Origin: Rubrivivax sp.
GTDB lineage: Bacteria; Pseudomonadota; Gammaproteobacteria; Burkholderiales; Burkholderiaceae_C
Direction of reading: 5' to 3'
Assembly (NCBI GenBank): GCA_020852865.1
Contig: JADYZZ010000060.1
Coordinates: 1 to 64,000, forward strand
DNA length: 64,000 bases
The notes below the pieces were generated by a model. That model worked only from the letters and a program-made list of their open reading frames with translations, was not told the DNA's origin and did not search any database. Below, piece by piece: positions 1-64,000 of this stretch. Both the position numbers and the translations under genes were made by a program. Position 1 is the first letter of the stretch; every line of letters begins with the position of its first letter.

Positions 1-2
1 CG

Positions 3-833
3 CAGTGGCGCGCCTTCGACGCCGACCGGCCGGACTTCAACGGCGCGCTCGCGCAGTTCGCGATCGGCCTGCTGCAGACGACGACGCCCGTGGACAGCCC
101 GATCGAGTGGCGCCGCTGCTTCAACAACCCCCCGTCCGGCGACACGCTGCGGCAGTGGTTCGCGCCGGTGACCGAGGCCTTCGTCTTCGACGGCGACGGG
201 CCGCGGTTCATGCAGGACCTGACACTCCGAAGTGACGATGCCAAGCCCCTGCCGATTGCCGACCTATTGATCGACACACCAAGCGAGGACCGTGCACTTT
301 TCGTAAAGCGCCGCGCAAGCATGAAGTTCTGCGCTGCCTGCGCAGCCTCGGCGACGCTCACGCTGCAGATCAACTCGCCAGAAGGTGGTCGTGGGCACTT
401 CACAGGAATTCGGGGCGGCGGTCCTTTGACCACGCTCGTCTGGGGATCACCGGAAGGGGCCTTGTGGACATCACTCTGGCGGAACGTCCGGTTCGACCGC
501 GCAAGAGCCGGCGGACAGTCAGCACCGTCTGACCAAAGTGTGTTCCCGTGGCTTGCAACGATCGACAAGCTTCGGGCCCACGGCGGCGAGATCACATCTG
601 CGCAGGCCCACGAAATGCACGTCTTCTGGGCAATGCCGAGAAGGGTGTGGATCGAGTTCCACAACGCTGATCAGCCGGACCAGTGTGGAGTCTGCGGGCG
701 ATCCTCGATCTCACTTGTCGGCAGCTACCGCACCCGACCTTACGGATTGAAGTATCCAAGCGAGTGCTGGGCGCACCCGTTGACGCCATACCGTCTGAAC
801 TGCCCCGGCTTTCGAAGAGGCTCCTTCGATTGA
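3..833 (+). pseudogene. casA: Truncated casA/cse1 (type I-E Cascade large subunit), cut by an IS
   Basis: This is the downstream part of the large subunit of the type I-E CRISPR interference complex (Cascade), which recognises the PAM and recruits Cas3. The reading frame is already open at base 3, so the gene begins left of the window. Recognisable Cse1 blocks are FNGALAQF near the window start, GPRFMQDL, LIDTPS, a CAAC motif followed by a LTLQ block, GIRGGGPLTTLV, LWTSLWRNV, HEMHVFWAMPRRVWIEF, a CGVCG motif, and YRTRPYGLKYPSECWAHPLT (about residue 230 of the visible part). Family similarity stops at base 795, where an IS3-type left end begins. The last codons to the TGA at 831-833 are IS sequence, so the C-terminal four-helix bundle is lost. 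No casB, cas7, cas5, cas6, cas1 or cas2 follows, so the effector cannot be functional from this locus. Whether cas3 lies to the left cannot be seen. Confidence 0.85.
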
Positions 834-1000
834 GAATGGAGCCATCATGAGGAAGTCCCCGAAATATTCCCCCGAGGTGATCGAGCGTGCGGTGCGCATG
901 GTGTTCGAGGCCAAGGACCAGTACCGGCCGCAGTGGGCGGTCATCGAGTCGAGCGCCGGCAACATCGGCTGCACGGCCGGGACATTGCGCAGGGGGTTGC
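796..1000 (+). mobile_element. Left-end remnant of an IS3-family insertion sequence
   Basis: The element starts with TGAACTGCCCCGG at 796, a typical IS3-family terminal sequence beginning TGA, placed exactly where casA similarity ends. It carries the first 50 codons of orfA. Similarity fades just after the motif GCTAGTLRR near 996 and no orfB or right inverted repeat follows, so no target duplication can be assessed. The remnant most likely records an insertion followed by a deletion that removed the rest of both the IS and the cas operon. The right boundary is approximate. Confidence 0.75.
847..996 (+). pseudogene. IS3-family transposase orfA fragment (helix-turn-helix part)
   Basis: The segment begins MRKSPKYSPEVIERAVRMV, the standard start of the IS3-group OrfA protein that binds the terminal repeats, and continues to GCTAGTLRR within the helix-turn-helix. 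The frame stays open past 996, but the residues no longer resemble OrfA and run antisense into the next gene, so only about 50 of roughly 100 residues remain. It cannot encode a working transposase. Confidence 0.75.
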
Positions 1001-1038
1001 GCCATGCCGCCGCGGGCGACGCATCGCGCCGTGCGCGC

Positions 1039-1302
1039 TCAGGCTCCGCGCATGCGCCGGCGGATCTCCTCGCGCGTGAGCGGCGGCCGGCCCCGGCGCA
1101 GGCGTTGCGCGTCTTCGCGCATGAGGTGGGCGGCGATGGCGACGGTCTGCAGCCCCACCGCCAGCAGCCACCAGGCGAAGCCCGAGTCGTGCCAGCTCAT
1201 CCAGGTGAGCCAGGCCGCCAGCGGCAGTACCACCGTTGCCCACCAGAGCACGCGGCGCAGAGCCGACGCGCCCAGCAGCAGCGCGAGCAGGATGTCGGTC
1301 AT
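1039..1302 (-). CDS. Small two-helix membrane protein of unknown function
   Basis: An 87-residue protein beginning MTDILLALLLGASALRR. Two hydrophobic segments are visible, about residues 18-36 and 43-60, followed by a basic tail (LMREDAQRLRRGRPPLT, then EEIRRRMRGA), as in small inner-membrane proteins with a cytoplasmic C-terminus. The ATG at 1302 was chosen because the residues upstream are out of keeping with a protein and overlap the 3' end of ampG. It lies 55 bp downstream of ampG on the same strand and may be co-transcribed. I do not recognise a family. The gene is supported mainly by its coherent hydrophobicity pattern and its position filling an otherwise empty stretch. Confidence 0.6.
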   Translation of the reverse strand: MTDILLALLLGASALRRVLWWATVVLPLAAWLTWMSWHDSGFAWWLLAVGLQTVAIAAHLMREDAQRLRRGRPPLTREEIRRRMRGA

Positions 1303-1357
1303 GGCCTCGCTCCGCGTCGGGGCGCGGCTCAGTGTATCCGGCGCGGCGTGCTGCGGC

Positions 1358-3010
1358 TCAGTCTGCGGCTCGGTCGGCCCCGCGCCCTCGGCCGTCCGCC
1401 CGCGCATCGGCTTCGAGCGCGCGCACGCTCGCGCGCAGCCGCCACAGCAAGGCCAGCGCCGGCGCGGCGAGCAAGGTGCTGAGCACGAAGAAGCTGGGCC
1501 AGCCGATCGTCTCGGCCAGCACGCCGGCCAGCGGGCCGACCCAGACACGTCCCACCGCGGCGAAGGCCGACAGCAGTGCGTACTGCGTGGCGGTGAAGCG
1601 CTGGTTGCACAGGCTCATCATGAAGGCGACGAAGGCCGCGGTGCCCATGCCGCCGGAGAGGTTCTCGAAGGCCACCACGGCGAGCAGCCCGCCGTCGACC
1701 GGCGTGGCCTGCGCCAGCCTGACGAAGCCCCAGTCGAAGGCCGGGATCACGGCCCCGGGCAGCACGCCCTTGCCGGCCGGGCCGAGCGTGGCAAGCCACC
1801 AGAAGCCCAGGTTGCTCAGCATCTGCAGCACGCCGAAGAGCAGCAGCGCACGCCACAGCCCGAGCCGCAGCATCAGCGCGCCGCCGGCGAGCGCGCCGCC
1901 GATGGTCAGCCACAGCCCGATCACCTTGTTGACGACGCCCACCTCGGCCAGGGTGTAGGCCATGCCCTTGAGGAGGAAGGGCGTCATCAAGGCGCCGGCG
2001 AAGGCGTCGCCGAGCTTGTAGAGCACGATGAAGACGAGGAAGGCCGCGGCCTGCGGCTGGCGAAAGTAGCTCGCTAGCCCCGCGAGCAGCGTCTCGAAGC
2101 GCGCGCGCCTGGCGGCCCAGGCCGCCAGCGGCAGGGTCAGCCCGATGCCCAGCAGCAGCGTGAGCAGATCCAGCCAGCGCTGGCGCAGCGCCGCGGGCAA
2201 GGCCGTGCCCTCGAGCCAGGTGCCGGCGATCGCTGTTGCCGCGGCGTGGCCGAAGCGATCGGTGAGCCACACACCCAGCGCCACCGCCGCCAGCACGGCC
2301 GCGAAGCCGACGACGTCGTGCCGCGCCACCGTGGGCGGGCGCTGCGGCGGCGCCAGACGGGGCAGCGCGAACGCCGACAGCAGCGCGGTCGCCGCCATCA
2401 GCAGCGCCATCAGCCGATAGACCTCGGGCCACTGCCAGCCGCCGCCCTGGAGCGGATCGGTCCAGACGAAGGCGACGCCGCCCGAGAGGATCATCGCCAG
2501 CCGGTAGCCCATCACGCCCAGCGAGGCGCCCAGGCCGCGTTCGCGCCCGGGCAGCAGTTCGGTGCGGTAGGCGTCGACCACCACATCCTGCGACGCCGAG
2601 AGGAAGGCCACGCTCACGGCCAGCAGCGCGAAGGCGCGGATCGACTCGCGCGGCGAGGTCGCCGCCAGCGCCCACAGCGCCAGCGCCAGCGCCAGCTGCG
2701 TCGCCGCGAGCCAGCCGCGCCGCCGCCCGGCCAGCGGCAGCTCGAAGCGGTCCATCAGCGGCGCCCACAGGAACTTGAACGTGTAGGGCAGGCCGACCAG
2801 GCTCAGGAAGCCGATCGTCGCCAGATCGAGCCCCTCGACGGTGAGCCAGGCCTGCATCGCCTGGCCGGTGAGCGCCAGCGGCAGCCCCGAGGCGAAACCG
2901 AGCAGGGTGACCGCCGCCAGGCGATGCAGCGCCTGCGGCCAGGCGCCGCGCGCGGCGGCGATGTCGCCGCCGGACCCCGCGGCTGAGCTCTCGGAATTGG
3001 GCGAGGGCAA
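1358..3010 (-). CDS. ampG: AmpG-type muropeptide permease (MFS)
   Basis: Inner-membrane MFS transporter that brings GlcNAc-anhydro-muropeptides from periplasm to cytoplasm for peptidoglycan recycling. AmpG hallmarks are LLGFASGLPLALTG in the first helix, the SQDVVVDAYRTELL stretch, and GVMGYRLAMILSGG; about 12-14 hydrophobic segments run to the C-terminus. The start is uncertain. No ATG precedes the first helix, and a TTG at 3010 follows a -10-like TACGAT by about ten bases, giving 550 residues against about 490 in E. coli. Upstream in-frame codons (to 3160) are low-complexity and run into the repeat array, so they are probably not translated. The murein-recycling genes at 23-29 kb (murQ, amidase, sugar kinase, dacB) would use its substrate. 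Confidence 0.85.
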   Translation of the reverse strand: MPSPNSESSAAGSGGDIAAARGAWPQALHRLAAVTLLGFASGLPLALTGQAMQAWLTVEGLDLATIGFLSLVGLPYTFKFLWAPLMDRFELPLAGRRRGWLAATQLALALALWALAATSPRESIRAFALLAVSVAFLSASQDVVVDAYRTELLPGRERGLGASLGVMGYRLAMILSGGVAFVWTDPLQGGGWQWPEVYRLMALLMAATALLSAFALPRLAPPQRPPTVARHDVVGFAAVLAAVALGVWLTDRFGHAAATAIAGTWLEGTALPAALRQRWLDLLTLLLGIGLTLPLAAWAARRARFETLLAGLASYFRQPQAAAFLVFIVLYKLGDAFAGALMTPFLLKGMAYTLAEVGVVNKVIGLWLTIGGALAGGALMLRLGLWRALLLFGVLQMLSNLGFWWLATLGPAGKGVLPGAVIPAFDWGFVRLAQATPVDGGLLAVVAFENLSGGMGTAAFVAFMMSLCNQRFTATQYALLSAFAAVGRVWVGPLAGVLAETIGWPSFFVLSTLLAAPALALLWRLRASVRALEADARADGRGRGADRAAD

Positions 3011-3114
3011 GATCGGCGCATCGTAAACGGCCGACGCGGCGGCGCCGCCCCGCCGTCGGCCTGCTCGCGCTTCGCCGGGCGCGGCCGCGGCGTCGCAACG
3101 CGCTGCGGGACGGC

Positions 3115-3446
3115 CCGTTGATTCGTGCGGGCGTGGACGCACCCCGCGACTGGCTGGCATGCCCGGACCCTCTGGACCCTGGATCGCGCACGCGCGGACG
3201 CAGGAGAAGGCGACGGCACGAGGATGACGCCCAACGCCCTTGGATCGCGCACGCGCGGACGCAGGTCAGGCGACGGCGGCGCGCACGCCGGCGGCTGACC
3301 TTGGATCGCGCACGCGCGGACGCAGGAGATGGGCCGCAACAATTGCGAAGGCCACTGGCCCTTGAATCGCGCGCGCGGACGCACCGCCGCCGCCGGACCG
3401 GGCGTTTGTACGAGCCGCCCTTGATTCGCGCGCGCGCGGACGCACC
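3115..3446. CRISPR. Six-repeat interspersed array with type I-E geometry (degenerate CRISPR array)
   Basis: Six repeats begin at 3115, 3176, 3237, 3298, 3359 and 3418. Five are 29 bp and the fifth is 27 bp (a two-base deletion), yet all five intervening segments are exactly 32 bp. The core of the three central copies is TTGGATCGCGCACGCGCGGA; the first, fifth and sixth are TTGATTCG or TTGAATCG variants ending GCACC instead of GCAGG. The spacers are unlike each other apart from a shared AGGCGACGGC in the second and third. Repeats of 29 bp with 32-bp spacers are the norm for type I-E arrays, and a casA remnant lies 2.3 kb away. On the reverse strand the repeat core CCGCGCGTGCG sits in the same register as the CCGCGC-GCG stem of known I-E repeats, but the flanks differ. 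Odd points are the divergence of the outer repeats and the position 9 bp before the trxC start codon. A diverged non-CRISPR tandem repeat remains possible. Confidence 0.6.
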
Positions 3447-3455
3447 ATCACCAGC

Positions 3456-3887
3456 ATGAACGAGTTGCGCATCCATCTCGGCTGCCCGCATTGCGGCGCC
3501 ACCAACCGCGTGCCGGCGGCGCGCATCGACGACGGGCCGGTGTGCGGGCGCTGTGCCCAGCCGCTGCCGCAGGATCGGCCGCTCGAGCTGGGTGACGCCG
3601 ATTTCGACGCCGTCGTCGCAGCCACGGCGCGGCCGGTGCTGGTGGACTTCTGGGCGCCTTGGTGCGGGCCCTGCCGCGCGATGGCGCCGGCCTTCGAGCA
3701 GGCGGCGCGGCAGCTCGGCGCGCGCGCGCTGCTGGTCAAGGTCAACAGCGACGACAACCCGCAGCTGGCCGCGCGCTACGGCATCCGCAGCATCCCGACG
3801 CTGGTGAAGATCGCGCAGGGCCGCGAGACGGCGCGCCAGAGCGGGGCCTTGCCCGCTGCCGCGATCGTCGCGCTGGCCTCGCGCTGA
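3456..3887 (+). CDS. trxC: Thioredoxin 2 (zinc-binding, TrxC)
   Basis: Cytoplasmic protein-disulfide reductase of 143 residues. It has the N-terminal zinc module typical of TrxC, with CPHC at residues 10-13 and CGRC at 30-33, then the thioredoxin fold with the redox-active WCGPC at 69-73 and the cis-proline loop SIPTL at 112-116. Length and architecture match E. coli TrxC (139 aa). The ATG at 3456 is 9 bp after the last repeat of the interspersed array and no clear Shine-Dalgarno precedes it, so its promoter and leader must lie in or be replaced by repeat DNA. It is divergent from ampG. Confidence 0.93.
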   Translation: MNELRIHLGCPHCGATNRVPAARIDDGPVCGRCAQPLPQDRPLELGDADFDAVVAATARPVLVDFWAPWCGPCRAMAPAFEQAARQLGARALLVKVNSDDNPQLAARYGIRSIPTLVKIAQGRETARQSGALPAAAIVALASR

Positions 3888-3961
3888 GCGCGCGGCTGCG
3901 GCTTCGGGGAGCCTGCAACGAGGGGGTCGGCCGTGCCTGTGCGGCTCGTGTCGGCACAGGC

Positions 3962-6103
3962 TCAGCGCACGGCGTGCACGCGCAGCAGCGCCGAGCCGAA
4001 GGCTTCGGAGCAGCTTGGCGCGCCGGGGCTGCCGCAGCCCGCCGCCGGCTCGCCTTCGGCGAGCAGGGCCTGCAGCCTCGCGCGTCCCTGGGCGTCGAGC
4101 AGCGCGCGCATGAAGGGTCCGGCCGGTGTCGCCGGCAGCGCGGTGAGATCGCGCGGTGCGTCGGTGACGATCGCCAGCAGCGTCTCGGTGCCGGCAGGAC
4201 CGGCCGCGACGATTTCCCAGCCGCTGCCCGGCAGCTCGAGCGCCTGCCCGGCGCGCACCCGGTTGTCCGAGGCCAGCGTGTTGGGGTAGAGCAGGTACAG
4301 GCTCTTGTCGTCGGAGCCGGCCAGAGCGAGGTAGAGCCAACCGTCGCGCGCTGACGTGAGCGTCAGCGCGAGCGTGTCGACGCCGATGCGCAGGCGCTTG
4401 CGCGCCGGCATGAGGGCCACCTGGCGCGTCGCGTCGCGCTGCGCATGCAGCTCGACCAGCAGCGCGGCCGGGCGGGCCAGGCGCGGGGGCAGCGCCGCCG
4501 ACGAAGGGGCAGGAAGTGGCGGCGCCGCAGCCGACGCCATGGCCGTCGGCAGCGCTGCGGTCGGCGTCGCCGAGGGCGCGGGCACTGCGGGCGCCGCGGG
4601 CAGGCTGGGCCGCAGTGCAGCCGAGGCCGGCAGCGGCAAGGCGGGTGCGGCGATCGCTTGCGCCGCCGGCACCCGCCCCAGGGCTGCCACCGACGCCGGC
4701 GCGGGCACCGGCGCCGCCGACAGGCTCTCAAGTGGGGGTGGCGCGGCGCCGGGCGGCGTGGGTCTGGCGGCAGCAGCCGGTGGCGCAGCGATGCCCGGTG
4801 CGGCCGTGGCGGTTGCCGCTGTCGTGGACGCGGGCGATGCGGCGGCCGCGGCGGCTGGGGGCACGGCGGCTGGGGGCACGGCGGCGCCGGGCGGCGCGGC
4901 TGCGGGAGGCGCGGCTGCCGTGAGCGGTGCGATCGGTGCGATCGGTGCAAAGGCTGCCGCAATGCGCGCCGGCACGAAGGCGGCGTTGCCGGCCAGTACC
5001 AGATGCTGGCCGGTGATGTCGGGGTAGCCGGCCAGGCGGCGGTCGACCTTGGCCTGCGCGCAGGCCAGGATCTCCGCCGCGGTGACGCCGCCGCTGCCGT
5101 CGCTGTCGCGCGCCTCGCCGAGCATGCAGTCGCGCCAGGCGGCCGTGGCGTGGCCGCCCGTCAGGTCGCTGTCGAAGCTCACCTCGTCGGGCCGGCTGGC
5201 CGCCACGTGCACGACGTTGCCGGGCAGCACGTGGCGCTGTTCGAGCGCACGCTCGAGGCTGCGCGTGCGCAGGTTGCTCGGCTTGGCGCAGGCTGCCGGC
5301 GCGCCGGCGAGCGTGAACTTGGGCGTGATCGTTTCGCGCAGCGTCGAACGCACGGTGGTGGACGCACCGGCCGAGCCGGCCACGCCGCCCGAGAAGCAGG
5401 CGTCGTAGAAGACCATCATCTTGTCGGCACGGCGCGCCATCGGGGCCAGCGCGCGCGCCAGCTCGACGTTGGTGAGTGCCTGACCGTCGGCCGCGAGCAG
5501 GCCTTCGGTGCAGCCGTCGTCCTTGATGCTCGGGTCGTACCAGCGTGTGCCGTGGCCCGAGTAGTAGACGAAGACGCGGTCGCCGTCGCGCACCTTGGCG
5601 TCGAGCGCGCGGATCGCCGCGCGGATGCGTTCGGCGCTCGCCTGGCCGTCGCGCAGCACGGACACGTTCGCGTCGGGGATCGCCATCGCGCGTGTGAGCT
5701 GGCGCACGCTCGCCATGTCGCGCTCGACGCCGCGCAGCACCGGGATGCGCGGGTCGCTGTAGTGGCCGATGCCGATGACGAGTGCGTGGCGCGTGTTGCG
5801 CGGCTCGATCGCGCTCTGGGCGCAGGCGCTGGCCGAGGCCAACGCAAACAGCAATGCTGCCGGCAGCGCCATGCGGTGTGCGGCCAGGCGCGCGGCCCGG
5901 CGCACGGCCGCCTGGCGCACGGCCTGGCGCACGGCCCGGCATGCGGATGGCCGCACGCCCCGCCGCGCATCGGGCAGCGAGGAAACCGCAGGCAGCGTCG
6001 GCGGCCGGCTCGCGCCGGGCGCGGCATGGCCGGCGCCGACTGGCCTGCCCTGCACGCCGGGCGCTGAGGGGGCAGCGCTTGGGGAGCGGCCCGGTGCGCT
6101 CAT
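3962..6103 (-). CDS. Secreted caspase-family (peptidase C14/metacaspase-like) protein with C-terminal DUF4384-like domain
   Basis: A 713-residue protein with a caspase p20-type domain: HALVIGIGHY near residue 106, the catalytic His in YYSGHG (His184) and the catalytic Cys in YDACFSGG (Cys236). A hydrophobic export segment (MALPAALLFALASAS) starts at residue 78. After the protease domain lies a long Ala/Pro-rich linker (about 370-560), then a DUF4384-like region with the signature GWLYLALAGSDDKSLYLLYP. The start at 6103 was chosen because its ATG overlaps the TGA of the preceding OmpA gene (ATGA). The internal Met at residue 78 would give a conventional signal peptide and is a real alternative. 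Coupling to an OmpA-type and another secreted protein suggests an envelope-located function, perhaps peptidoglycan-anchored; the substrate is unknown. Confidence 0.82.
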   Translation of the reverse strand: MSAPGRSPSAAPSAPGVQGRPVGAGHAAPGASRPPTLPAVSSLPDARRGVRPSACRAVRQAVRQAAVRRAARLAAHRMALPAALLFALASASACAQSAIEPRNTRHALVIGIGHYSDPRIPVLRGVERDMASVRQLTRAMAIPDANVSVLRDGQASAERIRAAIRALDAKVRDGDRVFVYYSGHGTRWYDPSIKDDGCTEGLLAADGQALTNVELARALAPMARRADKMMVFYDACFSGGVAGSAGASTTVRSTLRETITPKFTLAGAPAACAKPSNLRTRSLERALEQRHVLPGNVVHVAASRPDEVSFDSDLTGGHATAAWRDCMLGEARDSDGSGGVTAAEILACAQAKVDRRLAGYPDITGQHLVLAGNAAFVPARIAAAFAPIAPIAPLTAAAPPAAAPPGAAVPPAAVPPAAAAAASPASTTAATATAAPGIAAPPAAAARPTPPGAAPPPLESLSAAPVPAPASVAALGRVPAAQAIAAPALPLPASAALRPSLPAAPAVPAPSATPTAALPTAMASAAAPPLPAPSSAALPPRLARPAALLVELHAQRDATRQVALMPARKRLRIGVDTLALTLTSARDGWLYLALAGSDDKSLYLLYPNTLASDNRVRAGQALELPGSGWEIVAAGPAGTETLLAIVTDAPRDLTALPATPAGPFMRALLDAQGRARLQALLAEGEPAAGCGSPGAPSCSEAFGSALLRVHAVR

Positions 6104-6699
6104 GGTTGCGTCACCACGCGCACGCGCCGGTTCACCGCGGCGCGCGGATGGAGGGGATCGGCCGGATCGGCAGAGCCGCGGCCGACGGCACGCAGCCGCT
6201 CGCGCGCTACGCCCAGCGCCATCAGGTAGCCCGCCACCTCGTCGGCGCGGCGCTGCGACAGCCGCAGATTCGCCGTCGGCGAGCCGACGGCGTCGGTGTG
6301 GCCTTCGATCACGAAGCGCTCGGCGCGCAGCTGCGGCGAGATCATCGCCGCGTACAGATGGCCCAGCGTACGGCCGCTCTCGGGCCGCAGGCGCGCCGAG
6401 CCGGATTCGAATGCGAGGTCGAGCGCCAGCCCGGGCGCCGGCGCGGCGACTGCCGCCGCGCCGGCTGCGCCCGTTGCGTCCTGCGCCGCGGCAGAGGCCG
6501 CCGACGCCGGCCCGGCGGACCCCGCAGACGGCCGCGGCCGCACCAGCAGGTTGCGCACGAGCGGCGGGCGCAGTGCGTCGATCATGGCCTGCACGTCGGG
6601 TGCGGCCGGCTGCGCGAAGGCGGCGGCGGCCGCGCCCAGCCATGCCGCGACGAGCAGGCTGGTCGGGCACCGGCGCCGCGCCTGCGCGGGCGGCTTCAT
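6100..6699 (-). CDS. OmpA-domain peptidoglycan-binding protein
   Basis: A 199-residue exported protein. Residues 1-30 form a signal peptide ending near AAAFA-QP. An Ala-rich spacer follows, then an OmpA_C domain with FESGSARL, the peptidoglycan (diaminopimelate) contact motif VIEGHTDAVG, LRLSQRRADEVAGYL, and a final NRRVRVV. There is no beta-barrel, so it is probably a periplasmic or lipid-independent OmpA-like protein. The start codon overlaps the stop of the upstream gene (ATGA at 6696-6699), and its own stop overlaps the caspase-family gene, so the three proteins are probably made in fixed ratio. It may tether the caspase-like partner to the cell wall (inference). Confidence 0.85.
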   Translation of the reverse strand: MKPPAQARRRCPTSLLVAAWLGAAAAAFAQPAAPDVQAMIDALRPPLVRNLLVRPRPSAGSAGPASAASAAAQDATGAAGAAAVAAPAPGLALDLAFESGSARLRPESGRTLGHLYAAMISPQLRAERFVIEGHTDAVGSPTANLRLSQRRADEVAGYLMALGVARERLRAVGRGSADPADPLHPRAAVNRRVRVVTQP

Positions 6700-7232
6700 G
6701 ATCCGGCTGCGACGCGCACGCGCAGCTCCTGCTCGCCCTGATGGCCCTGGTCGTCGGCGACCTGCAGGAACAGCCGGTGCAGGCCTTCGGGCACCTGGGC
6801 CTGCTCGACCACGACGCCGCGCTCGCTCACGCTGGCAAAGCGCTTGAGGCGCTCGGTGAGATCGATCTTCAGCACGCCGTAGAGGACGCGGAAGCTCTCG
6901 GGCACGATGCGCGCACCGGGCGCGGGTTCGAACGCCAGCTCGATGCGCAGCGGCGAATGCGCCGTGCCGCCCGGGTTCGGCGCGAGGACGCGGATCGCCG
7001 GCGCCGCGCGCTGGGGCAGCGCGCGCATGCGCGGCGGCTGGCTCCGGTGCGCGGCGGCGGCGGCTTCGCGTGCGGCCTCGGCCGGCGAGATCAGCTCGAA
7101 CGCCAGACCCGGCGGCAGCACGGCCTGCGCCCGCGCGGTCGTTGCCGGCAGCAGCGCGGCGGCGAGCAGGGCGAGCGCGGCGAGCACCGCCTGCAACCCC
7201 GATGCGCGTCGGATGCGGTGAACGGGATTCAT
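6696..7232 (-). CDS. Exported protein of unknown function, first gene of the caspase/OmpA operon
   Basis: 178 residues beginning MNPVHRIRRASGLQ, with a hydrophobic signal sequence ending about residue 36 (TTARA-QAV). The rest has a beta-rich pattern with IRVLAPNPGGTAHSPLRIEL, FRVLYGVLKIDLTERLKRF and HRLFLQVADDQGHQGEQEL, resembling an Ig-like or adhesin-type fold that ends in VRVAAGS. I do not recognise the family. A second in-frame ATG eight codons upstream (7256) is an alternative start; neither has an obvious ribosome-binding site. It is the promoter-proximal member of the three-gene coupled set. Confidence 0.7.
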   Translation of the reverse strand: MNPVHRIRRASGLQAVLAALALLAAALLPATTARAQAVLPPGLAFELISPAEAAREAAAAAHRSQPPRMRALPQRAAPAIRVLAPNPGGTAHSPLRIELAFEPAPGARIVPESFRVLYGVLKIDLTERLKRFASVSERGVVVEQAQVPEGLHRLFLQVADDQGHQGEQELRVRVAAGS

Positions 7233-7423
7233 GCGACGGTGCGGCCCGGGGCGCATATTGGTATTGGCTTGGCCCGCATTGTCGGACCTGCCCGGGCCGA
7301 TGCAAGAGGAGACCAAAGGATCGCCGTGCGCGACGGGCGGCGCGCGCAGCCGCGAGGCGTGGTGCGCCGCCGCCGCGCCACCCGCCGCGGCGCGCCGCGG
7401 GGCCGGTGCGGCGCTGCGCGCCT

Positions 7424-9199
7424 TCAGGCCGGTGCGGCGCGCGCGGCCAGCCGCTGCAGCGTCGCGGCCAGCTCGGCCAGCGACACGGGCTTCTCGTGCA
7501 GGGTGCAGCGCGGCGGCAGGATCACGCTGCGCGAGCCGGCGCGCCCGCTCAGGATGACCGCCGGCACCTGGAGTTCCCATTTCTGCCGCAGCCCGGCCAG
7601 CACGGCGCGGCCATCGGGAGCGTCGTCGCCGAGGTCGAGATCGAACACGAGCGCGTCGGGGTAGCGCAGCTGGGCGTCGAGCGCCGATTCGAGCTGCGGC
7701 GCCGTCGCGGCGTCGACGACGGCCGCGCCCAGCCCTTCGAGCGCGGTGCGCAGCGCGCCGCGCGGCGCGTCTTCGTCGTCGAGCAGCGCAAGCAGCCAGC
7801 CGTCGAGCCGCCCCGGCGCCGGGCCAGGCGCCGCGGGTGCGGCCGGCGCGGGGCGCCGCAGCGCAGCCGGCACGACGATGCGAAAGCGCGTGCCTCGGCC
7901 GGGCCGGCTGCGCACCGGCGCAATCGCCAGACCGAGCTGGGCGACGAGCCCGCGCACGATCGCCAGCCCCAGGCCGCGCCCGGCGCGCGCGCCGGCGGCC
8001 TCGCGCGGGTCGCTGCCGGCGGCAAGCTGGACATAGGGTTCGAAGACCTCGCCGAGCCTGTCTTGGGGAATGCCGCGGCCGTTGTCGACCACGTCGAGCA
8101 CCAGATCGGGGCCGTGCGGCCGCACCGCCAGCACGACGCGTGAGGGGCCTCGCGCCGGCACGCCGGCGCTGTAGCGCACCGCGTTGCCGGCCAGGTTCTG
8201 CACGATGCGCGTGATCTGGCTGCGGTCGATCCAGATCCAGCTCGCCGCCTGCCGTCCGTGCGTCGTCAGGCGCAGCCGGGTTGGCGCGTGCGTGGCCTGC
8301 AATGCGGCGGCGACGCGCTCGAGCAGCTCGCGCAGGTTCACGGCTTCGGGGTGCGAGGCGAGCATGCCCTGCTCGATCGCGCTGTACTCGCTGAACTGGT
8401 CGAGCATCGCAGCGGCGTCGTCGGCGGCCTGCAGCTGCCGGCGCAGCAGCTCGCGCGCCCGCTCGTCGGTCTCGGCGCGGCCGGCCAGCGTCTCGGCATA
8501 CAGGCGCATCGCCTGCAGCGGCTGGCGCAGGTCGTGGCTGATGCTGGCCAGCAGCCGCGTGCGCGCGCCCTGCGCCTGCTGCAGCAGCCCGCCGCGCGCG
8601 TCGAGGTCGCGGATCAGCGCGTCGCGCTCGGCGAGCGCGGCGACGAGGCGCCGGTCGCCGGCGCGGATATGCTGGCGGTCGATCCAGGCGAACATCGCGA
8701 CGAGCACCGGCGCGACCAGCCACAGCGTCGGATGACCCGACAGCAGCAGGTCCCACCCCGCCGCGGCGAGCGCGACGGCCAGCAGCAGCACGAGGCCGCC
8801 CTGCGCGCGCGTCTGCCAGCCCAGGCTCGCCACGCCCACGAGCAGCAGCAGCACGAGTGCCGGCGCGCTGCCGCCGGCACCCAGGTAGACGCTGCCGAGC
8901 GCCACGCCCGCGGCCATGGCCGCGGCCTCGGCCGCGCGCGGCAGCCAGGCGAGCAGGGCCAGCAGTGCCGCTGCCGCCGCGGCCCAGAGCCAGGCGAGCG
9001 GCGCGCTGCCCAGAGCGGGCCAGTCGAGGCGCCGGCGCAGCCACGCGAGCCCGGCGAAGTCGTACGGCAGCAGCCATCCGAGCCGCGCCTGCAGCGCCAG
9101 CGCGAGCACGCCGAGCGCCACCAGGGCAAGCCCGAAACGCTGGCGCCGCCGCGGCAGCCGATAGGCGATCTGCGCTGCGCTGTCGGCGTCCGCGGCCAT
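7424..9199 (-). CDS. Membrane hybrid sensor histidine kinase
   Basis: 591 residues. Several hydrophobic segments occupy about residues 22-172, with no separate periplasmic sensor domain. A short coiled region follows, then the HisKA box SISHDLRQPLQAM (His222). The HATPase domain shows NLAGNAVRYS (N box), DNGRGIP (G1) and GRGLGLAIVRGL (G2). A C-terminal receiver domain has the acidic pair in LLDDEDAP, the phosphoacceptor in LVFDLDLGDD and the conserved lysine in HEKPVS. The LRQPLQAM type of H box is common in hybrid kinases paired with NarL-type regulators. The ATG at 9199 has a G-rich ribosome-binding site and follows the response-regulator stop by 17 bp. The signal is unknown; control of the neighbouring envelope genes is an inference from adjacency. 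Confidence 0.88.
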   Translation of the reverse strand: MAADADSAAQIAYRLPRRRQRFGLALVALGVLALALQARLGWLLPYDFAGLAWLRRRLDWPALGSAPLAWLWAAAAAALLALLAWLPRAAEAAAMAAGVALGSVYLGAGGSAPALVLLLLVGVASLGWQTRAQGGLVLLLAVALAAAGWDLLLSGHPTLWLVAPVLVAMFAWIDRQHIRAGDRRLVAALAERDALIRDLDARGGLLQQAQGARTRLLASISHDLRQPLQAMRLYAETLAGRAETDERARELLRRQLQAADDAAAMLDQFSEYSAIEQGMLASHPEAVNLRELLERVAAALQATHAPTRLRLTTHGRQAASWIWIDRSQITRIVQNLAGNAVRYSAGVPARGPSRVVLAVRPHGPDLVLDVVDNGRGIPQDRLGEVFEPYVQLAAGSDPREAAGARAGRGLGLAIVRGLVAQLGLAIAPVRSRPGRGTRFRIVVPAALRRPAPAAPAAPGPAPGRLDGWLLALLDDEDAPRGALRTALEGLGAAVVDAATAPQLESALDAQLRYPDALVFDLDLGDDAPDGRAVLAGLRQKWELQVPAVILSGRAGSRSVILPPRCTLHEKPVSLAELAATLQRLAARAAPA

Positions 9200-9216
9200 G
9201 GCCCCCCGCAGGCTTT

Positions 9217-9903
9217 TCAGTGCGGCGCGGGCAGCACCGAGGGCACGCGATAGCCCTTCTGGCTGAGCAGCACCAGCAGCTTGGTGCGGTTGGGTGCGCC
9301 CAGCGCCTGCAGCGCGGCCGTGATGTGCTTCTTCACCACGACCTCGGAGCGCTCGAGCAGCCGCGCGATCTCCTTGTTGCGCAGGCCCTGCACGACGTAG
9401 CCCAGCACCTCGATCTGGCGTTCGGTGAGCCCGAGCGCGGCGAGCGTGGCGAGCTCGCGCCCGCCGGGCGCCGGCGGCGCCGCCAGGCCGCCCGAGACCG
9501 AGCGCGGCAGATGGATGCGGCGCTCGACGAGCACACCGGTGAGCGCATCGCGCAGCTCGGCCGGCGACGCCGCCTTCGAGATGAAGCCCATCGCGCCGGC
9601 GTCGAGCGCGGCGAGCACGGTGTCGCGGTCGTCCTGCGCCGACAGGATGACCACCGGCACGTAGGGGAAGTCCTCGCGCAGCCGGCGCAGCCCGACCAGG
9701 CCGTGCACATCCGACAGCGTGAGGTCGAGCAGCACGAGGTCGAAGCGGCCCGCGCCCTGCAGCGTCTGCACGGTTTCGGCCAGCGAGCCGGCCAGGTGCA
9801 CGCGCAACTGCGGCAGCACTTCGCCCAGCAGCAGCTGCAGGCCGTGGCGCACCAGGCCGTGGTCGTCGGCGAGCAGGACCGAACCGTGGGGATGGGGGGT
9901 CAT
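9217..9903 (-). CDS. NarL/FixJ-family response regulator
   Basis: 228 residues with an N-terminal receiver (VLLADDHGLVRHGLQ; phosphoacceptor Asp60 in LVLLDLTLSD; conserved Thr/Ser and Lys in VVILSAQDD and GFISKAAS) and a C-terminal LuxR-type HTH (GLTERQIEVLGYVVQG, then LRNKEIARLL). It lies directly upstream of the hybrid kinase on the same strand and is almost certainly its partner. The 247 bp between it and the plus-strand OmpA-like gene at 10151 should hold the divergent promoters; nothing more specific was seen there. Confidence 0.9.
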   Translation of the reverse strand: MTPHPHGSVLLADDHGLVRHGLQLLLGEVLPQLRVHLAGSLAETVQTLQGAGRFDLVLLDLTLSDVHGLVGLRRLREDFPYVPVVILSAQDDRDTVLAALDAGAMGFISKAASPAELRDALTGVLVERRIHLPRSVSGGLAAPPAPGGRELATLAALGLTERQIEVLGYVVQGLRNKEIARLLERSEVVVKKHITAALQALGAPNRTKLLVLLSQKGYRVPSVLPAPH

Positions 9904-10150
9904 GAGGCTGATGTCGCGCCGCCGGCCGGCGCCGCAGGGCGCGCGCAGGCGGGCAAGGTATCACGGAGCGGCGGCGCCAGCTATACCTCGGGCTCCTCGA
10001 CGCCCGGCCGGCCGGCTGGCCCAATGGCGGCACCGGCAGGGCGTGGCTTGCTGCGCATCCTGCCGGTGGCCGGGCGCCGCCGCCCGGCGCGTTCGCCTAC
10101 CATTGACGCCCACGAGCCGCGAGGCTCACCGTTTGCGAAGAGGTACCGCC

Positions 10151-10747
10151 ATGAAGATCGCCACCCGAGTCGTACTTGCGTTGCTCGGCGCGCTGCTGGC
10201 CGGCACCGGATTCGCGCAGGAGAAGGTCCTGCGCGAAGGCCAGGTCACCGAGCGCGCACTCGTCGATGCGCTGGCGCCGCCCGCCGCCGCGGCCTCCGCC
10301 GCCGAGGAACCGATGCGCATGCGCAGCTTCCGCCCGACGGTGCGTCCGGCGGCGGTGGCCGGCGCCACCGCGGCCGCGGGGGCTGCCGCCGCCGCACCGC
10401 AGGGCGGGCGCGCCTCGATCCTCGTCACCTTCGTCACCGATTCGGCCGAGCTCACCGGGCGCGCCAAGAGCGCACTCGACGTGCTGGCCAACGCGATGAA
10501 GTCCGAACGCCTGGCCGGCGTGCGCTTCACGATCGAGGGCCACGCCGACCCGCGCGGCGGCGAGGAATACAACCAGAGGCTCTCGACCGCGCGCGCCGAG
10601 ACCGTGCGCCAGTACCTGATCGGCCACGCCGGCCTGCCCGCCGAACGGCTCGACGCCGTCGGCAAGGGCTCGAGCGAGCTGCTCAACAAGAACGACGTCA
10701 CGGCACCCGAGAACCGCCGCGTCACGATCGTCTCGAAGGCGAACTGA
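10151..10747 (+). CDS. OmpA-family protein, second copy
   Basis: 198 residues with a signal peptide (MKIATRVVLALLGALLAGTG, cleaved near FAQ-EK), an Ala-rich linker and an OmpA_C domain: ILVTFVTDSAEL, FTIEGHADPRGG and ENRRVTIV. Domain layout and length match the minus-strand OmpA protein at 6100-6699, but the sequences differ. The ATG was chosen because a hydrophobic signal follows directly. It is divergent from the response regulator and may belong to its regulon. Confidence 0.85.
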   Translation: MKIATRVVLALLGALLAGTGFAQEKVLREGQVTERALVDALAPPAAAASAAEEPMRMRSFRPTVRPAAVAGATAAAGAAAAAPQGGRASILVTFVTDSAELTGRAKSALDVLANAMKSERLAGVRFTIEGHADPRGGEEYNQRLSTARAETVRQYLIGHAGLPAERLDAVGKGSSELLNKNDVTAPENRRVTIVSKAN

Positions 10748-10822
10748 GCGGCGTGATCGCGCCCCTGTGAGCCAGGCCTTCGGGCCCGGCGCGGGGCCCC
10801 GGGCCGCGCGCCGCGCCCGGTT

Positions 10823-12880
10823 TCAGCCGGCCGCGGCGCGCTGCCGGGCGAAGTCGACGAACCAGTCGATGCTCGCCGCGTCGGCCATGGCGTCGCGGTT
10901 GAGCACGCGCGCGGGGTCGGCGCCGAGCAGCAGCTTCTTGACCGGCAGCTCCATCTTCTTGCCCGAGAGCGTGCGCGGGATCGCGCGCACCTGGAACACC
11001 TCGTTGGGCACATGGTGCGCCGAGAGCGCGGCGCGGATCGCGGCCTTCAGGCGCGCTTGGAGCGCGGCGTCGAGCACGACGCCCTCGCGCAGCACGACGA
11101 ACAGCGGCATCCAGCTCGCACGGCCGAGGTACTCGAGGTCGACCACCAGGCTGTCGAGCACCTCGGGCAGCGCCTCCGCCGCGCGGTACAGCTCGGCCGT
11201 GCCCATGCGGATGCCGTGGCGGTTGATCGTGGCGTCGCTGCGGCCGTAGATGACGGCGCCGACGGCCCGGCCCTGGCCCGGGAAATCGTGCGGCACAAGC
11301 CGGATCCAGTCGCCGTGGCGCCAGACGCCGGGGAACATGTCGAAGTAGCTCTCGAGGTAGCGGCGGTTGCCCTCGTCGCCCCAGAAATACAGCGGCATCG
11401 AGGGCAGCGGCTGCGTGCACACGAGCTCGCCCACCTCGCCCAGCAGCGGCCGGCCGTCCTCGCTCCAGGCCTCGACCGCCGCGCCCAGGCAGCGGCATTG
11501 CATCTCGCCCTTGACCACGGGCAACAGCGGGTGGCCGGCGACGAAGGCGCCGGCAAAGTCGGTGCCGCCGCTGATCGGGGCGATCCAGATGTCGCGCCCG
11601 CCCGGCTTGGGCAGGTGGTCCCAGATCCACTGGTAGCACTCCTCGGACAGCGGCGAGCCGGTGGAGCCGACGGCGCGCAGGCGCGTGAGCGCGGCCTCGC
11701 GCAGCGGCTCGACGCCGGCTTTCAGGCAGCTCGCGAAGAAGGCGGCACCGGCGCCGAACCAGCTGACCCCGGCCGCGCCGACGAAACGCCAGAGCACGCC
11801 CCAGTCGGCCGGCCTGCCGCTGGCCGGCGCCGGCCCGCCGGGGCTGCCGTCGTACAGGCAGATCGTGGTGCCGCCCAGCAGCGCGCCGGCCTGCAGGTTC
11901 CACATGATCCAGCCGGTGGTGGCGAACCAGTGGAAGCGCTCGCCGCTCACCGCAGAGGCCGCGACATCGTTGTGCAGCACCATGCCCTTGAGGAATTCGA
12001 GCATCACGCCGCCGTGACCGTGCACGATCGCCTTGGGCAGGCCGGTGGTGCCGCTCGAGTAGACGATCCACAGCGGGTGCTCGAAGGGCACCCATTCGGG
12101 CTGCCAGTCGGCTGCCGGCGATCCGGCGATGCAGTCGGCCCAGGCATGCGCCGCGCGCCCGGGCGCCGCGAACGCCTCGGGCGCGAGCGCGGGGTCGAGC
12201 TCGGCGTGCAGCACCACATGGCGCAGCGTCGGCAGCGCGGCCAGCACCTCGTGCAGCACGGCGCGCCGGTCGTGCGCGACGCCGCCCCAGGTCTGGCCGT
12301 CGACGCAGACGAGCACCTTCGGTTCGATCTGGCGGAAGCGGTCGAGCACCGCCACCGGACCCATGTCGGGCGAGCACACCGACCAGATCGCGCCCACGCT
12401 GGCGCTGCCGAGCAGGGCCACCACGGCCTGCGGCGCGTTGGGCAGGAAGGCGACGACGCGATCGCCGCGCCCGACGCCCATCGCGCGCAAGGCGGCGGCG
12501 AAGGCGCCGACCCGGCGGCGCAGCTCGGGCCAGCCGATCTCGGCGGGCGCGGCCATGCGCTCGTTCTGGTACACGATGGCCGGCTGCCCGGCCGCATGCG
12601 CGGCGTCGGCGTGACGCAGCGCCTGGCGCGCGAAGTTCACCTGCGCGCCGGGGAACCAGCGCGCCCCGGGCATCACCGGCGCTTCGAGCACGCAGCGCCA
12701 GGGCGTCGGCGATTCGATCGCGAAGAAGCGCCACAGCGAGGACCAGAAGGCGTCGAGCTCGCTCGTGCTCCAGCGCCACAGCGCCTCGTAGTCGGCGAAG
12801 GCGAGGCCGCACTCGGCGCGCAGCCAGTCCTGGTAGGCGGCGATGCCGGCCGGGCGCGCGCCCATCGCGGTGCCCGTCAT
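10823..12880 (-). CDS. Acetoacetyl-CoA synthetase (acetoacetate-CoA ligase)
   Basis: 685-residue ANL-superfamily ligase forming acetoacetyl-CoA from acetoacetate, ATP and CoA. Seen are the acetyl-CoA-synthetase N-terminal domain, the P-loop-like YSSGTTGLPKAIVHGHGG, the block WFATTGWIMWN, YGRSDATINRHGIRMGT near the hinge, and a C-terminal GKKMELPVKKLL containing the adenylation-step lysine. WYQ/SGGTDF-type blocks and total length fit the acetoacetate branch rather than acetate Acs. The start codon overlaps the stop of the binding-protein gene (ATGA at 12877-12880), so the two are translationally coupled even though their functions seem unrelated. Confidence 0.85.
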   Translation of the reverse strand: MTGTAMGARPAGIAAYQDWLRAECGLAFADYEALWRWSTSELDAFWSSLWRFFAIESPTPWRCVLEAPVMPGARWFPGAQVNFARQALRHADAAHAAGQPAIVYQNERMAAPAEIGWPELRRRVGAFAAALRAMGVGRGDRVVAFLPNAPQAVVALLGSASVGAIWSVCSPDMGPVAVLDRFRQIEPKVLVCVDGQTWGGVAHDRRAVLHEVLAALPTLRHVVLHAELDPALAPEAFAAPGRAAHAWADCIAGSPAADWQPEWVPFEHPLWIVYSSGTTGLPKAIVHGHGGVMLEFLKGMVLHNDVAASAVSGERFHWFATTGWIMWNLQAGALLGGTTICLYDGSPGGPAPASGRPADWGVLWRFVGAAGVSWFGAGAAFFASCLKAGVEPLREAALTRLRAVGSTGSPLSEECYQWIWDHLPKPGGRDIWIAPISGGTDFAGAFVAGHPLLPVVKGEMQCRCLGAAVEAWSEDGRPLLGEVGELVCTQPLPSMPLYFWGDEGNRRYLESYFDMFPGVWRHGDWIRLVPHDFPGQGRAVGAVIYGRSDATINRHGIRMGTAELYRAAEALPEVLDSLVVDLEYLGRASWMPLFVVLREGVVLDAALQARLKAAIRAALSAHHVPNEVFQVRAIPRTLSGKKMELPVKKLLLGADPARVLNRDAMADAASIDWFVDFARQRAAAG

Positions 12881-14736
12881 GCCGCCGCGGCCCCGCGCTG
12901 TTCGCGCCCGGCCAGGTCGATGTCGATGTACTTCCAGAACTCGCGCACGAAGATGTTGCGGTGATAGCCCAGCACCCAGGGCTGCGTGAGGTCGGTGAAG
13001 ACGCGGTGCACGTGGATCTTGTAGGGCATGTAGGCGATCATGAGCTTGGCCGCCTCGGTCATCACGGCCTGCCTTTCGGGCGTGTCGGCCATCTCGCGCT
13101 GGCGCTCGTACAGCGCGTTGAAGGCGGGCAGGTCGAAGCGCGCGTGGTTGGCCTGGCCCTTGTTCGGCCCGTAGCCGAGCGCGAGGAAGGTGTCGGCGTC
13201 GGGCGCGCCGGCGCTCCAGCCCACGCCCCACATCATCAGCTTGCCGGCACGGCTGGCCTTGAGGTTCTCGGGCCACTTCGCGGTCTTGAACTCGATGCGG
13301 ATGCCGATCGCGTCCATGTTCTGCTTCCACTGCTCGATCAGCTGGCGGCTCGCCTGGTCGGGGCTGGTGGCGTATTCGAGCACGAGCGGCGCGCCGTCGG
13401 GCTGCTCGCGCCAGCCGTCGCCGTTGCGGTCGACGTAGCCGTACAGGTCGAGCAGCGCCTTGGCGCGCGCGCGGCTGAAGTCGCTCATCTCGCTCTTGAA
13501 CTTCGGGTCGTAGCCCCAGGTCTCGGGCGCGAGCGGCCCCTGTCCCGGGATCGCCTGGCCGCGGCGCACCAGACGGATCTCGCGCTCGACGTCCACCGCC
13601 AGCGCGATCGCGCGGCGCAGCGCTACCTTGGCCGGCGTGTAGCCGCCCACCAGCGGGTGCTCCATCGCGAAGTAGCTCACGGCGACGTCGGCGCGCGGAT
13701 AGCGCACCATGCGGATGCCCTTCTTCGCGAGGTTGGGGGCGAGCCGGTTGTTCGGGAAGGCCACGGGCGCGAACTCGGCCGGCACGTTCTCGGCGATGTC
13801 CTGCTCCTCGTTGAGGAAGGACAGCCAGCGCGGCTGCGGCTCCTCGATCACCGAGATCACGACCTCGTCGACGAAGGGCAGCCGGCGGCCGTTGAACTGC
13901 GCGGCCACCCCGGCCAGCCGGGCGTCGCCGGCCGGCGGCTGCTCGGCGTAGCGCACTTCGCGGTAGCCCGGGTTCTTCGCCAGCACGATGCGCGAGCTGC
14001 GCTTCCAGTCCTTCAGGCGATAGGGCCCGGTGCCCACCGGATGCTCGCCGACATGGTCGCCCCAGGCCTCGACCACCTCGCGCGCCAGGGCGCCGGTGAA
14101 CGAGCCGTCGGCGAAGTTGTAGAGGAAGCGCGGCGAAGGCGTGCCGAGCCGGATCTCGAAGGTGTAGCGGTCGAGCACGCGCAGGCCTTCCACCGGCGCG
14201 TCGTAGTCGAAGGGCCGGCGGGCGTCGAGCAGGCGCCGGCGCAGCTCGGACAGCCCGAGGATCTTCGCGTTCTCGAGCACGTACAGCCCGCCGCTCTTCC
14301 AGCGCGGGTCGTAGTGGCGCTTGATCGAGTAGACGTAGTCCGCGGCCGTGAGTTCGCGTCGCGCGCCCTTGAACACCGGGTCGTCGGCGAAGTGGATGCC
14401 GGGCCGGATGCGGAACGTGAAGGTCCTGAAGTCGGGCGCGACCTCGGGCATCGCCGCTGCGGTGTTGGGCCGCAGGCGCGCCGGGCGCGCGAGGAATTCG
14501 TACTCGAGCGGCGCGTCGAAGATGCCGGCGACGATGGTGCGCGAGTACAGGTCGGTGATCTGCGCCGGATCGAAGCTCGTCTCGGCGATCGGGAAGGCGT
14601 AGCGCAGCACCTTGGGCGCGCCGGCGCCCTGCGGCGCAGCGGCGGCGAGCGCGGGCAGCGCCTGGCCGCCGAGCGCGAGCGCGCCGGCGGCGAGCAGCGC
14701 GCGGCGCTGCACGGAATCGGGGCTGGAATCGTCCAT
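12877..14736 (-). CDS. ABC transporter substrate-binding protein, family 5 (peptide/nickel type)
   Basis: 619-residue periplasmic binding protein. The N-terminus has paired arginines before a hydrophobic stretch (QRRALLAAGALALGGQALP), consistent with Tat or Sec export. Family-5 features are PEVAPDFRTFTFRIRPGIHF, GTGPYRLKDW and a C-terminal lobe with DPKFKSEM and YKIHVHRVFTDL. The start at 14736 has a good AGGAG ribosome-binding site. It diverges from the permease/ATPase genes at 14963-18749 across 226 bp that should contain both promoters, and presumably delivers substrate to them. Confidence 0.88.
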   Translation of the reverse strand: MDDSSPDSVQRRALLAAGALALGGQALPALAAAAPQGAGAPKVLRYAFPIAETSFDPAQITDLYSRTIVAGIFDAPLEYEFLARPARLRPNTAAAMPEVAPDFRTFTFRIRPGIHFADDPVFKGARRELTAADYVYSIKRHYDPRWKSGGLYVLENAKILGLSELRRRLLDARRPFDYDAPVEGLRVLDRYTFEIRLGTPSPRFLYNFADGSFTGALAREVVEAWGDHVGEHPVGTGPYRLKDWKRSSRIVLAKNPGYREVRYAEQPPAGDARLAGVAAQFNGRRLPFVDEVVISVIEEPQPRWLSFLNEEQDIAENVPAEFAPVAFPNNRLAPNLAKKGIRMVRYPRADVAVSYFAMEHPLVGGYTPAKVALRRAIALAVDVEREIRLVRRGQAIPGQGPLAPETWGYDPKFKSEMSDFSRARAKALLDLYGYVDRNGDGWREQPDGAPLVLEYATSPDQASRQLIEQWKQNMDAIGIRIEFKTAKWPENLKASRAGKLMMWGVGWSAGAPDADTFLALGYGPNKGQANHARFDLPAFNALYERQREMADTPERQAVMTEAAKLMIAYMPYKIHVHRVFTDLTQPWVLGYHRNIFVREFWKYIDIDLAGREQRGAAAA

Positions 14737-14962
14737 CGGGTTCGCTCCTGGCGTGGCGCGGATGCCTGCATCGCCGCGAGCCGACAGTCTAGGGCGCCCG
14801 TCGGCACCCGAGGAGGGCTCGCGCCGCGCAGCCGCCCGCGGCCCCTCAGCGCCCCGGTGCGGGGAAAGCCCGCGCCGGCGGGGCGCAGGTGCCCCCCTAC
14901 ACTCGCGCATCCTGAAAACCCCCGGCACCGCCCACGAAGCGGCAGACCGGAGCGCGCAGCCG

Positions 14963-15901
14963 ATGGCGGCCTATCTCATCCGACGACTGTGGCAGATGAT
15001 CCCCACGCTGGCCGGCGTGGTGCTGCTCGTGTTCTTCCTCTTCAAGTACTTCGGCGGCGATCCGGCCGAGCTGCTCGGCGGCCTGAACGCCAGCCCCGAG
15101 CAGGTGGCGGCGATCCGCCGGCAGCTCGGCCTGGACGAGCCGACCTGGTACCAGCTCTGGCTCTTCGTCAAGCAGATCGTCACCTTCGACTGGGGCAAGA
15201 GCTGGGCCACCAACGAGGCGGTGAGCAACCTGTTCGCCACCCGGCTGCCGGCCACGCTGACGGTGATGACGCCGATCCTCGTGCTCGACGTCACGCTCGC
15301 GCTGCCGGTGGCGATGTGGGTCGCGTACCGGCGCGGCAGCCTCACCGACCGCGCGATCACCGTCGCCACCACGGCGGCGCTGTCGATCAGCTTCCTCGTC
15401 TACGTGATCGTCGGCCAGTACGTCTTCGGCTTCCAGCTCGGCTGGTTCCCGGTGCAGGGCTGGAGCGACAGCACGCTCACCAACCTGGCGCGTTACGTGC
15501 CGCTGCCGGTGATGCTGGCGGTGGCGGTGGGCATCGCGCCGCAGACGCGCCTGTACCGCAGCTTCCTGCTCGACGAGCTCGGCCACGACTACGTGCGCAC
15601 CGCACGCGCCAAGGGCCTGAGCGAAGGCGTGGTGCTGTTCCGCCACGTGCTGCGCAACGCGCTCATCCCGATCCTCACCAACATCGGGCTGCAGTTGCCG
15701 GGCATCTTCGTGGGCAGCTTCCTGATCGAGGTGTTCTTCTCGATTCCCGGCCTGGGCCGCGAGGTGCTGCTGGCCGTCAACCGCAGCGACTTCCCGGTGA
15801 TCCAGGCGGTGACGGTGTATCTGGCCGTGCTGACGATGCTGATCAACCTGGCGACCGACCTCGCGTACAAGCTCGCCGATCCGCGGGTGGTGCTGAAGTG
15901 A
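14963..15901 (+). CDS. ABC transporter permease (DppB-like)
   Basis: 312 residues and six membrane segments, beginning MAAYLIRRLWQMIPTLAGVV, the usual DppB/OppB start. The coupling-helix EAA motif is present (ELGHDYVRTARAKGLSEGVV), and the last helix is followed by LADPRVVLK. It is the first gene of a plus-strand operon; its stop overlaps the GTG start of the second permease (GTGA). A -10-like TACACT at 14898-14903 could serve it, but no good -35 was seen. Confidence 0.9.
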   Translation: MAAYLIRRLWQMIPTLAGVVLLVFFLFKYFGGDPAELLGGLNASPEQVAAIRRQLGLDEPTWYQLWLFVKQIVTFDWGKSWATNEAVSNLFATRLPATLTVMTPILVLDVTLALPVAMWVAYRRGSLTDRAITVATTAALSISFLVYVIVGQYVFGFQLGWFPVQGWSDSTLTNLARYVPLPVMLAVAVGIAPQTRLYRSFLLDELGHDYVRTARAKGLSEGVVLFRHVLRNALIPILTNIGLQLPGIFVGSFLIEVFFSIPGLGREVLLAVNRSDFPVIQAVTVYLAVLTMLINLATDLAYKLADPRVVLK

Positions 15902-16949
15902 GCGCGGTGCTGCCGGCCGCCGCAGGGCGCGGGGAGGCCGCGCCCGCCAGCGAAGGCGTCTGGCATGCGGCCTGGCGGCGCCTGCGCGCCGACCGCGTCG
16001 GCATGGGCTCGCTCGTCGTCGTCGCCGGCTTCGTGCTGCTGATCGCGCTGGCCGCCGCGGGCTGGGTGGCGGCCGACTGGCAGGCCGAGGTCGGCGTGCC
16101 CAACGCGCCGCCCACGCTGCTGGGGCCGCGGCCGGCGGCGGCGGTGGGCGCGATCGAAACGCCCAAGGGCCCCGACGTCGACCTCTCGGCGGTCGACCCG
16201 CTCGCGCCGCGCTACGCCGAGTGGGCGCAGCGCGCCCGCACCTACCAGACGAGCGAGACGCCCCGGCGCGAGACGCTCGCCTTCGGCGGCGACCGCCTCG
16301 GCCGCGACGTGCTGGCCAAGGCCGTCAAGGGCACCGAGATCTCGGTCTTCGTCGGCGTGGCGGCGGCCGTCAGCGCCACGCTGCTGGGCACGCTGCTGGG
16401 CGCCTGCGGCGGCTTCTTCGGCGGCAAGGTGGCCGACTTCCTCGAGTGGCTCTACAACGTCTTCGAGAGCATTCCCAACATCCTGCTGATCTTCGCCTTC
16501 GCCGCGGTGGTGGGGCGCGGCGTGCAGAGCGTCGTCGTCATCCTCGCGCTCACCGGCTGGACCGGGATGTACCGCCAGGTGCGCGCCGAGTTCATGAAGC
16601 ACCGCTCGCGCGAGTACGTGCGCGCGGCCGAGGCCATCGGCGCCGGCGCCGCGAGCCGGATGTTCCGCCACATCCTGCCCAACGTCAGCCATGTCATCCT
16701 CGTGCGCATGAGCTTGCTCGCGGTGGGCTTCATCAAGGCCGAGGTGATCCTGTCGTATCTGGGCCTGGGCGTGCGCGTCGACCAGGTGAGCTGGGGCACC
16801 ATGCTGGCCGAGGCGCAAAGCGAGCTGATCCTCGGCTTCTGGTGGCAGCTCGCGACGGCGACCCTGTTCATGGCGGTGTTCGTGACCGCCTTCTCGCTCA
16901 TGACCGACGCCTGGCGCGACGCACTCGACCCCAAGCTGCGGGGGCTCGA

Positions 16950-16953
<4 letters not shown>
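15898..16953 (+). CDS. ABC transporter permease (DppC-like) with large extracytoplasmic loop
   Basis: 351 residues starting at a GTG that overlaps the upstream TGA. After the first helix (GMGSLVVVAGFVLLIALAAA) comes an unusually long periplasmic segment of about 110 residues, including the IETPKGPDVDLSAVDPLAPR region, before DRLGRDVLAKAV. Then come the remaining helices and the EAA loop (EYVRAAEAIGAGAASRMFRH). The C-terminus is DALDPKLRGLE, typical of DppC. The extended loop is seen in some subfamilies (YejE-like) and may contact the binding protein. Confidence 0.9.
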
Positions 16954-18745
<1,792 letters not shown>

Positions 18746-18749
<4 letters not shown>

Positions 18750-21187
18750 CCGACGGCGCGCACGGGTCGACCCGGACGCATCTCCAGGGCCGCCGCCGAT
18801 TTGTGTCGGGGGCCCGGTCGCCCTGGCGTCGGGCGCTCACCGCGGTGGGGCTGGCCGCGGCGCTGCCCTTGCGCGCCCAGATTGCGGCCGCACCGCCCGC
18901 CGCGCCAGCCAGCGGGGCGGCGCTGGTCCCGGCTGCTGCGGCAGCGCGGGCCGCGGCCTCGGCACCACCGCCGGCCGCAGCGGCGCCACCTGCGGCCGCA
19001 GCGGCCAGCGCCGCGCCGGCCCCTGCCGCGCCCAGCGCCGAGCGCATCGAGATCACCGGCGGGCGCGACTCCGACACCGAGCAGCGCCGCCGCTCGACGG
19101 CGACCAAGATCGTGATCGGGCGCGAGGAGATCGACAAGTTCGGCGACGCCACGCTGGGCGAGGTGCTGCGGCGCCTGCCCGGCGTCACGGCGCCGGGCGC
19201 ACCCGGACGCGGCGGCGCACCGCGCATGCGCGGCCTGGGCAGCGGCTATACGCAGCTGCTGATCGACGGGCAGCGCGTGCCGCCCGGCTTCAGCCTCGAG
19301 CAGCTCACGCCCGAGCAGGTCGAGCGCATCGAGATCCTGCGCGCACCCACCGCCGAGACCGGCGCGCGCGCCATCGCCGGCACCATCGACATCATCACGC
19401 GTGAAGGCTTCAAGAAGCGCATCAACGACCTGCGCATCGGGCTGGGCTACGAGCATGGGCGCGCCGCGCCGGGGCTCACCTGGACGCGCAACGACAGCGT
19501 CGACGACTTCGTCTACAACGTCTCCGCCTCGCTGTTCGTGCCGCGCCGGCGCAGCACCGGACACGGCAGCGTCACCGATACCGACCTGGGCAGCGGCGCC
19601 CTCGTGGGCGCGCAGGAGACCACCAGCCTCACCGAGGAGCGGCGCACCGGCGTGTCGGTGAGCGGCCGGCTGCAGTGGCGGCTCGGCGAGAGCGGCGACT
19701 CGCTCACGCTGATGCCGACGCTGTTCGCCAACCGCGGCCGCACGCACAGCGACTTCACGCTGGTGCAGACGCTGCCCGCCGCGCCTGCCGCCTACGACTA
19801 CGGCAGCACGTCGGCCAGCAGCAGCTTCGCCAACCTGCGCCTGGGCGGGCAGTGGCGGCAGCGCCTGGGCGCCGGCAGGCCGCGGCTGGAGCTCGGCGGC
19901 CATCTCGGGCGCTGGCAGGCGAGCAACGACAGCCGGCGCGAGGAGTACCGCAACGGCGGCGTGCCGCTGCGCCGCACCGACGACGCGCGGCGCACGCGCG
20001 AGAGCTCGGCGCTGCTCACGCTCAAGGCCAGCGGCCTGGCCGGCGCCGAGCCGGGCCGCGAGCACAGCCTCGTGGCCGGCACCGAGATCGAAGGCGTGCG
20101 GCGCCACGAGGAGCGCACGCTGCTGCAAGACGGCTTGCAGCAGCTGCTCGACTTCGGCGACACCTTCGAGGCCTCGACGCTGCGCCTGGCCGGCTATGTG
20201 CAGGACGAGTGGGCTCTCGACAGCCACTGGGCCTTGCACGCCGGTCTGCGCTGGGAAGGCATCGCGACGCGCGGCGACGCCGGCGGCGGCGTGCGCCCGG
20301 TCAACCGCAGCAGCGTCTGGACGCCGCTCGTGCACCTGCTGTGGAAGCCCGACCCGAAGCAGCGCGACCAGGTGCGGCTCGCGCTCACGCGCAGCTACCG
20401 CGCGCCCCCCACCTGGGCGCTGATCGCGCGGCCGTCGATCAACAACCGCTTCCCGCCCGACCAGGGCGGCAACCAGCCCAACTTCGCCGACAGCGCCGGC
20501 AACCCCGAGCTGCGCCCCGAGCTGGCCACCGGTCTGGACGTCGCGTTCGAGCGCTACCTCGAAGGCGGCGGCATCCTCTCGGCCAACCTCTTCCACCGCA
20601 ACATCAGCAACCTGATGCGCAGCGTCATCACGCTGGAGACGGTGTCGTGGAGCGCATTCCCGCGCTGGGTGTCGCGCCAGCAGAACATCGGCGACGCGCG
20701 CACGCAGGGCATCGAACTCGAAGCCAAGTACCGGCTCGACCAGCTCGTGGCCGGCGCCGCGCCGGTGGAGTTGCGGCACAACCTCGCGCTGTACCGCTCG
20801 CGCGTCGACGGGGTGCGCGGCCCCGACAACCGGCTCGACCAGCAGCCCCGGGCCAGCGCCAACCTCGGCGCCGATTACCGCCTGCGCGGCTGGCCGCTCA
20901 CGCTGGGCGGCAATTTCAACTGGGTGCCCGCCTACCGCACGCAGATGGCCGACGACCGCGCGGTGAAGGTGGGCAGCAAGCGCGTCGTCGACGTCTTCGC
21001 GCTGTGGACCATCGGCCCCGAGATCGCGCTGCGGCTGCTCGCCAACAACCTCGGCGCCTACAGCTACGCCAGCAGCACCGACTTCGATTACGCCGATCCG
21101 CTCAGCGGCGCGCCGCTGCGCGAGACCTCGCGCAGCTGGGGCCCGAGCTACACCAACTGGCAGCTGCGGCTCGAGCTGAAGATCTAG
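18746..21187 (+). CDS. TonB-dependent outer-membrane receptor
   Basis: 813 residues. An export signal near residues 30-48 (TAVGLAAALPLRAQ) is followed by a low-complexity Ala/Pro stretch to about residue 95, then a plug domain (EITGGRDSDTEQRRR, VIGREEIDKFGDATLGEVL, GVTAPGAPG, QLLIDGQRVPPGFSLEQL, VERIEILRAPTAE, GARAIAGTIDI) and a beta-barrel ending RLELKI. The ATG overlaps the ATPase stop (ATGA), an unusual direct coupling of an outer-membrane receptor to an ABC importer. It argues that both carry the same substrate across the envelope. The substrate is unknown; a peptide or siderophore-like ligand is plausible. The stop codon TAG is the first triplet of a large palindrome. Confidence 0.9.
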
Positions 21188-21303
21188 TGCAGTGTTCCGC
21201 GCTGTTCAGCACATTGGACCGCGTCTTTGCCGCCCACGCTCCTAGCCAGGACGGCAAATCCATCGGTTTTCTTAGGTGCCGCACAGCGTCGAACACTGCA
21301 CTA
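21185..21303. repeat. Large imperfect palindrome A (119 bp) after the TonB receptor gene
   Basis: The outer 13 bp TAGTGCAGTGTTC at 21185 is matched perfectly in inverse at 21291-21303, and a looser match (CGCTGT, GCAC, TTTGCCG) continues inwards to about 21245. The left arm includes the stop codon of the TonB receptor. There is no coding potential and no T tract. It could be a bidirectional transcription-stop structure or a MITE/REP-like element. Confidence 0.65.
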
Positions 21304-21304
21304 C

Positions 21305-21463
21305 TACTCCGACACCGGAATTTCGAGACATGAAAGCGCGTCTGCGGGCCGATGGCGGCGTTGCCGATGCTCGCGATACCGCCCGGTATCGCTGCGCTCG
21401 GCGCCTTGCCCTCGACCCGAATCCATCGCTTTCATCATGTTCCGAAACCCCTGTGCCGAAGTA
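21305..21463. repeat. Large imperfect palindrome B (159 bp)
   Basis: The element is centred on GCGATACCG-CC-CGGTATCGC (21373-21392, perfect 9-bp arms). Further out, ATGAAAGCG (21330) pairs with CGCTTTCAT (21427), and the arms stay similar to TACT at 21305 and AGTA near 21463. It begins one base after palindrome A. It could fold into a very long hairpin and encodes nothing recognisable. Confidence 0.65.
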
Positions 21464-21490
21464 CCAGCCTGCGCGCAGCGGGATGCCCCT

Positions 21491-21544
21491 GAGAGCCTGT
21501 GAAGGCATGAATCGCGGGCGTGATTCATGTCTTCACAGGCTCTC
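21491..21544. repeat. Near-perfect 54-bp hairpin C, made of two inverted copies of a dispersed element
   Basis: Arms of 23 bp (21491-21513 and 21522-21544) differ at one position and enclose the 8-base loop GCGGGCGT. The right arm reads GATTCATGTCTTCACAGGC. Single copies of the same half-element lie at 31493-31522 and 37915-37945, each at the 3' end of a minus-strand gene. The perfect pairing would make it a strong terminator-like stem. Confidence 0.7.
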
Positions 21545-21744
21545 ACGTCCGAGTTCGCGCGCCGGATCGAAGCCGAGACGAGGAAGTGGGGCGGGTCGTC
21601 CGCCGCTCGGGGGCGAAGGTCGATCGAGCGATCGCAGGCGCGCCGCACTGCCGCCCCCGCATCCGCGGCCCCCTGATCGCGGGGTGGCAAGGGGCAACGC
21701 CGATCCGATGGAGCGCGCGGGTCGCTAGACTCGGCGCAGCCCTT

Positions 21745-21798
21745 GCGCGGGGCAGGTGGCCCCGGGGCCACCGCGTTTCGAGTCGGGCTGCCCCGCGC
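21745..21798 (+). promoter_or_regulatory. Nested palindrome in the leader of the PEP-CTERM protease gene
   Basis: GCGCGGGGCAG (21745-21755) pairs with CTGCCCCGCGC (21788-21798) and encloses the perfect 18-bp palindrome GGTGGCCCCGGGGCCACC (21755-21772). It ends 35 bp before the ATG of the protease gene, so it would lie in the 5' leader or the promoter. The rest of 21545-21833 shows no gene. Confidence 0.4.
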
Positions 21799-21833
21799 GC
21801 CGCCCCTGTGAGGGCACCGCAGGAGCAAGAACA

Positions 21834-23015
21834 ATGTCGTCGACGATCACATCGCCTGCGCGTGCGGTACGCACGCTGGGTGCGGTTGCGCTGGCCGCCA
21901 TGCTGGCCGCTGCAGCCGTCCAGGCCGAGGCGGCCGGCACCATGACGGCGTCACTGCCGGTCTGGGCGCCGAGCGCCCTGAGCCCGCTCACGTCCAACCT
22001 CACCGATCCGCCGAACTGGCGGCTGGATCCGGGCGCCAGCTTCAACGGCGTGGCCAACGCCTTCGACGGGACGGCGCTGCTGCTGTTCAAGATCGACAGC
22101 GACCCCGGCGGCACCTACGCCTGCAGCGGCTCGCTGATGCAAGGCGGCGAGTACGTGCTCACCGCCGGGCATTGCGTCACCGACATGACGTCGATGCAGG
22201 TCAACTTCGGCTGGTACAACGGCGCGGCGCTGCAGACGCGCACGGTGACGGCCGTGCACACCGCGCCGGGCTGGGTCGACTTCAATACCAATGCCGATCA
22301 GGGCAACGACCTTGCGCTGGTCAAGCTCGACCAGAAGGTGAGCGGGTTGCACACCTACGCGCTCAGCACGACCAACGACGTCGGCAAGACCCATCTGATG
22401 ACGGGCTACGGCACCGTCGGCACCGGCGGCTCGAGCAGCGACCCCGACTGGAGCGACTGGAAGTACGGCCACTACGGCTGGAACGTCGCCGACGTGACGA
22501 GCAAGGATTTCAACAAGGCCGCAGGCGACCATATCGGCCCGGGCTGGGGCTACGACGCCGCCTACTACACCGGCACCACCTACATGTCGGACTTCGACAA
22601 CCCCAGCAATCCCAACAACAACACGCTGGGCCGGCTCGGGAGTTTGCTCGGCGGCTCCTGGACGAGCAACAACGGCGTGGCCGGCGAGGCGCTCATCGCC
22701 GGCGGCGACTCGGGCGGAGGCGACTTCATCTGGGACGGCTCGCAATGGGTGCTGTCGGCCGTGCATTCCTGGGGCTGGGGCGGGGCTTGCGAGGATTACT
22801 TCGGCCTCGCAGGCTGCGATGCCAGTGCGAGCAACAGCTCGAGCTTCGGCGACCTCTCGGGCTCGACCGCCGTTTTCTCGCATGTCGGGTGGATCCAGTC
22901 GGTGACCGGCGTGCCCGAGCCCGCGACGCCCATCATGCTGGCGCTCGGCCTGCTCGGGGTGGGCAGCGCCGCGCGGTGGCGCCGCGCGGCGAGCGCTTCG
23001 CAGCGCGCAGCCTGA
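21834..23015 (+). CDS. Secreted trypsin-like serine protease with PEP-CTERM sorting tail
   Basis: 393 residues. A signal peptide ends near residue 33 (VQAEAA). The chymotrypsin-fold triad is visible: His in VLTAGHCV, Asp in NDLALVKL and Ser in AGGDSGGGDF. The C-terminus is a PEP-CTERM signal (VPEPATPIMLALGLLG, then WRRAA), which is processed by an exosortase, so the mature protease is probably released or anchored outside the cell with exopolysaccharide. The start at 21834 has the ribosome-binding site GCAGGAGCAAG. It stands alone, preceded by 646 bp of palindromic non-coding DNA. Confidence 0.92.
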   Translation: MSSTITSPARAVRTLGAVALAAMLAAAAVQAEAAGTMTASLPVWAPSALSPLTSNLTDPPNWRLDPGASFNGVANAFDGTALLLFKIDSDPGGTYACSGSLMQGGEYVLTAGHCVTDMTSMQVNFGWYNGAALQTRTVTAVHTAPGWVDFNTNADQGNDLALVKLDQKVSGLHTYALSTTNDVGKTHLMTGYGTVGTGGSSSDPDWSDWKYGHYGWNVADVTSKDFNKAAGDHIGPGWGYDAAYYTGTTYMSDFDNPSNPNNNTLGRLGSLLGGSWTSNNGVAGEALIAGGDSGGGDFIWDGSQWVLSAVHSWGWGGACEDYFGLAGCDASASNSSSFGDLSGSTAVFSHVGWIQSVTGVPEPATPIMLALGLLGVGSAARWRRAASASQRAA

Positions 23016-23109
23016 GCGGCCGGCGGCCCGCGCATTCCCCGGCCCGTCCGTCGGCCAGCAAGGCGCGGCGGGCCCTTTGCGCCCGCGGCAGAACCGGCGT
23101 TGCCCGCCG

Positions 23110-23997
23110 CTACGGCGCGAGCGCGCGCCGCACGCTGCCGCCTGCCGCGGCCAGCAGGGCCTCGGCGCCGGCGGCGTCGACGCCGCGGCGCAGCATCACG
23201 ATCGCGGTCTTGACGCGCTGGCCGCAGGCGACGAGCGCCGCGTGCGCCGCAGCTTCGTCGGCGCCGCTGGCCAGCAGCGTGAGTGCGAGCGCGCGCCGCT
23301 CGAGCTTGGCGTTGGTCGCGCGCAGGTCGACCATCAGGTGGCCGTAGGTCTTGTTCAGGCGCACCATCACGCTGCTGCTGAAGCTGTTGAGCGCGATCTT
23401 CTGCGCGGTGCCGGCCTTCAGCCGCGTGCTGCCCGAAATCACCTCGGGCCCGGTGTCGAGCACGACGGCGACGTCGGCGGCCGCCGCCAGCGCCGAGCCG
23501 GGGTTGTTGACGACGGCGACGGTGAGCGCGCCGGCCGCTCGTGCGGCCTCGGCCGCGCCGAGCACGTAGGGCGTGCTGCCCGAGGCGGCGACGAGCAGCA
23601 CGACATCGTTCGGCGCCGGCGTGAGCGCCGCCAGTTCGGCCGCGCCCTGCGCGCGGTCGTCCTCGGCGCCTTCGGCGGCGACGAACATCGCCCCCGTGCC
23701 GCCGGCCAGCAGTGCGCAGGCGCGCTCGCGCGGCCAGGAGAAGGTGGGCAGCAGCTCGACGGCGTCGAGCATGCCCAGGCGCCCGCTGGTGCCCGCGCCG
23801 ACGTAGACGAGCCGCCCTCCGGCCTGCAGCCGCGGCGCGGCGGCGTCGACGGCGCGCGCCAGCGCCGGCGCGGCGCGCGCGACGGCCGCCGCGGCCTCGG
23901 CCTGGTCGGCGACGAAGGCCTGCACGAGCGCGGGTGTGTCGTAGCCGTCGAGTCCGGCATGGCCGGGGTGCGGGCGTTCGGTGGCGGGGGCGTGCAT
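23110..23997 (-). CDS. murQ: N-acetylmuramic acid 6-phosphate etherase
   Basis: 295-residue cytoplasmic enzyme that cleaves the lactyl ether of MurNAc-6-phosphate to GlcNAc-6-phosphate and D-lactate. The SIS domain shows VYVGAGTSGRLGMLDAVEL, then PTFSW, GAEDDRAQGAAEL and VLLVAASGSTPYVLGA. The conserved TGPEVISGSTRLKAGTAQK and a C-terminal MVDLRATNAKLERR follow. Length and motif order match MurQ. It is the last gene of the minus-strand murein-recycling operon, 13 bp after the GHL10-family gene. Confidence 0.93.
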   Translation of the reverse strand: MHAPATERPHPGHAGLDGYDTPALVQAFVADQAEAAAAVARAAPALARAVDAAAPRLQAGGRLVYVGAGTSGRLGMLDAVELLPTFSWPRERACALLAGGTGAMFVAAEGAEDDRAQGAAELAALTPAPNDVVLLVAASGSTPYVLGAAEAARAAGALTVAVVNNPGSALAAAADVAVVLDTGPEVISGSTRLKAGTAQKIALNSFSSSVMVRLNKTYGHLMVDLRATNAKLERRALALTLLASGADEAAAHAALVACGQRVKTAIVMLRRGVDAAGAEALLAAAGGSVRRALAP

Positions 23998-24010
23998 CGT
24001 CGGTGGATGT

Positions 24011-25582
24011 TCAGGGTGCGACGCGGATCATGCGCCGCTCGCTGGCCAGGCCGGTGCCGCTCACCGCGGCCACCGCGACGAGATCGGCGCCGGCGGCGTC
24101 CTGCAGCGCCTCCTCGGGGGCGGCCACCGCGAACTGCCAGGCGCCGGCGACGCGCCGCCACACTGCCCAGCGCGCGGGCGCCGCATCCGCGGCCCGCACG
24201 CGCACGCGCGCGCCCTGCAGCGCGAGCCGCGGCGCAGGCGGCGCGGCCTCGCCCAGCCAGGGCGTGGCCGGCGGCAGCGCCGCCTGTGCATAGGGGCCGA
24301 ACTGCAGCAGGGTGGCGATGCGGTCGCGGTCCTGCATCAGCGCCGCCATGCTGAAGTGGATGTGGCCCGAGGCGGCCGGGCGCGTGCGCAGCAGCGCGAT
24401 CTGGTCGAGCAGCTCGCGCGCCGGCCAGGCGCGCGCGCCCGCGGGCTCGGCGGCCGATGCGCGCACGCTGCTCGTGAACAGGCCCGGCCAGAGGTGGCGC
24501 TGCCTGCGGTTGCCGGCGATCCAGCCGTCGAGCAGCAGCGCGAAGTCCTGGCCGGCGCGGCCGATCGGCCAGTACAGCTGCGGCGCGAGGTAGTCGAGCC
24601 AGCCTTCGTCGAACCAGCGTTCGACGTCGGCGTAGAGCTTGTCGTACTGGCTGAAGCCCGCAATGCCGGGCGGCCGGCGGTCGGGCCGCCCGAGTCCGAA
24701 CGGGCTGATGCCCAGGCGCGCCAGCGGGCGAAGCGCGCGCACGGTCCGGTGCAGCCCCTGCACCAGGGCATCGACGTTGGCGCGGCGCCAGTCCTCGCGG
24801 CCGAGCAGCCCGCCGGCGGCGGCGTAGCGCGCGTAGCTCGCCTCGTCGGGAAACGGTTGCTCGCTGCCGCCCGACATGACCGGGTAGGGGTAGAAGTAAT
24901 CGTCGACATGCACGCCGTCGACGGCGTAGCGGCGCAGCACGTCGGCAATGACGGCCAGCGTGTGCGCCTGCGCCGCGGGCTCGCCGGGGTCCATCCAGAG
25001 CTGCTCGCCGTAGCGCCGCACGGCGCCGGGCGCGCGCAGCGCGAAGTGCGGCGCGGCCAGCGGCGTGCGCGCCGAGGCATGACGGGCGCGGTAGGGGTTG
25101 AACCAGGCGTGCAGTTCGAGCCCGCGCCGGTGCGCCTCGGCGATCCAGAAGGCGAGCGGATCCCAGGGTGGGTCGGGCGCGCGGCCCTGCTGTCCGGTGA
25201 GGTACTCGCTCCAGGGCTCGAGCGCAGACGGGTACAGCGCGTCGCCGGCCGGGCGCACCTGCAGGATGAGCGCGTTGAGGCCGAGCGTGCGCGCCCGCTC
25301 GACGATCGCCAGCGCCTCGGCGCGCTGCGCCTCGGGCGTGAGGCCGGGGCGGCTGGGCCAGTCGATGTGGGCGACGCTGGCCACCCAGGCGCCGCGGAAC
25401 TCGCGCGGCTCGGGTGGCGGCTGATCGGGGGAGGCGGCCGCTGCGCCCGTCGACGACGGCGCCGACCCCGGCTCGGGAACCTGCGCCGGCGCCTGCGCCC
25501 GCAGCGGCCCCGGTGCGGCGGCCGCCAGCCCGGCGCCGCCGGCCAGGGCGGCCAGCCCGCGCAGGCAGGCACGGCGCCTCAT
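24011..25582 (-). CDS. Glycosyl hydrolase-like GHL10 family protein (DigH/YngK-like)
   Basis: 523-residue exported protein. An arginine-rich N-terminus and hydrophobic stretch (RRRACLRGLAALAGGAGL) suggest Tat or Sec export. From about residue 62 the GHL10 (DUF187) domain runs FRGAWVASVAHIDWPS, LNALILQVRPAGDALYPS, ELHAWFNPYRA, DGVHVDDYFYPYP, GISPFGLGRP and WLDYLAPQLYWPIG. Family members such as E. coli DigH cleave or bind denuded glycan strands of septal peptidoglycan. Its place between an amidase and murQ fits release of sugars from stem-free glycans. A Pro/Ala linker separates signal and domain. Confidence 0.85.
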   Translation of the reverse strand: MRRRACLRGLAALAGGAGLAAAAPGPLRAQAPAQVPEPGSAPSSTGAAAASPDQPPPEPREFRGAWVASVAHIDWPSRPGLTPEAQRAEALAIVERARTLGLNALILQVRPAGDALYPSALEPWSEYLTGQQGRAPDPPWDPLAFWIAEAHRRGLELHAWFNPYRARHASARTPLAAPHFALRAPGAVRRYGEQLWMDPGEPAAQAHTLAVIADVLRRYAVDGVHVDDYFYPYPVMSGGSEQPFPDEASYARYAAAGGLLGREDWRRANVDALVQGLHRTVRALRPLARLGISPFGLGRPDRRPPGIAGFSQYDKLYADVERWFDEGWLDYLAPQLYWPIGRAGQDFALLLDGWIAGNRRQRHLWPGLFTSSVRASAAEPAGARAWPARELLDQIALLRTRPAASGHIHFSMAALMQDRDRIATLLQFGPYAQAALPPATPWLGEAAPPAPRLALQGARVRVRAADAAPARWAVWRRVAGAWQFAVAAPEEALQDAAGADLVAVAAVSGTGLASERRMIRVAP

Positions 25583-25645
25583 CGATCCGGTGCGCCCTGG
25601 GGCGGTCGGGCCGCGGCGCGGGCAGGGTGTCTCATGCAGCGTCCT

Positions 25646-26497
25646 TCACGGCGCCTCGCGCTGCGTCAGCACGTCCAGGAGTGCGGCGCTTTCGGCATCG
25701 GGCTCGCCGTCGAAGCGCGCCGGGCGGTAGCGCATCTGGAAGTTCATCAGCACGCGCTGCAGCAGCCGGCGCTGCCCGGGCTGCTCGAGCGCCGCGTCGG
25801 CATCGATCGGGTAGCCGTGCTGTGCGAGCTTGCGCTGGAACCATTCGGGCTCCGGGACGGCGGCTTCGTAGACCGCCTGGCGCTCGCGCACGCGCGCCTG
25901 GTCGGGCCAGGGCGGCGTGATGCCGAGCTCGGCCAGCCGCCGCCAGGGGAAGGTGGGCCCCGGATCCTCCTTGTACGAAGGCGTCACCTCGCCGTGGCCG
26001 AGGATGCGCTCGGGCCGGATCTCGTGGCGCTTGACGATGTCGCGCACGAGCGGGATCAGCGCGTCGATCTGCGCCTCGGGAAACGGCAGATACACGCGCT
26101 CGCGCCGGCCGGCGGCATCGGGCGGCGTGAGCGCGAAGCCCGGATGCACGATCTCGATGCCGATCGAGCTCGAGTTCAGCAGCCGATGGCGTTGCCAGCC
26201 GCTTGCCCCGCTGTGCCAGGCGCGGCGCTCCTCGGGTACCAGGCGCAGGATGCGCGGAGGCGATTCGTCGCTGACGAGGTAATGCGCCGAGACGTTGCCC
26301 TCGGTCAGCGTGCGCAGCGCGCTCTCGTAGTTGCCCACCGTGTAGTGCAGGATCAGGAACAGCACGCGGCTGTCCTGCGCCTGGCTCGGGTGGCTGGTGT
26401 CGATCGGCACGCCGCCCGGCGTGGTGGTGGCGCAGCCGCCGAGCAAGGCGAGCAGCACGAGCAAGGCGGCGAGCGGGAGCGTCAGGGCGCGATGCAT
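25646..26497 (-). CDS. N-acetylmuramoyl-L-alanine amidase (AmiD-like lipoprotein)
   Basis: 283 residues. The signal peptide ends in the lipobox LLGGCATT, so it is an outer-membrane-type lipoprotein. The amidase_2 (zinc) domain shows FLILHYTVGN (first His), SAHYLVSD, GIEIVHPG, the RILGHGEVTPSYKEDPGPTF block with further ligands, and a C-terminal peptidoglycan-binding-like segment (FQMRYRPARFDG). AmiD of E. coli (276 aa) has the same layout. The ATG at 26497 has a very strong ribosome-binding site (AAGGAGGGTG). It removes stem peptides from muropeptides in the recycling pathway. Confidence 0.9.
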   Translation of the reverse strand: MHRALTLPLAALLVLLALLGGCATTTPGGVPIDTSHPSQAQDSRVLFLILHYTVGNYESALRTLTEGNVSAHYLVSDESPPRILRLVPEERRAWHSGASGWQRHRLLNSSSIGIEIVHPGFALTPPDAAGRRERVYLPFPEAQIDALIPLVRDIVKRHEIRPERILGHGEVTPSYKEDPGPTFPWRRLAELGITPPWPDQARVRERQAVYEAAVPEPEWFQRKLAQHGYPIDADAALEQPGQRRLLQRVLMNFQMRYRPARFDGEPDAESAALLDVLTQREAP

Positions 26498-26516
26498 GCG
26501 TGACACCCTCCTTGGT

Positions 26517-27530
26517 TCAGGGCCGCGCCGCGCGCAGCGCCAGCCGGGCCAGGGCGTGGGGGGGCGGCATGCCGAGCGCGCGCAGCGCGGTGGCGGCCGG
26601 CAAGGCCGCACGCAGCGCAGCGCCGATGGCCGGATGCAGATCGAACACGCGCCCGGCCAGAACCACCGGCTGCGCGCCGCAGCGCCGCTGCAGCGCGCGG
26701 ACCAGGCGTGCGAGCTCTCGGCCGGCGTCTTCGAGCAGGCGCAAGGCGACCGGATCCTCGTCGGCCGCTGCCGCGACGGCCAGCGCGAGCGGGCCGAGCG
26801 CGCCGCGCGCGCCGGCCGCGCCCAACGCATGCCGGGCGCCACCCGCGCCGGTGGCGCCCGCCGCGCCGGCTGTATCGCTCGGCCCTCCTGCCACGGCGGC
26901 GCCGTCGCCGTAGACGAAGCGGCGCGTCGCCGGCCAGTCGCTGCCGCCGATGCGCTCGAACAGGCGGCACGCCAGCGGCGAGCCGCGCCAGGCGCCGGGG
27001 CATTCGTCCTCGGCACGCCAGACGCCCTCGAGCGCGCGGCGGGCGATCCACGGCCCGCTGCCCGCGTCGTCGATGGCATGGCCGCGGCCGCCGGCGCGCT
27101 GCAGGCGGCCCTCGGCGTCGCGCAGCGCGGCGATGGAGCCGGTGCCGGCGTAGAGCACGATGCCGCGCGCCGGCGTGGCGTCGGCGAAGGCGGCGCGGCA
27201 CAGCAGCTCGATGTCGCTGCCGGCCGCCACCGCGGCGGCGTCGATGCCGAGCGCGCCCGCGAGCAGCGCGGCGAACGCGCCGGCCAGCGCCTCGTCGAGC
27301 CCGGTGATGCCCGCCGCCGCCGCGGCAGGCCGGCAGGGCAGCGCGCCGGCCAGCGCGCGCAAAGTGTCGGCGAGCGCGGCGCGACCGCCGGCCCACAGCA
27401 TCTGCAGACCGCTCGCGGGCGCCAGCTCGCCCTCGGCGAAGACCTTGCCGTCGCTCGCGGCCAGCGCCCAGCGCGTGGCGCTGCCGCCGGCGTCGAGTCC
27501 GAGAGCGCAGTCGGGCAAGGGCGGGGGCAT
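26517..27530 (-). CDS. BadF/BadG-family kinase, probable amino-sugar (GlcNAc/MurNAc) kinase
   Basis: 337-residue ASKHA-fold kinase with the phosphate-1 loop GLDAGGSATRWAL at the N-terminus, AAGITGLDEALAG, the phosphate-2 region GIVLYAGTGSIAAL, and GHAIDDAGSGPWIARRALEG. A Gly/Ala-rich insertion occurs around residue 225. Relatives phosphorylate N-acetylglucosamine or muramic sugars, and being first in an operon with an amidase and murQ makes a cell-wall sugar the likely substrate. Specificity cannot be read from the sequence. Confidence 0.78.
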   Translation of the reverse strand: MPPPLPDCALGLDAGGSATRWALAASDGKVFAEGELAPASGLQMLWAGGRAALADTLRALAGALPCRPAAAAAGITGLDEALAGAFAALLAGALGIDAAAVAAGSDIELLCRAAFADATPARGIVLYAGTGSIAALRDAEGRLQRAGGRGHAIDDAGSGPWIARRALEGVWRAEDECPGAWRGSPLACRLFERIGGSDWPATRRFVYGDGAAVAGGPSDTAGAAGATGAGGARHALGAAGARGALGPLALAVAAAADEDPVALRLLEDAGRELARLVRALQRRCGAQPVVLAGRVFDLHPAIGAALRAALPAATALRALGMPPPHALARLALRAARP

Positions 27531-27550
27531 GGCGGCGGGCGCGGGCAGCG

Positions 27551-27596
27551 GCGCATTGTCACGGCACGGCGCCGCCGCGGCGCCGCGACAATGCGC
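27551..27596. promoter_or_regulatory. Inverted repeat in the divergent kinase/dacB promoter region
   Basis: GCGCATTGTC (27551-27560) and GACAATGCGC (27587-27596) are perfect 10-bp inverted arms around a GC-rich inner palindrome (GGCGCC-GCCGC-GGCGCC). Each arm contains GACAAT, a -10-like hexamer, facing outwards toward each gene. The right arm includes the dacB ATG at 27591, so the dacB message would be almost leaderless or begin further upstream. It could be the operator for a common regulator of both directions. Confidence 0.45.
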
Positions 27597-29102
27597 GCGA
27601 TGCGCCGCCTCCAGCGTTTCGGTCTCGTCGCAGCCGCGGCGTTGGCGCTGTGCGCGCTCGCACCCGCCGCGCGGGCCGACGATGCGCTGCCCGCCGCGGT
27701 GCAGGCGGCGCTCGCCCGGGCGGGCGTGCCGCCCGAGGCCTTCGCGGCCGTGGCCCTGCCGCTGGCGCACGATGCGCGGCCCTGGCGCTGGCAGGCCGGA
27801 CGGCCGATGCAGCCGGCCTCGTCGCTGAAGGTGCTGACGAGCATCGTCGCGCTCGACCGTCTGGGCCCGAACCACCGCGGCTACACCGAGCTGCGCAGCG
27901 CCGCGCCCGTGCGCGGCGAGCTGCTGCAGGGCGATCTGGTGCTGCGCGGCGGCGCCGACCCCGAGCTCGGCGTGGCGCAGTTCTGGGCCATGCTGGCCGA
28001 GCTGCGCGCAAAAGGCGTGCGCGAGATTGCCGGCGACCTCGTCGTCGACCGGACGCTGTTCCGCCCCGCCCGCATGGACCTGGGCGTGCCGCCGTTCGAC
28101 GAGGCGCCGGAGTTCCCCTACAACGTCATCCCCGATGCCCTGCAGCTGGCCGGCGCGTTGCTGCCCATCGACATCGAGTCGGACGGCGGGCCGCCACGCG
28201 CGTACACCGTGCCGGCGCTGCCCGGCGTCACGGTGGCGAGCCGCATGGTGCCCAGCGCGCGGCGCTGCCGCGACTGGGACGAGGACTGGCAGCCTGCGCA
28301 GCTCGAGCGCCAGGGCAGCGCGCTCGTGATCGTGCTGCGCGGCGGCTTTCCGCGCGGCGACGGCCAAGGCAACGGCTGCCGCGTGCACGCCCGGCTGCAG
28401 CTCATCGATCGCCAGGAGCTCACCGAGCGCCTGTTCCGCGCGCTGTGGAGCGAGCTCGGCGGGCACTTCGCCGGGCGCGTGCGCGAGGCGGCGGCGCCGC
28501 CCGCAACGCGGCTGCTCGTGCGGCGTGAGGCCCGACCCTGGGGCGAGGTGCTGCGGCACATGAACAAGCGCTCCGACAATGCCGAAGCGCGGCTGCTGTA
28601 CCTCTCGCTCGGGCTGGCGGCGATGGCCGCCGAGCCCGAGGCGAGCACGGCCGAGCTCGCTGCGCGCGCGGTGCGCGGCTGGCTGGCCGAGCACGACATC
28701 GACGCCGGCGGACTGGTGCTCGACAACGGCTCGGGCCTGTCGCGCAGCGAGCGCATCGCGCCGCTCACGCTGGCGCGCGCGCTCGCCGTCTCCTGGAGCG
28801 GCCCGCGCGCCGCCGATCTGCAGATGAGCCTGCCGGTGCTGGGCGAGGAGGCCGCGCTCGGGCTTGGCGCCAGCCCCGCCGCCGGCTGGGCGCGCATGAA
28901 AAGCGGCACGCTGCGCGATGTCGTCGCGCTCGCCGGGTACGCGCGCGACCGCGCCGGCCGGCCCTGGGTGCTGGCGATGATGATCAACCACGCCCAGGCG
29001 CAGCGCGCGCGCGGCGCGCTGTACGCGCTGGTCGACGAACTGGCGCGCGTCGGGCTGCCGGCGCCGCCGGCGGTGGTGGGGCCGCAGGGCGACGGGCCCT
29101 GA
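27591..29102 (+). CDS. dacB: D-alanyl-D-alanine carboxypeptidase/endopeptidase (PBP4, S13 family)
   Basis: 503-residue periplasmic penicillin-binding protein that trims stem peptides and cuts cross-links. A signal peptide ends near PAARA. The three active-site motifs are SxxK in QPASSLKVLTS, SxN in NKRSDNAEARL and KSG in ARMKSGTLRDV. The inserted domains typical of PBP4 lie between the first two motifs. A second in-frame ATG three codons downstream (27600) is equally possible. It is divergent from the recycling operon and supplies muropeptide substrates for it. Confidence 0.9.
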   Translation: MRAMRRLQRFGLVAAAALALCALAPAARADDALPAAVQAALARAGVPPEAFAAVALPLAHDARPWRWQAGRPMQPASSLKVLTSIVALDRLGPNHRGYTELRSAAPVRGELLQGDLVLRGGADPELGVAQFWAMLAELRAKGVREIAGDLVVDRTLFRPARMDLGVPPFDEAPEFPYNVIPDALQLAGALLPIDIESDGGPPRAYTVPALPGVTVASRMVPSARRCRDWDEDWQPAQLERQGSALVIVLRGGFPRGDGQGNGCRVHARLQLIDRQELTERLFRALWSELGGHFAGRVREAAAPPATRLLVRREARPWGEVLRHMNKRSDNAEARLLYLSLGLAAMAAEPEASTAELAARAVRGWLAEHDIDAGGLVLDNGSGLSRSERIAPLTLARALAVSWSGPRAADLQMSLPVLGEEAALGLGASPAAGWARMKSGTLRDVVALAGYARDRAGRPWVLAMMINHAQAQRARGALYALVDELARVGLPAPPAVVGPQGDGP

Positions 29103-29236
29103 GAGCGCGCGTACCCCGACGCGACGACGCGCCCTGCCCCTGCGCGCCTGGGCCCGGCGTGACGGCCCGGCCGACGGGCGCGCTTCGTGGCGTTGCGGGC
29201 GGCGCGGGCGTCCGGTGCCGGGAGCGGCACGCGGAC

Positions 29237-29250
29237 TTGATGCAGGTCAG
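29237..29250 (+). promoter_or_regulatory. Possible FNR/ANR-type half-conserved site
   Basis: TTGAT-GCAG-GTCAG at 29237-29250 keeps the left FNR half-site and three of five bases of the right half, with the correct four-base centre. It sits 57 bp upstream of the AhpD-like gene. Weak evidence; listed because the rest of 29103-29307 shows nothing else. Confidence 0.25.
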
Positions 29251-29307
29251 CGCCTTGCCCGGCTTTCTCGCCTACGGTGCCGGGCGTTCCAACCCGAGCC
29301 CGATTTC

Positions 29308-29652
29308 ATGTCCGACACCTCGTACCCCGCACTTACGCAGAGCATCAACCACCATCTGGCGCCGTTTCGCAAGTCGCAGCAGGCGACGATGCAGGGCTTC
29401 TCGGCCATGGCCGGCCAGGCCATGGCGCCGGGCGCACTCGACGCCAAGCAAAAGGAGCTGATTGCGCTGGCCATCAGCGTCAGCCAGCGCTGCGGCGGCT
29501 GCATCGGCTTTCACGTCAAGGCGCTGCGCAAGCTGGACGCCACGCGCGAGGAGTTCGAGGAGGCGCTGGGCGTCACCGTCTACATGGGCGGCGGCCCCGC
29601 GCTGATGTACGCCGCGGAGGCGCTGCAGGCCTGGGAGCAGTTCGCGGCCTGA
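29308..29652 (+). CDS. Carboxymuconolactone decarboxylase/AhpD-family protein
   Basis: 114-residue all-helical protein with the redox CxxC plus histidine motif QRCGGCIGFHVKALRK, the catalytic pattern of AhpD-like disulfide reductases. It is the usual length for single-domain members. The C-terminal VTVYMGGGPALMYAAEAL is also typical. It may serve peroxide or thiol defence. It stands alone between dacB and gshA. Confidence 0.88.
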   Translation: MSDTSYPALTQSINHHLAPFRKSQQATMQGFSAMAGQAMAPGALDAKQKELIALAISVSQRCGGCIGFHVKALRKLDATREEFEEALGVTVYMGGGPALMYAAEALQAWEQFAA

Positions 29653-29680
29653 GCAAGGTGCGCGACGCAGGCCGGCGCCG

Positions 29681-29765
29681 GCGGCCGCGCGCGCGCGGCG
29701 CTGCCGCTCTACGCCGACGCGCTGCCCCGCCTGGCCGAGGCGGCCGCGCGCGCGCGGCGCTGCCG
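29681..29765. repeat. Pair of 26-bp direct repeats, 59-bp period, after gshA
   Basis: An identical 26-bp sequence with the core GCGGCCGCGCGCGCGCGGCG occurs at 29681-29706 and 29740-29765, separated by 33 bp. The core is palindromic and resembles that of the array at 3115-3446. It lies in the gap between the AhpD-like gene and the 3' end of gshA. Confidence 0.6.
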
Positions 29766-29814
29766 CCGGGCGGGCTGCGTGCGGGGAGCGCCGGCGGCGG
29801 CTCGCCGCGCAGGC

Positions 29815-31353
29815 TCAGCCGGGCAGCAGCCGCGCCGGATCGAGGTAGGCCAGGCGCCAGCTCTCGAAGTCGAGCGTGTCGTCCGCTTCGAGCGCCTCGC
29901 GCCGGTGGTGCGACACCTTGGCCATCGCGCTGAATGCGGCCTGCTGCTGGGCGCTCCACGGCAGCGCGAGGATGTGGCCGCGCGTGTGCTCGGCCTGGGC
30001 GCGGATGAAGCGCGTGAACGAGCCGGCGAAGTCCTGCCGCATCGTGGCCAGCGTGCGCGCCGAAGGCAGCGTGTCGGGCGCGGCGAGCGTGCGCTGCGCC
30101 GCGGCCAGCGCCTCGCGGTAGGCGCTGCCGCCGAACACCTCGTCGAGCGCGGCCGCGATCGGCGCGCATTGCGCGAGCAGTTCGTCGGCCCATTCGGTGA
30201 GCACCACTTCCGCGCCGCCGCGCTCGAGGCGCCGTCCCGGCTCGCGGCCGCGCGCGGCGGCCTGCTGCTGGTTGCGGCCGAGCGCCGCGATTTCGTCGGG
30301 CGTGTCGTCGGGGCTGGGCGCGAGCAGGCAGTGCAGCAAGAAGACGTCGAGCAGGCGCATCGTCGGCGCCTCGATGCCGAAGGGCGCGAACGGGTCGAGG
30401 TCCATGCAACGCACCTCGACGTACTCGACGCCGCGCTCGCGCAGCGCATGCAGCGGGCGCTCGCCGCTGCGGATGACGCGCTTGGGGCGGATCGTGCCGT
30501 AGAACTCGTTCTCGATCTGCAGCAGCGAGGTGGCGAGCTGGTTGTACTCGCCGCCCAGGTTGCGGATGCCGATCGCCTCGTACGGCGGATAGGGCCGGGT
30601 CAGCGCCTCGTGCAGCGAGTCGGCGTAGCGCTCGAGGCTGTTGCAGCTCACCGCCAGCCGGGCCTGCGCCTCGCTCTGGTAGCCCAGGCGCCCCATGCGC
30701 AGGCTGGTGGCGTGCGGCAGGTGCAGCGTACCGGCGGCCTCGGGGCCGAAGGGCAGGAGGCCGTGCGCGCGCCCGGCGACGAAGCTCGCGCACAGCGCCG
30801 GCGAGGCGCCGAACAGCAGCAGCAGCAGGAACGAGTGGCGGCGGAAGTTGCGGATGAGCGCGAAATACTCGTCGTTGCCCAGGCCGGGCAGCGACCAGTT
30901 GTAGTGGATGCCCGAGATCGTCTGCATGCGCCGGCCGTAGCGGTGCGCGAGGCCCATGCGGTACACGCTCTTGGCGCGCGCGACGTTCGAGGTGCCGTAG
31001 CGGCCGATCGGGATGTTCTCGTCGGACGGCAGCCCGCAGGGCATGCTGCCGACCCACAGCCGCTCGTCGCCCAGCTCGGCCAGCGTGCGATAGACGAACT
31101 GGTGCGTGCGCGAGAGCTCGCCCAGGCAGTCGTCGACGCTGGCGTGCACGCCGGTGATCAGCTCGAGCTGACTCTCGCAGTAGTCGGTGGTGATGTGCGG
31201 GTGCGTGAGCGGCGCGCCCAGCGCGGCCGGGTGCGGCGTGAGCGCGAGCGCACCCGAAGGCAGCGCGCGCAGGCTCTCCTTCTCGATGCCGCGGCGCATG
31301 CCGCGCAGGCGCTCGGCGCCGAGCTGGTGCAGACGTTGTTCGATGGAGGACAT
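29815..31353 (-). CDS. gshA: Glutamate-cysteine ligase, proteobacterial type
   Basis: 512 residues, the usual length of the gamma-proteobacterial-type GshA, which makes gamma-glutamylcysteine in glutathione synthesis. Hallmarks are GIEKESLRALPSG near the N-terminus (ATP/Mg-binding), ITTDYCESQLELIT, GSMPCGLPSDENIPIGRYG, SGIHYNWSLPG, the YEAIGIRNLGGEYNQL region and YVEVRCMDLDPFAP. The ATG at 31353 is preceded by GGAGG. It is bracketed by two short direct-repeat pairs (29681-29765 and 31399-31487). Confidence 0.94.
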   Translation of the reverse strand: MSSIEQRLHQLGAERLRGMRRGIEKESLRALPSGALALTPHPAALGAPLTHPHITTDYCESQLELITGVHASVDDCLGELSRTHQFVYRTLAELGDERLWVGSMPCGLPSDENIPIGRYGTSNVARAKSVYRMGLAHRYGRRMQTISGIHYNWSLPGLGNDEYFALIRNFRRHSFLLLLLFGASPALCASFVAGRAHGLLPFGPEAAGTLHLPHATSLRMGRLGYQSEAQARLAVSCNSLERYADSLHEALTRPYPPYEAIGIRNLGGEYNQLATSLLQIENEFYGTIRPKRVIRSGERPLHALRERGVEYVEVRCMDLDPFAPFGIEAPTMRLLDVFLLHCLLAPSPDDTPDEIAALGRNQQQAAARGREPGRRLERGGAEVVLTEWADELLAQCAPIAAALDEVFGGSAYREALAAAQRTLAAPDTLPSARTLATMRQDFAGSFTRFIRAQAEHTRGHILALPWSAQQQAAFSAMAKVSHHRREALEADDTLDFESWRLAYLDPARLLPG

Positions 31354-31398
31354 GCCGCGTCGTGTTCGATGGCGCAGGCCGTAGGGTAAGCCTTCGGG

Positions 31399-31487
31399 GC
31401 CGGACCCGCTCGCGCGGGGGCGTGCCGGTGATCCGCCCGCTCACGGCCCCGCTGCATGCGCCGGACCCGCTCGCGCGGCGACGTGCC
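31399..31487. repeat. Pair of 28-bp direct repeats, 61-bp period, upstream of gshA
   Basis: Copies at 31399-31426 and 31460-31487 share GCCGGACCCGCTCGCGCGG and the trailing CGTGCC, with two differences, separated by 33 bp. On the reverse strand the core CCCCGCGCGAGCGGG in copy 1 is nearly identical to the stem-loop core of type I-E CRISPR repeats. It is equivalent to two repeats and one spacer. Confidence 0.6.
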
Positions 31488-31492
31488 TCCTT

Positions 31493-31522
31493 GCGGGCGC
31501 GATTCACGCCTTCACAAGCTCA
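31493..31522. repeat. Dispersed ~30-bp element, copy at the 3' end of the CoA-transferase gene
   Basis: GCGGGCGCGATTCACGCCTT followed by CACAAGCTC overlaps the stop codon of the minus-strand CoA-transferase gene. It matches one arm of hairpin C (21522-21544) and the copy at 37915-37945. Confidence 0.55.
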
Positions 31523-32728
31523 GGCCACGACGCCGCCGGCGCGCAGCCGCGCGATCTCCTCGTCGCTGCAGCCCAGCTCGCGCAGCACGGCGTCGCTGTC
31601 TTCGCCCAGGCGCGGCGCAGCGTGGCGCACGCGGCCGGGCGTGCCGAGCAGCTTGGGCACGATGCCGGGCACCTCGAGGCGGCGGCCGTCGCGCGTGGTC
31701 TGCTCGAGCAGCATGGCGCGGGCGCGGTAATGCGGGTCGGCGGCGATGTCGCGCGCCGTGTACACGCGCCCCGCGGGTACGCTGGCCGCAGCCAGGGCGT
31801 CGAGCACTTCGGCCACGCTGCGCGCGGCGGTCCAGGCGCCGATCGCGCCGTCGATCTCCTCGACGCGCGCCACGCGCCCGGCGTTGTGTGCCAGTGCCGG
31901 ATCCTGCGCCAGGTCGGCGCGGCCGATGGCCTGCATCAGGCGCCGGAAGATGCTGTCGCCGTTGCCCGAGACCAGCACCACGCCGTCGGTGCAGCGGTAG
32001 GCGTTCGAAGGTGCGATGCCCGGCAGCGCCGAGCCGGCCGGCTCGCGCACGGCGCCGAAGGCGCTGTATTCGGGGACCAGGCTTTCCATGCAGTTGAACA
32101 CCGCCTCGTGCAGCGCCATGTCGATCACCTGGCCGCGGCCGCCGTTGACCTTGCGGTGGTACAGCGCGGTGAGCACGCCGATCGTGCCGTGCAGCGCGGC
32201 CAGCGTGTCGCCGATGCTCACGCCGCAGCGCACCGGCACGCGGCCGCTCTCGCCGGTGAGGTGGCGCAGGCCGCCCATCGCCTCGGCGATCGCGCCGAAG
32301 CCCGGGCGGTCGCGGTACGGGCCGCTCTGGCCGTAGCCGGAGATGCGCAGCATCACGAGACCGGGGTTGTCGCGCGCCAGCTCTTCGTAGCCCATGCCCC
32401 AGCCCTCGAGCGTGCCGGGGCGGAAGTTCTCGATCAGCACGTCGGCGCGCGCGACGAGCCGGCGCGCGACCGCCTGCCCCTCGGGCCGGCGCAGGTCGAG
32501 CGCAAGCGAACGCTTGTTGCGCGACTGCACCTGCCACCACACCGAGGTGCCCTCCTGCAGCAGGCGCCAGCCGCGCAGCGGATCGCCGCCGGCAGGCGGC
32601 TCGATCTTGACGATCTCGGCGCCGAAGTCGCCCAGGGTCTTCGCGGCGAACGGGCCGGCGATCAGCTGCCCCATCTCGACGACGCGCAGGCCGGCCAGCG
32701 CATCGGGGGCAAGGTCTGGTGCGTGCAT
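31520..32728 (-). CDS. Class III CoA-transferase (CaiB/BaiF family)
   Basis: 402 residues. Family III features are LRVVEMGQLIAGPFAAKTLGDFGAEIVKIEPP at the N-terminus, RNKRSLALDLRRPEG, VLIENFRPGTLE, the RISGYGQSGPY block and GRGQVIDMALHEAV. It probably moves CoA from succinyl- or acyl-CoA to a carboxylic acid; the substrate is not apparent. The ATG at 32728 is preferred because upstream residues are unlike the family. No partner dehydrogenase is adjacent. Confidence 0.87.
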   Translation of the reverse strand: MHAPDLAPDALAGLRVVEMGQLIAGPFAAKTLGDFGAEIVKIEPPAGGDPLRGWRLLQEGTSVWWQVQSRNKRSLALDLRRPEGQAVARRLVARADVLIENFRPGTLEGWGMGYEELARDNPGLVMLRISGYGQSGPYRDRPGFGAIAEAMGGLRHLTGESGRVPVRCGVSIGDTLAALHGTIGVLTALYHRKVNGGRGQVIDMALHEAVFNCMESLVPEYSAFGAVREPAGSALPGIAPSNAYRCTDGVVLVSGNGDSIFRRLMQAIGRADLAQDPALAHNAGRVARVEEIDGAIGAWTAARSVAEVLDALAAASVPAGRVYTARDIAADPHYRARAMLLEQTTRDGRRLEVPGIVPKLLGTPGRVRHAAPRLGEDSDAVLRELGCSDEEIARLRAGGVVA

Positions 32729-32905
32729 CGCGTCGCTCCGGTTCGGGTCGGCCGCGGGGTTGCGGGTGTCGCAGGCCGCCAGTGTGCCGGCTCGCCGGGC
32801 GGTGGTGGTTGCCGGCGCCGTCGACGCTTCGTCCGCGTCGTGACCAGCCCGGCCGGATCGATGGTGCCGCAAGCCCGGGCTGCCTGCGCAGGCCTGCGCT
32901 TGACC

Positions 32906-33973
32906 TCAGCGCACGACGAGGCGCGGCGCGCCCTCGGCCGCTTCACCGATGCAGGCCGCGGCGGCGCAGCCGTGGCGGCGCAGCGTGTCGAGCACCTCGG
33001 CGCAGCACTCCGGCGCGCAGGCGACGAGCAGGCCGCCGCTGGTCTGCGGATCGGTGAGCAGCGCGCGCTCCTCGGCGGCGAAGCCCTGCGGCAGCAGCAC
33101 CTGCGCCGCGCAGTCGTTCCAGTTGCGGCCCGAGGCGCCGGTGACCAGGCCCTCGGCCGCCAGCGCGCGCACGCCTTCGAGCAGCGGCACCGCGGCCCAG
33201 TCCAGGCGCAGCGCGACGCCGGCGCCGCGCGCCATCTCGAGCAGGTGGCCGGCGAGGCCGAAGCCGGTGACGTCGGTCATCGCGTGCACGCCGGCCAGCG
33301 CCGCCAGTTCGGGGCCGGCGCTGTTCAGGCGCGTCGTCGTCTCGAGCAGGCGGGCGTAGCCGGCGGCGCCGAGGCGGCCCTTCTTGAGCGCGGCCGACAG
33401 CACGCCCACGCCGAGCGGCTTGCCGAGCACGAGCCGGTCGCCCGGACGCGCGCCGGCGTTGCGCTTGACGCGCGCCGGGTGCACGAGGCCGAGCGCGACC
33501 AGGCCGTAGATGGGCTCGACCGAATCGATGCTGTGGCCGCCGGCCACCGGGATGCCGGCCGCCCCGCACACGCTGGCGCCGCCGGCCAGCACGCGGCCGA
33601 TCGTCGCCGCCGACAGCCTGGCCACCGGCATGCCGACGATGGCCAGCGCGAGGATCGGGCGGCCGCCCATCGCGTATACGTCCGACAGCGCGTTGGCCGC
33701 CGCGATGCGCCCGAAGTCGAACGGGTCGTCGACGATGGGCATGAAGAAATCGGTGGTGGCGACCAGCGCCTGCTCGTCGTTCAGCCGGTACACCGCGGCG
33801 TCGTCGCCGGTCTCGATGCCGACCAGCAGCTCGGCGGGCACCGGCAGCGCGCTGCTCGCGCGCAGGACCTCGGACAGCAGCCCCGGTGCGATCTTGCAGC
33901 CGCAGCCGCCGCCGTGCGAGAGCGCGGTGAGGCGCGGTTCGTCGGCGGCGGCAGGCCCGGCGGCCGCGCTCAC
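32906..33973 (-). CDS. selD: Selenide, water dikinase (selenophosphate synthetase)
   Basis: 355 residues. The catalytic segment is HGGGCGCKIAP, with Cys (not selenocysteine) and Lys as in E. coli SelD. Others are GDDAAVYRL, the ATTDFFMPIVDDPFDFGRIA stretch, NALSDVYAMGG, GGHSID, VTGFGLAGHLLEM and TDPQTSGGLL. It starts at a GTG overlapping the TGA of the upstream binding-protein gene (GTGA), so it depends on read-through of an operon whose preceding gene has a nonsense codon. Selenophosphate users (selA/selB or the tRNA selenouridine synthase) are not in the window. Confidence 0.93.
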   Translation of the reverse strand: MSAAAGPAAADEPRLTALSHGGGCGCKIAPGLLSEVLRASSALPVPAELLVGIETGDDAAVYRLNDEQALVATTDFFMPIVDDPFDFGRIAAANALSDVYAMGGRPILALAIVGMPVARLSAATIGRVLAGGASVCGAAGIPVAGGHSIDSVEPIYGLVALGLVHPARVKRNAGARPGDRLVLGKPLGVGVLSAALKKGRLGAAGYARLLETTTRLNSAGPELAALAGVHAMTDVTGFGLAGHLLEMARGAGVALRLDWAAVPLLEGVRALAAEGLVTGASGRNWNDCAAQVLLPQGFAAEERALLTDPQTSGGLLVACAPECCAEVLDTLRRHGCAAAACIGEAAEGAPRLVVR

Positions 33974-35478
33974 TGCCAGCTCAGCGCCGAGACGTCGTTG
34001 ACGAACACCGGCATGTCCTTCCACAGCCCCTTGACGCGCGCGTTGGCCACCGTGATCCAGGTCGGCTGGTACAGGTAGGCGGCCACCGCGTCGTCGGCCA
34101 CCAGGCGCTGCGCCTCGGCCATCAGCTTGTTGCGCTCGTCGGGCTTGATCGTGGCGCGGATCTGCGCCCACAGCGCGTTGAACTTCGCGCTCTCGTAGCC
34201 CCAGTAGTAGTTGGGGCGCGCGAAGTTGCCGAAGTCGAGCGGCTCGACATGCGAGATCACGGTCAGGTCGTAGGCCTTCTGGCCGTACACGCCCGAGAGC
34301 CACTGCGCCCACTCGACGTTCTCGATCTTGACCTTGATGCCGACCTTGTCGAGCATCGCGGCGATCGCCTCGCCGCCCTGGCGCGCGTAGGGCGGCGGCG
34401 GCAGCTTCATCGTCAGCTCGAGCGGCAGCGGCACGCCGGCCTGGTGCAGCAGCGCGCGGGCCCTGGCCTGGTCGAATGCGTTGATCGACGTGAGGTCGAC
34501 GTAACCCGGTGCCCCCGGCACGTAGAAGCTGCCGATCGGCGAGCCGAAGCCGTCGGCGGCGGCCTCGATCACCGCCTTGCGGTCGATGGCCGAGGCGATC
34601 GCGCTGCGCACGCGCACGTCGTCCAGCGGCTTGCGCTTGTTGTTCATCGCGAGGATCGTCTTGGCGCGCGAGCCGCCGATCAGCACCTGGTACTTCTTGT
34701 TGCCCTAGAACTGCTTGAGGCTGCGTGCTGCGGCCACGCGCGGGAAGGCGTCGACATCGCCCGACAGCAGCGAAGCGACCTGCGCCGCCGGGTCGCTGAT
34801 GAAGCGCATCACGACGCGGCGCAGTTTCACGTCCCTGGCGTGGCGCCAGCCGTCCCAGCGCGCCAGCGTCACCGACGAGCCCTTGGCCCAGGCCTCGAGC
34901 CTGTACGGTCCGGTGCCCACCGGCTGCGTGTTGTTCGTGGCCACGCTCTTGGGCTCGACGATGATCGCGGTGGCCTGGCCGAGCTCGAACAGCAGGTCGG
35001 GGTCGCCGTTCTTCAGGTTGAGCACGACGGTGTGCGCGTCGGGCGTGTCGATGCGCTCGATGTTGGCGAAGGTCGCCTTGTCCTTGTTGGTGCTGTCCTT
35101 GGCGCCGGCGCGCTCGAAGCTGAACTTCACGGCCTGCGCGTCGAAGGGCTCGCCGTTGTGGAACTTCGCATCGCGGCGCAGCTTGAAGGTCCAGGTCTTC
35201 AGGTCGGGGCTGGTGGTCCAGCTCTCGGCCAGCAGCGGCGTCGTGCGGCTGTCGCTGTGGATCTTGGTCAGCGTCTCGTAGATGTTGTAGAGCGTCACCT
35301 CGGCGATCGCCGAGGCAGCGCCGGCCGTCGGGTCGAGCCCCGGCGGCTCGAGCGTCATCGCCAGCACCAGGCTGTCCTTCCTGGCCTGCGCCAGCGCGTC
35401 GGGCGCGCTCAGCGTGCCGGCGAGGGCGAGCAGGGTGCAGGCCGCGACGAGGCTGCGGCGCGTGAGGCGGGTGGACAT
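33970..35478 (-). pseudogene. Family-5 ABC substrate-binding protein interrupted by an in-frame TAG
   Basis: Reading through one TAG (34705-34707) gives a continuous 502-residue binding protein: signal peptide (RRSLVAACTLLALAGTL), AMTLEPPGLDPTAG, LAESWTTSPDLKTWTFKLR, FDAQAVKFSFERAG, GTGPYRLEAW, then after the stop YQVLIGGSRAKTILAMNNKR and a normal C-terminal lobe ending DVSALSWQ. The codon at the break is TAG where relatives usually have Gln (QF-TAG-GNKKY). A CAG to TAG change or a sequencing error would explain it. The start at 35478 has a good AGGAG site. No cognate permease genes are adjacent. If the stop is real, only the first 257 residues are made and selD translation downstream may suffer. 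Confidence 0.82.
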
Positions 35479-35711
35479 GAGCGGTTCTCCTGGCGGCGGC
35501 TTGGGAGCCTGTGGAATTGGGGGCACCCCTGCGCGGGGCAGGCGCGCCCAAGGGGGCTGCGCGGCGTTGCGGCGCTGGTCGAGCAGCGCGGATCTTAGCG
35601 AGCCGGTGCCGGCGCAGGCGCCGGATCGGCGCCGCGACCCGCTCAGCGCCCGGCCGGTTGCAGCGCGGCCACGGGCTCGGGCGCGAGCAGCGTGCCGTCG
35701 CGCAGGCCGCG

Positions 35712-36689
35712 CTAGGTGCCCAGCGCCAGGGCGGCGATCACGACCGAGGCCAGCGCCAGCAGCCCCAGCGCCAGCGTGCCGAAGGCGCCGCCCGCGCCGC
35801 CGGCCAGGCGCAGCGTGAGCGCGGCCAGCGCCGCCAGCGGAAAGCTCATGCCCCAGTGCGGCAGGCCGAAGGGCAGCGCCTGCAGTCGGCGCGCCAGCGC
35901 GCCGGCCCACAACAGCGCGAACAGCGCCATGCCCCAGAACATCCAGGCCAGCAGCTCGGGGGCGCCGAACTGCAGCAGCGCCAGCCCCACCACCGCCGGC
36001 GGCGCGATCAGGATGAAGGTCGACGGCAGCATGCGCTCGGGCCATGGGCCCTGCGCGGCGATGCGCACCATGAGCAGCGCGAGCACGATCGGCCACAGCA
36101 GAAGGCCGGCGCCGAACTGCGCGGCCGACCAGGCGCCGTAGCCCAGCGGCACGCCGGCCAGCGGCGCGAGCACATTGCCGACTACCGGGATGATCAGCAC
36201 CGGCGTCAGCACCGGCCAGGCCAGCCCGCCGGCGGCGCTGCCGCGCCACCAGCGCGCCAGCGTCCACCAGGTGACGAGCCATTGGCCGAGCGAGCCCGTC
36301 CACCACAGCCAGGCCACCGGCGCCGTGCGCCAGTCGGCGGCCACGGCGACGGTGGCCAGCAGGATGATCGAAACCGGAATGGTGGCGGCGAAGGCGTGCC
36401 GCACCGGATGCTTCAGGTCGGCCGCCCAGGCCTCGGGGTGGCGACGCAGCCGCAGCGCGCTCGCCAGCGCGAGCACGGCGAACACCGCCGCGGCCAGCAC
36501 GCCCAGCGCGAGGGCCACGCCGACGGCCGGCGCGCCGAGCAGAGGCTGCGCACGCAGCCAGGCCAGAGCCAGGCCGGCGAGCCCCATCACGATGGCGTAC
36601 CAGGCCGGCGAGAGGAACTGCAGGCGCGGCGTGGCCGGCGGCACGGACGACGCGGGTGGTGTGTCCGGCACGGACGGCGGCGCAGGCAC
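35712..36689 (-). CDS. TDT/SLAC1-family anion or tellurite-resistance-type permease, possibly truncated by a TAG
   Basis: 325 residues with about ten hydrophobic segments (AWYAIVMGLAGLALAW, FLSPAW, PVRHAFAATIPVSIILLATV, PSTFILIAPPAVVGLALL, PHWGMSFPLAALAALTLR), the pattern of the voltage-dependent anion channel/TDT family. The frame ends at TAG (35712-35714) directly after ALALGT, but the same frame continues RGLRDGTLLAPEPVAALQ and stops at a TGA at 35643-35645. That segment looks like the normal cytoplasmic tail of this family. The final helix is complete, so the shortened protein may still work. The gene is followed 164 bp later by the binding-protein pseudogene. Confidence 0.8.
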   Translation of the reverse strand: MPAPPSVPDTPPASSVPPATPRLQFLSPAWYAIVMGLAGLALAWLRAQPLLGAPAVGVALALGVLAAAVFAVLALASALRLRRHPEAWAADLKHPVRHAFAATIPVSIILLATVAVAADWRTAPVAWLWWTGSLGQWLVTWWTLARWWRGSAAGGLAWPVLTPVLIIPVVGNVLAPLAGVPLGYGAWSAAQFGAGLLLWPIVLALLMVRIAAQGPWPERMLPSTFILIAPPAVVGLALLQFGAPELLAWMFWGMALFALLWAGALARRLQALPFGLPHWGMSFPLAALAALTLRLAGGAGGAFGTLALGLLALASVVIAALALGT

Positions 36690-36730
36690 GGACGGCGGCG
36701 CAGGCAGCGCGCGGCGGCAGGGCTGCGCGG

Positions 36731-37177
36731 CTACTTCAGCCGCGCGCCGGCGGCGTCGTAGACCTGCAGCGCCACCGGAATCGAGCCGCGCACGCTCTGC
36801 GTCACCGTGCAGTAGCTCTCGAAGGTGTCGAGCACGCGCGGCAGCTGCTGCAGCGCCGCGGCCTCGACGCCGAGCGTGAGCCGCACCTCCATGCCGAGCA
36901 CGCGCAGCCGGCCTTCGGCGTTGCGGCCGACCTCGGCCGAGACCTCGCAGCCGATCGGCTCGGGCTGCTGCTTGAACTTGCGCAGCGCGAAGAGCAGCGA
37001 GGCCGACAGGCAGTTGCCCACCGCGGCGGCGAGCATCTGCACCGGCGAGGGGCCGCTGCCCTGGCCCAGCGGCGGCGGCTCGTCGGCGCGCAGCACGGGC
37101 ACGGCGGCGCCGAACTCGACGTCGAACTGGTAGTCCTGCACCTGGCGCAGGCGGATCGATTCTCGCGGGGCGGTCAT
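36731..37177 (-). CDS. OsmC/Ohr-family protein
   Basis: 148 residues. The OsmC fold is recognisable from GSGPSPVQMLAAAVGNCLSASLLFAL, containing the first catalytic-type Cys, and VTQSVRGSIPVALQV near the end. A second Cys lies in DTFESYCTVTQ. Such proteins reduce organic hydroperoxides or process persulfides with paired cysteines. The ATG at 37177 has an AAGGA site and follows the CsoR-like gene by 62 bp in the same direction, linking it to thiol-stress control. Confidence 0.85.
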   Translation of the reverse strand: MTAPRESIRLRQVQDYQFDVEFGAAVPVLRADEPPPLGQGSGPSPVQMLAAAVGNCLSASLLFALRKFKQQPEPIGCEVSAEVGRNAEGRLRVLGMEVRLTLGVEAAALQQLPRVLDTFESYCTVTQSVRGSIPVALQVYDAAGARLK

Positions 37178-37239
37178 GGCGGATCCTTCAGCGGGCAATG
37201 GCGCCGCGGCGTGCCGCGGCGAAGGTCGGATGGCCAGGC

Positions 37240-37530
37240 TCAGCGCGCCTTGCCGAGCAGGGTCTGCACTTCCTCGAGCAGGCCGCCGAGGCGGCCTTCG
37301 GCGGCACTGTCCAGCGCCAGCCGCTCCTGCAGCTCCTGCTGCATGAAGCACACGGTCATGCGCACGTAGGCGCTGTCGAGCGCCTTGCGCACCGCCGCCA
37401 GCTGGCTCGCCACGTCGAGGCAGGGCTGACCCTCCTCGACCATGCGCTGGATGCCGCGCAGCTGCCCTTCGGCACGCTTGAGGCGGTTGAGCAGATCGGT
37501 TCTGGCCTTGGCGTCGACGAGTTCGGACAT
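37240..37530 (-). CDS. CsoR/FrmR (DUF156) family transcriptional repressor
   Basis: 96-residue all-helical repressor of the metal/formaldehyde/persulfide-sensing family, with LLNRLKRAEGQLRGIQRMVEEG, PCLDVASQLAAVRKALDSAY and VRMTVCFMQQEL. Cys37 matches the first sensing Cys. The position of the usual His (CsoR His61, FrmR His60) is occupied by Phe, and a second Cys (Cys61) lies just before it, so neither the copper (Cys-His-Cys) nor the typical CstR Cys pair is reproduced exactly. This suggests a thiol or electrophile sensor (inference). It probably controls its own operon and the fusion-protein promoter at 43736-43779. Confidence 0.87.
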   Translation of the reverse strand: MSELVDAKARTDLLNRLKRAEGQLRGIQRMVEEGQPCLDVASQLAAVRKALDSAYVRMTVCFMQQELQERLALDSAAEGRLGGLLEEVQTLLGKAR

Positions 37531-37578
37531 GAGCAGGCACTCCGCTGCACTCCTGGAAGGGCCGGGGTGCCTGCTCAT
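37529..37578. promoter_or_regulatory. 12-bp inverted repeat at the start of the CsoR-like gene
   Basis: ATGAGCAGGCAC at 37529-37540 is repeated in perfect inversion at 37567-37578 (GTGCCTGCTCAT), 26 bp apart. The left arm touches the start codon (CAT at 37528-37530), so a stem here would hold the ribosome-binding region. It could be an autoregulatory operator or an RNA hairpin. Confidence 0.4.
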
Positions 37579-37615
37579 TGTGCCGCCGCCTCGTCGGGCG
37601 CGCCGCGCTGCAGCT

Positions 37616-37840
37616 TCAGCGCGAGCAGGCCGTGCCGCCCTCGGGCACGCCCAGGCGGCGCAGCAGGAACGAAGGCGGGCAGAAGCCCGTGAAGCCCGAC
37701 TGGAACAGGTTCAGCCCGACGAAGGCGGTGAGCGCGAGGAACCACTTGCTCACGAAGATCGGGCTGCCGTCGACGCCGAGGGCGAGCGAGAGCAGCACGA
37801 CGAAGCCGGCCATGATGCGGATGTAGCGTTCGATGGTCAT
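37616..37840 (-). CDS. DUF2892 (YgaP-like) small membrane protein
   Basis: 74 residues beginning MTIERYIRIMAGFVVLLSLA, with two hydrophobic segments and the family motif NLFQSGFTGFCPPSFLLRRLGV. This domain is often found near rhodanese and sulfide-oxidising genes. The ATG at 37840 is favoured over an upstream GTG because GAGGAG lies eight bases before it. It stands between the SQR-like flavoprotein and the CsoR-like gene. Confidence 0.85.
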   Translation of the reverse strand: MTIERYIRIMAGFVVLLSLALGVDGSPIFVSKWFLALTAFVGLNLFQSGFTGFCPPSFLLRRLGVPEGGTACSR

Positions 37841-37914
37841 GGGAGTCACTCCTCGAGGGTTAGGGGGGAACGGAAACGGAAGCGGGAAGAGAAGGGAGGC
37901 GGTGCAGCGGTGCC

Positions 37915-37943
37915 GCGGGCGCGATTCATGTCTTCACGGGCGC

Positions 37944-37945
<2 letters not shown>
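37915..37945. repeat. Dispersed ~30-bp element, copy at the 3' end of the flavoprotein gene
   Basis: GCGGGCGCGATTCATGTCTT followed by CACGGGCGCTC abuts the stop codon of the minus-strand flavoprotein gene. It matches the copy at 31493-31522 and the arms of hairpin C. Confidence 0.55.
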
Positions 37946-42636
<4,691 letters not shown>

Positions 42637-42653
42637 CGTGCGCGGCCCGCCCT

Positions 42654-43730
42654 TCACTGCGGCGCAGCGCCGACGAGACCGGCGCGCACCGGGTCGAGCG
42701 CGATGCGCTCGCCGGCCTTGAGCCCCGCCAGCACCTCGACGCTGTCGCCCTGGCGCGCACCCAGGCGCACCGCCTTGAGCTGCCAGGCCCCGCCCTGCGC
42801 CGCATAGACGGCGGTGAGCTCGCCGCGGCGCAGCACGGCGCCAGCCGGGATAGCCAGGCGCTGCGGGCCCGGCGCGGCGCCTGCAGCGCCGGCAAAGCGC
42901 ACGCGCACCGCGGCGCCGGGCAGCAGGCCCGCCGTCACCGCCGGCGGCAGCTCGAAGCGCCACTCGACCGTCTGCGACACCGCGTCGGCCCCGGGCAGCT
43001 CGACGCGGCTGGCCGGCTCGACCCAGCGCCCGTCGGGCAGCTGCACCTCGACCTGGGCCGCGCCGCGCGCGGCCGCGGCCTGCGAGGCGGGCAGCTGCAC
43101 CACGGCGCGCAGCCGGCCGGGCACGTAGACGGTGGCCAGCGGCCGGCCCGGCGCGGCAAGGTCGCCCGGCTCGACATGCGTGGCCAGCACGACGGCGTCG
43201 AACGGCGCCGTGACGCCGGCATGGCCGCGGGCCAGCGCGGCCTGCGCGCGCGCTGCCTCGGCCTGGCGCATGCCGGCCTGCGCTCCCTGCAGCTGCGTCT
43301 CGGCCGTGTCGAGCGCGGCCTGGCTGACGAAGCCCTGGCGGCGCAGCTCGCGCGTGCGCTCGGCGCCGACGCGGGCGTTGCGCAACTCGGCCTGCGCCTG
43401 CGCGACGCCGGCGTCGGCGCGCGCGAACGCCGCCTGCACGTCGCGCTCGTCGATGCGCGCCACGGCCTGGCCGGCGCGCACGCGGTCGCCGGCCTTGACC
43501 GCCAGCGCGACGACGTTGCCCGGTACCTGCGCCGCCAGCGTGCTCTGCACGCTGGCCTGCAGCGCGCCGTCGAGTTCGAACGCGGTACGGGCCGCGGCGC
43601 TGCCGACCACGAGCGTCGGTACCGCGGCAGCGGCCTGCGCCGCGGCGGCGCCGACCGGCGTCGCGGCGAACCAGGCGAGGGTGGCCAGCGCGGCGGCGGC
43701 GCGAAAGCGAGAGGAGTGCGGCAGGGGCAT
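42654..43730 (-). CDS. RND periplasmic membrane-fusion protein
   Basis: 358 residues with signal peptide (ALATLAWFAATPVGAAAA), the split lipoyl/barrel-sandwich motif (LAAQVPGNVVALAVKAGDRV, ARGHAGVTAPFDAVVL), a coiled-coil hairpin of about residues 90-165 (AFARADAGVAQAQAELRNAR), and a beta-barrel domain. It is first in the minus-strand operon and is read from the operator-overlapped promoter at 43736-43779. It links the RND pump to an outer-membrane channel that is not encoded nearby. Confidence 0.92.
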   Translation of the reverse strand: MPLPHSSRFRAAAALATLAWFAATPVGAAAAQAAAAVPTLVVGSAAARTAFELDGALQASVQSTLAAQVPGNVVALAVKAGDRVRAGQAVARIDERDVQAAFARADAGVAQAQAELRNARVGAERTRELRRQGFVSQAALDTAETQLQGAQAGMRQAEAARAQAALARGHAGVTAPFDAVVLATHVEPGDLAAPGRPLATVYVPGRLRAVVQLPASQAAAARGAAQVEVQLPDGRWVEPASRVELPGADAVSQTVEWRFELPPAVTAGLLPGAAVRVRFAGAAGAAPGPQRLAIPAGAVLRRGELTAVYAAQGGAWQLKAVRLGARQGDSVEVLAGLKAGERIALDPVRAGLVGAAPQ

Positions 43731-43735
43731 GGATG

Positions 43736-43779
43736 TATACCTCGGTGGGTATAGTATCAGATACCCGAGACCGTATCAA
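43736..43779 (-). promoter_or_regulatory. Sigma70-like promoter with two overlapping palindromic operators
   Basis: On the minus strand, TTGATA (43779-43774), a 17-bp spacer and TACTAT (43756-43751) form a consensus-like promoter for the fusion-protein/RND operon. Operator 1 is TATACC-TCGGTG-GGTATA (43736-43753, perfect) and overlaps the -10; operator 2 is GATAC-8 bp-GTATC (43760-43777) and overlaps the -35. Their centres are 24 bp apart. The ATACC/GGTAT arms resemble sites bound by CsoR/CstR-family repressors. Confidence 0.65.
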
Positions 43780-44098
43780 GTCGGCTGCTGCGGATGGCCG
43801 ATCGGCGGCTGCGGAGCCGGCGCAGCGGCTCTGCGCACGCGCTCATGGGACTGCGGATCCGGGCCCCGGCATCCCGGCCCGTCCAAGCCGCAGGGGTGCG
43901 GCGGCGCAACGCTGGGGCGCGCAGGCGCTTCGCGATCCAGGATATGGCCGCCCCGCCGCGGGTCTTTACCTATGACACAGGGTAATGGACCACCGTCGAT
44001 CCGGAGCAGATCCTTGCGTACCACTCCTATATTCGGGCTCGGCGCGCTCGAATCCCAGGCGTCGCCGATGGCAGTGACGACGGCGGAGATCCGGTGCC
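43780..44098. other. Intergenic region between divergent operons
   Basis: 319 bp between the RND promoter and the first gene of the catabolic operon. Short open frames here have no coherent protein character. The only feature seen is GGCGGAGATCCGG just before the ATG at 44099, a plausible ribosome-binding site. The catabolic promoter should lie here, but no clear -35/-10 pair was recognised. Confidence 0.4.
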
Positions 44099-45460
44099 AT
44101 GAGCGATTTCGACTGCGTCATTCAAGGCCGCATCGTGCGTGCCGACCGCGTCATCGATCGCGGGTTCGTCGCCATCCGCGGCGGGCTGATCGAACATGTC
44201 GGCGCCGGCGCCGCGCCGGCCGCCCGCGAGCGCCACGACTTTGGCTCGGCGCTGGTGCTGCCCGGTGCGATCGACTCGCAGGTGCACTCGTGTTCGCAGA
44301 AGGGTCAGGAGGGTTTCGACTGGTCGACACGCAGCGCGGCCGCCGGCGGCGTCACGACGATCGTCGACATGCCCTATGACGACGGCAACCTCGTCTGTAC
44401 CGCCGAGCGCCTGAGCCGGAAGGCCGCCATGGCCGGCGCGGCTGCGCGCGTGGACTACGCGCTCTTCGGCACCATCCGGCCCCAGGACGGCGCGGCGCAT
44501 ATCGACGAGATGGCGGCTGCGGGTGCGGCGGCTTTCAAGTTCTCGACCTACGAGACCCACCCCGAGCGCTTTCCGCGCATCCCGAGCGCGGTCATGCACG
44601 ATGCCATGCGGGCGGTGGCGCCGCACGGGTTGATGGTCGGCGTGCACAACGAGAACGACGAGGCGGCGCGCGAATTCATGCGCCGCGTCGAGGCCAGCGG
44701 GGCCACCGACTGGCAGGCCCATGGCCGCTCGCGCCCGCCGATCACCGAGACGCTGGCCATCGCGGAGGTGTACGAACTCGCCGCCGATACCGGCTGCGCC
44801 GCGCACATCGTGCATTGCTCGCTCGGGCGCGGCTACGACATGGCGGCGGCCTATCGCGCACAGGGGGTGGAGGCCACCATCGAAGCCTGCATCCACTATC
44901 TCGTGCTCAGCGAGGAGGACGACGTGGCGCGCGTTGCGGGCAAGGCGAAAGTCAACCCGCCGATCCGCGGCCGCGCCGAGCGCGAGGCCCTGTGGCGGCA
45001 TCTGGCCGCCGGGAATGTCACGGTGGTCTCGACGGATCACGTGAGCTGGTCCGAGGACCGCAAGACCGACCCGAACATGCTGCGCAACGCGTCGGGCGTG
45101 CCGGGCCTGGAGGTGCTCGTTTCGCTCCTGGTGCAGGGGCTCCTCGACCGCGGCCTGCCGCTGACCTGGGCGGCGCGGCTGCTGGCGGCCAACCCGGCAC
45201 GGCTGTTTCGAATCGGCCATCGCAAAGGAGCGCTCGAACTGGGGCGCGATGCGGATGTCACCGTGCTGGCGCACCGGCCCGGCGTCTACGACCCGGCGGC
45301 GAGCGGGCACAACCGTGTCGGTTGGAGCCCTTACGCCGGGCGTCGCCTCGACCATCGCCCTGCAGCCACCTTCGCGCGCGGGGAACTGGTCTACGACGGC
45401 CGCGACGTCGTCGGCCGCGCGGGCCGCGGTCAGTTCGTGCGGCCCGCTGGCGCTCGCTGA
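44099..45460 (+). CDS. Cyclic amidohydrolase (hydantoinase/dihydropyrimidinase-allantoinase type)
   Basis: 453-residue metal-dependent amidohydrolase. Visible are LVLPGAIDSQVHSC, AAAGGVTTIVDMPYDD, FKFSTYE (the lysine usually carbamylated), VGVHNEND, HIVHCSLGRGYD and VSTDHVSWSEDRKT, giving the later His and Asp ligands. The usual HxH of the first metal site (D-x-H-V-H) is DSQVH here: Gln61 replaces the first His and His63 remains. In a cluster with an N-carbamoyl hydrolase, its expected job is opening a hydantoin ring (for example hydantoin-5-propionate) to the N-carbamoyl amino acid. First gene of the plus-strand catabolic operon. Confidence 0.83.
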   Translation: MSDFDCVIQGRIVRADRVIDRGFVAIRGGLIEHVGAGAAPAARERHDFGSALVLPGAIDSQVHSCSQKGQEGFDWSTRSAAAGGVTTIVDMPYDDGNLVCTAERLSRKAAMAGAAARVDYALFGTIRPQDGAAHIDEMAAAGAAAFKFSTYETHPERFPRIPSAVMHDAMRAVAPHGLMVGVHNENDEAAREFMRRVEASGATDWQAHGRSRPPITETLAIAEVYELAADTGCAAHIVHCSLGRGYDMAAAYRAQGVEATIEACIHYLVLSEEDDVARVAGKAKVNPPIRGRAEREALWRHLAAGNVTVVSTDHVSWSEDRKTDPNMLRNASGVPGLEVLVSLLVQGLLDRGLPLTWAARLLAANPARLFRIGHRKGALELGRDADVTVLAHRPGVYDPAASGHNRVGWSPYAGRRLDHRPAATFARGELVYDGRDVVGRAGRGQFVRPAGAR

Positions 45461-45464
45461 GCCG

Positions 45465-46784
45465 ATGCCGCCGTCGATGCAGCCAGCACGCAGTCCGGCG
45501 ACCAGGCGCCGTCCACGCATCGACGCGGCGCGCCTGTGGGACGACGTGATGGCGCTGGCCCGGCATACCGACCCACAGCGCCCGTACACGCGGCGCTCGT
45601 TTTCGCCGCTGTTCGTGCAGGGCCGCGCCTGGCTCGCCCAGCGCTTTGTCGACGCCGGGCTGACGACGCGCGTCGACCCTGCAGGCAACCTGGTCGGCCG
45701 CCGCGACGCGCTCAGGCCCGATGCGCGCGCCCTCATGGTGGGGTCGCACACCGACACGGTGCCCGAAGGCGGCCGCTTCGACGGCATCGTCGGCGTGCTG
45801 GCGGGGCTGGAGATCGCGCGCGCACTCGCCGACGCCGATTTGACGCTCGAGCATGCGTTCGAAGTGGTGGACTTCCTGGCCGAGGAGCCCAGCGACTTCG
45901 GCGTCTCCTGTATCGGCAGCCGCGCGCTCGTCGGGGCGCTCTCGGCCGAGCAGCTCGCGTCGACGTCGCCGCAGGGCCTGTCGCTGGGCCAGACCATCCG
46001 CGCACTGGGCGGTGATCCTGCGCGCATCGGCGCGACGCCGCAGCGGCGCGACGTCGCCGCGTTCCTCGAACTGCACATCGAGCAAGGTCCGGTGCTCGAG
46101 GCGACGCACACCCAGGTCGGGATCGTGACTTCGATCGTCGGCATCACGCGCCTCGAGATGGTCTTCGACGGTGCCGCAGCCCATGCCGGCACGGCGCCGA
46201 TGCGGGGCCGGCAGGACGCGGGGGTGGCTGCCGCCGGAGCCGTCCTTGCGGTGCGCGAACTGGCGCAACAGATCGACGCTGCGGGCCAAGGCTATTTCGT
46301 CGCCACCTGCGGCATCGTCGACGTCCGTCCCGGGGCCAGCAATGTCGTCCCGGGGCAGGCGCGGGTCGTCGTCGACGCGCGCTCGGAGTTCGCGGCGGCG
46401 ATGGAGCGCTTTGTCGACCTGCTGACGGTGCGCGTTCAGGCAATCGCCGCCGACAGCGGCTGCACGCTCGCGCGCTGGCAGCTGCTGTCGCGCAACGGGC
46501 CGACCGCCTGCGACCCGGGGCTGCAGCAGACCTTCGAGGATGCGGCGCAGAGCCTCGGACTGAGCCACCGCCGCATGGCTTCGGGGGCCGGGCACGACGC
46601 GGCTTTCGTCGCACGTATCGCGCCCATGGGCATGCTCTTCGTTCCCTGCCGCGAGGGGCGCAGCCATTGCCCCGAGGAATGGCTCGAGCCCGAGCAGCTT
46701 GCCCGGGGTGCGGAAGTCATGCTCGCAGCGCTGCTGCGCCTGGACGGCGCTGCAGCGCCAAGCGACGGAGGTGTCGCGCCATGA
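45465..46784 (+). CDS. Zn-dependent M20-type amidase/N-carbamoyl-L-amino acid hydrolase
   Basis: 439 residues of the allantoate amidohydrolase/beta-ureidopropionase/N-carbamoylase family. Metal ligands lie in MVGSHTDTVPEGGRFDG, FLAEEPSDFGVS and ELHIEQGPVLE; the dimer-interface His is in AAHAGTAPMRGRQD; the last ligand His is in CREGRSHCPEEW. It begins four bases after the amidohydrolase stop and overlaps the UbiD start (ATGA). With the upstream ring-opening enzyme it would release CO2, ammonia and the free amino acid, glutamate if the substrate is N-carbamoyl-glutamate (inference). Confidence 0.87.
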   Translation: MPPSMQPARSPATRRRPRIDAARLWDDVMALARHTDPQRPYTRRSFSPLFVQGRAWLAQRFVDAGLTTRVDPAGNLVGRRDALRPDARALMVGSHTDTVPEGGRFDGIVGVLAGLEIARALADADLTLEHAFEVVDFLAEEPSDFGVSCIGSRALVGALSAEQLASTSPQGLSLGQTIRALGGDPARIGATPQRRDVAAFLELHIEQGPVLEATHTQVGIVTSIVGITRLEMVFDGAAAHAGTAPMRGRQDAGVAAAGAVLAVRELAQQIDAAGQGYFVATCGIVDVRPGASNVVPGQARVVVDARSEFAAAMERFVDLLTVRVQAIAADSGCTLARWQLLSRNGPTACDPGLQQTFEDAAQSLGLSHRRMASGAGHDAAFVARIAPMGMLFVPCREGRSHCPEEWLEPEQLARGAEVMLAALLRLDGAAAPSDGGVAP

Positions 46785-48181
46785 CGCCGAGCGCACTGTC
46801 GATGCCGGCGCCCGGCGAGAGCCACTCGCTGCGCAGTTTTCTCGCGCAGCTGCAGCGCCAGGGTGAGCTGGCGACGATCGGTGCGCCGATCGACCCCGCG
46901 GGCTTCGATCTGGCCGCCTGCCTCTCGGCGCTGGATCGCGGGCCGGCCCTGGCCTTCACGAACACCGGCCCGGGCGGCATCCCGATCGTCGGCAACGTGC
47001 TGGCAACGCTCGAGCGCATCGCGGCCGGACTCGGATGCCGGCGCGACGAGCTGACCGACGTGATCGCGCGCGCGATCGAGCGGCCGCTGGCGCCGCGGCT
47101 CGTCGAAGCGGCCCCGGTGCACGAAGCCGTGCTGCCGTGCGACTTCGGTCGGCTGCCGATACCGCGCTTTTTCGAGCACGAGACCGGGCCGTACATCACG
47201 GCCGGCTGCATCGCCGCGCGCGACCGCGTGAGCGGACACGCCAATCTCTCGTATGCGCGCGTCAAGCCGATCGGGCCGGACCGCGCGCTGGTGGGCATTG
47301 CGCCGAACCACCATCTGGCCGTCATCGCGCGGGCGGCGGCGGCGCGCGGGGAAACCCAGCCTATCGCCATCACCCTCGGGAATCACCCTGCGGTTGCGCT
47401 GGCCGCCGCGCTGTACCTGAAGCTCGGCGACGACGAGATGGAGGTGGCCGGCGCCCTGGTCGGAACGCCGATCCCGGTGGCGCGCTGCCGCACCAGCGAA
47501 CTCCTCGTGCCGGCCCACTGCGAGATCGTCATCGAGGGCGAGCTCGACATGCGGGAGACCGTGGAAGAGGGACCGGTCAGCGAGTATCACGGCATGTACG
47601 AGCGCTACGGCGCGGGTGCGGTGATGCGGGTCACGTCGATCTCGCTGCGCCGCGACGCCATGCTGCAGGTGGTGCTGCCCGGCTTCCACGACGAGCATGT
47701 GCTGATCGGTGCCGTCTCGATCGCGGCCGGGCTGCAGTCGCACCTGCGTGGGTTCATCCCCGCGGTCGAGAAGGTGGCGGTTCCGGCGAGCGGGTGCGGC
47801 CGGCTGTCGGCTGTGGTCAGCCTCGGCCGCGCGCAGCGCGCAGGCGACGCGAGGAAGGTCATTCTCGCCGCCCTGAGCGCGGTGAACCTGATCAAGCAGG
47901 TGACGGTCGTCGACGACGACGTCGACCCGTGGGACGAAACGGCCGTGCAGTGGGCGATCGCCACGCGCATGCGCGCCGAACGCGACATCGTTGCCGTGCC
48001 CGGCATGCGCACCGACCGCTCCGAGCCGATGAAGCTGGGCGGGACGATCTCGAAGTTCGGCTTCGACGCCACGCGCCGCGGCGACAGCCGCGACGACTGG
48101 ACGCGCGCGCTGCCGCCTGCGCAGGCCTACGAGCGCGTGGCGGGCATCGTGGCGGCCATCAAGGCCGGCCGCCAGGCCTAG
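46781..48181 (+). CDS. UbiD-family (de)carboxylase
   Basis: 466 residues. The prenylated-FMN decarboxylase family is recognised from SLRSFLAQLQRQGEL, NTGPGGIPIVGN, IAPNHHLAVIARAA, LGNHPAVALAAAL, the catalytic-region IVIEGELDMRETVEEGPVSE YHGMYERY and KQVTVVDDDVDPWD. These enzymes decarboxylate aromatic or alpha,beta-unsaturated acids, so an imidazole-acrylate such as urocanate is a chemically suitable substrate (inference). Its start overlaps the preceding stop. No ubiX-type flavin prenyltransferase is in the window. Confidence 0.88.
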   Translation: MTPSALSMPAPGESHSLRSFLAQLQRQGELATIGAPIDPAGFDLAACLSALDRGPALAFTNTGPGGIPIVGNVLATLERIAAGLGCRRDELTDVIARAIERPLAPRLVEAAPVHEAVLPCDFGRLPIPRFFEHETGPYITAGCIAARDRVSGHANLSYARVKPIGPDRALVGIAPNHHLAVIARAAAARGETQPIAITLGNHPAVALAAALYLKLGDDEMEVAGALVGTPIPVARCRTSELLVPAHCEIVIEGELDMRETVEEGPVSEYHGMYERYGAGAVMRVTSISLRRDAMLQVVLPGFHDEHVLIGAVSIAAGLQSHLRGFIPAVEKVAVPASGCGRLSAVVSLGRAQRAGDARKVILAALSAVNLIKQVTVVDDDVDPWDETAVQWAIATRMRAERDIVAVPGMRTDRSEPMKLGGTISKFGFDATRRGDSRDDWTRALPPAQAYERVAGIVAAIKAGRQA

Positions 48182-48211
48182 GACGTACCGAGAACGGCAA
48201 GGGGGACAACG

Positions 48212-49312
48212 ATGGGACGCATCCTCACCATGCGCGATGTCGAAGCCGCGCTGCGCGGCGGCGCGGTCTTCGCGGCCGGCGGGGGCGGCTGGAGCGCGCA
48301 CGGCCGCATGCTCGGCACGGCCGCGGTCAGCGCGGGCGCGCCCGAGCTGGTCTCGATCGACGAAGTGCCCGACGACGCCTGGGTCGCCACGGCCGCTGCC
48401 ATCGGCGCCCCCGGCGATTCGACGGCGTGGCAGATGCTCGGCGTCGACTACGTGAAATCGGTGCAGCTGCTGCAGCGCGAGCTGGGCGAGCCGATCCACG
48501 CTTTGATGATCGGTCAGAACGGCAAGTCCAGCACGATGAACGGCTGGCTGCCTGCCGCCGTCCTGGGCCTCAAGGTGCTCGACGCCGTGGGTGATATCCG
48601 CGCCCATCCGACCGGCGACATGGGCTCGATCGGCCTGGCCAACAGCCCTGCGCCGACGATCCAGACCGCGGTCGGCGGCAATCGCGCCCACAATGCGTAC
48701 ATCGAACTGTGCGTGCGCGGTCCCACCGCCAAGGTTTCGCCGGTGTTGCGCACGGCAGCCGACATGGCCGGCGGCTTCATCGCCTCGTGCCGCAACCCGG
48801 TGCGGGCCGCCTACGTTCGCACGCATGCGGCGCTGGGCGGCATCTCGATGGCGCTCGCGCTGGGCGAGGCCATCGTGCAGGCCGAGCCGCGCGGCGCCAG
48901 GGCCGTCATCGACGCGATCTGCGAAGCCACCGGCGGCGCGATCATCGCCTCGGGCGCGGTCAGCGCCAAGTCGGTCGCCTACACGCGCGAGGCTTTCGAT
49001 GTCGGGACGATCTCCGTGGGCCGGGGGGCGCAGGGCTGCGTGCTGCATCTGATGAACGAGTACATGGCCGTGCAGGCACCGGACGGCACGCGGATGGCCA
49101 CCTACCCCGACGTCATCGCGACGCTGGACGAGGCGGGCGTGCCCGTCAGCGCGGGCCATGTGCGCGAGGGGCAGATGCTGCACGTGCTGCGCGTGGCCAA
49201 GGAGCGGTTGCCGCTCTCGGCCAGCGTCACCGACCCGTCCGTCTATCCGGTGGTGGAGAAGGCGCTGGGCATCGCCATCGCGGACTACGCCCTCGGGGTT
49301 GCGGCGCCATGA
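48212..49312 (+). CDS. DUF917-family protein (S-methyl-thiohydantoin desulfurase type)
   Basis: 366 residues, the usual length of DUF917, with GGAVFAAGGGGWSAHGRM, VSIDEVPDDAWVATAAAIGA, HPTGDMGSIGLAN, GAVSAKSVAYTREAFDVGT and PDVIATLDEAGVPVSAG. The family includes the desulfurase acting on a (S-methyl)thiohydantoin in bacterial ergothioneine-type catabolism, and members are often found beside hydantoinases and urocanase homologues as here. The start overlaps nothing (30 bp after UbiD); its stop overlaps the urocanase-like ATG. The exact substrate is inferred from context. Confidence 0.8.
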   Translation: MGRILTMRDVEAALRGGAVFAAGGGGWSAHGRMLGTAAVSAGAPELVSIDEVPDDAWVATAAAIGAPGDSTAWQMLGVDYVKSVQLLQRELGEPIHALMIGQNGKSSTMNGWLPAAVLGLKVLDAVGDIRAHPTGDMGSIGLANSPAPTIQTAVGGNRAHNAYIELCVRGPTAKVSPVLRTAADMAGGFIASCRNPVRAAYVRTHAALGGISMALALGEAIVQAEPRGARAVIDAICEATGGAIIASGAVSAKSVAYTREAFDVGTISVGRGAQGCVLHLMNEYMAVQAPDGTRMATYPDVIATLDEAGVPVSAGHVREGQMLHVLRVAKERLPLSASVTDPSVYPVVEKALGIAIADYALGVAAP

Positions 49313-50955
49313 CGGCCGATCGTCGTTTCGATGTGACGCGCGGCCCGGCGCTGCGTTGCCGCGGCTGGCGCCAGGAGGGCCTGCTGCGCCTGCTCGAGAA
49401 CGTGCTCGCCGTCGGCGAGCGGCCGCAGGATCTGGTCGTCTATGCGGCGCTCGGCAAGGCCGCGCGCGACTGGCCCTCGCACGACCGCATCGTATCCACG
49501 CTGCGGACGATGGAGGAGGGCCAGACGCTCGTCGTGCAGTCGGGCAAGCCGATCGGTCTGATGCGCACGCATGCGCAGGCGCCGCTGGTGCTCATGGCCA
49601 ACTGCAATCTGGTCGGCCAGTGGGCCCGGGCCGAGAACTTCTACGCGCTCGAGAAGGCCGGGCTGATCTGCTGGGGCGGGCTGACGGCCGGCGACTGGCA
49701 ATACATCGGATCGCAGGGCGTCATCCAGGGCACCTACGAGATCTTCGCGCGCATTGCCGAGCGCCACTTCGGCGGCAGCCTGGCCGGACGCTGGATCCTC
49801 ACCGCAGGTCTCGGCGGCATGGGCGGCGCGCAACCGCTGGCCGCGTGCATGGCCGGAGCGTCGATCCTGTGCGTCGAAGTCGACGGCGAGCGCATCGACA
49901 AGCGCATCGCCGCCGGCTATCTGCAGCAGCGCGCTCCAGACCTGGAAGCGGCACTGGCGATGATCCGGGCGGCGCAGGAAGCCCGACAGGCGCTGTCGGT
50001 GGGCCTGCAGGCGAATGCCGCCGATGTCTATCCGGAGCTGGTCGAGCGCGGCCTGGTTCCCGACATCGTGACCGACCAGACCTCGGCGCACGACCTGCTG
50101 TACGGATACATCCCGCGCGAGTTCTCGCTGGCGCAGGTGCGCGAGCTGCGTGCCGGCGATCCGCAACGGCTCATGGCCGCGAGCACCGCGTCGATCGTGC
50201 GCCACGTCGGCGCGATGCTCGCCTTCCAGCGGGCCGGCGCCGTGGTGTTCGACAACGGCAACCTGATCCGCACCCAGGCCAAGGCCGGCGGCGTCGCCGA
50301 CGCCTTCGACATCCCGATCTTCACCGAGGCCTTCCTGCGGCCGCTGTTCGCGCGCGCGATCGGCCCCTTCCGCTGGATCGCCCTGTCGGGCGACCCGATG
50401 GACATCGAGCGCATCGACCGGCATCTGCTCGAGCATTTCGGCCACAACGCGAGCATCGTCAACTGGATCGGTCTTGCACGCCGGCACATCCGCTTCGAGG
50501 GACTGCCGGCACGCATCGCATGGATGGGCCACGGCGAGCGCACCGCGCTGGCGCTGGCCGTCAATCGCATGGTCGCCGACGGCAGCCTGCGCGCTCCGGT
50601 CGCCTTCACCCGCGACCACCTGGACGCCGGCGCGATGGCCCATCCGAACATCATGACCGAACGCATGCGCGACGGCTCCGACGCCGTCGCCGACTGGCCG
50701 CTGCTCAACGCGATGCTCAACTGCTCGTCGCAGGCCGATTTGGTGGCGATCCACTCGGGCGGCGGCGGCTACTCCGGCTACATGACCAGCGCCGGCGTGA
50801 CGCTGGTGGCCGACGGCACGCCGCGCGCCGAGCAGCGTCTGCAACTGACCTTGGACAACGACACCTCGCTCGGCGTGATGCGGTACGCCGATGCGGGTTA
50901 CGCCGAAGCGCTCGACGAAGTCGAGCGCCGAGGGCTGGACCATTTCACCCTGTAG
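49309..50955 (+). CDS. Urocanase (HutU)-family hydratase, probably for a modified urocanate
   Basis: 548 residues, homologous to urocanate hydratase throughout: ERPQDLVVYAALGKAARDW, VQSGKPIGLMRTHAQAPLV, IGSQGVIQGTYEIF, the NAD-binding LTAGLGGMGGAQPLA, DQTSAHDLLYGYIP, VFDNGNLIRTQAK, FRWIALSGDP and DGSDAVADWPLLNAMLN. Two conserved active-site blocks differ: RPLFCRGIGPFRW of true urocanases is RPLFARAIGPFRW (Ala348 for Cys), and the HHGGGVGMG-type loop is IHSGGGGYSGYMTSAG. So it likely hydrates a ring-modified urocanate (thio-, S-methylthio- or N-methyl-). Its ATG overlaps the DUF917 stop; its TAG stop lies within the AGGAGG of dctP. Confidence 0.88.
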   Translation: MTADRRFDVTRGPALRCRGWRQEGLLRLLENVLAVGERPQDLVVYAALGKAARDWPSHDRIVSTLRTMEEGQTLVVQSGKPIGLMRTHAQAPLVLMANCNLVGQWARAENFYALEKAGLICWGGLTAGDWQYIGSQGVIQGTYEIFARIAERHFGGSLAGRWILTAGLGGMGGAQPLAACMAGASILCVEVDGERIDKRIAAGYLQQRAPDLEAALAMIRAAQEARQALSVGLQANAADVYPELVERGLVPDIVTDQTSAHDLLYGYIPREFSLAQVRELRAGDPQRLMAASTASIVRHVGAMLAFQRAGAVVFDNGNLIRTQAKAGGVADAFDIPIFTEAFLRPLFARAIGPFRWIALSGDPMDIERIDRHLLEHFGHNASIVNWIGLARRHIRFEGLPARIAWMGHGERTALALAVNRMVADGSLRAPVAFTRDHLDAGAMAHPNIMTERMRDGSDAVADWPLLNAMLNCSSQADLVAIHSGGGGYSGYMTSAGVTLVADGTPRAEQRLQLTLDNDTSLGVMRYADAGYAEALDEVERRGLDHFTL

Positions 50956-50964
50956 GAGGAAAGC

Positions 50965-51999
50965 ATGAAGCGCCGTTCGTTCCAGAAGTTCGCCCTCGGC
51001 ACGGCCGCCCTCGCCGGCGTCCCGCAATGGGCGCGCGCCCAGCAACCGATCATCCTGAAGGTGCACTCGTTCTCGAGCCCGCAGGCACCCGAGGCGGTCC
51101 ATCAGATGCTGCCGCTGATCGACAAGATCGGCAAGGATTCGGGCGGGCGGTTGAAGCTGGAGTTCTATCCCAGCATGCAGCTCGGCGGGAAGGTGAGCGA
51201 CCTGATCCAGCAGCTCGAAGACGGCGTGGTCGACATCGTGATCACGATTCCCGGCGCAACGCCGAGCCGCTTTCCGCTGCTTCAGGCCACGGAACTGCCG
51301 TTCGTCAACGCCGGAACGTCGGCCGGACAGACGCCGGCGATCCTGGAGTGGTCGCAGAAGTGGCTGTCGACCAACGAGTTCAAGGGCATCAAGATCCTCC
51401 ACATGCACGCCACCGATGCGGCGGTGCTGCATACGCGCAACAAGGCGGTGCGATCGAGCGCGGATCTGGCCGGGATGAAGATCCGCGTGCCCGGCCGTTT
51501 CGTCGGCGAGGCCGTCAAGAACATCGGCGGCACGCCGGTGGGGGTCGCCCTGCCCGAGATCTACGAGGCCCTGCAGCGCGGCCAGCTCGACGGCATGACG
51601 ATCAACTGGGCGATCATGGCTCCGTACAAGTTCCAGGAGGTGACCAAGTTCCACATGGAGAACCCCCTGTACCAGAACCCCATCATGACGCTCATGAGCC
51701 AGGCGTCCTACGACAAGCTGCCGGCAGACCTCAAGCGCGTGATCGACAGCAACATCGGCCTGGCGTATTCGACCTCCGTCGCGCGCAAGATCGACGAGCT
51801 GACGGTACCGGCCAAGAAGCTCATCACCGAGGCCGGCGGCACCCTCTACGCGCTTGCCCCGGAGGAGCTGGCCAAGTGGCGCGCTGCCGTGGGCCCGGTC
51901 TACAAGCTCTGGGTGGCGGAGGCCGACAAGCGCGGCATGCCGGGCCAGCAGATGCTCGACGACTTCCTGGCCCTGACGGCGAAGTACGGCCGCAAGTGA
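50965..51999 (+). CDS. TRAP transporter substrate-binding protein (DctP type)
   Basis: 344-residue periplasmic binding protein. RRSFQKFALGTAALAG gives a Tat-like signal cleaved near ARAQ. The DctP fold shows KVHSFSSPQAPEAVHQMLP, GGRLKLEFYPSMQLGG, the AGMKIRVPGRFVGEA block with the carboxylate-binding Arg, and GQLDGMTINWAI. A strong AGGAGGAAAG site precedes the ATG. It forms a P-Q-M set with the next two genes and presumably captures the imidazole acid handled by the surrounding enzymes. Confidence 0.93.
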   Translation: MKRRSFQKFALGTAALAGVPQWARAQQPIILKVHSFSSPQAPEAVHQMLPLIDKIGKDSGGRLKLEFYPSMQLGGKVSDLIQQLEDGVVDIVITIPGATPSRFPLLQATELPFVNAGTSAGQTPAILEWSQKWLSTNEFKGIKILHMHATDAAVLHTRNKAVRSSADLAGMKIRVPGRFVGEAVKNIGGTPVGVALPEIYEALQRGQLDGMTINWAIMAPYKFQEVTKFHMENPLYQNPIMTLMSQASYDKLPADLKRVIDSNIGLAYSTSVARKIDELTVPAKKLITEAGGTLYALAPEELAKWRAAVGPVYKLWVAEADKRGMPGQQMLDDFLALTAKYGRK

Positions 52000-52532
52000 T
52001 GTCGCCGGCGGCATCGCCGCTGACGCGGCGCCTGGAACAGCTGTGCCTGGCCTTCGCCTGGCTCGGCGGAGCCGCGCTGATGGCGGCGATGGCGGTGATC
52101 GTCATCTCGGTGACCGGCGCGCAGTTCGGCCATCCGGTGTTGGGCGACACCGAGATCGTCGACCAGCTCACGGGCGTCCTCGTCTTCTGCTTCCTGCCGT
52201 ATTGCCACTTCAGGGGCGGCAACATCCTGGTGGACTTCTTCACCAAGCCGCTGTCGCAACGTGCCGTGAACGGGCTCGACGCGTTCATGAACTTGCTGTT
52301 CGCCGTCGTTGCCGCCGTGCTTGCGTGGCGCCTGGCAGCGGGCGGGATCTCGGCCTACGAGCGCGACCAGCGGTCGATGTTCCTCGGCCTGCCCGAGTGG
52401 CGCGTGTACGCGATCGGCGTCGTGGCCATGCTGTTGTGGATCGTCGTCATCGTCCACAGCGCCTGGCTGGCCGTCGGGCGTGCGCGCGGCACGGCGCCGC
52501 CCGAAGCGGGCGCGCCGCAGTCGTTCGGATGA
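51999..52532 (+). CDS. TRAP transporter small permease (DctQ)
   Basis: 177 residues with four hydrophobic segments and the DctQ motif CHFRGGNILVDFFTKPLS. Its ATG overlaps the dctP stop (TGATG). It is the small membrane subunit that pairs with DctM. Confidence 0.88.
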   Translation: MSPAASPLTRRLEQLCLAFAWLGGAALMAAMAVIVISVTGAQFGHPVLGDTEIVDQLTGVLVFCFLPYCHFRGGNILVDFFTKPLSQRAVNGLDAFMNLLFAVVAAVLAWRLAAGGISAYERDQRSMFLGLPEWRVYAIGVVAMLLWIVVIVHSAWLAVGRARGTAPPEAGAPQSFG

Positions 52533-52601
52533 GGGCCGTGGATCGACGGACCGCAGCCGCGGCGGCTGTGCAAACGGGCGCTGCCCGCTGAGGAAGGCCT
52601 C

Positions 52602-53918
52602 ATGTCGCGTTTCGACATCGGCGTGTGGATGTTCGCCGGAACCTTGGTGGTCATCGCGTTGCGCATGCCGGTCGCCGGAGCGATGCTGCTCGTCGGCGGA
52701 GCCGGCTACGCGGCCATCAACGGTTGGATGCCGCTGTTGTCGACTCTGAAGACGATGACGTATTCGAAGTTCGCCAGCAACACGCTCGCGGTATTGCCGC
52801 TGTTCCTGCTGATGGGCGAATTCGCCACCCAGGGCGGCATGAATTCGCGGCTGTTCCGTGCTGCGCGCGCCTGGTTCGGCCATTGGCGAGGCGGGCTGGC
52901 GATGGCGACGATCGGCGGCTGCGCGGCCTTCGGCGCAATCTGCGGCTCCTCGCTGGCCACGGCGGCCACGATGTGCAAGGTCGCGCTGCCGGAGATGCGG
53001 GCCGCGGGCTACTCGCCCTCGCTGGCCACCGGCACCCTGGCTGCGGGCGGAACGCTGGGCATCCTGATCCCGCCCTCGATCATCCTCGTGATCTATGCGA
53101 TCTACACCGAGCAGTCGGTCGGCGCGCTCTTCGTCGCGGCGGTCATCCCGGGGCTGATCGCGACGATCCAGTACATGATCGTCGTCGGCCTGTACGCGCG
53201 GCTGGTTCCGGGCGCCTGCCCGAGCATCGCGCCCGCGCCCTGGAAGGAGCGTCTGGTCGCCACCCGCGGCGCATGGCCGATCGCAGCGGTCTTCGGCCTC
53301 ATCGTCGCCGGGATCTACCGCGGCTGGTTCTCGGCCTCCGAAGGCGCCGCCGTGGGCGCGTTGATGATGCTGGTGTTCGCCGTGTTCAAGGGCGGCATGC
53401 GCATGGCCGGTTTCGTCGAATCGGTACGCAACGCGGGCCAGACGTCGGCGATGATCTTCCTGATCATGTTCTCGGCCGAGCTGTTCTCGGCGGCCCTGGC
53501 CTCGTCGCAGATGCCCGCCGAACTGGCCCGGCAGGTCGCCGCCGTGAATGCCTCGCCCTACATGATCGTGGTGGTCATCATGCTGGCCTACATGGTGCTC
53601 GGCTGTTTCATGGAATCGCTGGCCATGGTGCTGCTGACGCTGCCGGTGTTCATCCCGCTGGTGCTGTCGCTCGACCTCGGCCTGGGCAAGGACGCCACGC
53701 TCGTCTGGTTCGGCATCCTGGTGCTCATGAGCGTGGAGATCGGCATGATCTCGCCGCCCTTCGGGCTGAACCTGTTCCTGATCAATTCGATGTCGGGCGG
53801 CGTGCCGATGAAGGAAACCTACAAGGGCGTGCTCGGTTTCTGCACGATGGACGTGCTGCGCGTCCTGCTCATCGTCTTCGTACCCGTGCTGGCCTTGTGG
53901 CTGCCGGGCCTGAAATGA
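52602..53918 (+). CDS. TRAP transporter large permease (DctM)
   Basis: 438 residues with about 12 hydrophobic segments. DctM hallmarks are FLLMGEFATQGGM, GSSLATAATMCKVALPEM, GYSPSLATGTLAAGGTLGIL then IPPSIILVIYAI, and ISPPFGLNLFLINSM. It is the sodium-coupled channel subunit and follows dctQ by 69 bp. A gap of 136 bp separates it from the lyase gene, with no break in strand. Confidence 0.93.
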   Translation: MSRFDIGVWMFAGTLVVIALRMPVAGAMLLVGGAGYAAINGWMPLLSTLKTMTYSKFASNTLAVLPLFLLMGEFATQGGMNSRLFRAARAWFGHWRGGLAMATIGGCAAFGAICGSSLATAATMCKVALPEMRAAGYSPSLATGTLAAGGTLGILIPPSIILVIYAIYTEQSVGALFVAAVIPGLIATIQYMIVVGLYARLVPGACPSIAPAPWKERLVATRGAWPIAAVFGLIVAGIYRGWFSASEGAAVGALMMLVFAVFKGGMRMAGFVESVRNAGQTSAMIFLIMFSAELFSAALASSQMPAELARQVAAVNASPYMIVVVIMLAYMVLGCFMESLAMVLLTLPVFIPLVLSLDLGLGKDATLVWFGILVLMSVEIGMISPPFGLNLFLINSMSGGVPMKETYKGVLGFCTMDVLRVLLIVFVPVLALWLPGLK

Positions 53919-54054
53919 ACCGGCATCGACGCGACCGCGGGGCGCGCGCGATCGGATCTCCGGTTCGGTGTGGGCGCCCGGTGCGCGCGCGCGGCGTTCG
54001 CGGCGCGACGGTCGAGACGTCGGCCGTCCCTGTCCTTGTTCCTGGAGGCTCCCA

Positions 54055-55668
54055 ATGACCGAGACCGTGATTCTGGATGGCGTGAATCTGAGCATCGACG
54101 ACGTGGTGGCGATCGCCCGTCGTGGCGCGAAGGTCGCGCTCGGTGATGCGGCGCGTGCCGAGATCGTGAAGGTGCGCGACTACATCGACACCCACTGGCT
54201 GCGCGAGGATGCGCCGCCGACCTACGGCTTCAACACCGGAGTCGGAAAGCTCAAGGACTACGCGATCTCGCAGGCCGACAACGATCGGTTCCAGCTCAAC
54301 ATCGTCCTGTCGCATTGCAGCGGCCTGGGCGACCCGGCGGCGGAAGACGTCGTCCGCGCCATGCTCGCCATCCGCATCAATGCCTTCGGTCAAGGCGTTT
54401 CGGGCCTGCGCATCGAGGTCGTCGATCGACTGATCGCGATGCTCAACCGCGGCGTGCATCCGGTCGTGCCGCTGCAGGGTTCGGTGGGCGCGAGCGGCGA
54501 CCTGGCACCGCTGGCGCATGTCGTCTCCGTCCTCATCGGTTGGCCGCAGGCCATGGCGACGTACCAGGGCGAGACGATGCCGGCGCCGCAGGCGCTCGAG
54601 CGCGCCGGCCTCGAGCCCACCTTCCAGCTCAAGGCCAAGGACTGCCTTGCGCTGATCAACGGCAACAGCCTGTGCGCGGCCATGGCGGCGCTGGTGCTGC
54701 ACGACGCGGAGCGGCAGGCGAAGCAGACCGATGCGGCCGGTGCGTTGAGCCTCGAAGCGATCCGCGGCGAGCAGGCGGCCTTCGATGCGCGCATCCACCG
54801 TGCGCGGCGGCAGAAGGGGCAGGTCGAAGCGGCGCACAACGTGCGGCGCCTGATCGAGGGCAGCCGCCGCACCACGGAGGCCGCGCGCAGCGTCCATCTG
54901 CCCGACGACCTGCTGCATCCCACCCATTCCGCGCGCATCCAGGATCAGTACTCTTTCCGCTGTCTGCCGCAGGTGCACGGCGCCTGCCGCGACAACATCG
55001 CGTACGCACGCACGCTGATCACGAACGAGCTGAATGCGGCGACCGACAACCCGCTGGTGTTCTGGAACGACAGCGGCGCGCTGGAGTTCCTGTCGGGCGG
55101 CAACTTCCACTGCGAGCCGATCGCCTTTGCCATGGACATCGTCGCGATTTCGCTCGCCGAGCTGGGCAACATCTCGGAGCGGCGCCTGTTCGCACTGTGC
55201 GACACGACGTTGAACTACGGGCTTCCGCCGAACCTGTGCGGGCAGCCGATCGGCCTGAACTGCGGGTACGCGGTGCTGTCGTGTTCGGCGGCATCGGTGG
55301 TCTCGGAGAACCGCACGCTGTGCTTCCCGGCCAGCGTCGACAACATCCCGACCAAGAGCAACCAGGAAGACCACGTCAGCATGGCGGCCTGGGCCTGCCG
55401 CAAGGCGCGCCAGGTGCTCGACAACCTGCCCAAGATCGTCGGCATCGAGATGATGCTGGCGGCGCGTGCGGTGGACCTCACGCGGGCGCAACTCGGCGGC
55501 TTCGCGCTCGGCAAGGGCACCGACGCGGTCTACCGCATGCTGCGCGAGTCGATCCCCTACGATCCGAACGACACCTACATGCCGGCGCAAACCACGCCGG
55601 CGATCGCCATCGCCGCGCGCTGCGGCGCGCTCGACGCGGCCGAGGCGGCGGTCGGCGCGCTGGCGTGA
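54055..55668 (+). CDS. MIO-type aromatic amino acid lyase, histidine ammonia-lyase family
   Basis: 537 residues. The ASG tripeptide that forms the MIO electrophile is at 146-148 (GSVGASGDLAPLA). The other HAL catalytic residues are present: Tyr57 in TYGFNTG, Asn202 in LINGNS, Gln296/Tyr299/Arg302 in QDQYSFRCLPQ, and Glu438 in NQEDHVSMA, which in HAL contacts the imidazole. So an imidazole-bearing amino acid with a free alpha-amine is the likely substrate, releasing ammonia and a urocanate-type acid. The ATG at 54055 has the site CTGGAGG. It is adjacent to the transporter and in one operon with the urocanase homologue. Confidence 0.88.
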   Translation: MTETVILDGVNLSIDDVVAIARRGAKVALGDAARAEIVKVRDYIDTHWLREDAPPTYGFNTGVGKLKDYAISQADNDRFQLNIVLSHCSGLGDPAAEDVVRAMLAIRINAFGQGVSGLRIEVVDRLIAMLNRGVHPVVPLQGSVGASGDLAPLAHVVSVLIGWPQAMATYQGETMPAPQALERAGLEPTFQLKAKDCLALINGNSLCAAMAALVLHDAERQAKQTDAAGALSLEAIRGEQAAFDARIHRARRQKGQVEAAHNVRRLIEGSRRTTEAARSVHLPDDLLHPTHSARIQDQYSFRCLPQVHGACRDNIAYARTLITNELNAATDNPLVFWNDSGALEFLSGGNFHCEPIAFAMDIVAISLAELGNISERRLFALCDTTLNYGLPPNLCGQPIGLNCGYAVLSCSAASVVSENRTLCFPASVDNIPTKSNQEDHVSMAAWACRKARQVLDNLPKIVGIEMMLAARAVDLTRAQLGGFALGKGTDAVYRMLRESIPYDPNDTYMPAQTTPAIAIAARCGALDAAEAAVGALA

Positions 55669-55761
55669 ACCCGGCACGGGGCGTCGATCGCGTGCCGCCG
55701 GCGGTGCGGGCGGTGCGCCGGTCCCGACGGCGACGCCGGCGCGTCGAGCCGGCCGGCTTCG

Positions 55762-57216
55762 ATGAACCTGCTGCGTGATCTGCGCGAGGCGCTCGGTGCG
55801 GCGGGCGTGTTGACGGCCGAGGCCGATCTTCGCGCCTATCGAGCCGACAGCACGCACCGGACCGAAGGCGGCATCCTCGCCGTCGTTCGTCCGGCGGACA
55901 CGGCGCAGGTGGTGCATGCGATCGCGGCCTGCCGGGCCTCGGGCGCGGCGCTGGTCGTGCGCGGCGGCGGTACCGGCTTCGCCGGCGGCTGCCTGCCCCT
56001 GCCCGGCCAGCAGGCGGTCGTGATGTCGCTCGAACGCATGAACCGCATCCGCTGCGTCGACCCGGTCGGCAACGTGCTCGTGGCCGAAGCCGGCTGCACG
56101 CTCGCCCGTGCGCAGGACGCGGCACGGGCACAGGGCCGGCTGCTCGGGCTGGACCATGGCGGCGCGGGCAGCAGCACGCTCGGCGGCAACATCGCCACTA
56201 ACGCCGGCGGCAACAACGTCGTGCGCTACGGCATGGCGCGGGAACAGCTGCTGGGCATCGAAGCGGTTCTGGCCGACGGCGCCGTCATCGGGCCGCCTGC
56301 CGCGCTGCGCAAGAGCAATGCCGGCTACGAGCTGCAGCAGCTGATCGCCGGCTCGGAAGGGACCCTGGCGGTGATCACCGCGGTGGCGTTGAAGCTGCGG
56401 CCGGCACCGGTGGACTCGGCCACGGCCGTGCTCGGCGTGCGCACGCCGCAGGCCGCGCTGGCGCTGTTCGCCGCGGCTCAGGCGGTGCTCGGCGACACGA
56501 TATCGGCCTTCGAGTTGATGTCGAGCGAGGCCGTCGAGTTCCACTTCGACCATGTCGGCGCGCGGCGCCCGCCCTTCGACGCCCGGGTGCCGTGGCTGGT
56601 GCTGCTCGAGGCCGAAAGCGCCAGCCCCTACATGGATCTGCCGCGTGCCTTCGACGCCTTGCTCGCAGCGCAGAGCATCGAGGGCCGGGTGCTCGACGGC
56701 AGTGTGGCCGCGTCGCTGGCCCAGCGTCGCTCGCTGTGGGCGCTGCGCGAAGGCATTGCGATCGCGATGGGCGAGAGCCGCTGGCCCATGGTCAAGACCG
56801 ACACCGCCGTGCCGGTGGCGCGTGTGCCCGAGTTCATCGAGCGCACGGGCGTGGCGGCGCAGGCCGCCATGCGCGGTGTGCGGCCGATGTACTTCGGCCA
56901 CGTGGGCGACGGCAACATCCACCTGAACCTGCTCGCGCCGCCGCGGATGCCGCACGAGGAATTCCGCCGCCGTGCCCCCGAACTGTCCGGCCGCATCGAC
57001 GAGATCGCACTGATGCTCGAGGGCACCGTGAGTGCCGAACACGGCATCGGCCAGGGCAAGCGCGAGGCGCTCGGCAGGATGCGCTCGGCGCGCGAGCTGC
57101 AACTCATGGGCGCGATCAAGGACGCCTTCGACCCCGGGCACCTGCTCAACCCGGGGAAGATCTTCGCTTGCACACCGAGTCGGCGGCCGGGTGATGCCGC
57201 CCTGGAGACCCGCTGA
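55762..57216 (+). CDS. FAD-linked 2-hydroxyacid dehydrogenase (GlcD/D-LDH family)
   Basis: 484 residues of the PCMH/GlcD type: FAD-binding VVRGGGTGFAGGCLPL, GGAGSSTLGGNIATNAGGNN and KSNAGYELQQLIAGSEGTLA; C-terminal MYFGHVGDGNIHLNLL and GTVSAEHGIGQGKREAL. It oxidises a D-2-hydroxyacid to the keto acid. Next to an aromatic-type aminotransferase (TGATG overlap) it suggests a side route from an imidazole-lactate to the keto acid and then the amino acid (inference). Confidence 0.87.
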   Translation: MNLLRDLREALGAAGVLTAEADLRAYRADSTHRTEGGILAVVRPADTAQVVHAIAACRASGAALVVRGGGTGFAGGCLPLPGQQAVVMSLERMNRIRCVDPVGNVLVAEAGCTLARAQDAARAQGRLLGLDHGGAGSSTLGGNIATNAGGNNVVRYGMAREQLLGIEAVLADGAVIGPPAALRKSNAGYELQQLIAGSEGTLAVITAVALKLRPAPVDSATAVLGVRTPQAALALFAAAQAVLGDTISAFELMSSEAVEFHFDHVGARRPPFDARVPWLVLLEAESASPYMDLPRAFDALLAAQSIEGRVLDGSVAASLAQRRSLWALREGIAIAMGESRWPMVKTDTAVPVARVPEFIERTGVAAQAAMRGVRPMYFGHVGDGNIHLNLLAPPRMPHEEFRRRAPELSGRIDEIALMLEGTVSAEHGIGQGKREALGRMRSARELQLMGAIKDAFDPGHLLNPGKIFACTPSRRPGDAALETR

Positions 57217-58400
57217 TGTTCGAGACCCTGCAGCCCGCCCCGCCCGACAAGATCCTGTCGCTGATGGGCCTGTACCGCGATGATCCACGTCCGCACAAGA
57301 TCGACCTCGGCGTGGGTGTCTACCGCGACGTCGAGGGCCGCACGCCGATCATGGCGGCGGTGCGCGAGGCCGAACGCCGCCTCCATGACCTCGAAACCAC
57401 GAAGAGCTACCTGGGTCCCGGCGGCGACCCGGGCTATTGCGATGCGATCGCCCAGCTGGTGTTCGCCGACCAGGCGCCGCGCGCGCGCCTGCGTTCGGCC
57501 CAGACGCCCGGCGGAGCCGGCGCGTTGCGCATCCTGTGCGGGCTGATCGCGCGTGCACGCCCCGCAGCCACGGTGTGGGTGCCGGTGCCGACCTGGGTCA
57601 ACCACCTGGCGATCCTCGCCGACGCCGGGCTCCCGGTGCGCACGCACAGGTATCTCGATGCGGCGGGCCACGGCGTGGCCTTCGACGCCATGATGGCGGA
57701 GCTGCAGGGAGTGGCCGCCGGCGACATCGTGCTGCTGCACGGTTGCTGCCACAACCCGGGCGGCGCCAGCCTGGACCGCGGGCAATGGGACGCGGTGGCC
57801 GACTTGCTCGAGCGGCGCGACGCCATCCCGTTCGTCGATCTGGCCTACCAGGGATTCGGGCTCGGGCTGGACGATGATGCCTATGCGGTGCGCCTGTTCG
57901 CGCGCCGCCTGCCCGAGATGGTGGTGGCGGTGTCCAGCTCCAAGAACTTCGGCATCTACCGCGAACGCACGGGCGCAGCGTTCGTGCTGGCGGCCGGCGC
58001 GCCCAGCGCCGATGCGGCGCACAGCCACCTGCTGGTGGCGGCGCGCAACAGCTATTCGATGCCGCCGGATCACGGCGCGGCACTGGTGCGCATCGTGTGG
58101 AACGATGCGGCGCTGCGTGCGCAGTGGCTGGCCGAGCTCGAAGCGATGCGCACGCATGTCGTCGGCGTGCGGCGGGCGCTGGCGGAAGCCTTCGCCGCGG
58201 CCGCGGGCTCCCGGCGCTACGACTTCATTGCGCGCCACCACGGCATGTTCTCGCTGCTCGGCACGAGGCCCGAGCAGGTGCGCCGCTTGCGCGACGAGCA
58301 CGCCGTCTACCTCGTCGAGGACGGGCGCATCAACCTGGCGGGCTTGCGCCCCGACCAGATCGGGGCCTTCGTGGACGCGGTGCTGGCGGTGACGCGTTGA
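57216..58400 (+). CDS. Class I aminotransferase (TyrB/AspC type)
   Basis: 394 residues, standard for aromatic/aspartate aminotransferases. Visible are KIDLGVGVYRD, TPGGAGALRI, LLHGCCHNPGGASLD, DLAYQGFG and the PLP-lysine segment SSSKNFGIYRERTGA. The ATG overlaps the dehydrogenase stop (TGATG). It would interconvert an aromatic or imidazole keto acid with its amino acid. Its last 71 bp overlap the convergent LysR gene. Confidence 0.9.
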   Translation: MFETLQPAPPDKILSLMGLYRDDPRPHKIDLGVGVYRDVEGRTPIMAAVREAERRLHDLETTKSYLGPGGDPGYCDAIAQLVFADQAPRARLRSAQTPGGAGALRILCGLIARARPAATVWVPVPTWVNHLAILADAGLPVRTHRYLDAAGHGVAFDAMMAELQGVAAGDIVLLHGCCHNPGGASLDRGQWDAVADLLERRDAIPFVDLAYQGFGLGLDDDAYAVRLFARRLPEMVVAVSSSKNFGIYRERTGAAFVLAAGAPSADAAHSHLLVAARNSYSMPPDHGAALVRIVWNDAALRAQWLAELEAMRTHVVGVRRALAEAFAAAAGSRRYDFIARHHGMFSLLGTRPEQVRRLRDEHAVYLVEDGRINLAGLRPDQIGAFVDAVLAVTR

Positions 58401-59322
58401 GCTCGGCGCGCGGCGGCGCCGAAGCGCGCACGCGCTCGCACGCCTCGTAGACGCACTGCAGGAAATCCGTCGCGCGCGGCGCCAGCGTGCGCCGTGCGCT
58501 GCTGTAGGCGTACACCCCGAACGGCACGGTCGGCTCGATCGGGCGCACCACCACGTCGCCCGCGAATGCGTGGGCGGTGAATTCGTCGACGACCGCGCAG
58601 CCGACGCCGGCCGCGACCAGCGCGCGCGCGAAATAGTAGGTCTGCACCTGGATGCCCGGCGCGCGCGTCATCCCGGCGCGCTCGAGGGCCTCGTGCAGCA
58701 TGCGGCCGAGGTGGTGCGAAGCCGTGAGGCCGATCAGCCGATCGAAATCGATGTCGTCCAGGCGTACCGGGCCGCCGCGGCGCGCCCTGGCGCTGCGCGG
58801 GTGGTCGATATAGACCATGTTGCCGGTGGTCACCAGCCGCGACTCGATTTCCATGCCGGCATGGCTCGGTTCGACGGTACCGAAGCACAGGCCCAGATCG
58901 AACTCGCGCGCCATCAAGCCTTGCACGAGTTCCGGCGTGTGGCGTGCCGCGATCTCGACCGGCGTGCGCGGGAATCGGGTATGGAAGCACTGGGCCGCGA
59001 GCGGCAGCACGCCGAATCCCAAGCTGGGCAGGCAGACGATGCGCAAGCGCGCATCGAGGCGTTCGCGCAGGATGCGGACGGTGTCCTGCGCGCGCTCCAG
59101 ATCGGCGAAGACGCGTTCGATGTCGGCCAGCAGCGCGGCGGCTTCCTCGGTCGGGTGGATGCGTCCGCGCAGCCGACGGAACAGCGGGAAGCGCAGCTGC
59201 TGCTCGGCCGACTTCAGCAGCTTGCTGGCCGCGGGCTGGGTGATCGACAGCGCCTTTGCTGCGCCGCTGATCGAGCCGGCGCGCGAGACGGCAAAGATGA
59301 CTTCGATGTGGCGCAGACGCAT
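58330..59322 (-). CDS. LysR-type transcriptional regulator
   Basis: 330 residues. The N-terminal winged HTH is MRLRHIEVIFAVSRAGSISG, AAKALSITQPAASKLLKSAE; the effector domain begins about residue 90 (LRIVCLPSLGFGVLPLAAQC). The C-terminus runs antisense into the aminotransferase gene by 71 bp. The start at 59322 matches the usual LysR beginning. It probably regulates the preceding catabolic operon or the divergent CoA-transferase module; 222 bp separate it from the latter. Confidence 0.88.
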   Translation of the reverse strand: MRLRHIEVIFAVSRAGSISGAAKALSITQPAASKLLKSAEQQLRFPLFRRLRGRIHPTEEAAALLADIERVFADLERAQDTVRILRERLDARLRIVCLPSLGFGVLPLAAQCFHTRFPRTPVEIAARHTPELVQGLMAREFDLGLCFGTVEPSHAGMEIESRLVTTGNMVYIDHPRSARARRGGPVRLDDIDFDRLIGLTASHHLGRMLHEALERAGMTRAPGIQVQTYYFARALVAAGVGCAVVDEFTAHAFAGDVVVRPIEPTVPFGVYAYSSARRTLAPRATDFLQCVYEACERVRASAPPRAELNASPPAPRPRRPRSGRGASPPG

Positions 59323-59544
59323 GAGGCGCGCATTCTGCAGCACGCGGCCGCGGGTGCGAGCGCCGCCGCATGGCGCGCGCCGGCCCGGGGCCATGGCGTC
59401 GCAGGGGCATGGCTCCCGCTCGTGAGCCCGGCGAATCCCCCGCACTTCGGTCTTCGTGATGGCGCGGTTCGGCAAGTCCTGCATTTGCGCGCAGCGCGCC
59501 CGACGGATACTGCTTGCCGCCATGATCGATCCGGGAGCGCAGCC

Positions 59545-60744
59545 ATCGAGACTCCATCCCTGCCCCAGCTGCTCGCCGGCGTCGTCGTCCTCGACTTCAG
59601 TCGCGTCCTGGCCGGACCGTTCTGTTCGGCGCTGCTTGCCGACCTGGGGGCCGACGTCATCAAGGTCGAGCCGCCGCAGGGCGACGACCAGCGTTGGATG
59701 GGCGCCTTCAAGGACGGCGTCAGCGTCAGCTTCGAGTTGATCAACCGCAGCAAGCGCTCGATCCGCCTCGACCTGAAGAGCGAAGCCGGGCGGCAGATCG
59801 CTCTCGCGCTGGCCGAGCGCGCCGACGTGGTGATCGAGAACTTCCGCCCCGGCGTCGCCGCACGTCTGGGCATCGGCTACGAGGCGCTGCGCGAACGCAG
59901 GGCCGACATCGTGTATTGCTCGATCTCCGGCTTCGGACAGACGGGTCCGATGGCGCAATTCCCGAGCTACGACGTGATCGCGCAGGCGCTGTCGGGGCTG
60001 ATGAGCCTCACCGGCAAGCCCGACGAGGACCCGGTCCTGGTGGGCGAGTCGATCGGCGATTCGGTCTCGGGCCTGTACGGCGCCCTCGGCATCGCGCTGG
60101 CGCTGCTGCGTCGGGCGACGACGGGCGAGGGTGCGCGTATCGACATCGCGATGTTCGACGCCCTGTTCAGTCTGCTGCCGACGGCGCTGGCGGCCTGGCA
60201 GGTGACCGGTGAGGCGCCTGGACGCGCCGGCAACCAGCATCCGCTGTCTGCGCCCTTCGGAGCCTACGCCGCCGCCGATGGTCCGTTCATGCTGGCGATC
60301 GCCAACAAGGCGCTGTTCTCCCGGTTTGCCACGCTGATCGGCCGTCCGGAGCTTGCTCGCGATCCTCGGTTCGACAGCGACCAGACGCGCCGGCAGAACC
60401 AGGCGCCGTTGCGGCACGTCATCGAGCAGTGGGCGCACGACAAGAGCACGCATGCCGTGGTTGCGCTGCTCGGCGAGGCCGGCATTCCGGCCTCGCCGAT
60501 CTGGAATGTCGCGCAGGCGGCGACGAGCGGCCACGCGACGAGCCGCAGGCTCATGACCGAGGTCGCGCATCCGAAGCTCGGGCGGCTCGGGCTGCCGGAG
60601 CAACCGCTGCACATCGCCGGGCTCGCGCGCGGCGCGGCGCGGCGCGCGCCCGACCTCGGCGCCGATGGCGCCGAGATCCTCGGCCGCTTGCTCGGCATGG
60701 CGCCCGACGAGGTGCAGCGACTCGCCGACGACGGCGTGATCTGA
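59545..60744 (+). CDS. Class III CoA-transferase (CaiB/BaiF family), start codon unusual
   Basis: 399 residues: LLAGVVVLDFSRVLAGPFCSALL, LGADVIKVEPPQGDD, NRSKRSIRLDLKS, VVIENFRPGVAARLG, YCSISGFGQTGPMA and GEGARIDIAMFDALF identify the family. No ATG, GTG or TTG lies in frame close before the conserved N-terminus. The best placed codon is ATC at 59545, seven bases after GGGAG, suggesting an ATG to ATC change or a sequence error. An ATG at 59522 is out of frame. With the two acyl-CoA dehydrogenases downstream it would activate an acid to its CoA ester and allow dehydrogenation. Confidence 0.82.
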   Translation: METPSLPQLLAGVVVLDFSRVLAGPFCSALLADLGADVIKVEPPQGDDQRWMGAFKDGVSVSFELINRSKRSIRLDLKSEAGRQIALALAERADVVIENFRPGVAARLGIGYEALRERRADIVYCSISGFGQTGPMAQFPSYDVIAQALSGLMSLTGKPDEDPVLVGESIGDSVSGLYGALGIALALLRRATTGEGARIDIAMFDALFSLLPTALAAWQVTGEAPGRAGNQHPLSAPFGAYAAADGPFMLAIANKALFSRFATLIGRPELARDPRFDSDQTRRQNQAPLRHVIEQWAHDKSTHAVVALLGEAGIPASPIWNVAQAATSGHATSRRLMTEVAHPKLGRLGLPEQPLHIAGLARGAARRAPDLGADGAEILGRLLGMAPDEVQRLADDGVI

Positions 60745-60793
60745 CGCGGGCGCGGCCGCCGCGGCGCGTACCGAAGTTGCAGGAGGGAACCCG

Positions 60794-61972
60794 ATGACGC
60801 TGCAGATCGGCGACGCAGACCAGGCCTTCGGCGAAGAGGTACGCAGCTATCTTCGCACCCGCCTGCCCCCGGCGCTGGCGAGCAAGGTGCGTCACAACCA
60901 ACGCCTGAATCGCGCCGACTACGTCGCCTGGCAGGATGTCCTGGCCGCGCGCAACTGGTACGCCATCGGCTGGCCGCGCGAGGCGGGCGGCCCCGGTCTG
61001 ACGCCGGTGCAACGCTTCGTCTACGAGCGTGAGTACGGCGCCATCTGCGCGCCGCATCCGTGCCAGTTCGGCATCGCCATGGCCGGCCCCGTGATCAGCG
61101 CCTTCGGCACCCCCGAGCAGAAGGCCCGCTTCCTGCCGCGCATCCGCGGCAATCTCGATTTCTGGTGCCAGGGCTATTCGGAGCCAGGCGCGGGCTCCGA
61201 TCTGGCGGCGCTGCGGACCACCGCGGTGCGCGACGGCGACCACTACGTCGTGAGCGGTCAGAAGATCTGGACCACCTGGGCGAACTGGGCGGACTGGATG
61301 TTCTGCCTCGTCAAGACCAACACCTCGGTCAAGCCGCAACTCGGCATCTCGTTCCTGCTGGTGGACATGCGCTCGCCCGGCATCACGGTGCGGCCCATAC
61401 GAACCATCGACGGCGACGCCGAGTTCAACGAGGTCTTCCTCGACGAGGTGCGTGTTCCGGTCGAGAACCGCGTCGCCGAGGAAGGGCGGGGCTGGACCTG
61501 CGCCAAGTACTTGCTCGAGCACGAGCGGTTCTCCATGTCCGGCGCCGCACGCTCGCGGCGCATTCTCGGCGAACTGCGCGACGACGCGGCCCGGGTTGGA
61601 CGCCTCGGCGATGCGCGAATCCGCACGCGCCTGGCACGCCTGGAGATCGAGTTGCTGGCGCTCGAGCACATGGAGACGAGGCTGCTCGCGCGCAGCATCG
61701 GCGGCGACAACCCCGGCCCGGAGGCCTCCAAACTGAAGATCAGGGGAACCGAGATCGCGCAGGCTGTGTCACGGCTGCGCCTGGACATCCTCGGGCAGGA
61801 CTGCCTGCCGCATTCGGAGGAGTTCCTCGACGGTGCGATGGGCAGCATTGCCGAGCCGGCGGCGGCCGGCGCCGTCGCAAGCTACCTCAACTTGCGCAAG
61901 CTGACGATCTGGGGCGGCTCGAACGAGATCCAGCGGATGATCTTGTCCAAGCAGGTCCTCGGGCTGGAGTAG
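60794..61972 (+). CDS. Acyl-CoA dehydrogenase, first of a pair
   Basis: 392 residues with flavin and substrate motifs WCQGYSEPGAGSDLAALRTT, SGQKIWTTWANWADWMF, FNEVFLDEVRVPVENRV and LRKLTIWGGSNEIQRMI near the C-terminus. A strong AGGAGGGAACC precedes the ATG. It is followed five bases later by a second, more divergent member; such pairs usually form heteromeric dehydrogenases for CoA esters of cyclic or branched acids. Confidence 0.9.
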   Translation: MTLQIGDADQAFGEEVRSYLRTRLPPALASKVRHNQRLNRADYVAWQDVLAARNWYAIGWPREAGGPGLTPVQRFVYEREYGAICAPHPCQFGIAMAGPVISAFGTPEQKARFLPRIRGNLDFWCQGYSEPGAGSDLAALRTTAVRDGDHYVVSGQKIWTTWANWADWMFCLVKTNTSVKPQLGISFLLVDMRSPGITVRPIRTIDGDAEFNEVFLDEVRVPVENRVAEEGRGWTCAKYLLEHERFSMSGAARSRRILGELRDDAARVGRLGDARIRTRLARLEIELLALEHMETRLLARSIGGDNPGPEASKLKIRGTEIAQAVSRLRLDILGQDCLPHSEEFLDGAMGSIAEPAAAGAVASYLNLRKLTIWGGSNEIQRMILSKQVLGLE

Positions 61973-61977
61973 AGCCG

Positions 61978-63090
61978 ATGGACCTTCTCGATTCACCCGA
62001 GCTGACCCTGCTGCGTGATTCCGGCGCGCGCTTTGTTGCCGAGTACGCCGACCGGGCGGACCCGGAGCGCTTGTGGGCGCATTTCCGCGATCTCGGCTGG
62101 CTCGGCCTCGACCTGCCGGAGCAGCAGGGCGGATCCGGGCTCGGACCCGCGGCCGCCGCGGTGCTCATGGAGGTCTTCGGGCGCGCGGCGCTGGCGTCGC
62201 CCTACCTGACGGGCTCGCTGTTCGCCGCGGGCATCCTCGCGCGCTGCCCGAGCGCCGGGCGGGCCCTCGAAGCGCTGCTGCACGGCCGCGCGCGCGTGGC
62301 GGTCCAGGCGAACCTGGCGTTGCCGGAGTGCGACGCGGCGGCGAGCGGGCTCGCCATGGCGGAAGGGGACGCGTCGCTGCGCCTCGACGGGCGCGCGCTG
62401 CTGCTCGGCTGGGCACGCCCGGATGCTGCGATCGTGCTGGCGCAGGCCGTGCGCGACGAGCCTGCGCTGCTGCTGCTGCCCGTCATCGACGGGCCCGGGG
62501 CGGCCTTCGAGCCCGTCGCCTTCGCCGATGGCGGCGCCGGGACCCGGGTCGAGCTGAACGACGTCGCGGTGGCGCATGGCGCCGTGCTCGCGCGCGGCGC
62601 GCCGAGGCGGGCGATCCTCGATTCGGCGCGCCTCGCCGCACTGCTTGGCGCGGCCGCGGACAACCTCGGCGCGACGCAGGCATTGTTCGACGCCACGTTG
62701 GCGCATGTGAAGCTGCGCCGGCAGTTCGGCCGCGCCATCGGCTCGTTCCAGGCGCTGCAGTTCCGCCTCGCCGACATGTGGATCAAGCTCGACGAGGCGC
62801 GCTCCCTGGTCATGGCAGCGGCAAGGGCTCCGACCGACGACGAGGCCGAAGCCGTACGCCTCACGACTGCGGCCTGGATACAGAGCCTGTGGTCCGGGCA
62901 CATGATGGCCGAAGAAGCGGTCCAGATGCACGGCGCCATCGGGATGACCGAGCAGTGTGCGGTCGGCCGTGCCTTCAAGCATCTGCTCGTCAACGAATTG
63001 ATCTTCGGCGGCGAGGACGTCCACCTGGCGGCCTACGATCGCCTCAGGCAGGATCGGGCGCAGCCGCGAGCGCGCGACGCAACAGCCTGA
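61978..63090 (+). CDS. Acyl-CoA dehydrogenase-like protein, second of a pair
   Basis: 370 residues, about 20 fewer than its partner. It has WLGLDLPEQQGGSGLGPAA and LRRQFGRAIGSFQALQFRLADM (ACAD dimer/flavin region), then QMHGAIGMTEQCAVGRAFK. The middle domain is Ala-rich and lacks the clear flavin-binding WCQG/S-type segments seen in the upstream partner, as in the non-catalytic or half-site subunit of paired ACADs. Its last 47 bp overlap the convergent LysR gene. Confidence 0.84.
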   Translation: MDLLDSPELTLLRDSGARFVAEYADRADPERLWAHFRDLGWLGLDLPEQQGGSGLGPAAAAVLMEVFGRAALASPYLTGSLFAAGILARCPSAGRALEALLHGRARVAVQANLALPECDAAASGLAMAEGDASLRLDGRALLLGWARPDAAIVLAQAVRDEPALLLLPVIDGPGAAFEPVAFADGGAGTRVELNDVAVAHGAVLARGAPRRAILDSARLAALLGAAADNLGATQALFDATLAHVKLRRQFGRAIGSFQALQFRLADMWIKLDEARSLVMAAARAPTDDEAEAVRLTTAAWIQSLWSGHMMAEEAVQMHGAIGMTEQCAVGRAFKHLLVNELIFGGEDVHLAAYDRLRQDRAQPRARDATA

Positions 63091-63973
63091 TCAGCATGCG
63101 CTCGCTGTCGCGCAAGCCGCGAGCACCGGAGAACTGCACGCAGAGCTCGGCGCGCAGACGCGGGCTCGCCAGCGGCTGGAACGACAACGCATCCCTCCCG
63201 CGGCAGGCGAGCGCGAAAGCACGCGACGCCAATGCCGCGGCGCGCAGGCTTGGAAGCATTGCGCAGGCCAGCTCGGCCGAGGCCAGCTCGGCCAGCGCCC
63301 TGGGTTGAACGCCGGCGCGCCGCGCCGCCTGCTCGAAGGCGCGCCGCCAGGGGTGGTCCGGCGGCGGCAGGATCAGCGGCAGTGCGGCCGCTTCGCGCAC
63401 CGCAATGCTCGCCGTTCCGAGCAGGCCGTGCTTGCGCGCGGCCAGCAGACCGAGTTCCTGTCCCGAACCGAGGCCGACATGCGGCGCGGCTGCGTCATGC
63501 AAGAACGCCACGGCGAAGCTCACCTCGCCGCTGTCGACCAGGCGCGTCAGTTCGCTCGCCGAGCCCGCGACGATTCGCAGCCTGGCATTCGGATAGATTT
63601 CGAGCCAGTCGTCGAAAGCGGCAGCGAGTGCCGCTGTGCAGCCGGCAAGCGGATCGAGGGCAACCGCAAGGTGGTGCTGCTGTGCCGCGCCGATGTCCCG
63701 CGCCTCCCGCGCGATGCGGTCGTGACAGGCCATGACTTCGCCCGCCAAGGCCTCGAGTTGCCTGCCTGCAGGGGTGCTTCGCAGACCCTGCCGACCTCGG
63801 CCGAAGACGGCTTGCCCGAGCCGGGCTTCGAGCTTTCGCAACTGGGCCGACAGTGCCGGCTGGACGACATGCAGTCTGCGCGCCGCGGCGCCGATGCTGC
63901 GCTCGTCGGCCAGCGCAAGGAAGTAGCGCAGCTGGCGCAGTGTGAACCCGGGTTCGTACGCGCGCTGCGGCAT
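63044..63973 (-). CDS. LysR-type transcriptional regulator (second)
   Basis: 309 residues: FTLRQLRYFLALADERSIGA, AAARRLHVVQPALSAQLRKL is the LysR HTH, followed by the linker helix and an effector domain with LAVALDPLAGCTAALAAAF. The ATG at 63973 is near the window edge; a start further upstream cannot be excluded but this one fits the family. It is convergent with the acyl-CoA dehydrogenase module and may sense its substrate. Confidence 0.87.
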   Translation of the reverse strand: MPQRAYEPGFTLRQLRYFLALADERSIGAAARRLHVVQPALSAQLRKLEARLGQAVFGRGRQGLRSTPAGRQLEALAGEVMACHDRIAREARDIGAAQQHHLAVALDPLAGCTAALAAAFDDWLEIYPNARLRIVAGSASELTRLVDSGEVSFAVAFLHDAAAPHVGLGSGQELGLLAARKHGLLGTASIAVREAAALPLILPPPDHPWRRAFEQAARRAGVQPRALAELASAELACAMLPSLRAAALASRAFALACRGRDALSFQPLASPRLRAELCVQFSGARGLRDSERMLIRLLRRALAAAPDPA

Positions 63974-64000
63974 CGGCTCGGCCAGGGCCTGGCGCAGCGC

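Follow-up and report, generated by a model that had tools for sequence, protein, structure and literature searches.

A candidate operon for degradation of 2-thio-imidazole acids in Rubrivivax sp. that pairs a distinct histidine ammonia-lyase clade with a UbiD-family enzyme

Ergothioneine, an antioxidant that fungi and certain bacteria produce, is widely consumed, and knowledge of how bacteria recycle it and related compounds is incomplete. Within 64,000 nucleotides of Rubrivivax sp. contig JADYZZ010000060.1 (here, the window), one run of genes joins enzyme families of ergothioneine breakdown to a lyase resembling histidine ammonia-lyase (HAL), raising the question of which ring compound is degraded and how it enters the route. 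A sequence-only reading had proposed that a modified histidine or other imidazole acid is converted to glutamate.

Layout of the operon and its neighbors

Eleven tightly packed genes occupy 44099-58400, all on the plus strand, and include every product named in that reading; ORFs, codon statistics (which prefer these frames over overlapping ORFs), and curated-model matches (far above chance for each protein) agree on their positions and single direction. Overlaps of 1 to 4 bases occur at four of the ten junctions, and the longest gap is 136 bases, in keeping with the overlaps and short gaps described earlier. The search for this gene order in other loci, which had been suggested as a check, showed that the shared genes follow one another identically in each of four type A database loci where they are visible (L048, L049, L052, and L060), so the arrangement is not due to chance.

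The first five genes encode an ErtD-type hydantoin-5-propionate amidohydrolase (44099-45460), an ErtE-type N-carbamoyl-L-glutamate amidohydrolase (45465-46784, with an uncertain start for which 45549 is also possible), a putative UbiD-family prenyl-FMN decarboxylase (46781-48181; TIGR00148, 270.8 bits, cut-off 244.85), a thiohydantoin desulfurase (48212-49312; S-Me-THD-like, formerly DUF917), and a thiourocanate hydratase, a urocanase homologue (49309-50955). A TRAP transporter follows, with the solute-binding protein DctP (50965-51999; NF037995 and PF03480, closest solved chains 5i5p and 5iga), the small permease DctQ (51999-52532; PF04290, 61.7 bits, cut-off 28.3, with no NCBIfam match), and the large permease DctM (52602-53918; TIGR00786, 284.9 bits, cut-off 268.45). 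The run closes with HALx, an MIO ammonia-lyase of a distinct HAL clade (54055-55668; PF00221, 577 bits), an FAD-linked 2-hydroxyacid dehydrogenase (55762-57216; PF01565 and PF02913), and an aromatic/aspartate-type aminotransferase (57216-58400; NF006719, 507.8 bits, cut-off 377).

Although these eleven genes match the extent first proposed, the set is possibly larger. Beyond it lie a LysR regulator on the minus strand (ORF frame at about 58330-59322; PF00126 and PF03466), with relatives at the same place in L048, L049, L052, and L054, and three plus-strand genes for a family III CoA-transferase (about 59560-60744, start uncertain; PF02515, 410.6 bits) and two acyl-CoA dehydrogenases, one large-subunit-like (60794-61972; PF02770 and PF00441) and one small-subunit-like (61978-63090; PF00441), whose top NCBIfam models, pimC and pimD, respectively, are under cut-off. 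In L048 and L049 this CoA set lies within the operon; in Paracoccus aminophilus (L046) it adjoins thio genes, and the stretch displayed has no lyase. L054 has part of the set with the genes, and it does not appear in the L052 and L060 stretches. The large-subunit-like protein matches at 54-55% in L048/L049 and 70% in L046, and the small-subunit-like protein at 34-36% in L048, L049, and L054. The CoA set, which the earlier reading did not cover, may be a second entry to the pathway. A second minus-strand LysR regulator (ORF at 63044-64000; PF00126 and PF03466) reaches the window edge, and its link to the operon is uncertain.

Thio-pathway enzymes and a lyase of its own clade

Naming the enzymes with curated NCBIfam equivalog models, we found four operon proteins over cut-off: the hydratase (NF058530, 992.5 bits, cut-off 930), the desulfurase (NF058529, 578.6 bits, cut-off 440), ErtD (NF058538, 757.8 bits, cut-off 600), and ErtE (NF058540, 582.8 bits, cut-off 520). 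By these models, all four are assigned to thio families, and their activities are presumed from those of the families. They correspond to the four closing steps of ergothioneine breakdown (ErgA-E/Ert), and in naming the downstream steps the models uphold the proposal that the operon catabolizes a modified imidazole to glutamate. The hydratase is over the cut-off of the general hutU model as well (709.1 bits against 375). Homologous hydratase and desulfurase families serve the S-methyl-thiourocanate pathway, but here both S-methyl models are under cut-off (NF058531, 763.7 bits against 880; NF058532, 265.8 bits against 450), and of the substrates first considered, the passed models favor the thio over the S-methyl form.

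The earlier observation of an MIO lyase with HAL active-site residues was borne out by alignment: HALx carries the A146-S147-G148 triad together with H87 and E438, presumably the imidazole-contacting His and Glu. Its clade is distinct (support 100/100). HALx scores just under the hutH equivalog cut-off (TIGR01225, 527.7 bits against 539.15), which the Allorhizobium ampelinum HALx barely exceeds (540.5 bits), and it passes the broader HAL subfamily model NF006871 (556.6 bits, cut-off 524). Four residues ahead of the conserved Glu, a Lys (K434) is found in all 41 clade rows (39 distinct), from which the HutH-typical Ser is absent; Ser occupies this position in 42 of 43 comparison HAL rows, the remaining row having a gap, and the HAL on contig C35 of the same genome, outside the 43-row count, has Cys. 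The six HALx rows of type A lie apart from a 30-row B/C clade (support 100/99), and comparing the residues of the two groups reveals no difference that points to sulfur.

Where ergothioneine catabolism would have an ergothionase, the locus has an MIO lyase, UbiD, the FAD dehydrogenase, the aminotransferase, the TRAP transporter, and the CoA set. A PF00221 search found no ergothionase in the assembled genome (95.7% complete, such that a missed gene is possible), in line with the view that no trimethylamine-type lyase is involved; it returned only HutH on C83, HALx, and the C35 HAL, all with Ala-Ser-Gly. As a control, the same model detected two lyases adjoining Ert genes, one at 279.6 bits, whose nearest solved chain is ergothionase 6s7j, and one at 404 bits, for which 6s7j is not the nearest chain and the ergothionase-type label comes from context alone. 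Five type A relatives likewise gave no lyase at such scores (seven matches, 566-621 bits, versus 280 and 404), and HALx is the sole lyase match in three of the five (MAGs, completeness not stated).

UbiD as partner of HALx and competing explanations

The thiourocanate route offers no role for UbiD, as had been recognized. The earlier reading set UbiD aside; we find it to be the most constant partner of HALx. UbiD relatives occur in 21/21 Pseudomonadota HALx genomes searched, and in 19 of these genomes the two genes share a contig, at a distance of up to about 12 kb. The closest solved relative is 6h6v (223.7 bits), whose substrate we take to be a furan acid. Solved-structure UbiDs and the window protein have Arg/Glu/Glu residues in common, presumably catalytic (R160 in all 12 ungapped relative rows; E263 and E268 in 15/15, 14 distinct); the window UbiD instead adjoins hydantoin enzymes. 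A UbiX is encoded elsewhere in the genome (G000:C74, 220 bits, cut-off 108.9). Among 19 HALx genomes, ErtD is over cut-off in 17 and desulfurase NF058529 in 9; the other 10 have weak NF058529 matches (four genomes, best 89-126 bits against 440) or none (six), and no urocanase was found in two Devosia genomes. HALx relatives in genomes without thio enzymes keep the same active-site residues. Because UbiD accompanies HALx in every Pseudomonadota genome searched and ErtD in most HALx genomes, and desulfurase is often and urocanase occasionally absent, HALx and UbiD appear to mark a wider pathway ending at ErtD/ErtE, and for the same reason the sulfur reading is insecure for HALx. Of the original reading, an MIO lyase in place of an ergothionase is upheld; that its substrate must carry sulfur is doubtful, since HALx, UbiD, ErtD, and ErtE also occur in genomes with no desulfurase over cut-off.

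A comparable cluster, UbiD-UbiX-ABC-ErtD-ErtE-HALx, is carried by plasmid pAtS4e of A. ampelinum S4, where HALx matches at 69% over the alignment (71% by tblastn), UbiD at about 50%, and the adjoining aminotransferase at 56% identity, and where ErtD and ErtE are also over cut-off. It differs in having a dipeptide-type ABC importer and a PEP-mutase-family protein in place of the TRAP transporter and FAD dehydrogenase. The plasmid is absent from the 37 records matched by the desulfurase, and no hydratase is annotated in the stretches shown.

These distributions, and the clade-specific Lys434, suit a tentative alternative in which the substrate of HALx, UbiD, and the aminotransferase is a histidine with a modified ring but no sulfur, taken to hydantoin-5-propionate without urocanase. 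The ring substituent would be anionic (e.g., carboxylate, oxo, or sulfonate), and the thio genes would form a second route, fed by thiourocanate uptake or the CoA set and sharing the operon because both routes end in ErtD/ErtE. In G300, G302, and G307 the one ErtD over cut-off belongs to the HALx operon, and in G310 and G316 to an ergothionase-type module, as if it served two routes (G306 has one in each), and an excerpt of PMC13405746 describes thiourocanic acid as cross-fed among gut bacteria. Stretches of Ensifer canadensis and Rhizobium jaguaris hold ErtD-ErtE-UbiD-UbiX without HALx, but their UbiDs are of a separate subgroup, matching the UbiD of Thalassospira at 65-68% and that of the window at 42-44%. 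Moreover, no known natural substrate fits all genes, the aminotransferase is not seen in every type C stretch, and type A genomes show no ergothionase, so that without HALx the hydratase would need an imported or CoA-derived substrate. In a broader and similarly speculative form, HALx and UbiD would be the core of an undescribed Pseudomonadota pathway, on plasmids and chromosomes, in which UbiD bypasses urocanase and desulfurase, and the window operon would be its fusion with the thiourocanate route. There, the clade Lys would hold the anionic ring group of a histidine, and UbiD would turn the resulting acrylate into hydantoin-5-propionate or a closely related compound, perhaps through a new prenyl-FMN reaction (ring decarboxylation or loss of a sulfonate, for example). 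In R. jaguaris and R. tropici, a non-MIO lyase would serve a trimethylammonium variant of the pathway.

It is unlikely that the operon is a spare histidine or imidazole-lactate route, in which the substrates would be unmodified histidine for HALx and unmodified urocanate for the hydratase. The HAL active-site residues, the broad HAL model, and the general hutU model allow for it, and an MIO lyase beside a urocanase homologue recalls the hut pathway, but HALx is under the hutH cut-off, the hydratase scores best on the thiourocanate model, ring opening is of hydantoinase type, and none of the eleven proteins is assigned to HutI, HutF, or HutG. Moreover, a complete hut operon (C83) and a further hut-like set (C98/C35) are already present in the genome. 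Less probable still is an ordinary ergothioneine operon with HALx serving as ergothionase. HALx is indeed the sole lyase by four enzymes that elsewhere accompany ergothionase-type lyases; however, neither of the two ergothionase-type lyases in the comparison has the Ala-Ser-Gly triad or a counterpart of Asn195, features that HALx does have, the PMC13405746 excerpt describes ergothionase as having no MIO, and six type C HALx genomes (L177, L178, L179, L183, L184, and L186) also carry a separate ergothionase-type module.

A proposed thio-imidazole route and its meaning

We favor, at a probability of about 0.5, the explanation that the operon degrades acids with a 2-thio-imidazole ring, via HALx, to glutamate. 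The TRAP transporter would take up an organic acid, the FAD dehydrogenase would convert a thio-imidazole lactate to its pyruvate form, the aminotransferase would convert this to 2-thiohistidine, and HALx, via its MIO group, would yield thiourocanate and ammonia. Judging from the equivalog families, the hydratase would then form thiohydantoin propionate, the desulfurase would swap sulfur for oxygen to give hydantoin-5-propionate, ErtD would open the hydantoin, and ErtE would yield glutamate, ammonia, and CO2. The CoA-transferase and two-subunit acyl-CoA dehydrogenase could oxidize a saturated thio-imidazole propionate to the acrylate, feeding the route, and UbiD might remove a carboxylate from, or act in a related way on, a relative with a modified ring that likewise joins the route at ErtD/ErtE.

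The lactate-to-pyruvate-to-amino acid-to-acrylate sequence is supported by the parallel C98/C35 set, in which a TRAP transporter, aminotransferase, HAL, and FAD dehydrogenase lie beside plain HutU, HutI, and HutF; against the thio-histidine route, the aminotransferases of the two sets show no relation by BLASTP. The FAD dehydrogenase is nearest to 3pm9, a putative oxidoreductase, and then to the D-2-hydroxyglutarate dehydrogenase 6lpn, its nearest named solved relative, and so could act on the glutamate side. Direct thiourocanate uptake is also possible given the cross-feeding of thiourocanic acid, and nothing here indicates that free 2-thiohistidine or its lactate is common in nature. Overall, the original interpretation survives as a modified-imidazole operon leading to glutamate, with thio-family enzymes and an MIO lyase, and is weakened where it places sulfur on the lyase substrate.

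As the operon indicates, thiourocanate may be reached without ergothionase, and across Pseudomonadota a HAL subfamily goes together with UbiD and hydantoin-hydrolyzing enzymes. Should the association of HALx with UbiD reflect true biochemistry, it would be a lead to an undiscovered natural product and perhaps to prenyl-FMN chemistry of a new kind.

Gene content and family assignment of the operon

All eleven genes claimed by the sequence-only reading are present and run in a single direction, on the plus strand, from 44099 to 58400: ErtD, ErtE, UbiD, a thiohydantoin desulfurase, a thiourocanate hydratase, TRAP transporter subunits P, Q, and M, an MIO ammonia-lyase here called HALx (54055 to 55668), an FAD dehydrogenase, and an aminotransferase. 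Four of the ten junctions are overlaps of 1 to 4 bases, the largest gap is 136 bases, and codon statistics prefer the operon frames to overlapping ORFs. Pfam and NCBIfam models account for nine of the operon proteins and for the downstream LysR; DctM and DctQ were also placed, with Pfam support obtained for DctQ and for the second LysR.

Ergothioneine utilization is covered by NCBIfam equivalog models, and the window proteins score over the cut-off for ErtD (757.8 bits; cut-off, 600), ErtE (582.8; 520), thiohydantoin desulfurase (578.6; 440), and thiourocanate hydratase (992.5; 930). The S-methyl hydratase and desulfurase models both stay under their cut-offs (763.7 bits against 880 and 265.8 against 450), and an S-methyl-thiourocanate pathway was rejected on these scores. 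The desulfurizing route first proposed from the sequence is thus backed by four equivalog models and narrowed to its thio form, and the chemistry put forward for its last four steps is, as predicted from family membership, well supported. Judging by the model names and by published work on ergothioneine, the intermediates would be thiourocanate, thiohydantoin propionate, hydantoin-5-propionate, N-carbamoyl-glutamate, and glutamate. No solved chain matched the window desulfurase at E ≤ 0.001.

Gene context suggests the steps of the TRAP transporter, the FAD dehydrogenase, the aminotransferase, and the downstream family III CoA-transferase and two acyl-CoA dehydrogenases (59560 to 63090); dehydrogenase, aminotransferase, and lyase would together lead from a lactate through a pyruvate and an amino acid to an acrylate. 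The main support for this reading is that TRAP, hydroxyacid dehydrogenase, aminotransferase, and lyase are joined twice in this genome, beside HutI/HutF and beside the Ert genes. The former set lies on two contigs, the end of C98 (L010) and the start of C35 (L009), which share a 104-base overlap and when joined carry HutU (across the contig break), TRAP, a HisC-like aminotransferase, a HAL, an FAD dehydrogenase, HutI, and HutF; by eye, a branched-chain-type ABC transporter is also present. Its FAD dehydrogenase is 41% identical to that of the window, the two aminotransferases are unrelated by BLASTP, and its HAL has Asn at the His83 equivalent. This second hut-like set looks like one for plain imidazole-lactate use. 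As the genome has both it and a full hut set, the reading of the window genes as a plain duplicate hut operon was rejected.

The genome encodes three PF00221 lyases: HutH, in the full hut operon (contig C83), HALx, and the C35 HAL. No ergothionase-type lyase was found by PF00221 search of this 95.7% complete assembly, and because the model also recovers two control lyases that adjoin Ert genes (279.6 and 404 bits), this absence is meaningful, though not absolute. The nearest solved chain of the Rhizobium control is the ergothionase 6s7j (158.6 bits; best HAL, 133.2). That of the Deinococcus control is a HAL, so its ergothionase-type label rests on context.

A distinct HAL clade in several genomic neighborhoods

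Genome contigs of 84,980 species were scanned for HALx with a 126-residue HAL segment and two peptide patterns. The patterns matched in 362 stretches, relatives were encoded in 318, and the best 80 of these were retained; relatives without both patterns would escape. Among the best 80, 37 (L048 to L084) are 63 to 87% identical and the remainder at most 57%.

Neighborhoods were compared by tblastn with window and A. ampelinum seeds, over stretches of up to 10 kb per side. Type A (the window, L048, L049, L052, L060, and the cut locus L054) has the thio enzymes as far as the stretch reaches, with TRAP, HALx, FAD dehydrogenase, and aminotransferase. A LysR is present at every locus except L060, where the stretch stops in the aminotransferase. 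The CoA-transferase and both acyl-CoA dehydrogenases sit between DctM and HALx in L048 and L049, the second acyl-CoA dehydrogenase immediately precedes HALx in L054, and none of these genes is shown in the L052 and L060 stretches. Type B (L066, L074) has ErtD, ErtE, UbiD, TRAP, HALx, FAD dehydrogenase, and aminotransferase, without desulfurase or hydratase. The 26 type C loci, from A. vitis, Rhizobium, Devosia, and Martelella among others, mostly hold a dipeptide-type ABC transporter, a PEP-mutase-family protein, ErtD, ErtE, and HALx (ErtD/ErtE are missing from four R. leguminosarum-group loci), with an aminotransferase in some only and, where examined, UbiD and usually UbiX farther upstream. 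In the upstream regions of twelve type C genomes, UbiD occurred in all twelve with UbiX adjoining in ten, and no urocanase-type seed match was seen. Stizolobic acid, willardiine, 2-oxohistidine, and histidine opines were considered as type C substrates and set aside. Ergothioneine sulfonate is kept as an idea; a paper on its catabolism is listed among the references of both PMC13405746 and PMC9967237.

Type D (L080 to L083) has different neighbors, with UbiD and Ert genes absent from the stretch, and at three of the four loci (Paenibacillus, Bacillus, and deltaproteobacterial) the ORFs around HALx give no pointer to the lyase substrate. The deltaproteobacterial metagenome-assembled genome carries the most distant HALx, with a Cys-Ser-Gly triad (L083, 2915 to 10762), near an MTTB-family methyltransferase (PF06253, 312.5 bits) and a xanthine-dehydrogenase-type subunit.

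In a 50-row tree, the 40 HALx rows form a single clade (support, 100/100), in which 30 type B/C rows make a subclade (100/99) and six type A rows fall outside it; outgroup placement is unsure owing to long branches, and only the HALx clade itself was used. Residues were compared in 41 HALx rows, 39 of them distinct (L185 is the L052 locus again), with residues numbered as in the Pseudomonas enzyme. Equivalents of Tyr53, His83, Asn195, Gln277, Arg283, and Glu414 are kept in all 41 rows, and those of Tyr280 and Phe329 in 40. Position 434 is Lys in 41/41 HALx rows against Ser in 42 of 43 comparison HALs (the other has a gap); the C35 HAL has Cys there. The first residue of the MIO triad is Ala in 40 rows and Cys in one, and the middle residue is Ser in 36 and Cys in five, with Ala-Cys-Gly in place of Ala-Ser-Gly in two Martelella (L061, L075) and three Paenibacillus/Bacillus (L080, L081, L082) sequences. 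No residue contrast between the six type A and 30 type B/C rows points to sulfur.

Co-occurrence of HALx with ErtD and UbiD

We searched the genomes of 19 of the 37 HALx loci (one type A, two type B, fourteen type C, and two Bacillota). ErtD scores over the cut-off in 17 and a urocanase is found in 17, the exceptions being Devosia Root685 and Devosia enhydra; these two Devosia genomes (G309, G315) have HALx, UbiD, and ErtD without a urocanase match of any kind. Desulfurase exceeds the cut-off in nine genomes, namely, one type A, six type C (G300, G302, G306, G307, G310, G316), and two Bacillota, and four of the other ten have weak matches only. All six type C genomes with desulfurase encode, in a separate module, an ergothionase-type lyase 47 to 60% identical to the Rhizobium one; on the strength of this co-occurrence and of the active-site residues, HALx was rejected as an ergothionase. 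Rhizobium johnstonii 3841 has such a module. In G300, G302, and G307, the sole ErtD over the cut-off lies in the HALx operon and the ergothionase-type module shows no ErtD/ErtE; the arrangement is reversed in G310 and G316, and G306 has ErtD in both places. ErtD therefore seems common to the ergothioneine and HALx routes.

The window UbiD has 6h6v as its nearest solved chain (223.7 bits), with the Arg and Glu residues conserved, and UbiX is encoded elsewhere in the genome. In 17 of the 19 genomes, a UbiD relative (46 to 72% identity) starts no more than about 12 kb from the start of HALx, and in 16 of these it is on the same strand; neither Bacillota genome has one. UbiD (66 to 73%) is also present in each of four additional type A genomes, on the HALx contig in two and on another contig of the assembly in two. 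With relatives in 21/21 Pseudomonadota HALx genomes searched, the idea of UbiD as a chance neighbor was rejected. No UbiD occurs in the 14.7-kb L083 stretch, which alone was examined of that genome.

UbiD also occurs in stretches that show no HALx. Thalassospira marina has a thio set with TRAP and a more distant UbiD (40%), with no lyase in the stretch shown. Ensifer canadensis (L187, 6325 to 10969) and R. jaguaris (L188, 4626 to 10968) have ErtD-ErtE-UbiD-UbiX, and R. tropici (L189, 7049 to 10968) has UbiD-UbiX with a short ErtE match only; desulfurase and hydratase are absent from these stretches. The association of UbiD with ErtD/ErtE is thus broader than its association with sulfur. These three UbiDs are 65 to 68% identical to the Thalassospira protein and 42 to 44% to that of the window; function may therefore differ between the two subgroups. 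Divergent to the R. jaguaris and R. tropici sets is a PF00221 lyase (200 and 191 bits) whose model match passes over the MIO-site stretch; by eye, no Ala-Ser-Gly was seen in the R. tropici lyase. An OpuAC-type glycine-betaine binding protein adjoins the R. jaguaris lyase, and a ProV-like ATPase, under its cut-off, is also present. Beside the R. tropici set (4194 to 6832), an SfnB-family sulfur acquisition oxidoreductase (619.5 bits; cut-off, 430.9) and an NtaA/DmoA-family FMN monooxygenase (540.2; 279.7) hint at an organosulfur substrate.

Thiourocanate supply and the place of the operon among known pathways

We favor the reading in which type A HALx produces thiourocanate: hydratase and desulfurase occur in type A genomes, no ergothionase was detected there, and the HALx proteins of this type lie outside the B/C clade. 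The alternative that remains is that HALx serves a sulfur-free route common to types B and C and the window thio genes are fed by other means. Ten plasmid loci with desulfurases 64 to 71% identical to that of the window bear on such feeding: four have an ergothionase-type match (L044, at 31% and to the Deinococcus lyase only, L175, L203, and L206), L205 has a weak HAL-type match, and five stretches (L045, L046, L173, L174, L204) have no lyase match. Thio gene sets whose stretch shows no lyase are thus not exceptional, which would agree with thiourocanate or related compounds being imported directly. In the Microvirga ossetica plasmid locus (L045), the desulfurase relative (70%) has ErtD- and ErtE-like genes as neighbors, along with a flavin reductase, an FAD oxidoreductase, and two racemase-family genes; the stretch shows neither urocanase nor lyase and may encode a route for preformed thiohydantoins. 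On Agrobacterium tumefaciens pAt (L219, 8881 to 18948), a desulfurase relative (36%) and a urocanase homologue are grouped with glutathione S-transferase, molybdopterin S/N-oxide reductase, and betaine ABC genes, possibly a route for S-oxide or S-substituted ergothioneine.

Among 397 other Pseudomonadota genomes sampled, five have a desulfurase over the cut-off, with an ergothionase-type lyase at four of these loci; the contrast with 9/19 HALx genomes is only indicative, since most of the latter belong to the Hyphomicrobiales, which may have a higher rate. Of 300 genomes sampled from the order, only that of the window has a thiourocanate hydratase over the cut-off; the other 299 have none.

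No description of this gene combination was found among the open-access papers searched, which do not take in the pathway papers, and none of them was found to bring together UbiD, hydantoin, and an ammonia-lyase. The gene families are individually known and together make up a variant of a known pathway, in which the part played by UbiD is of most interest.
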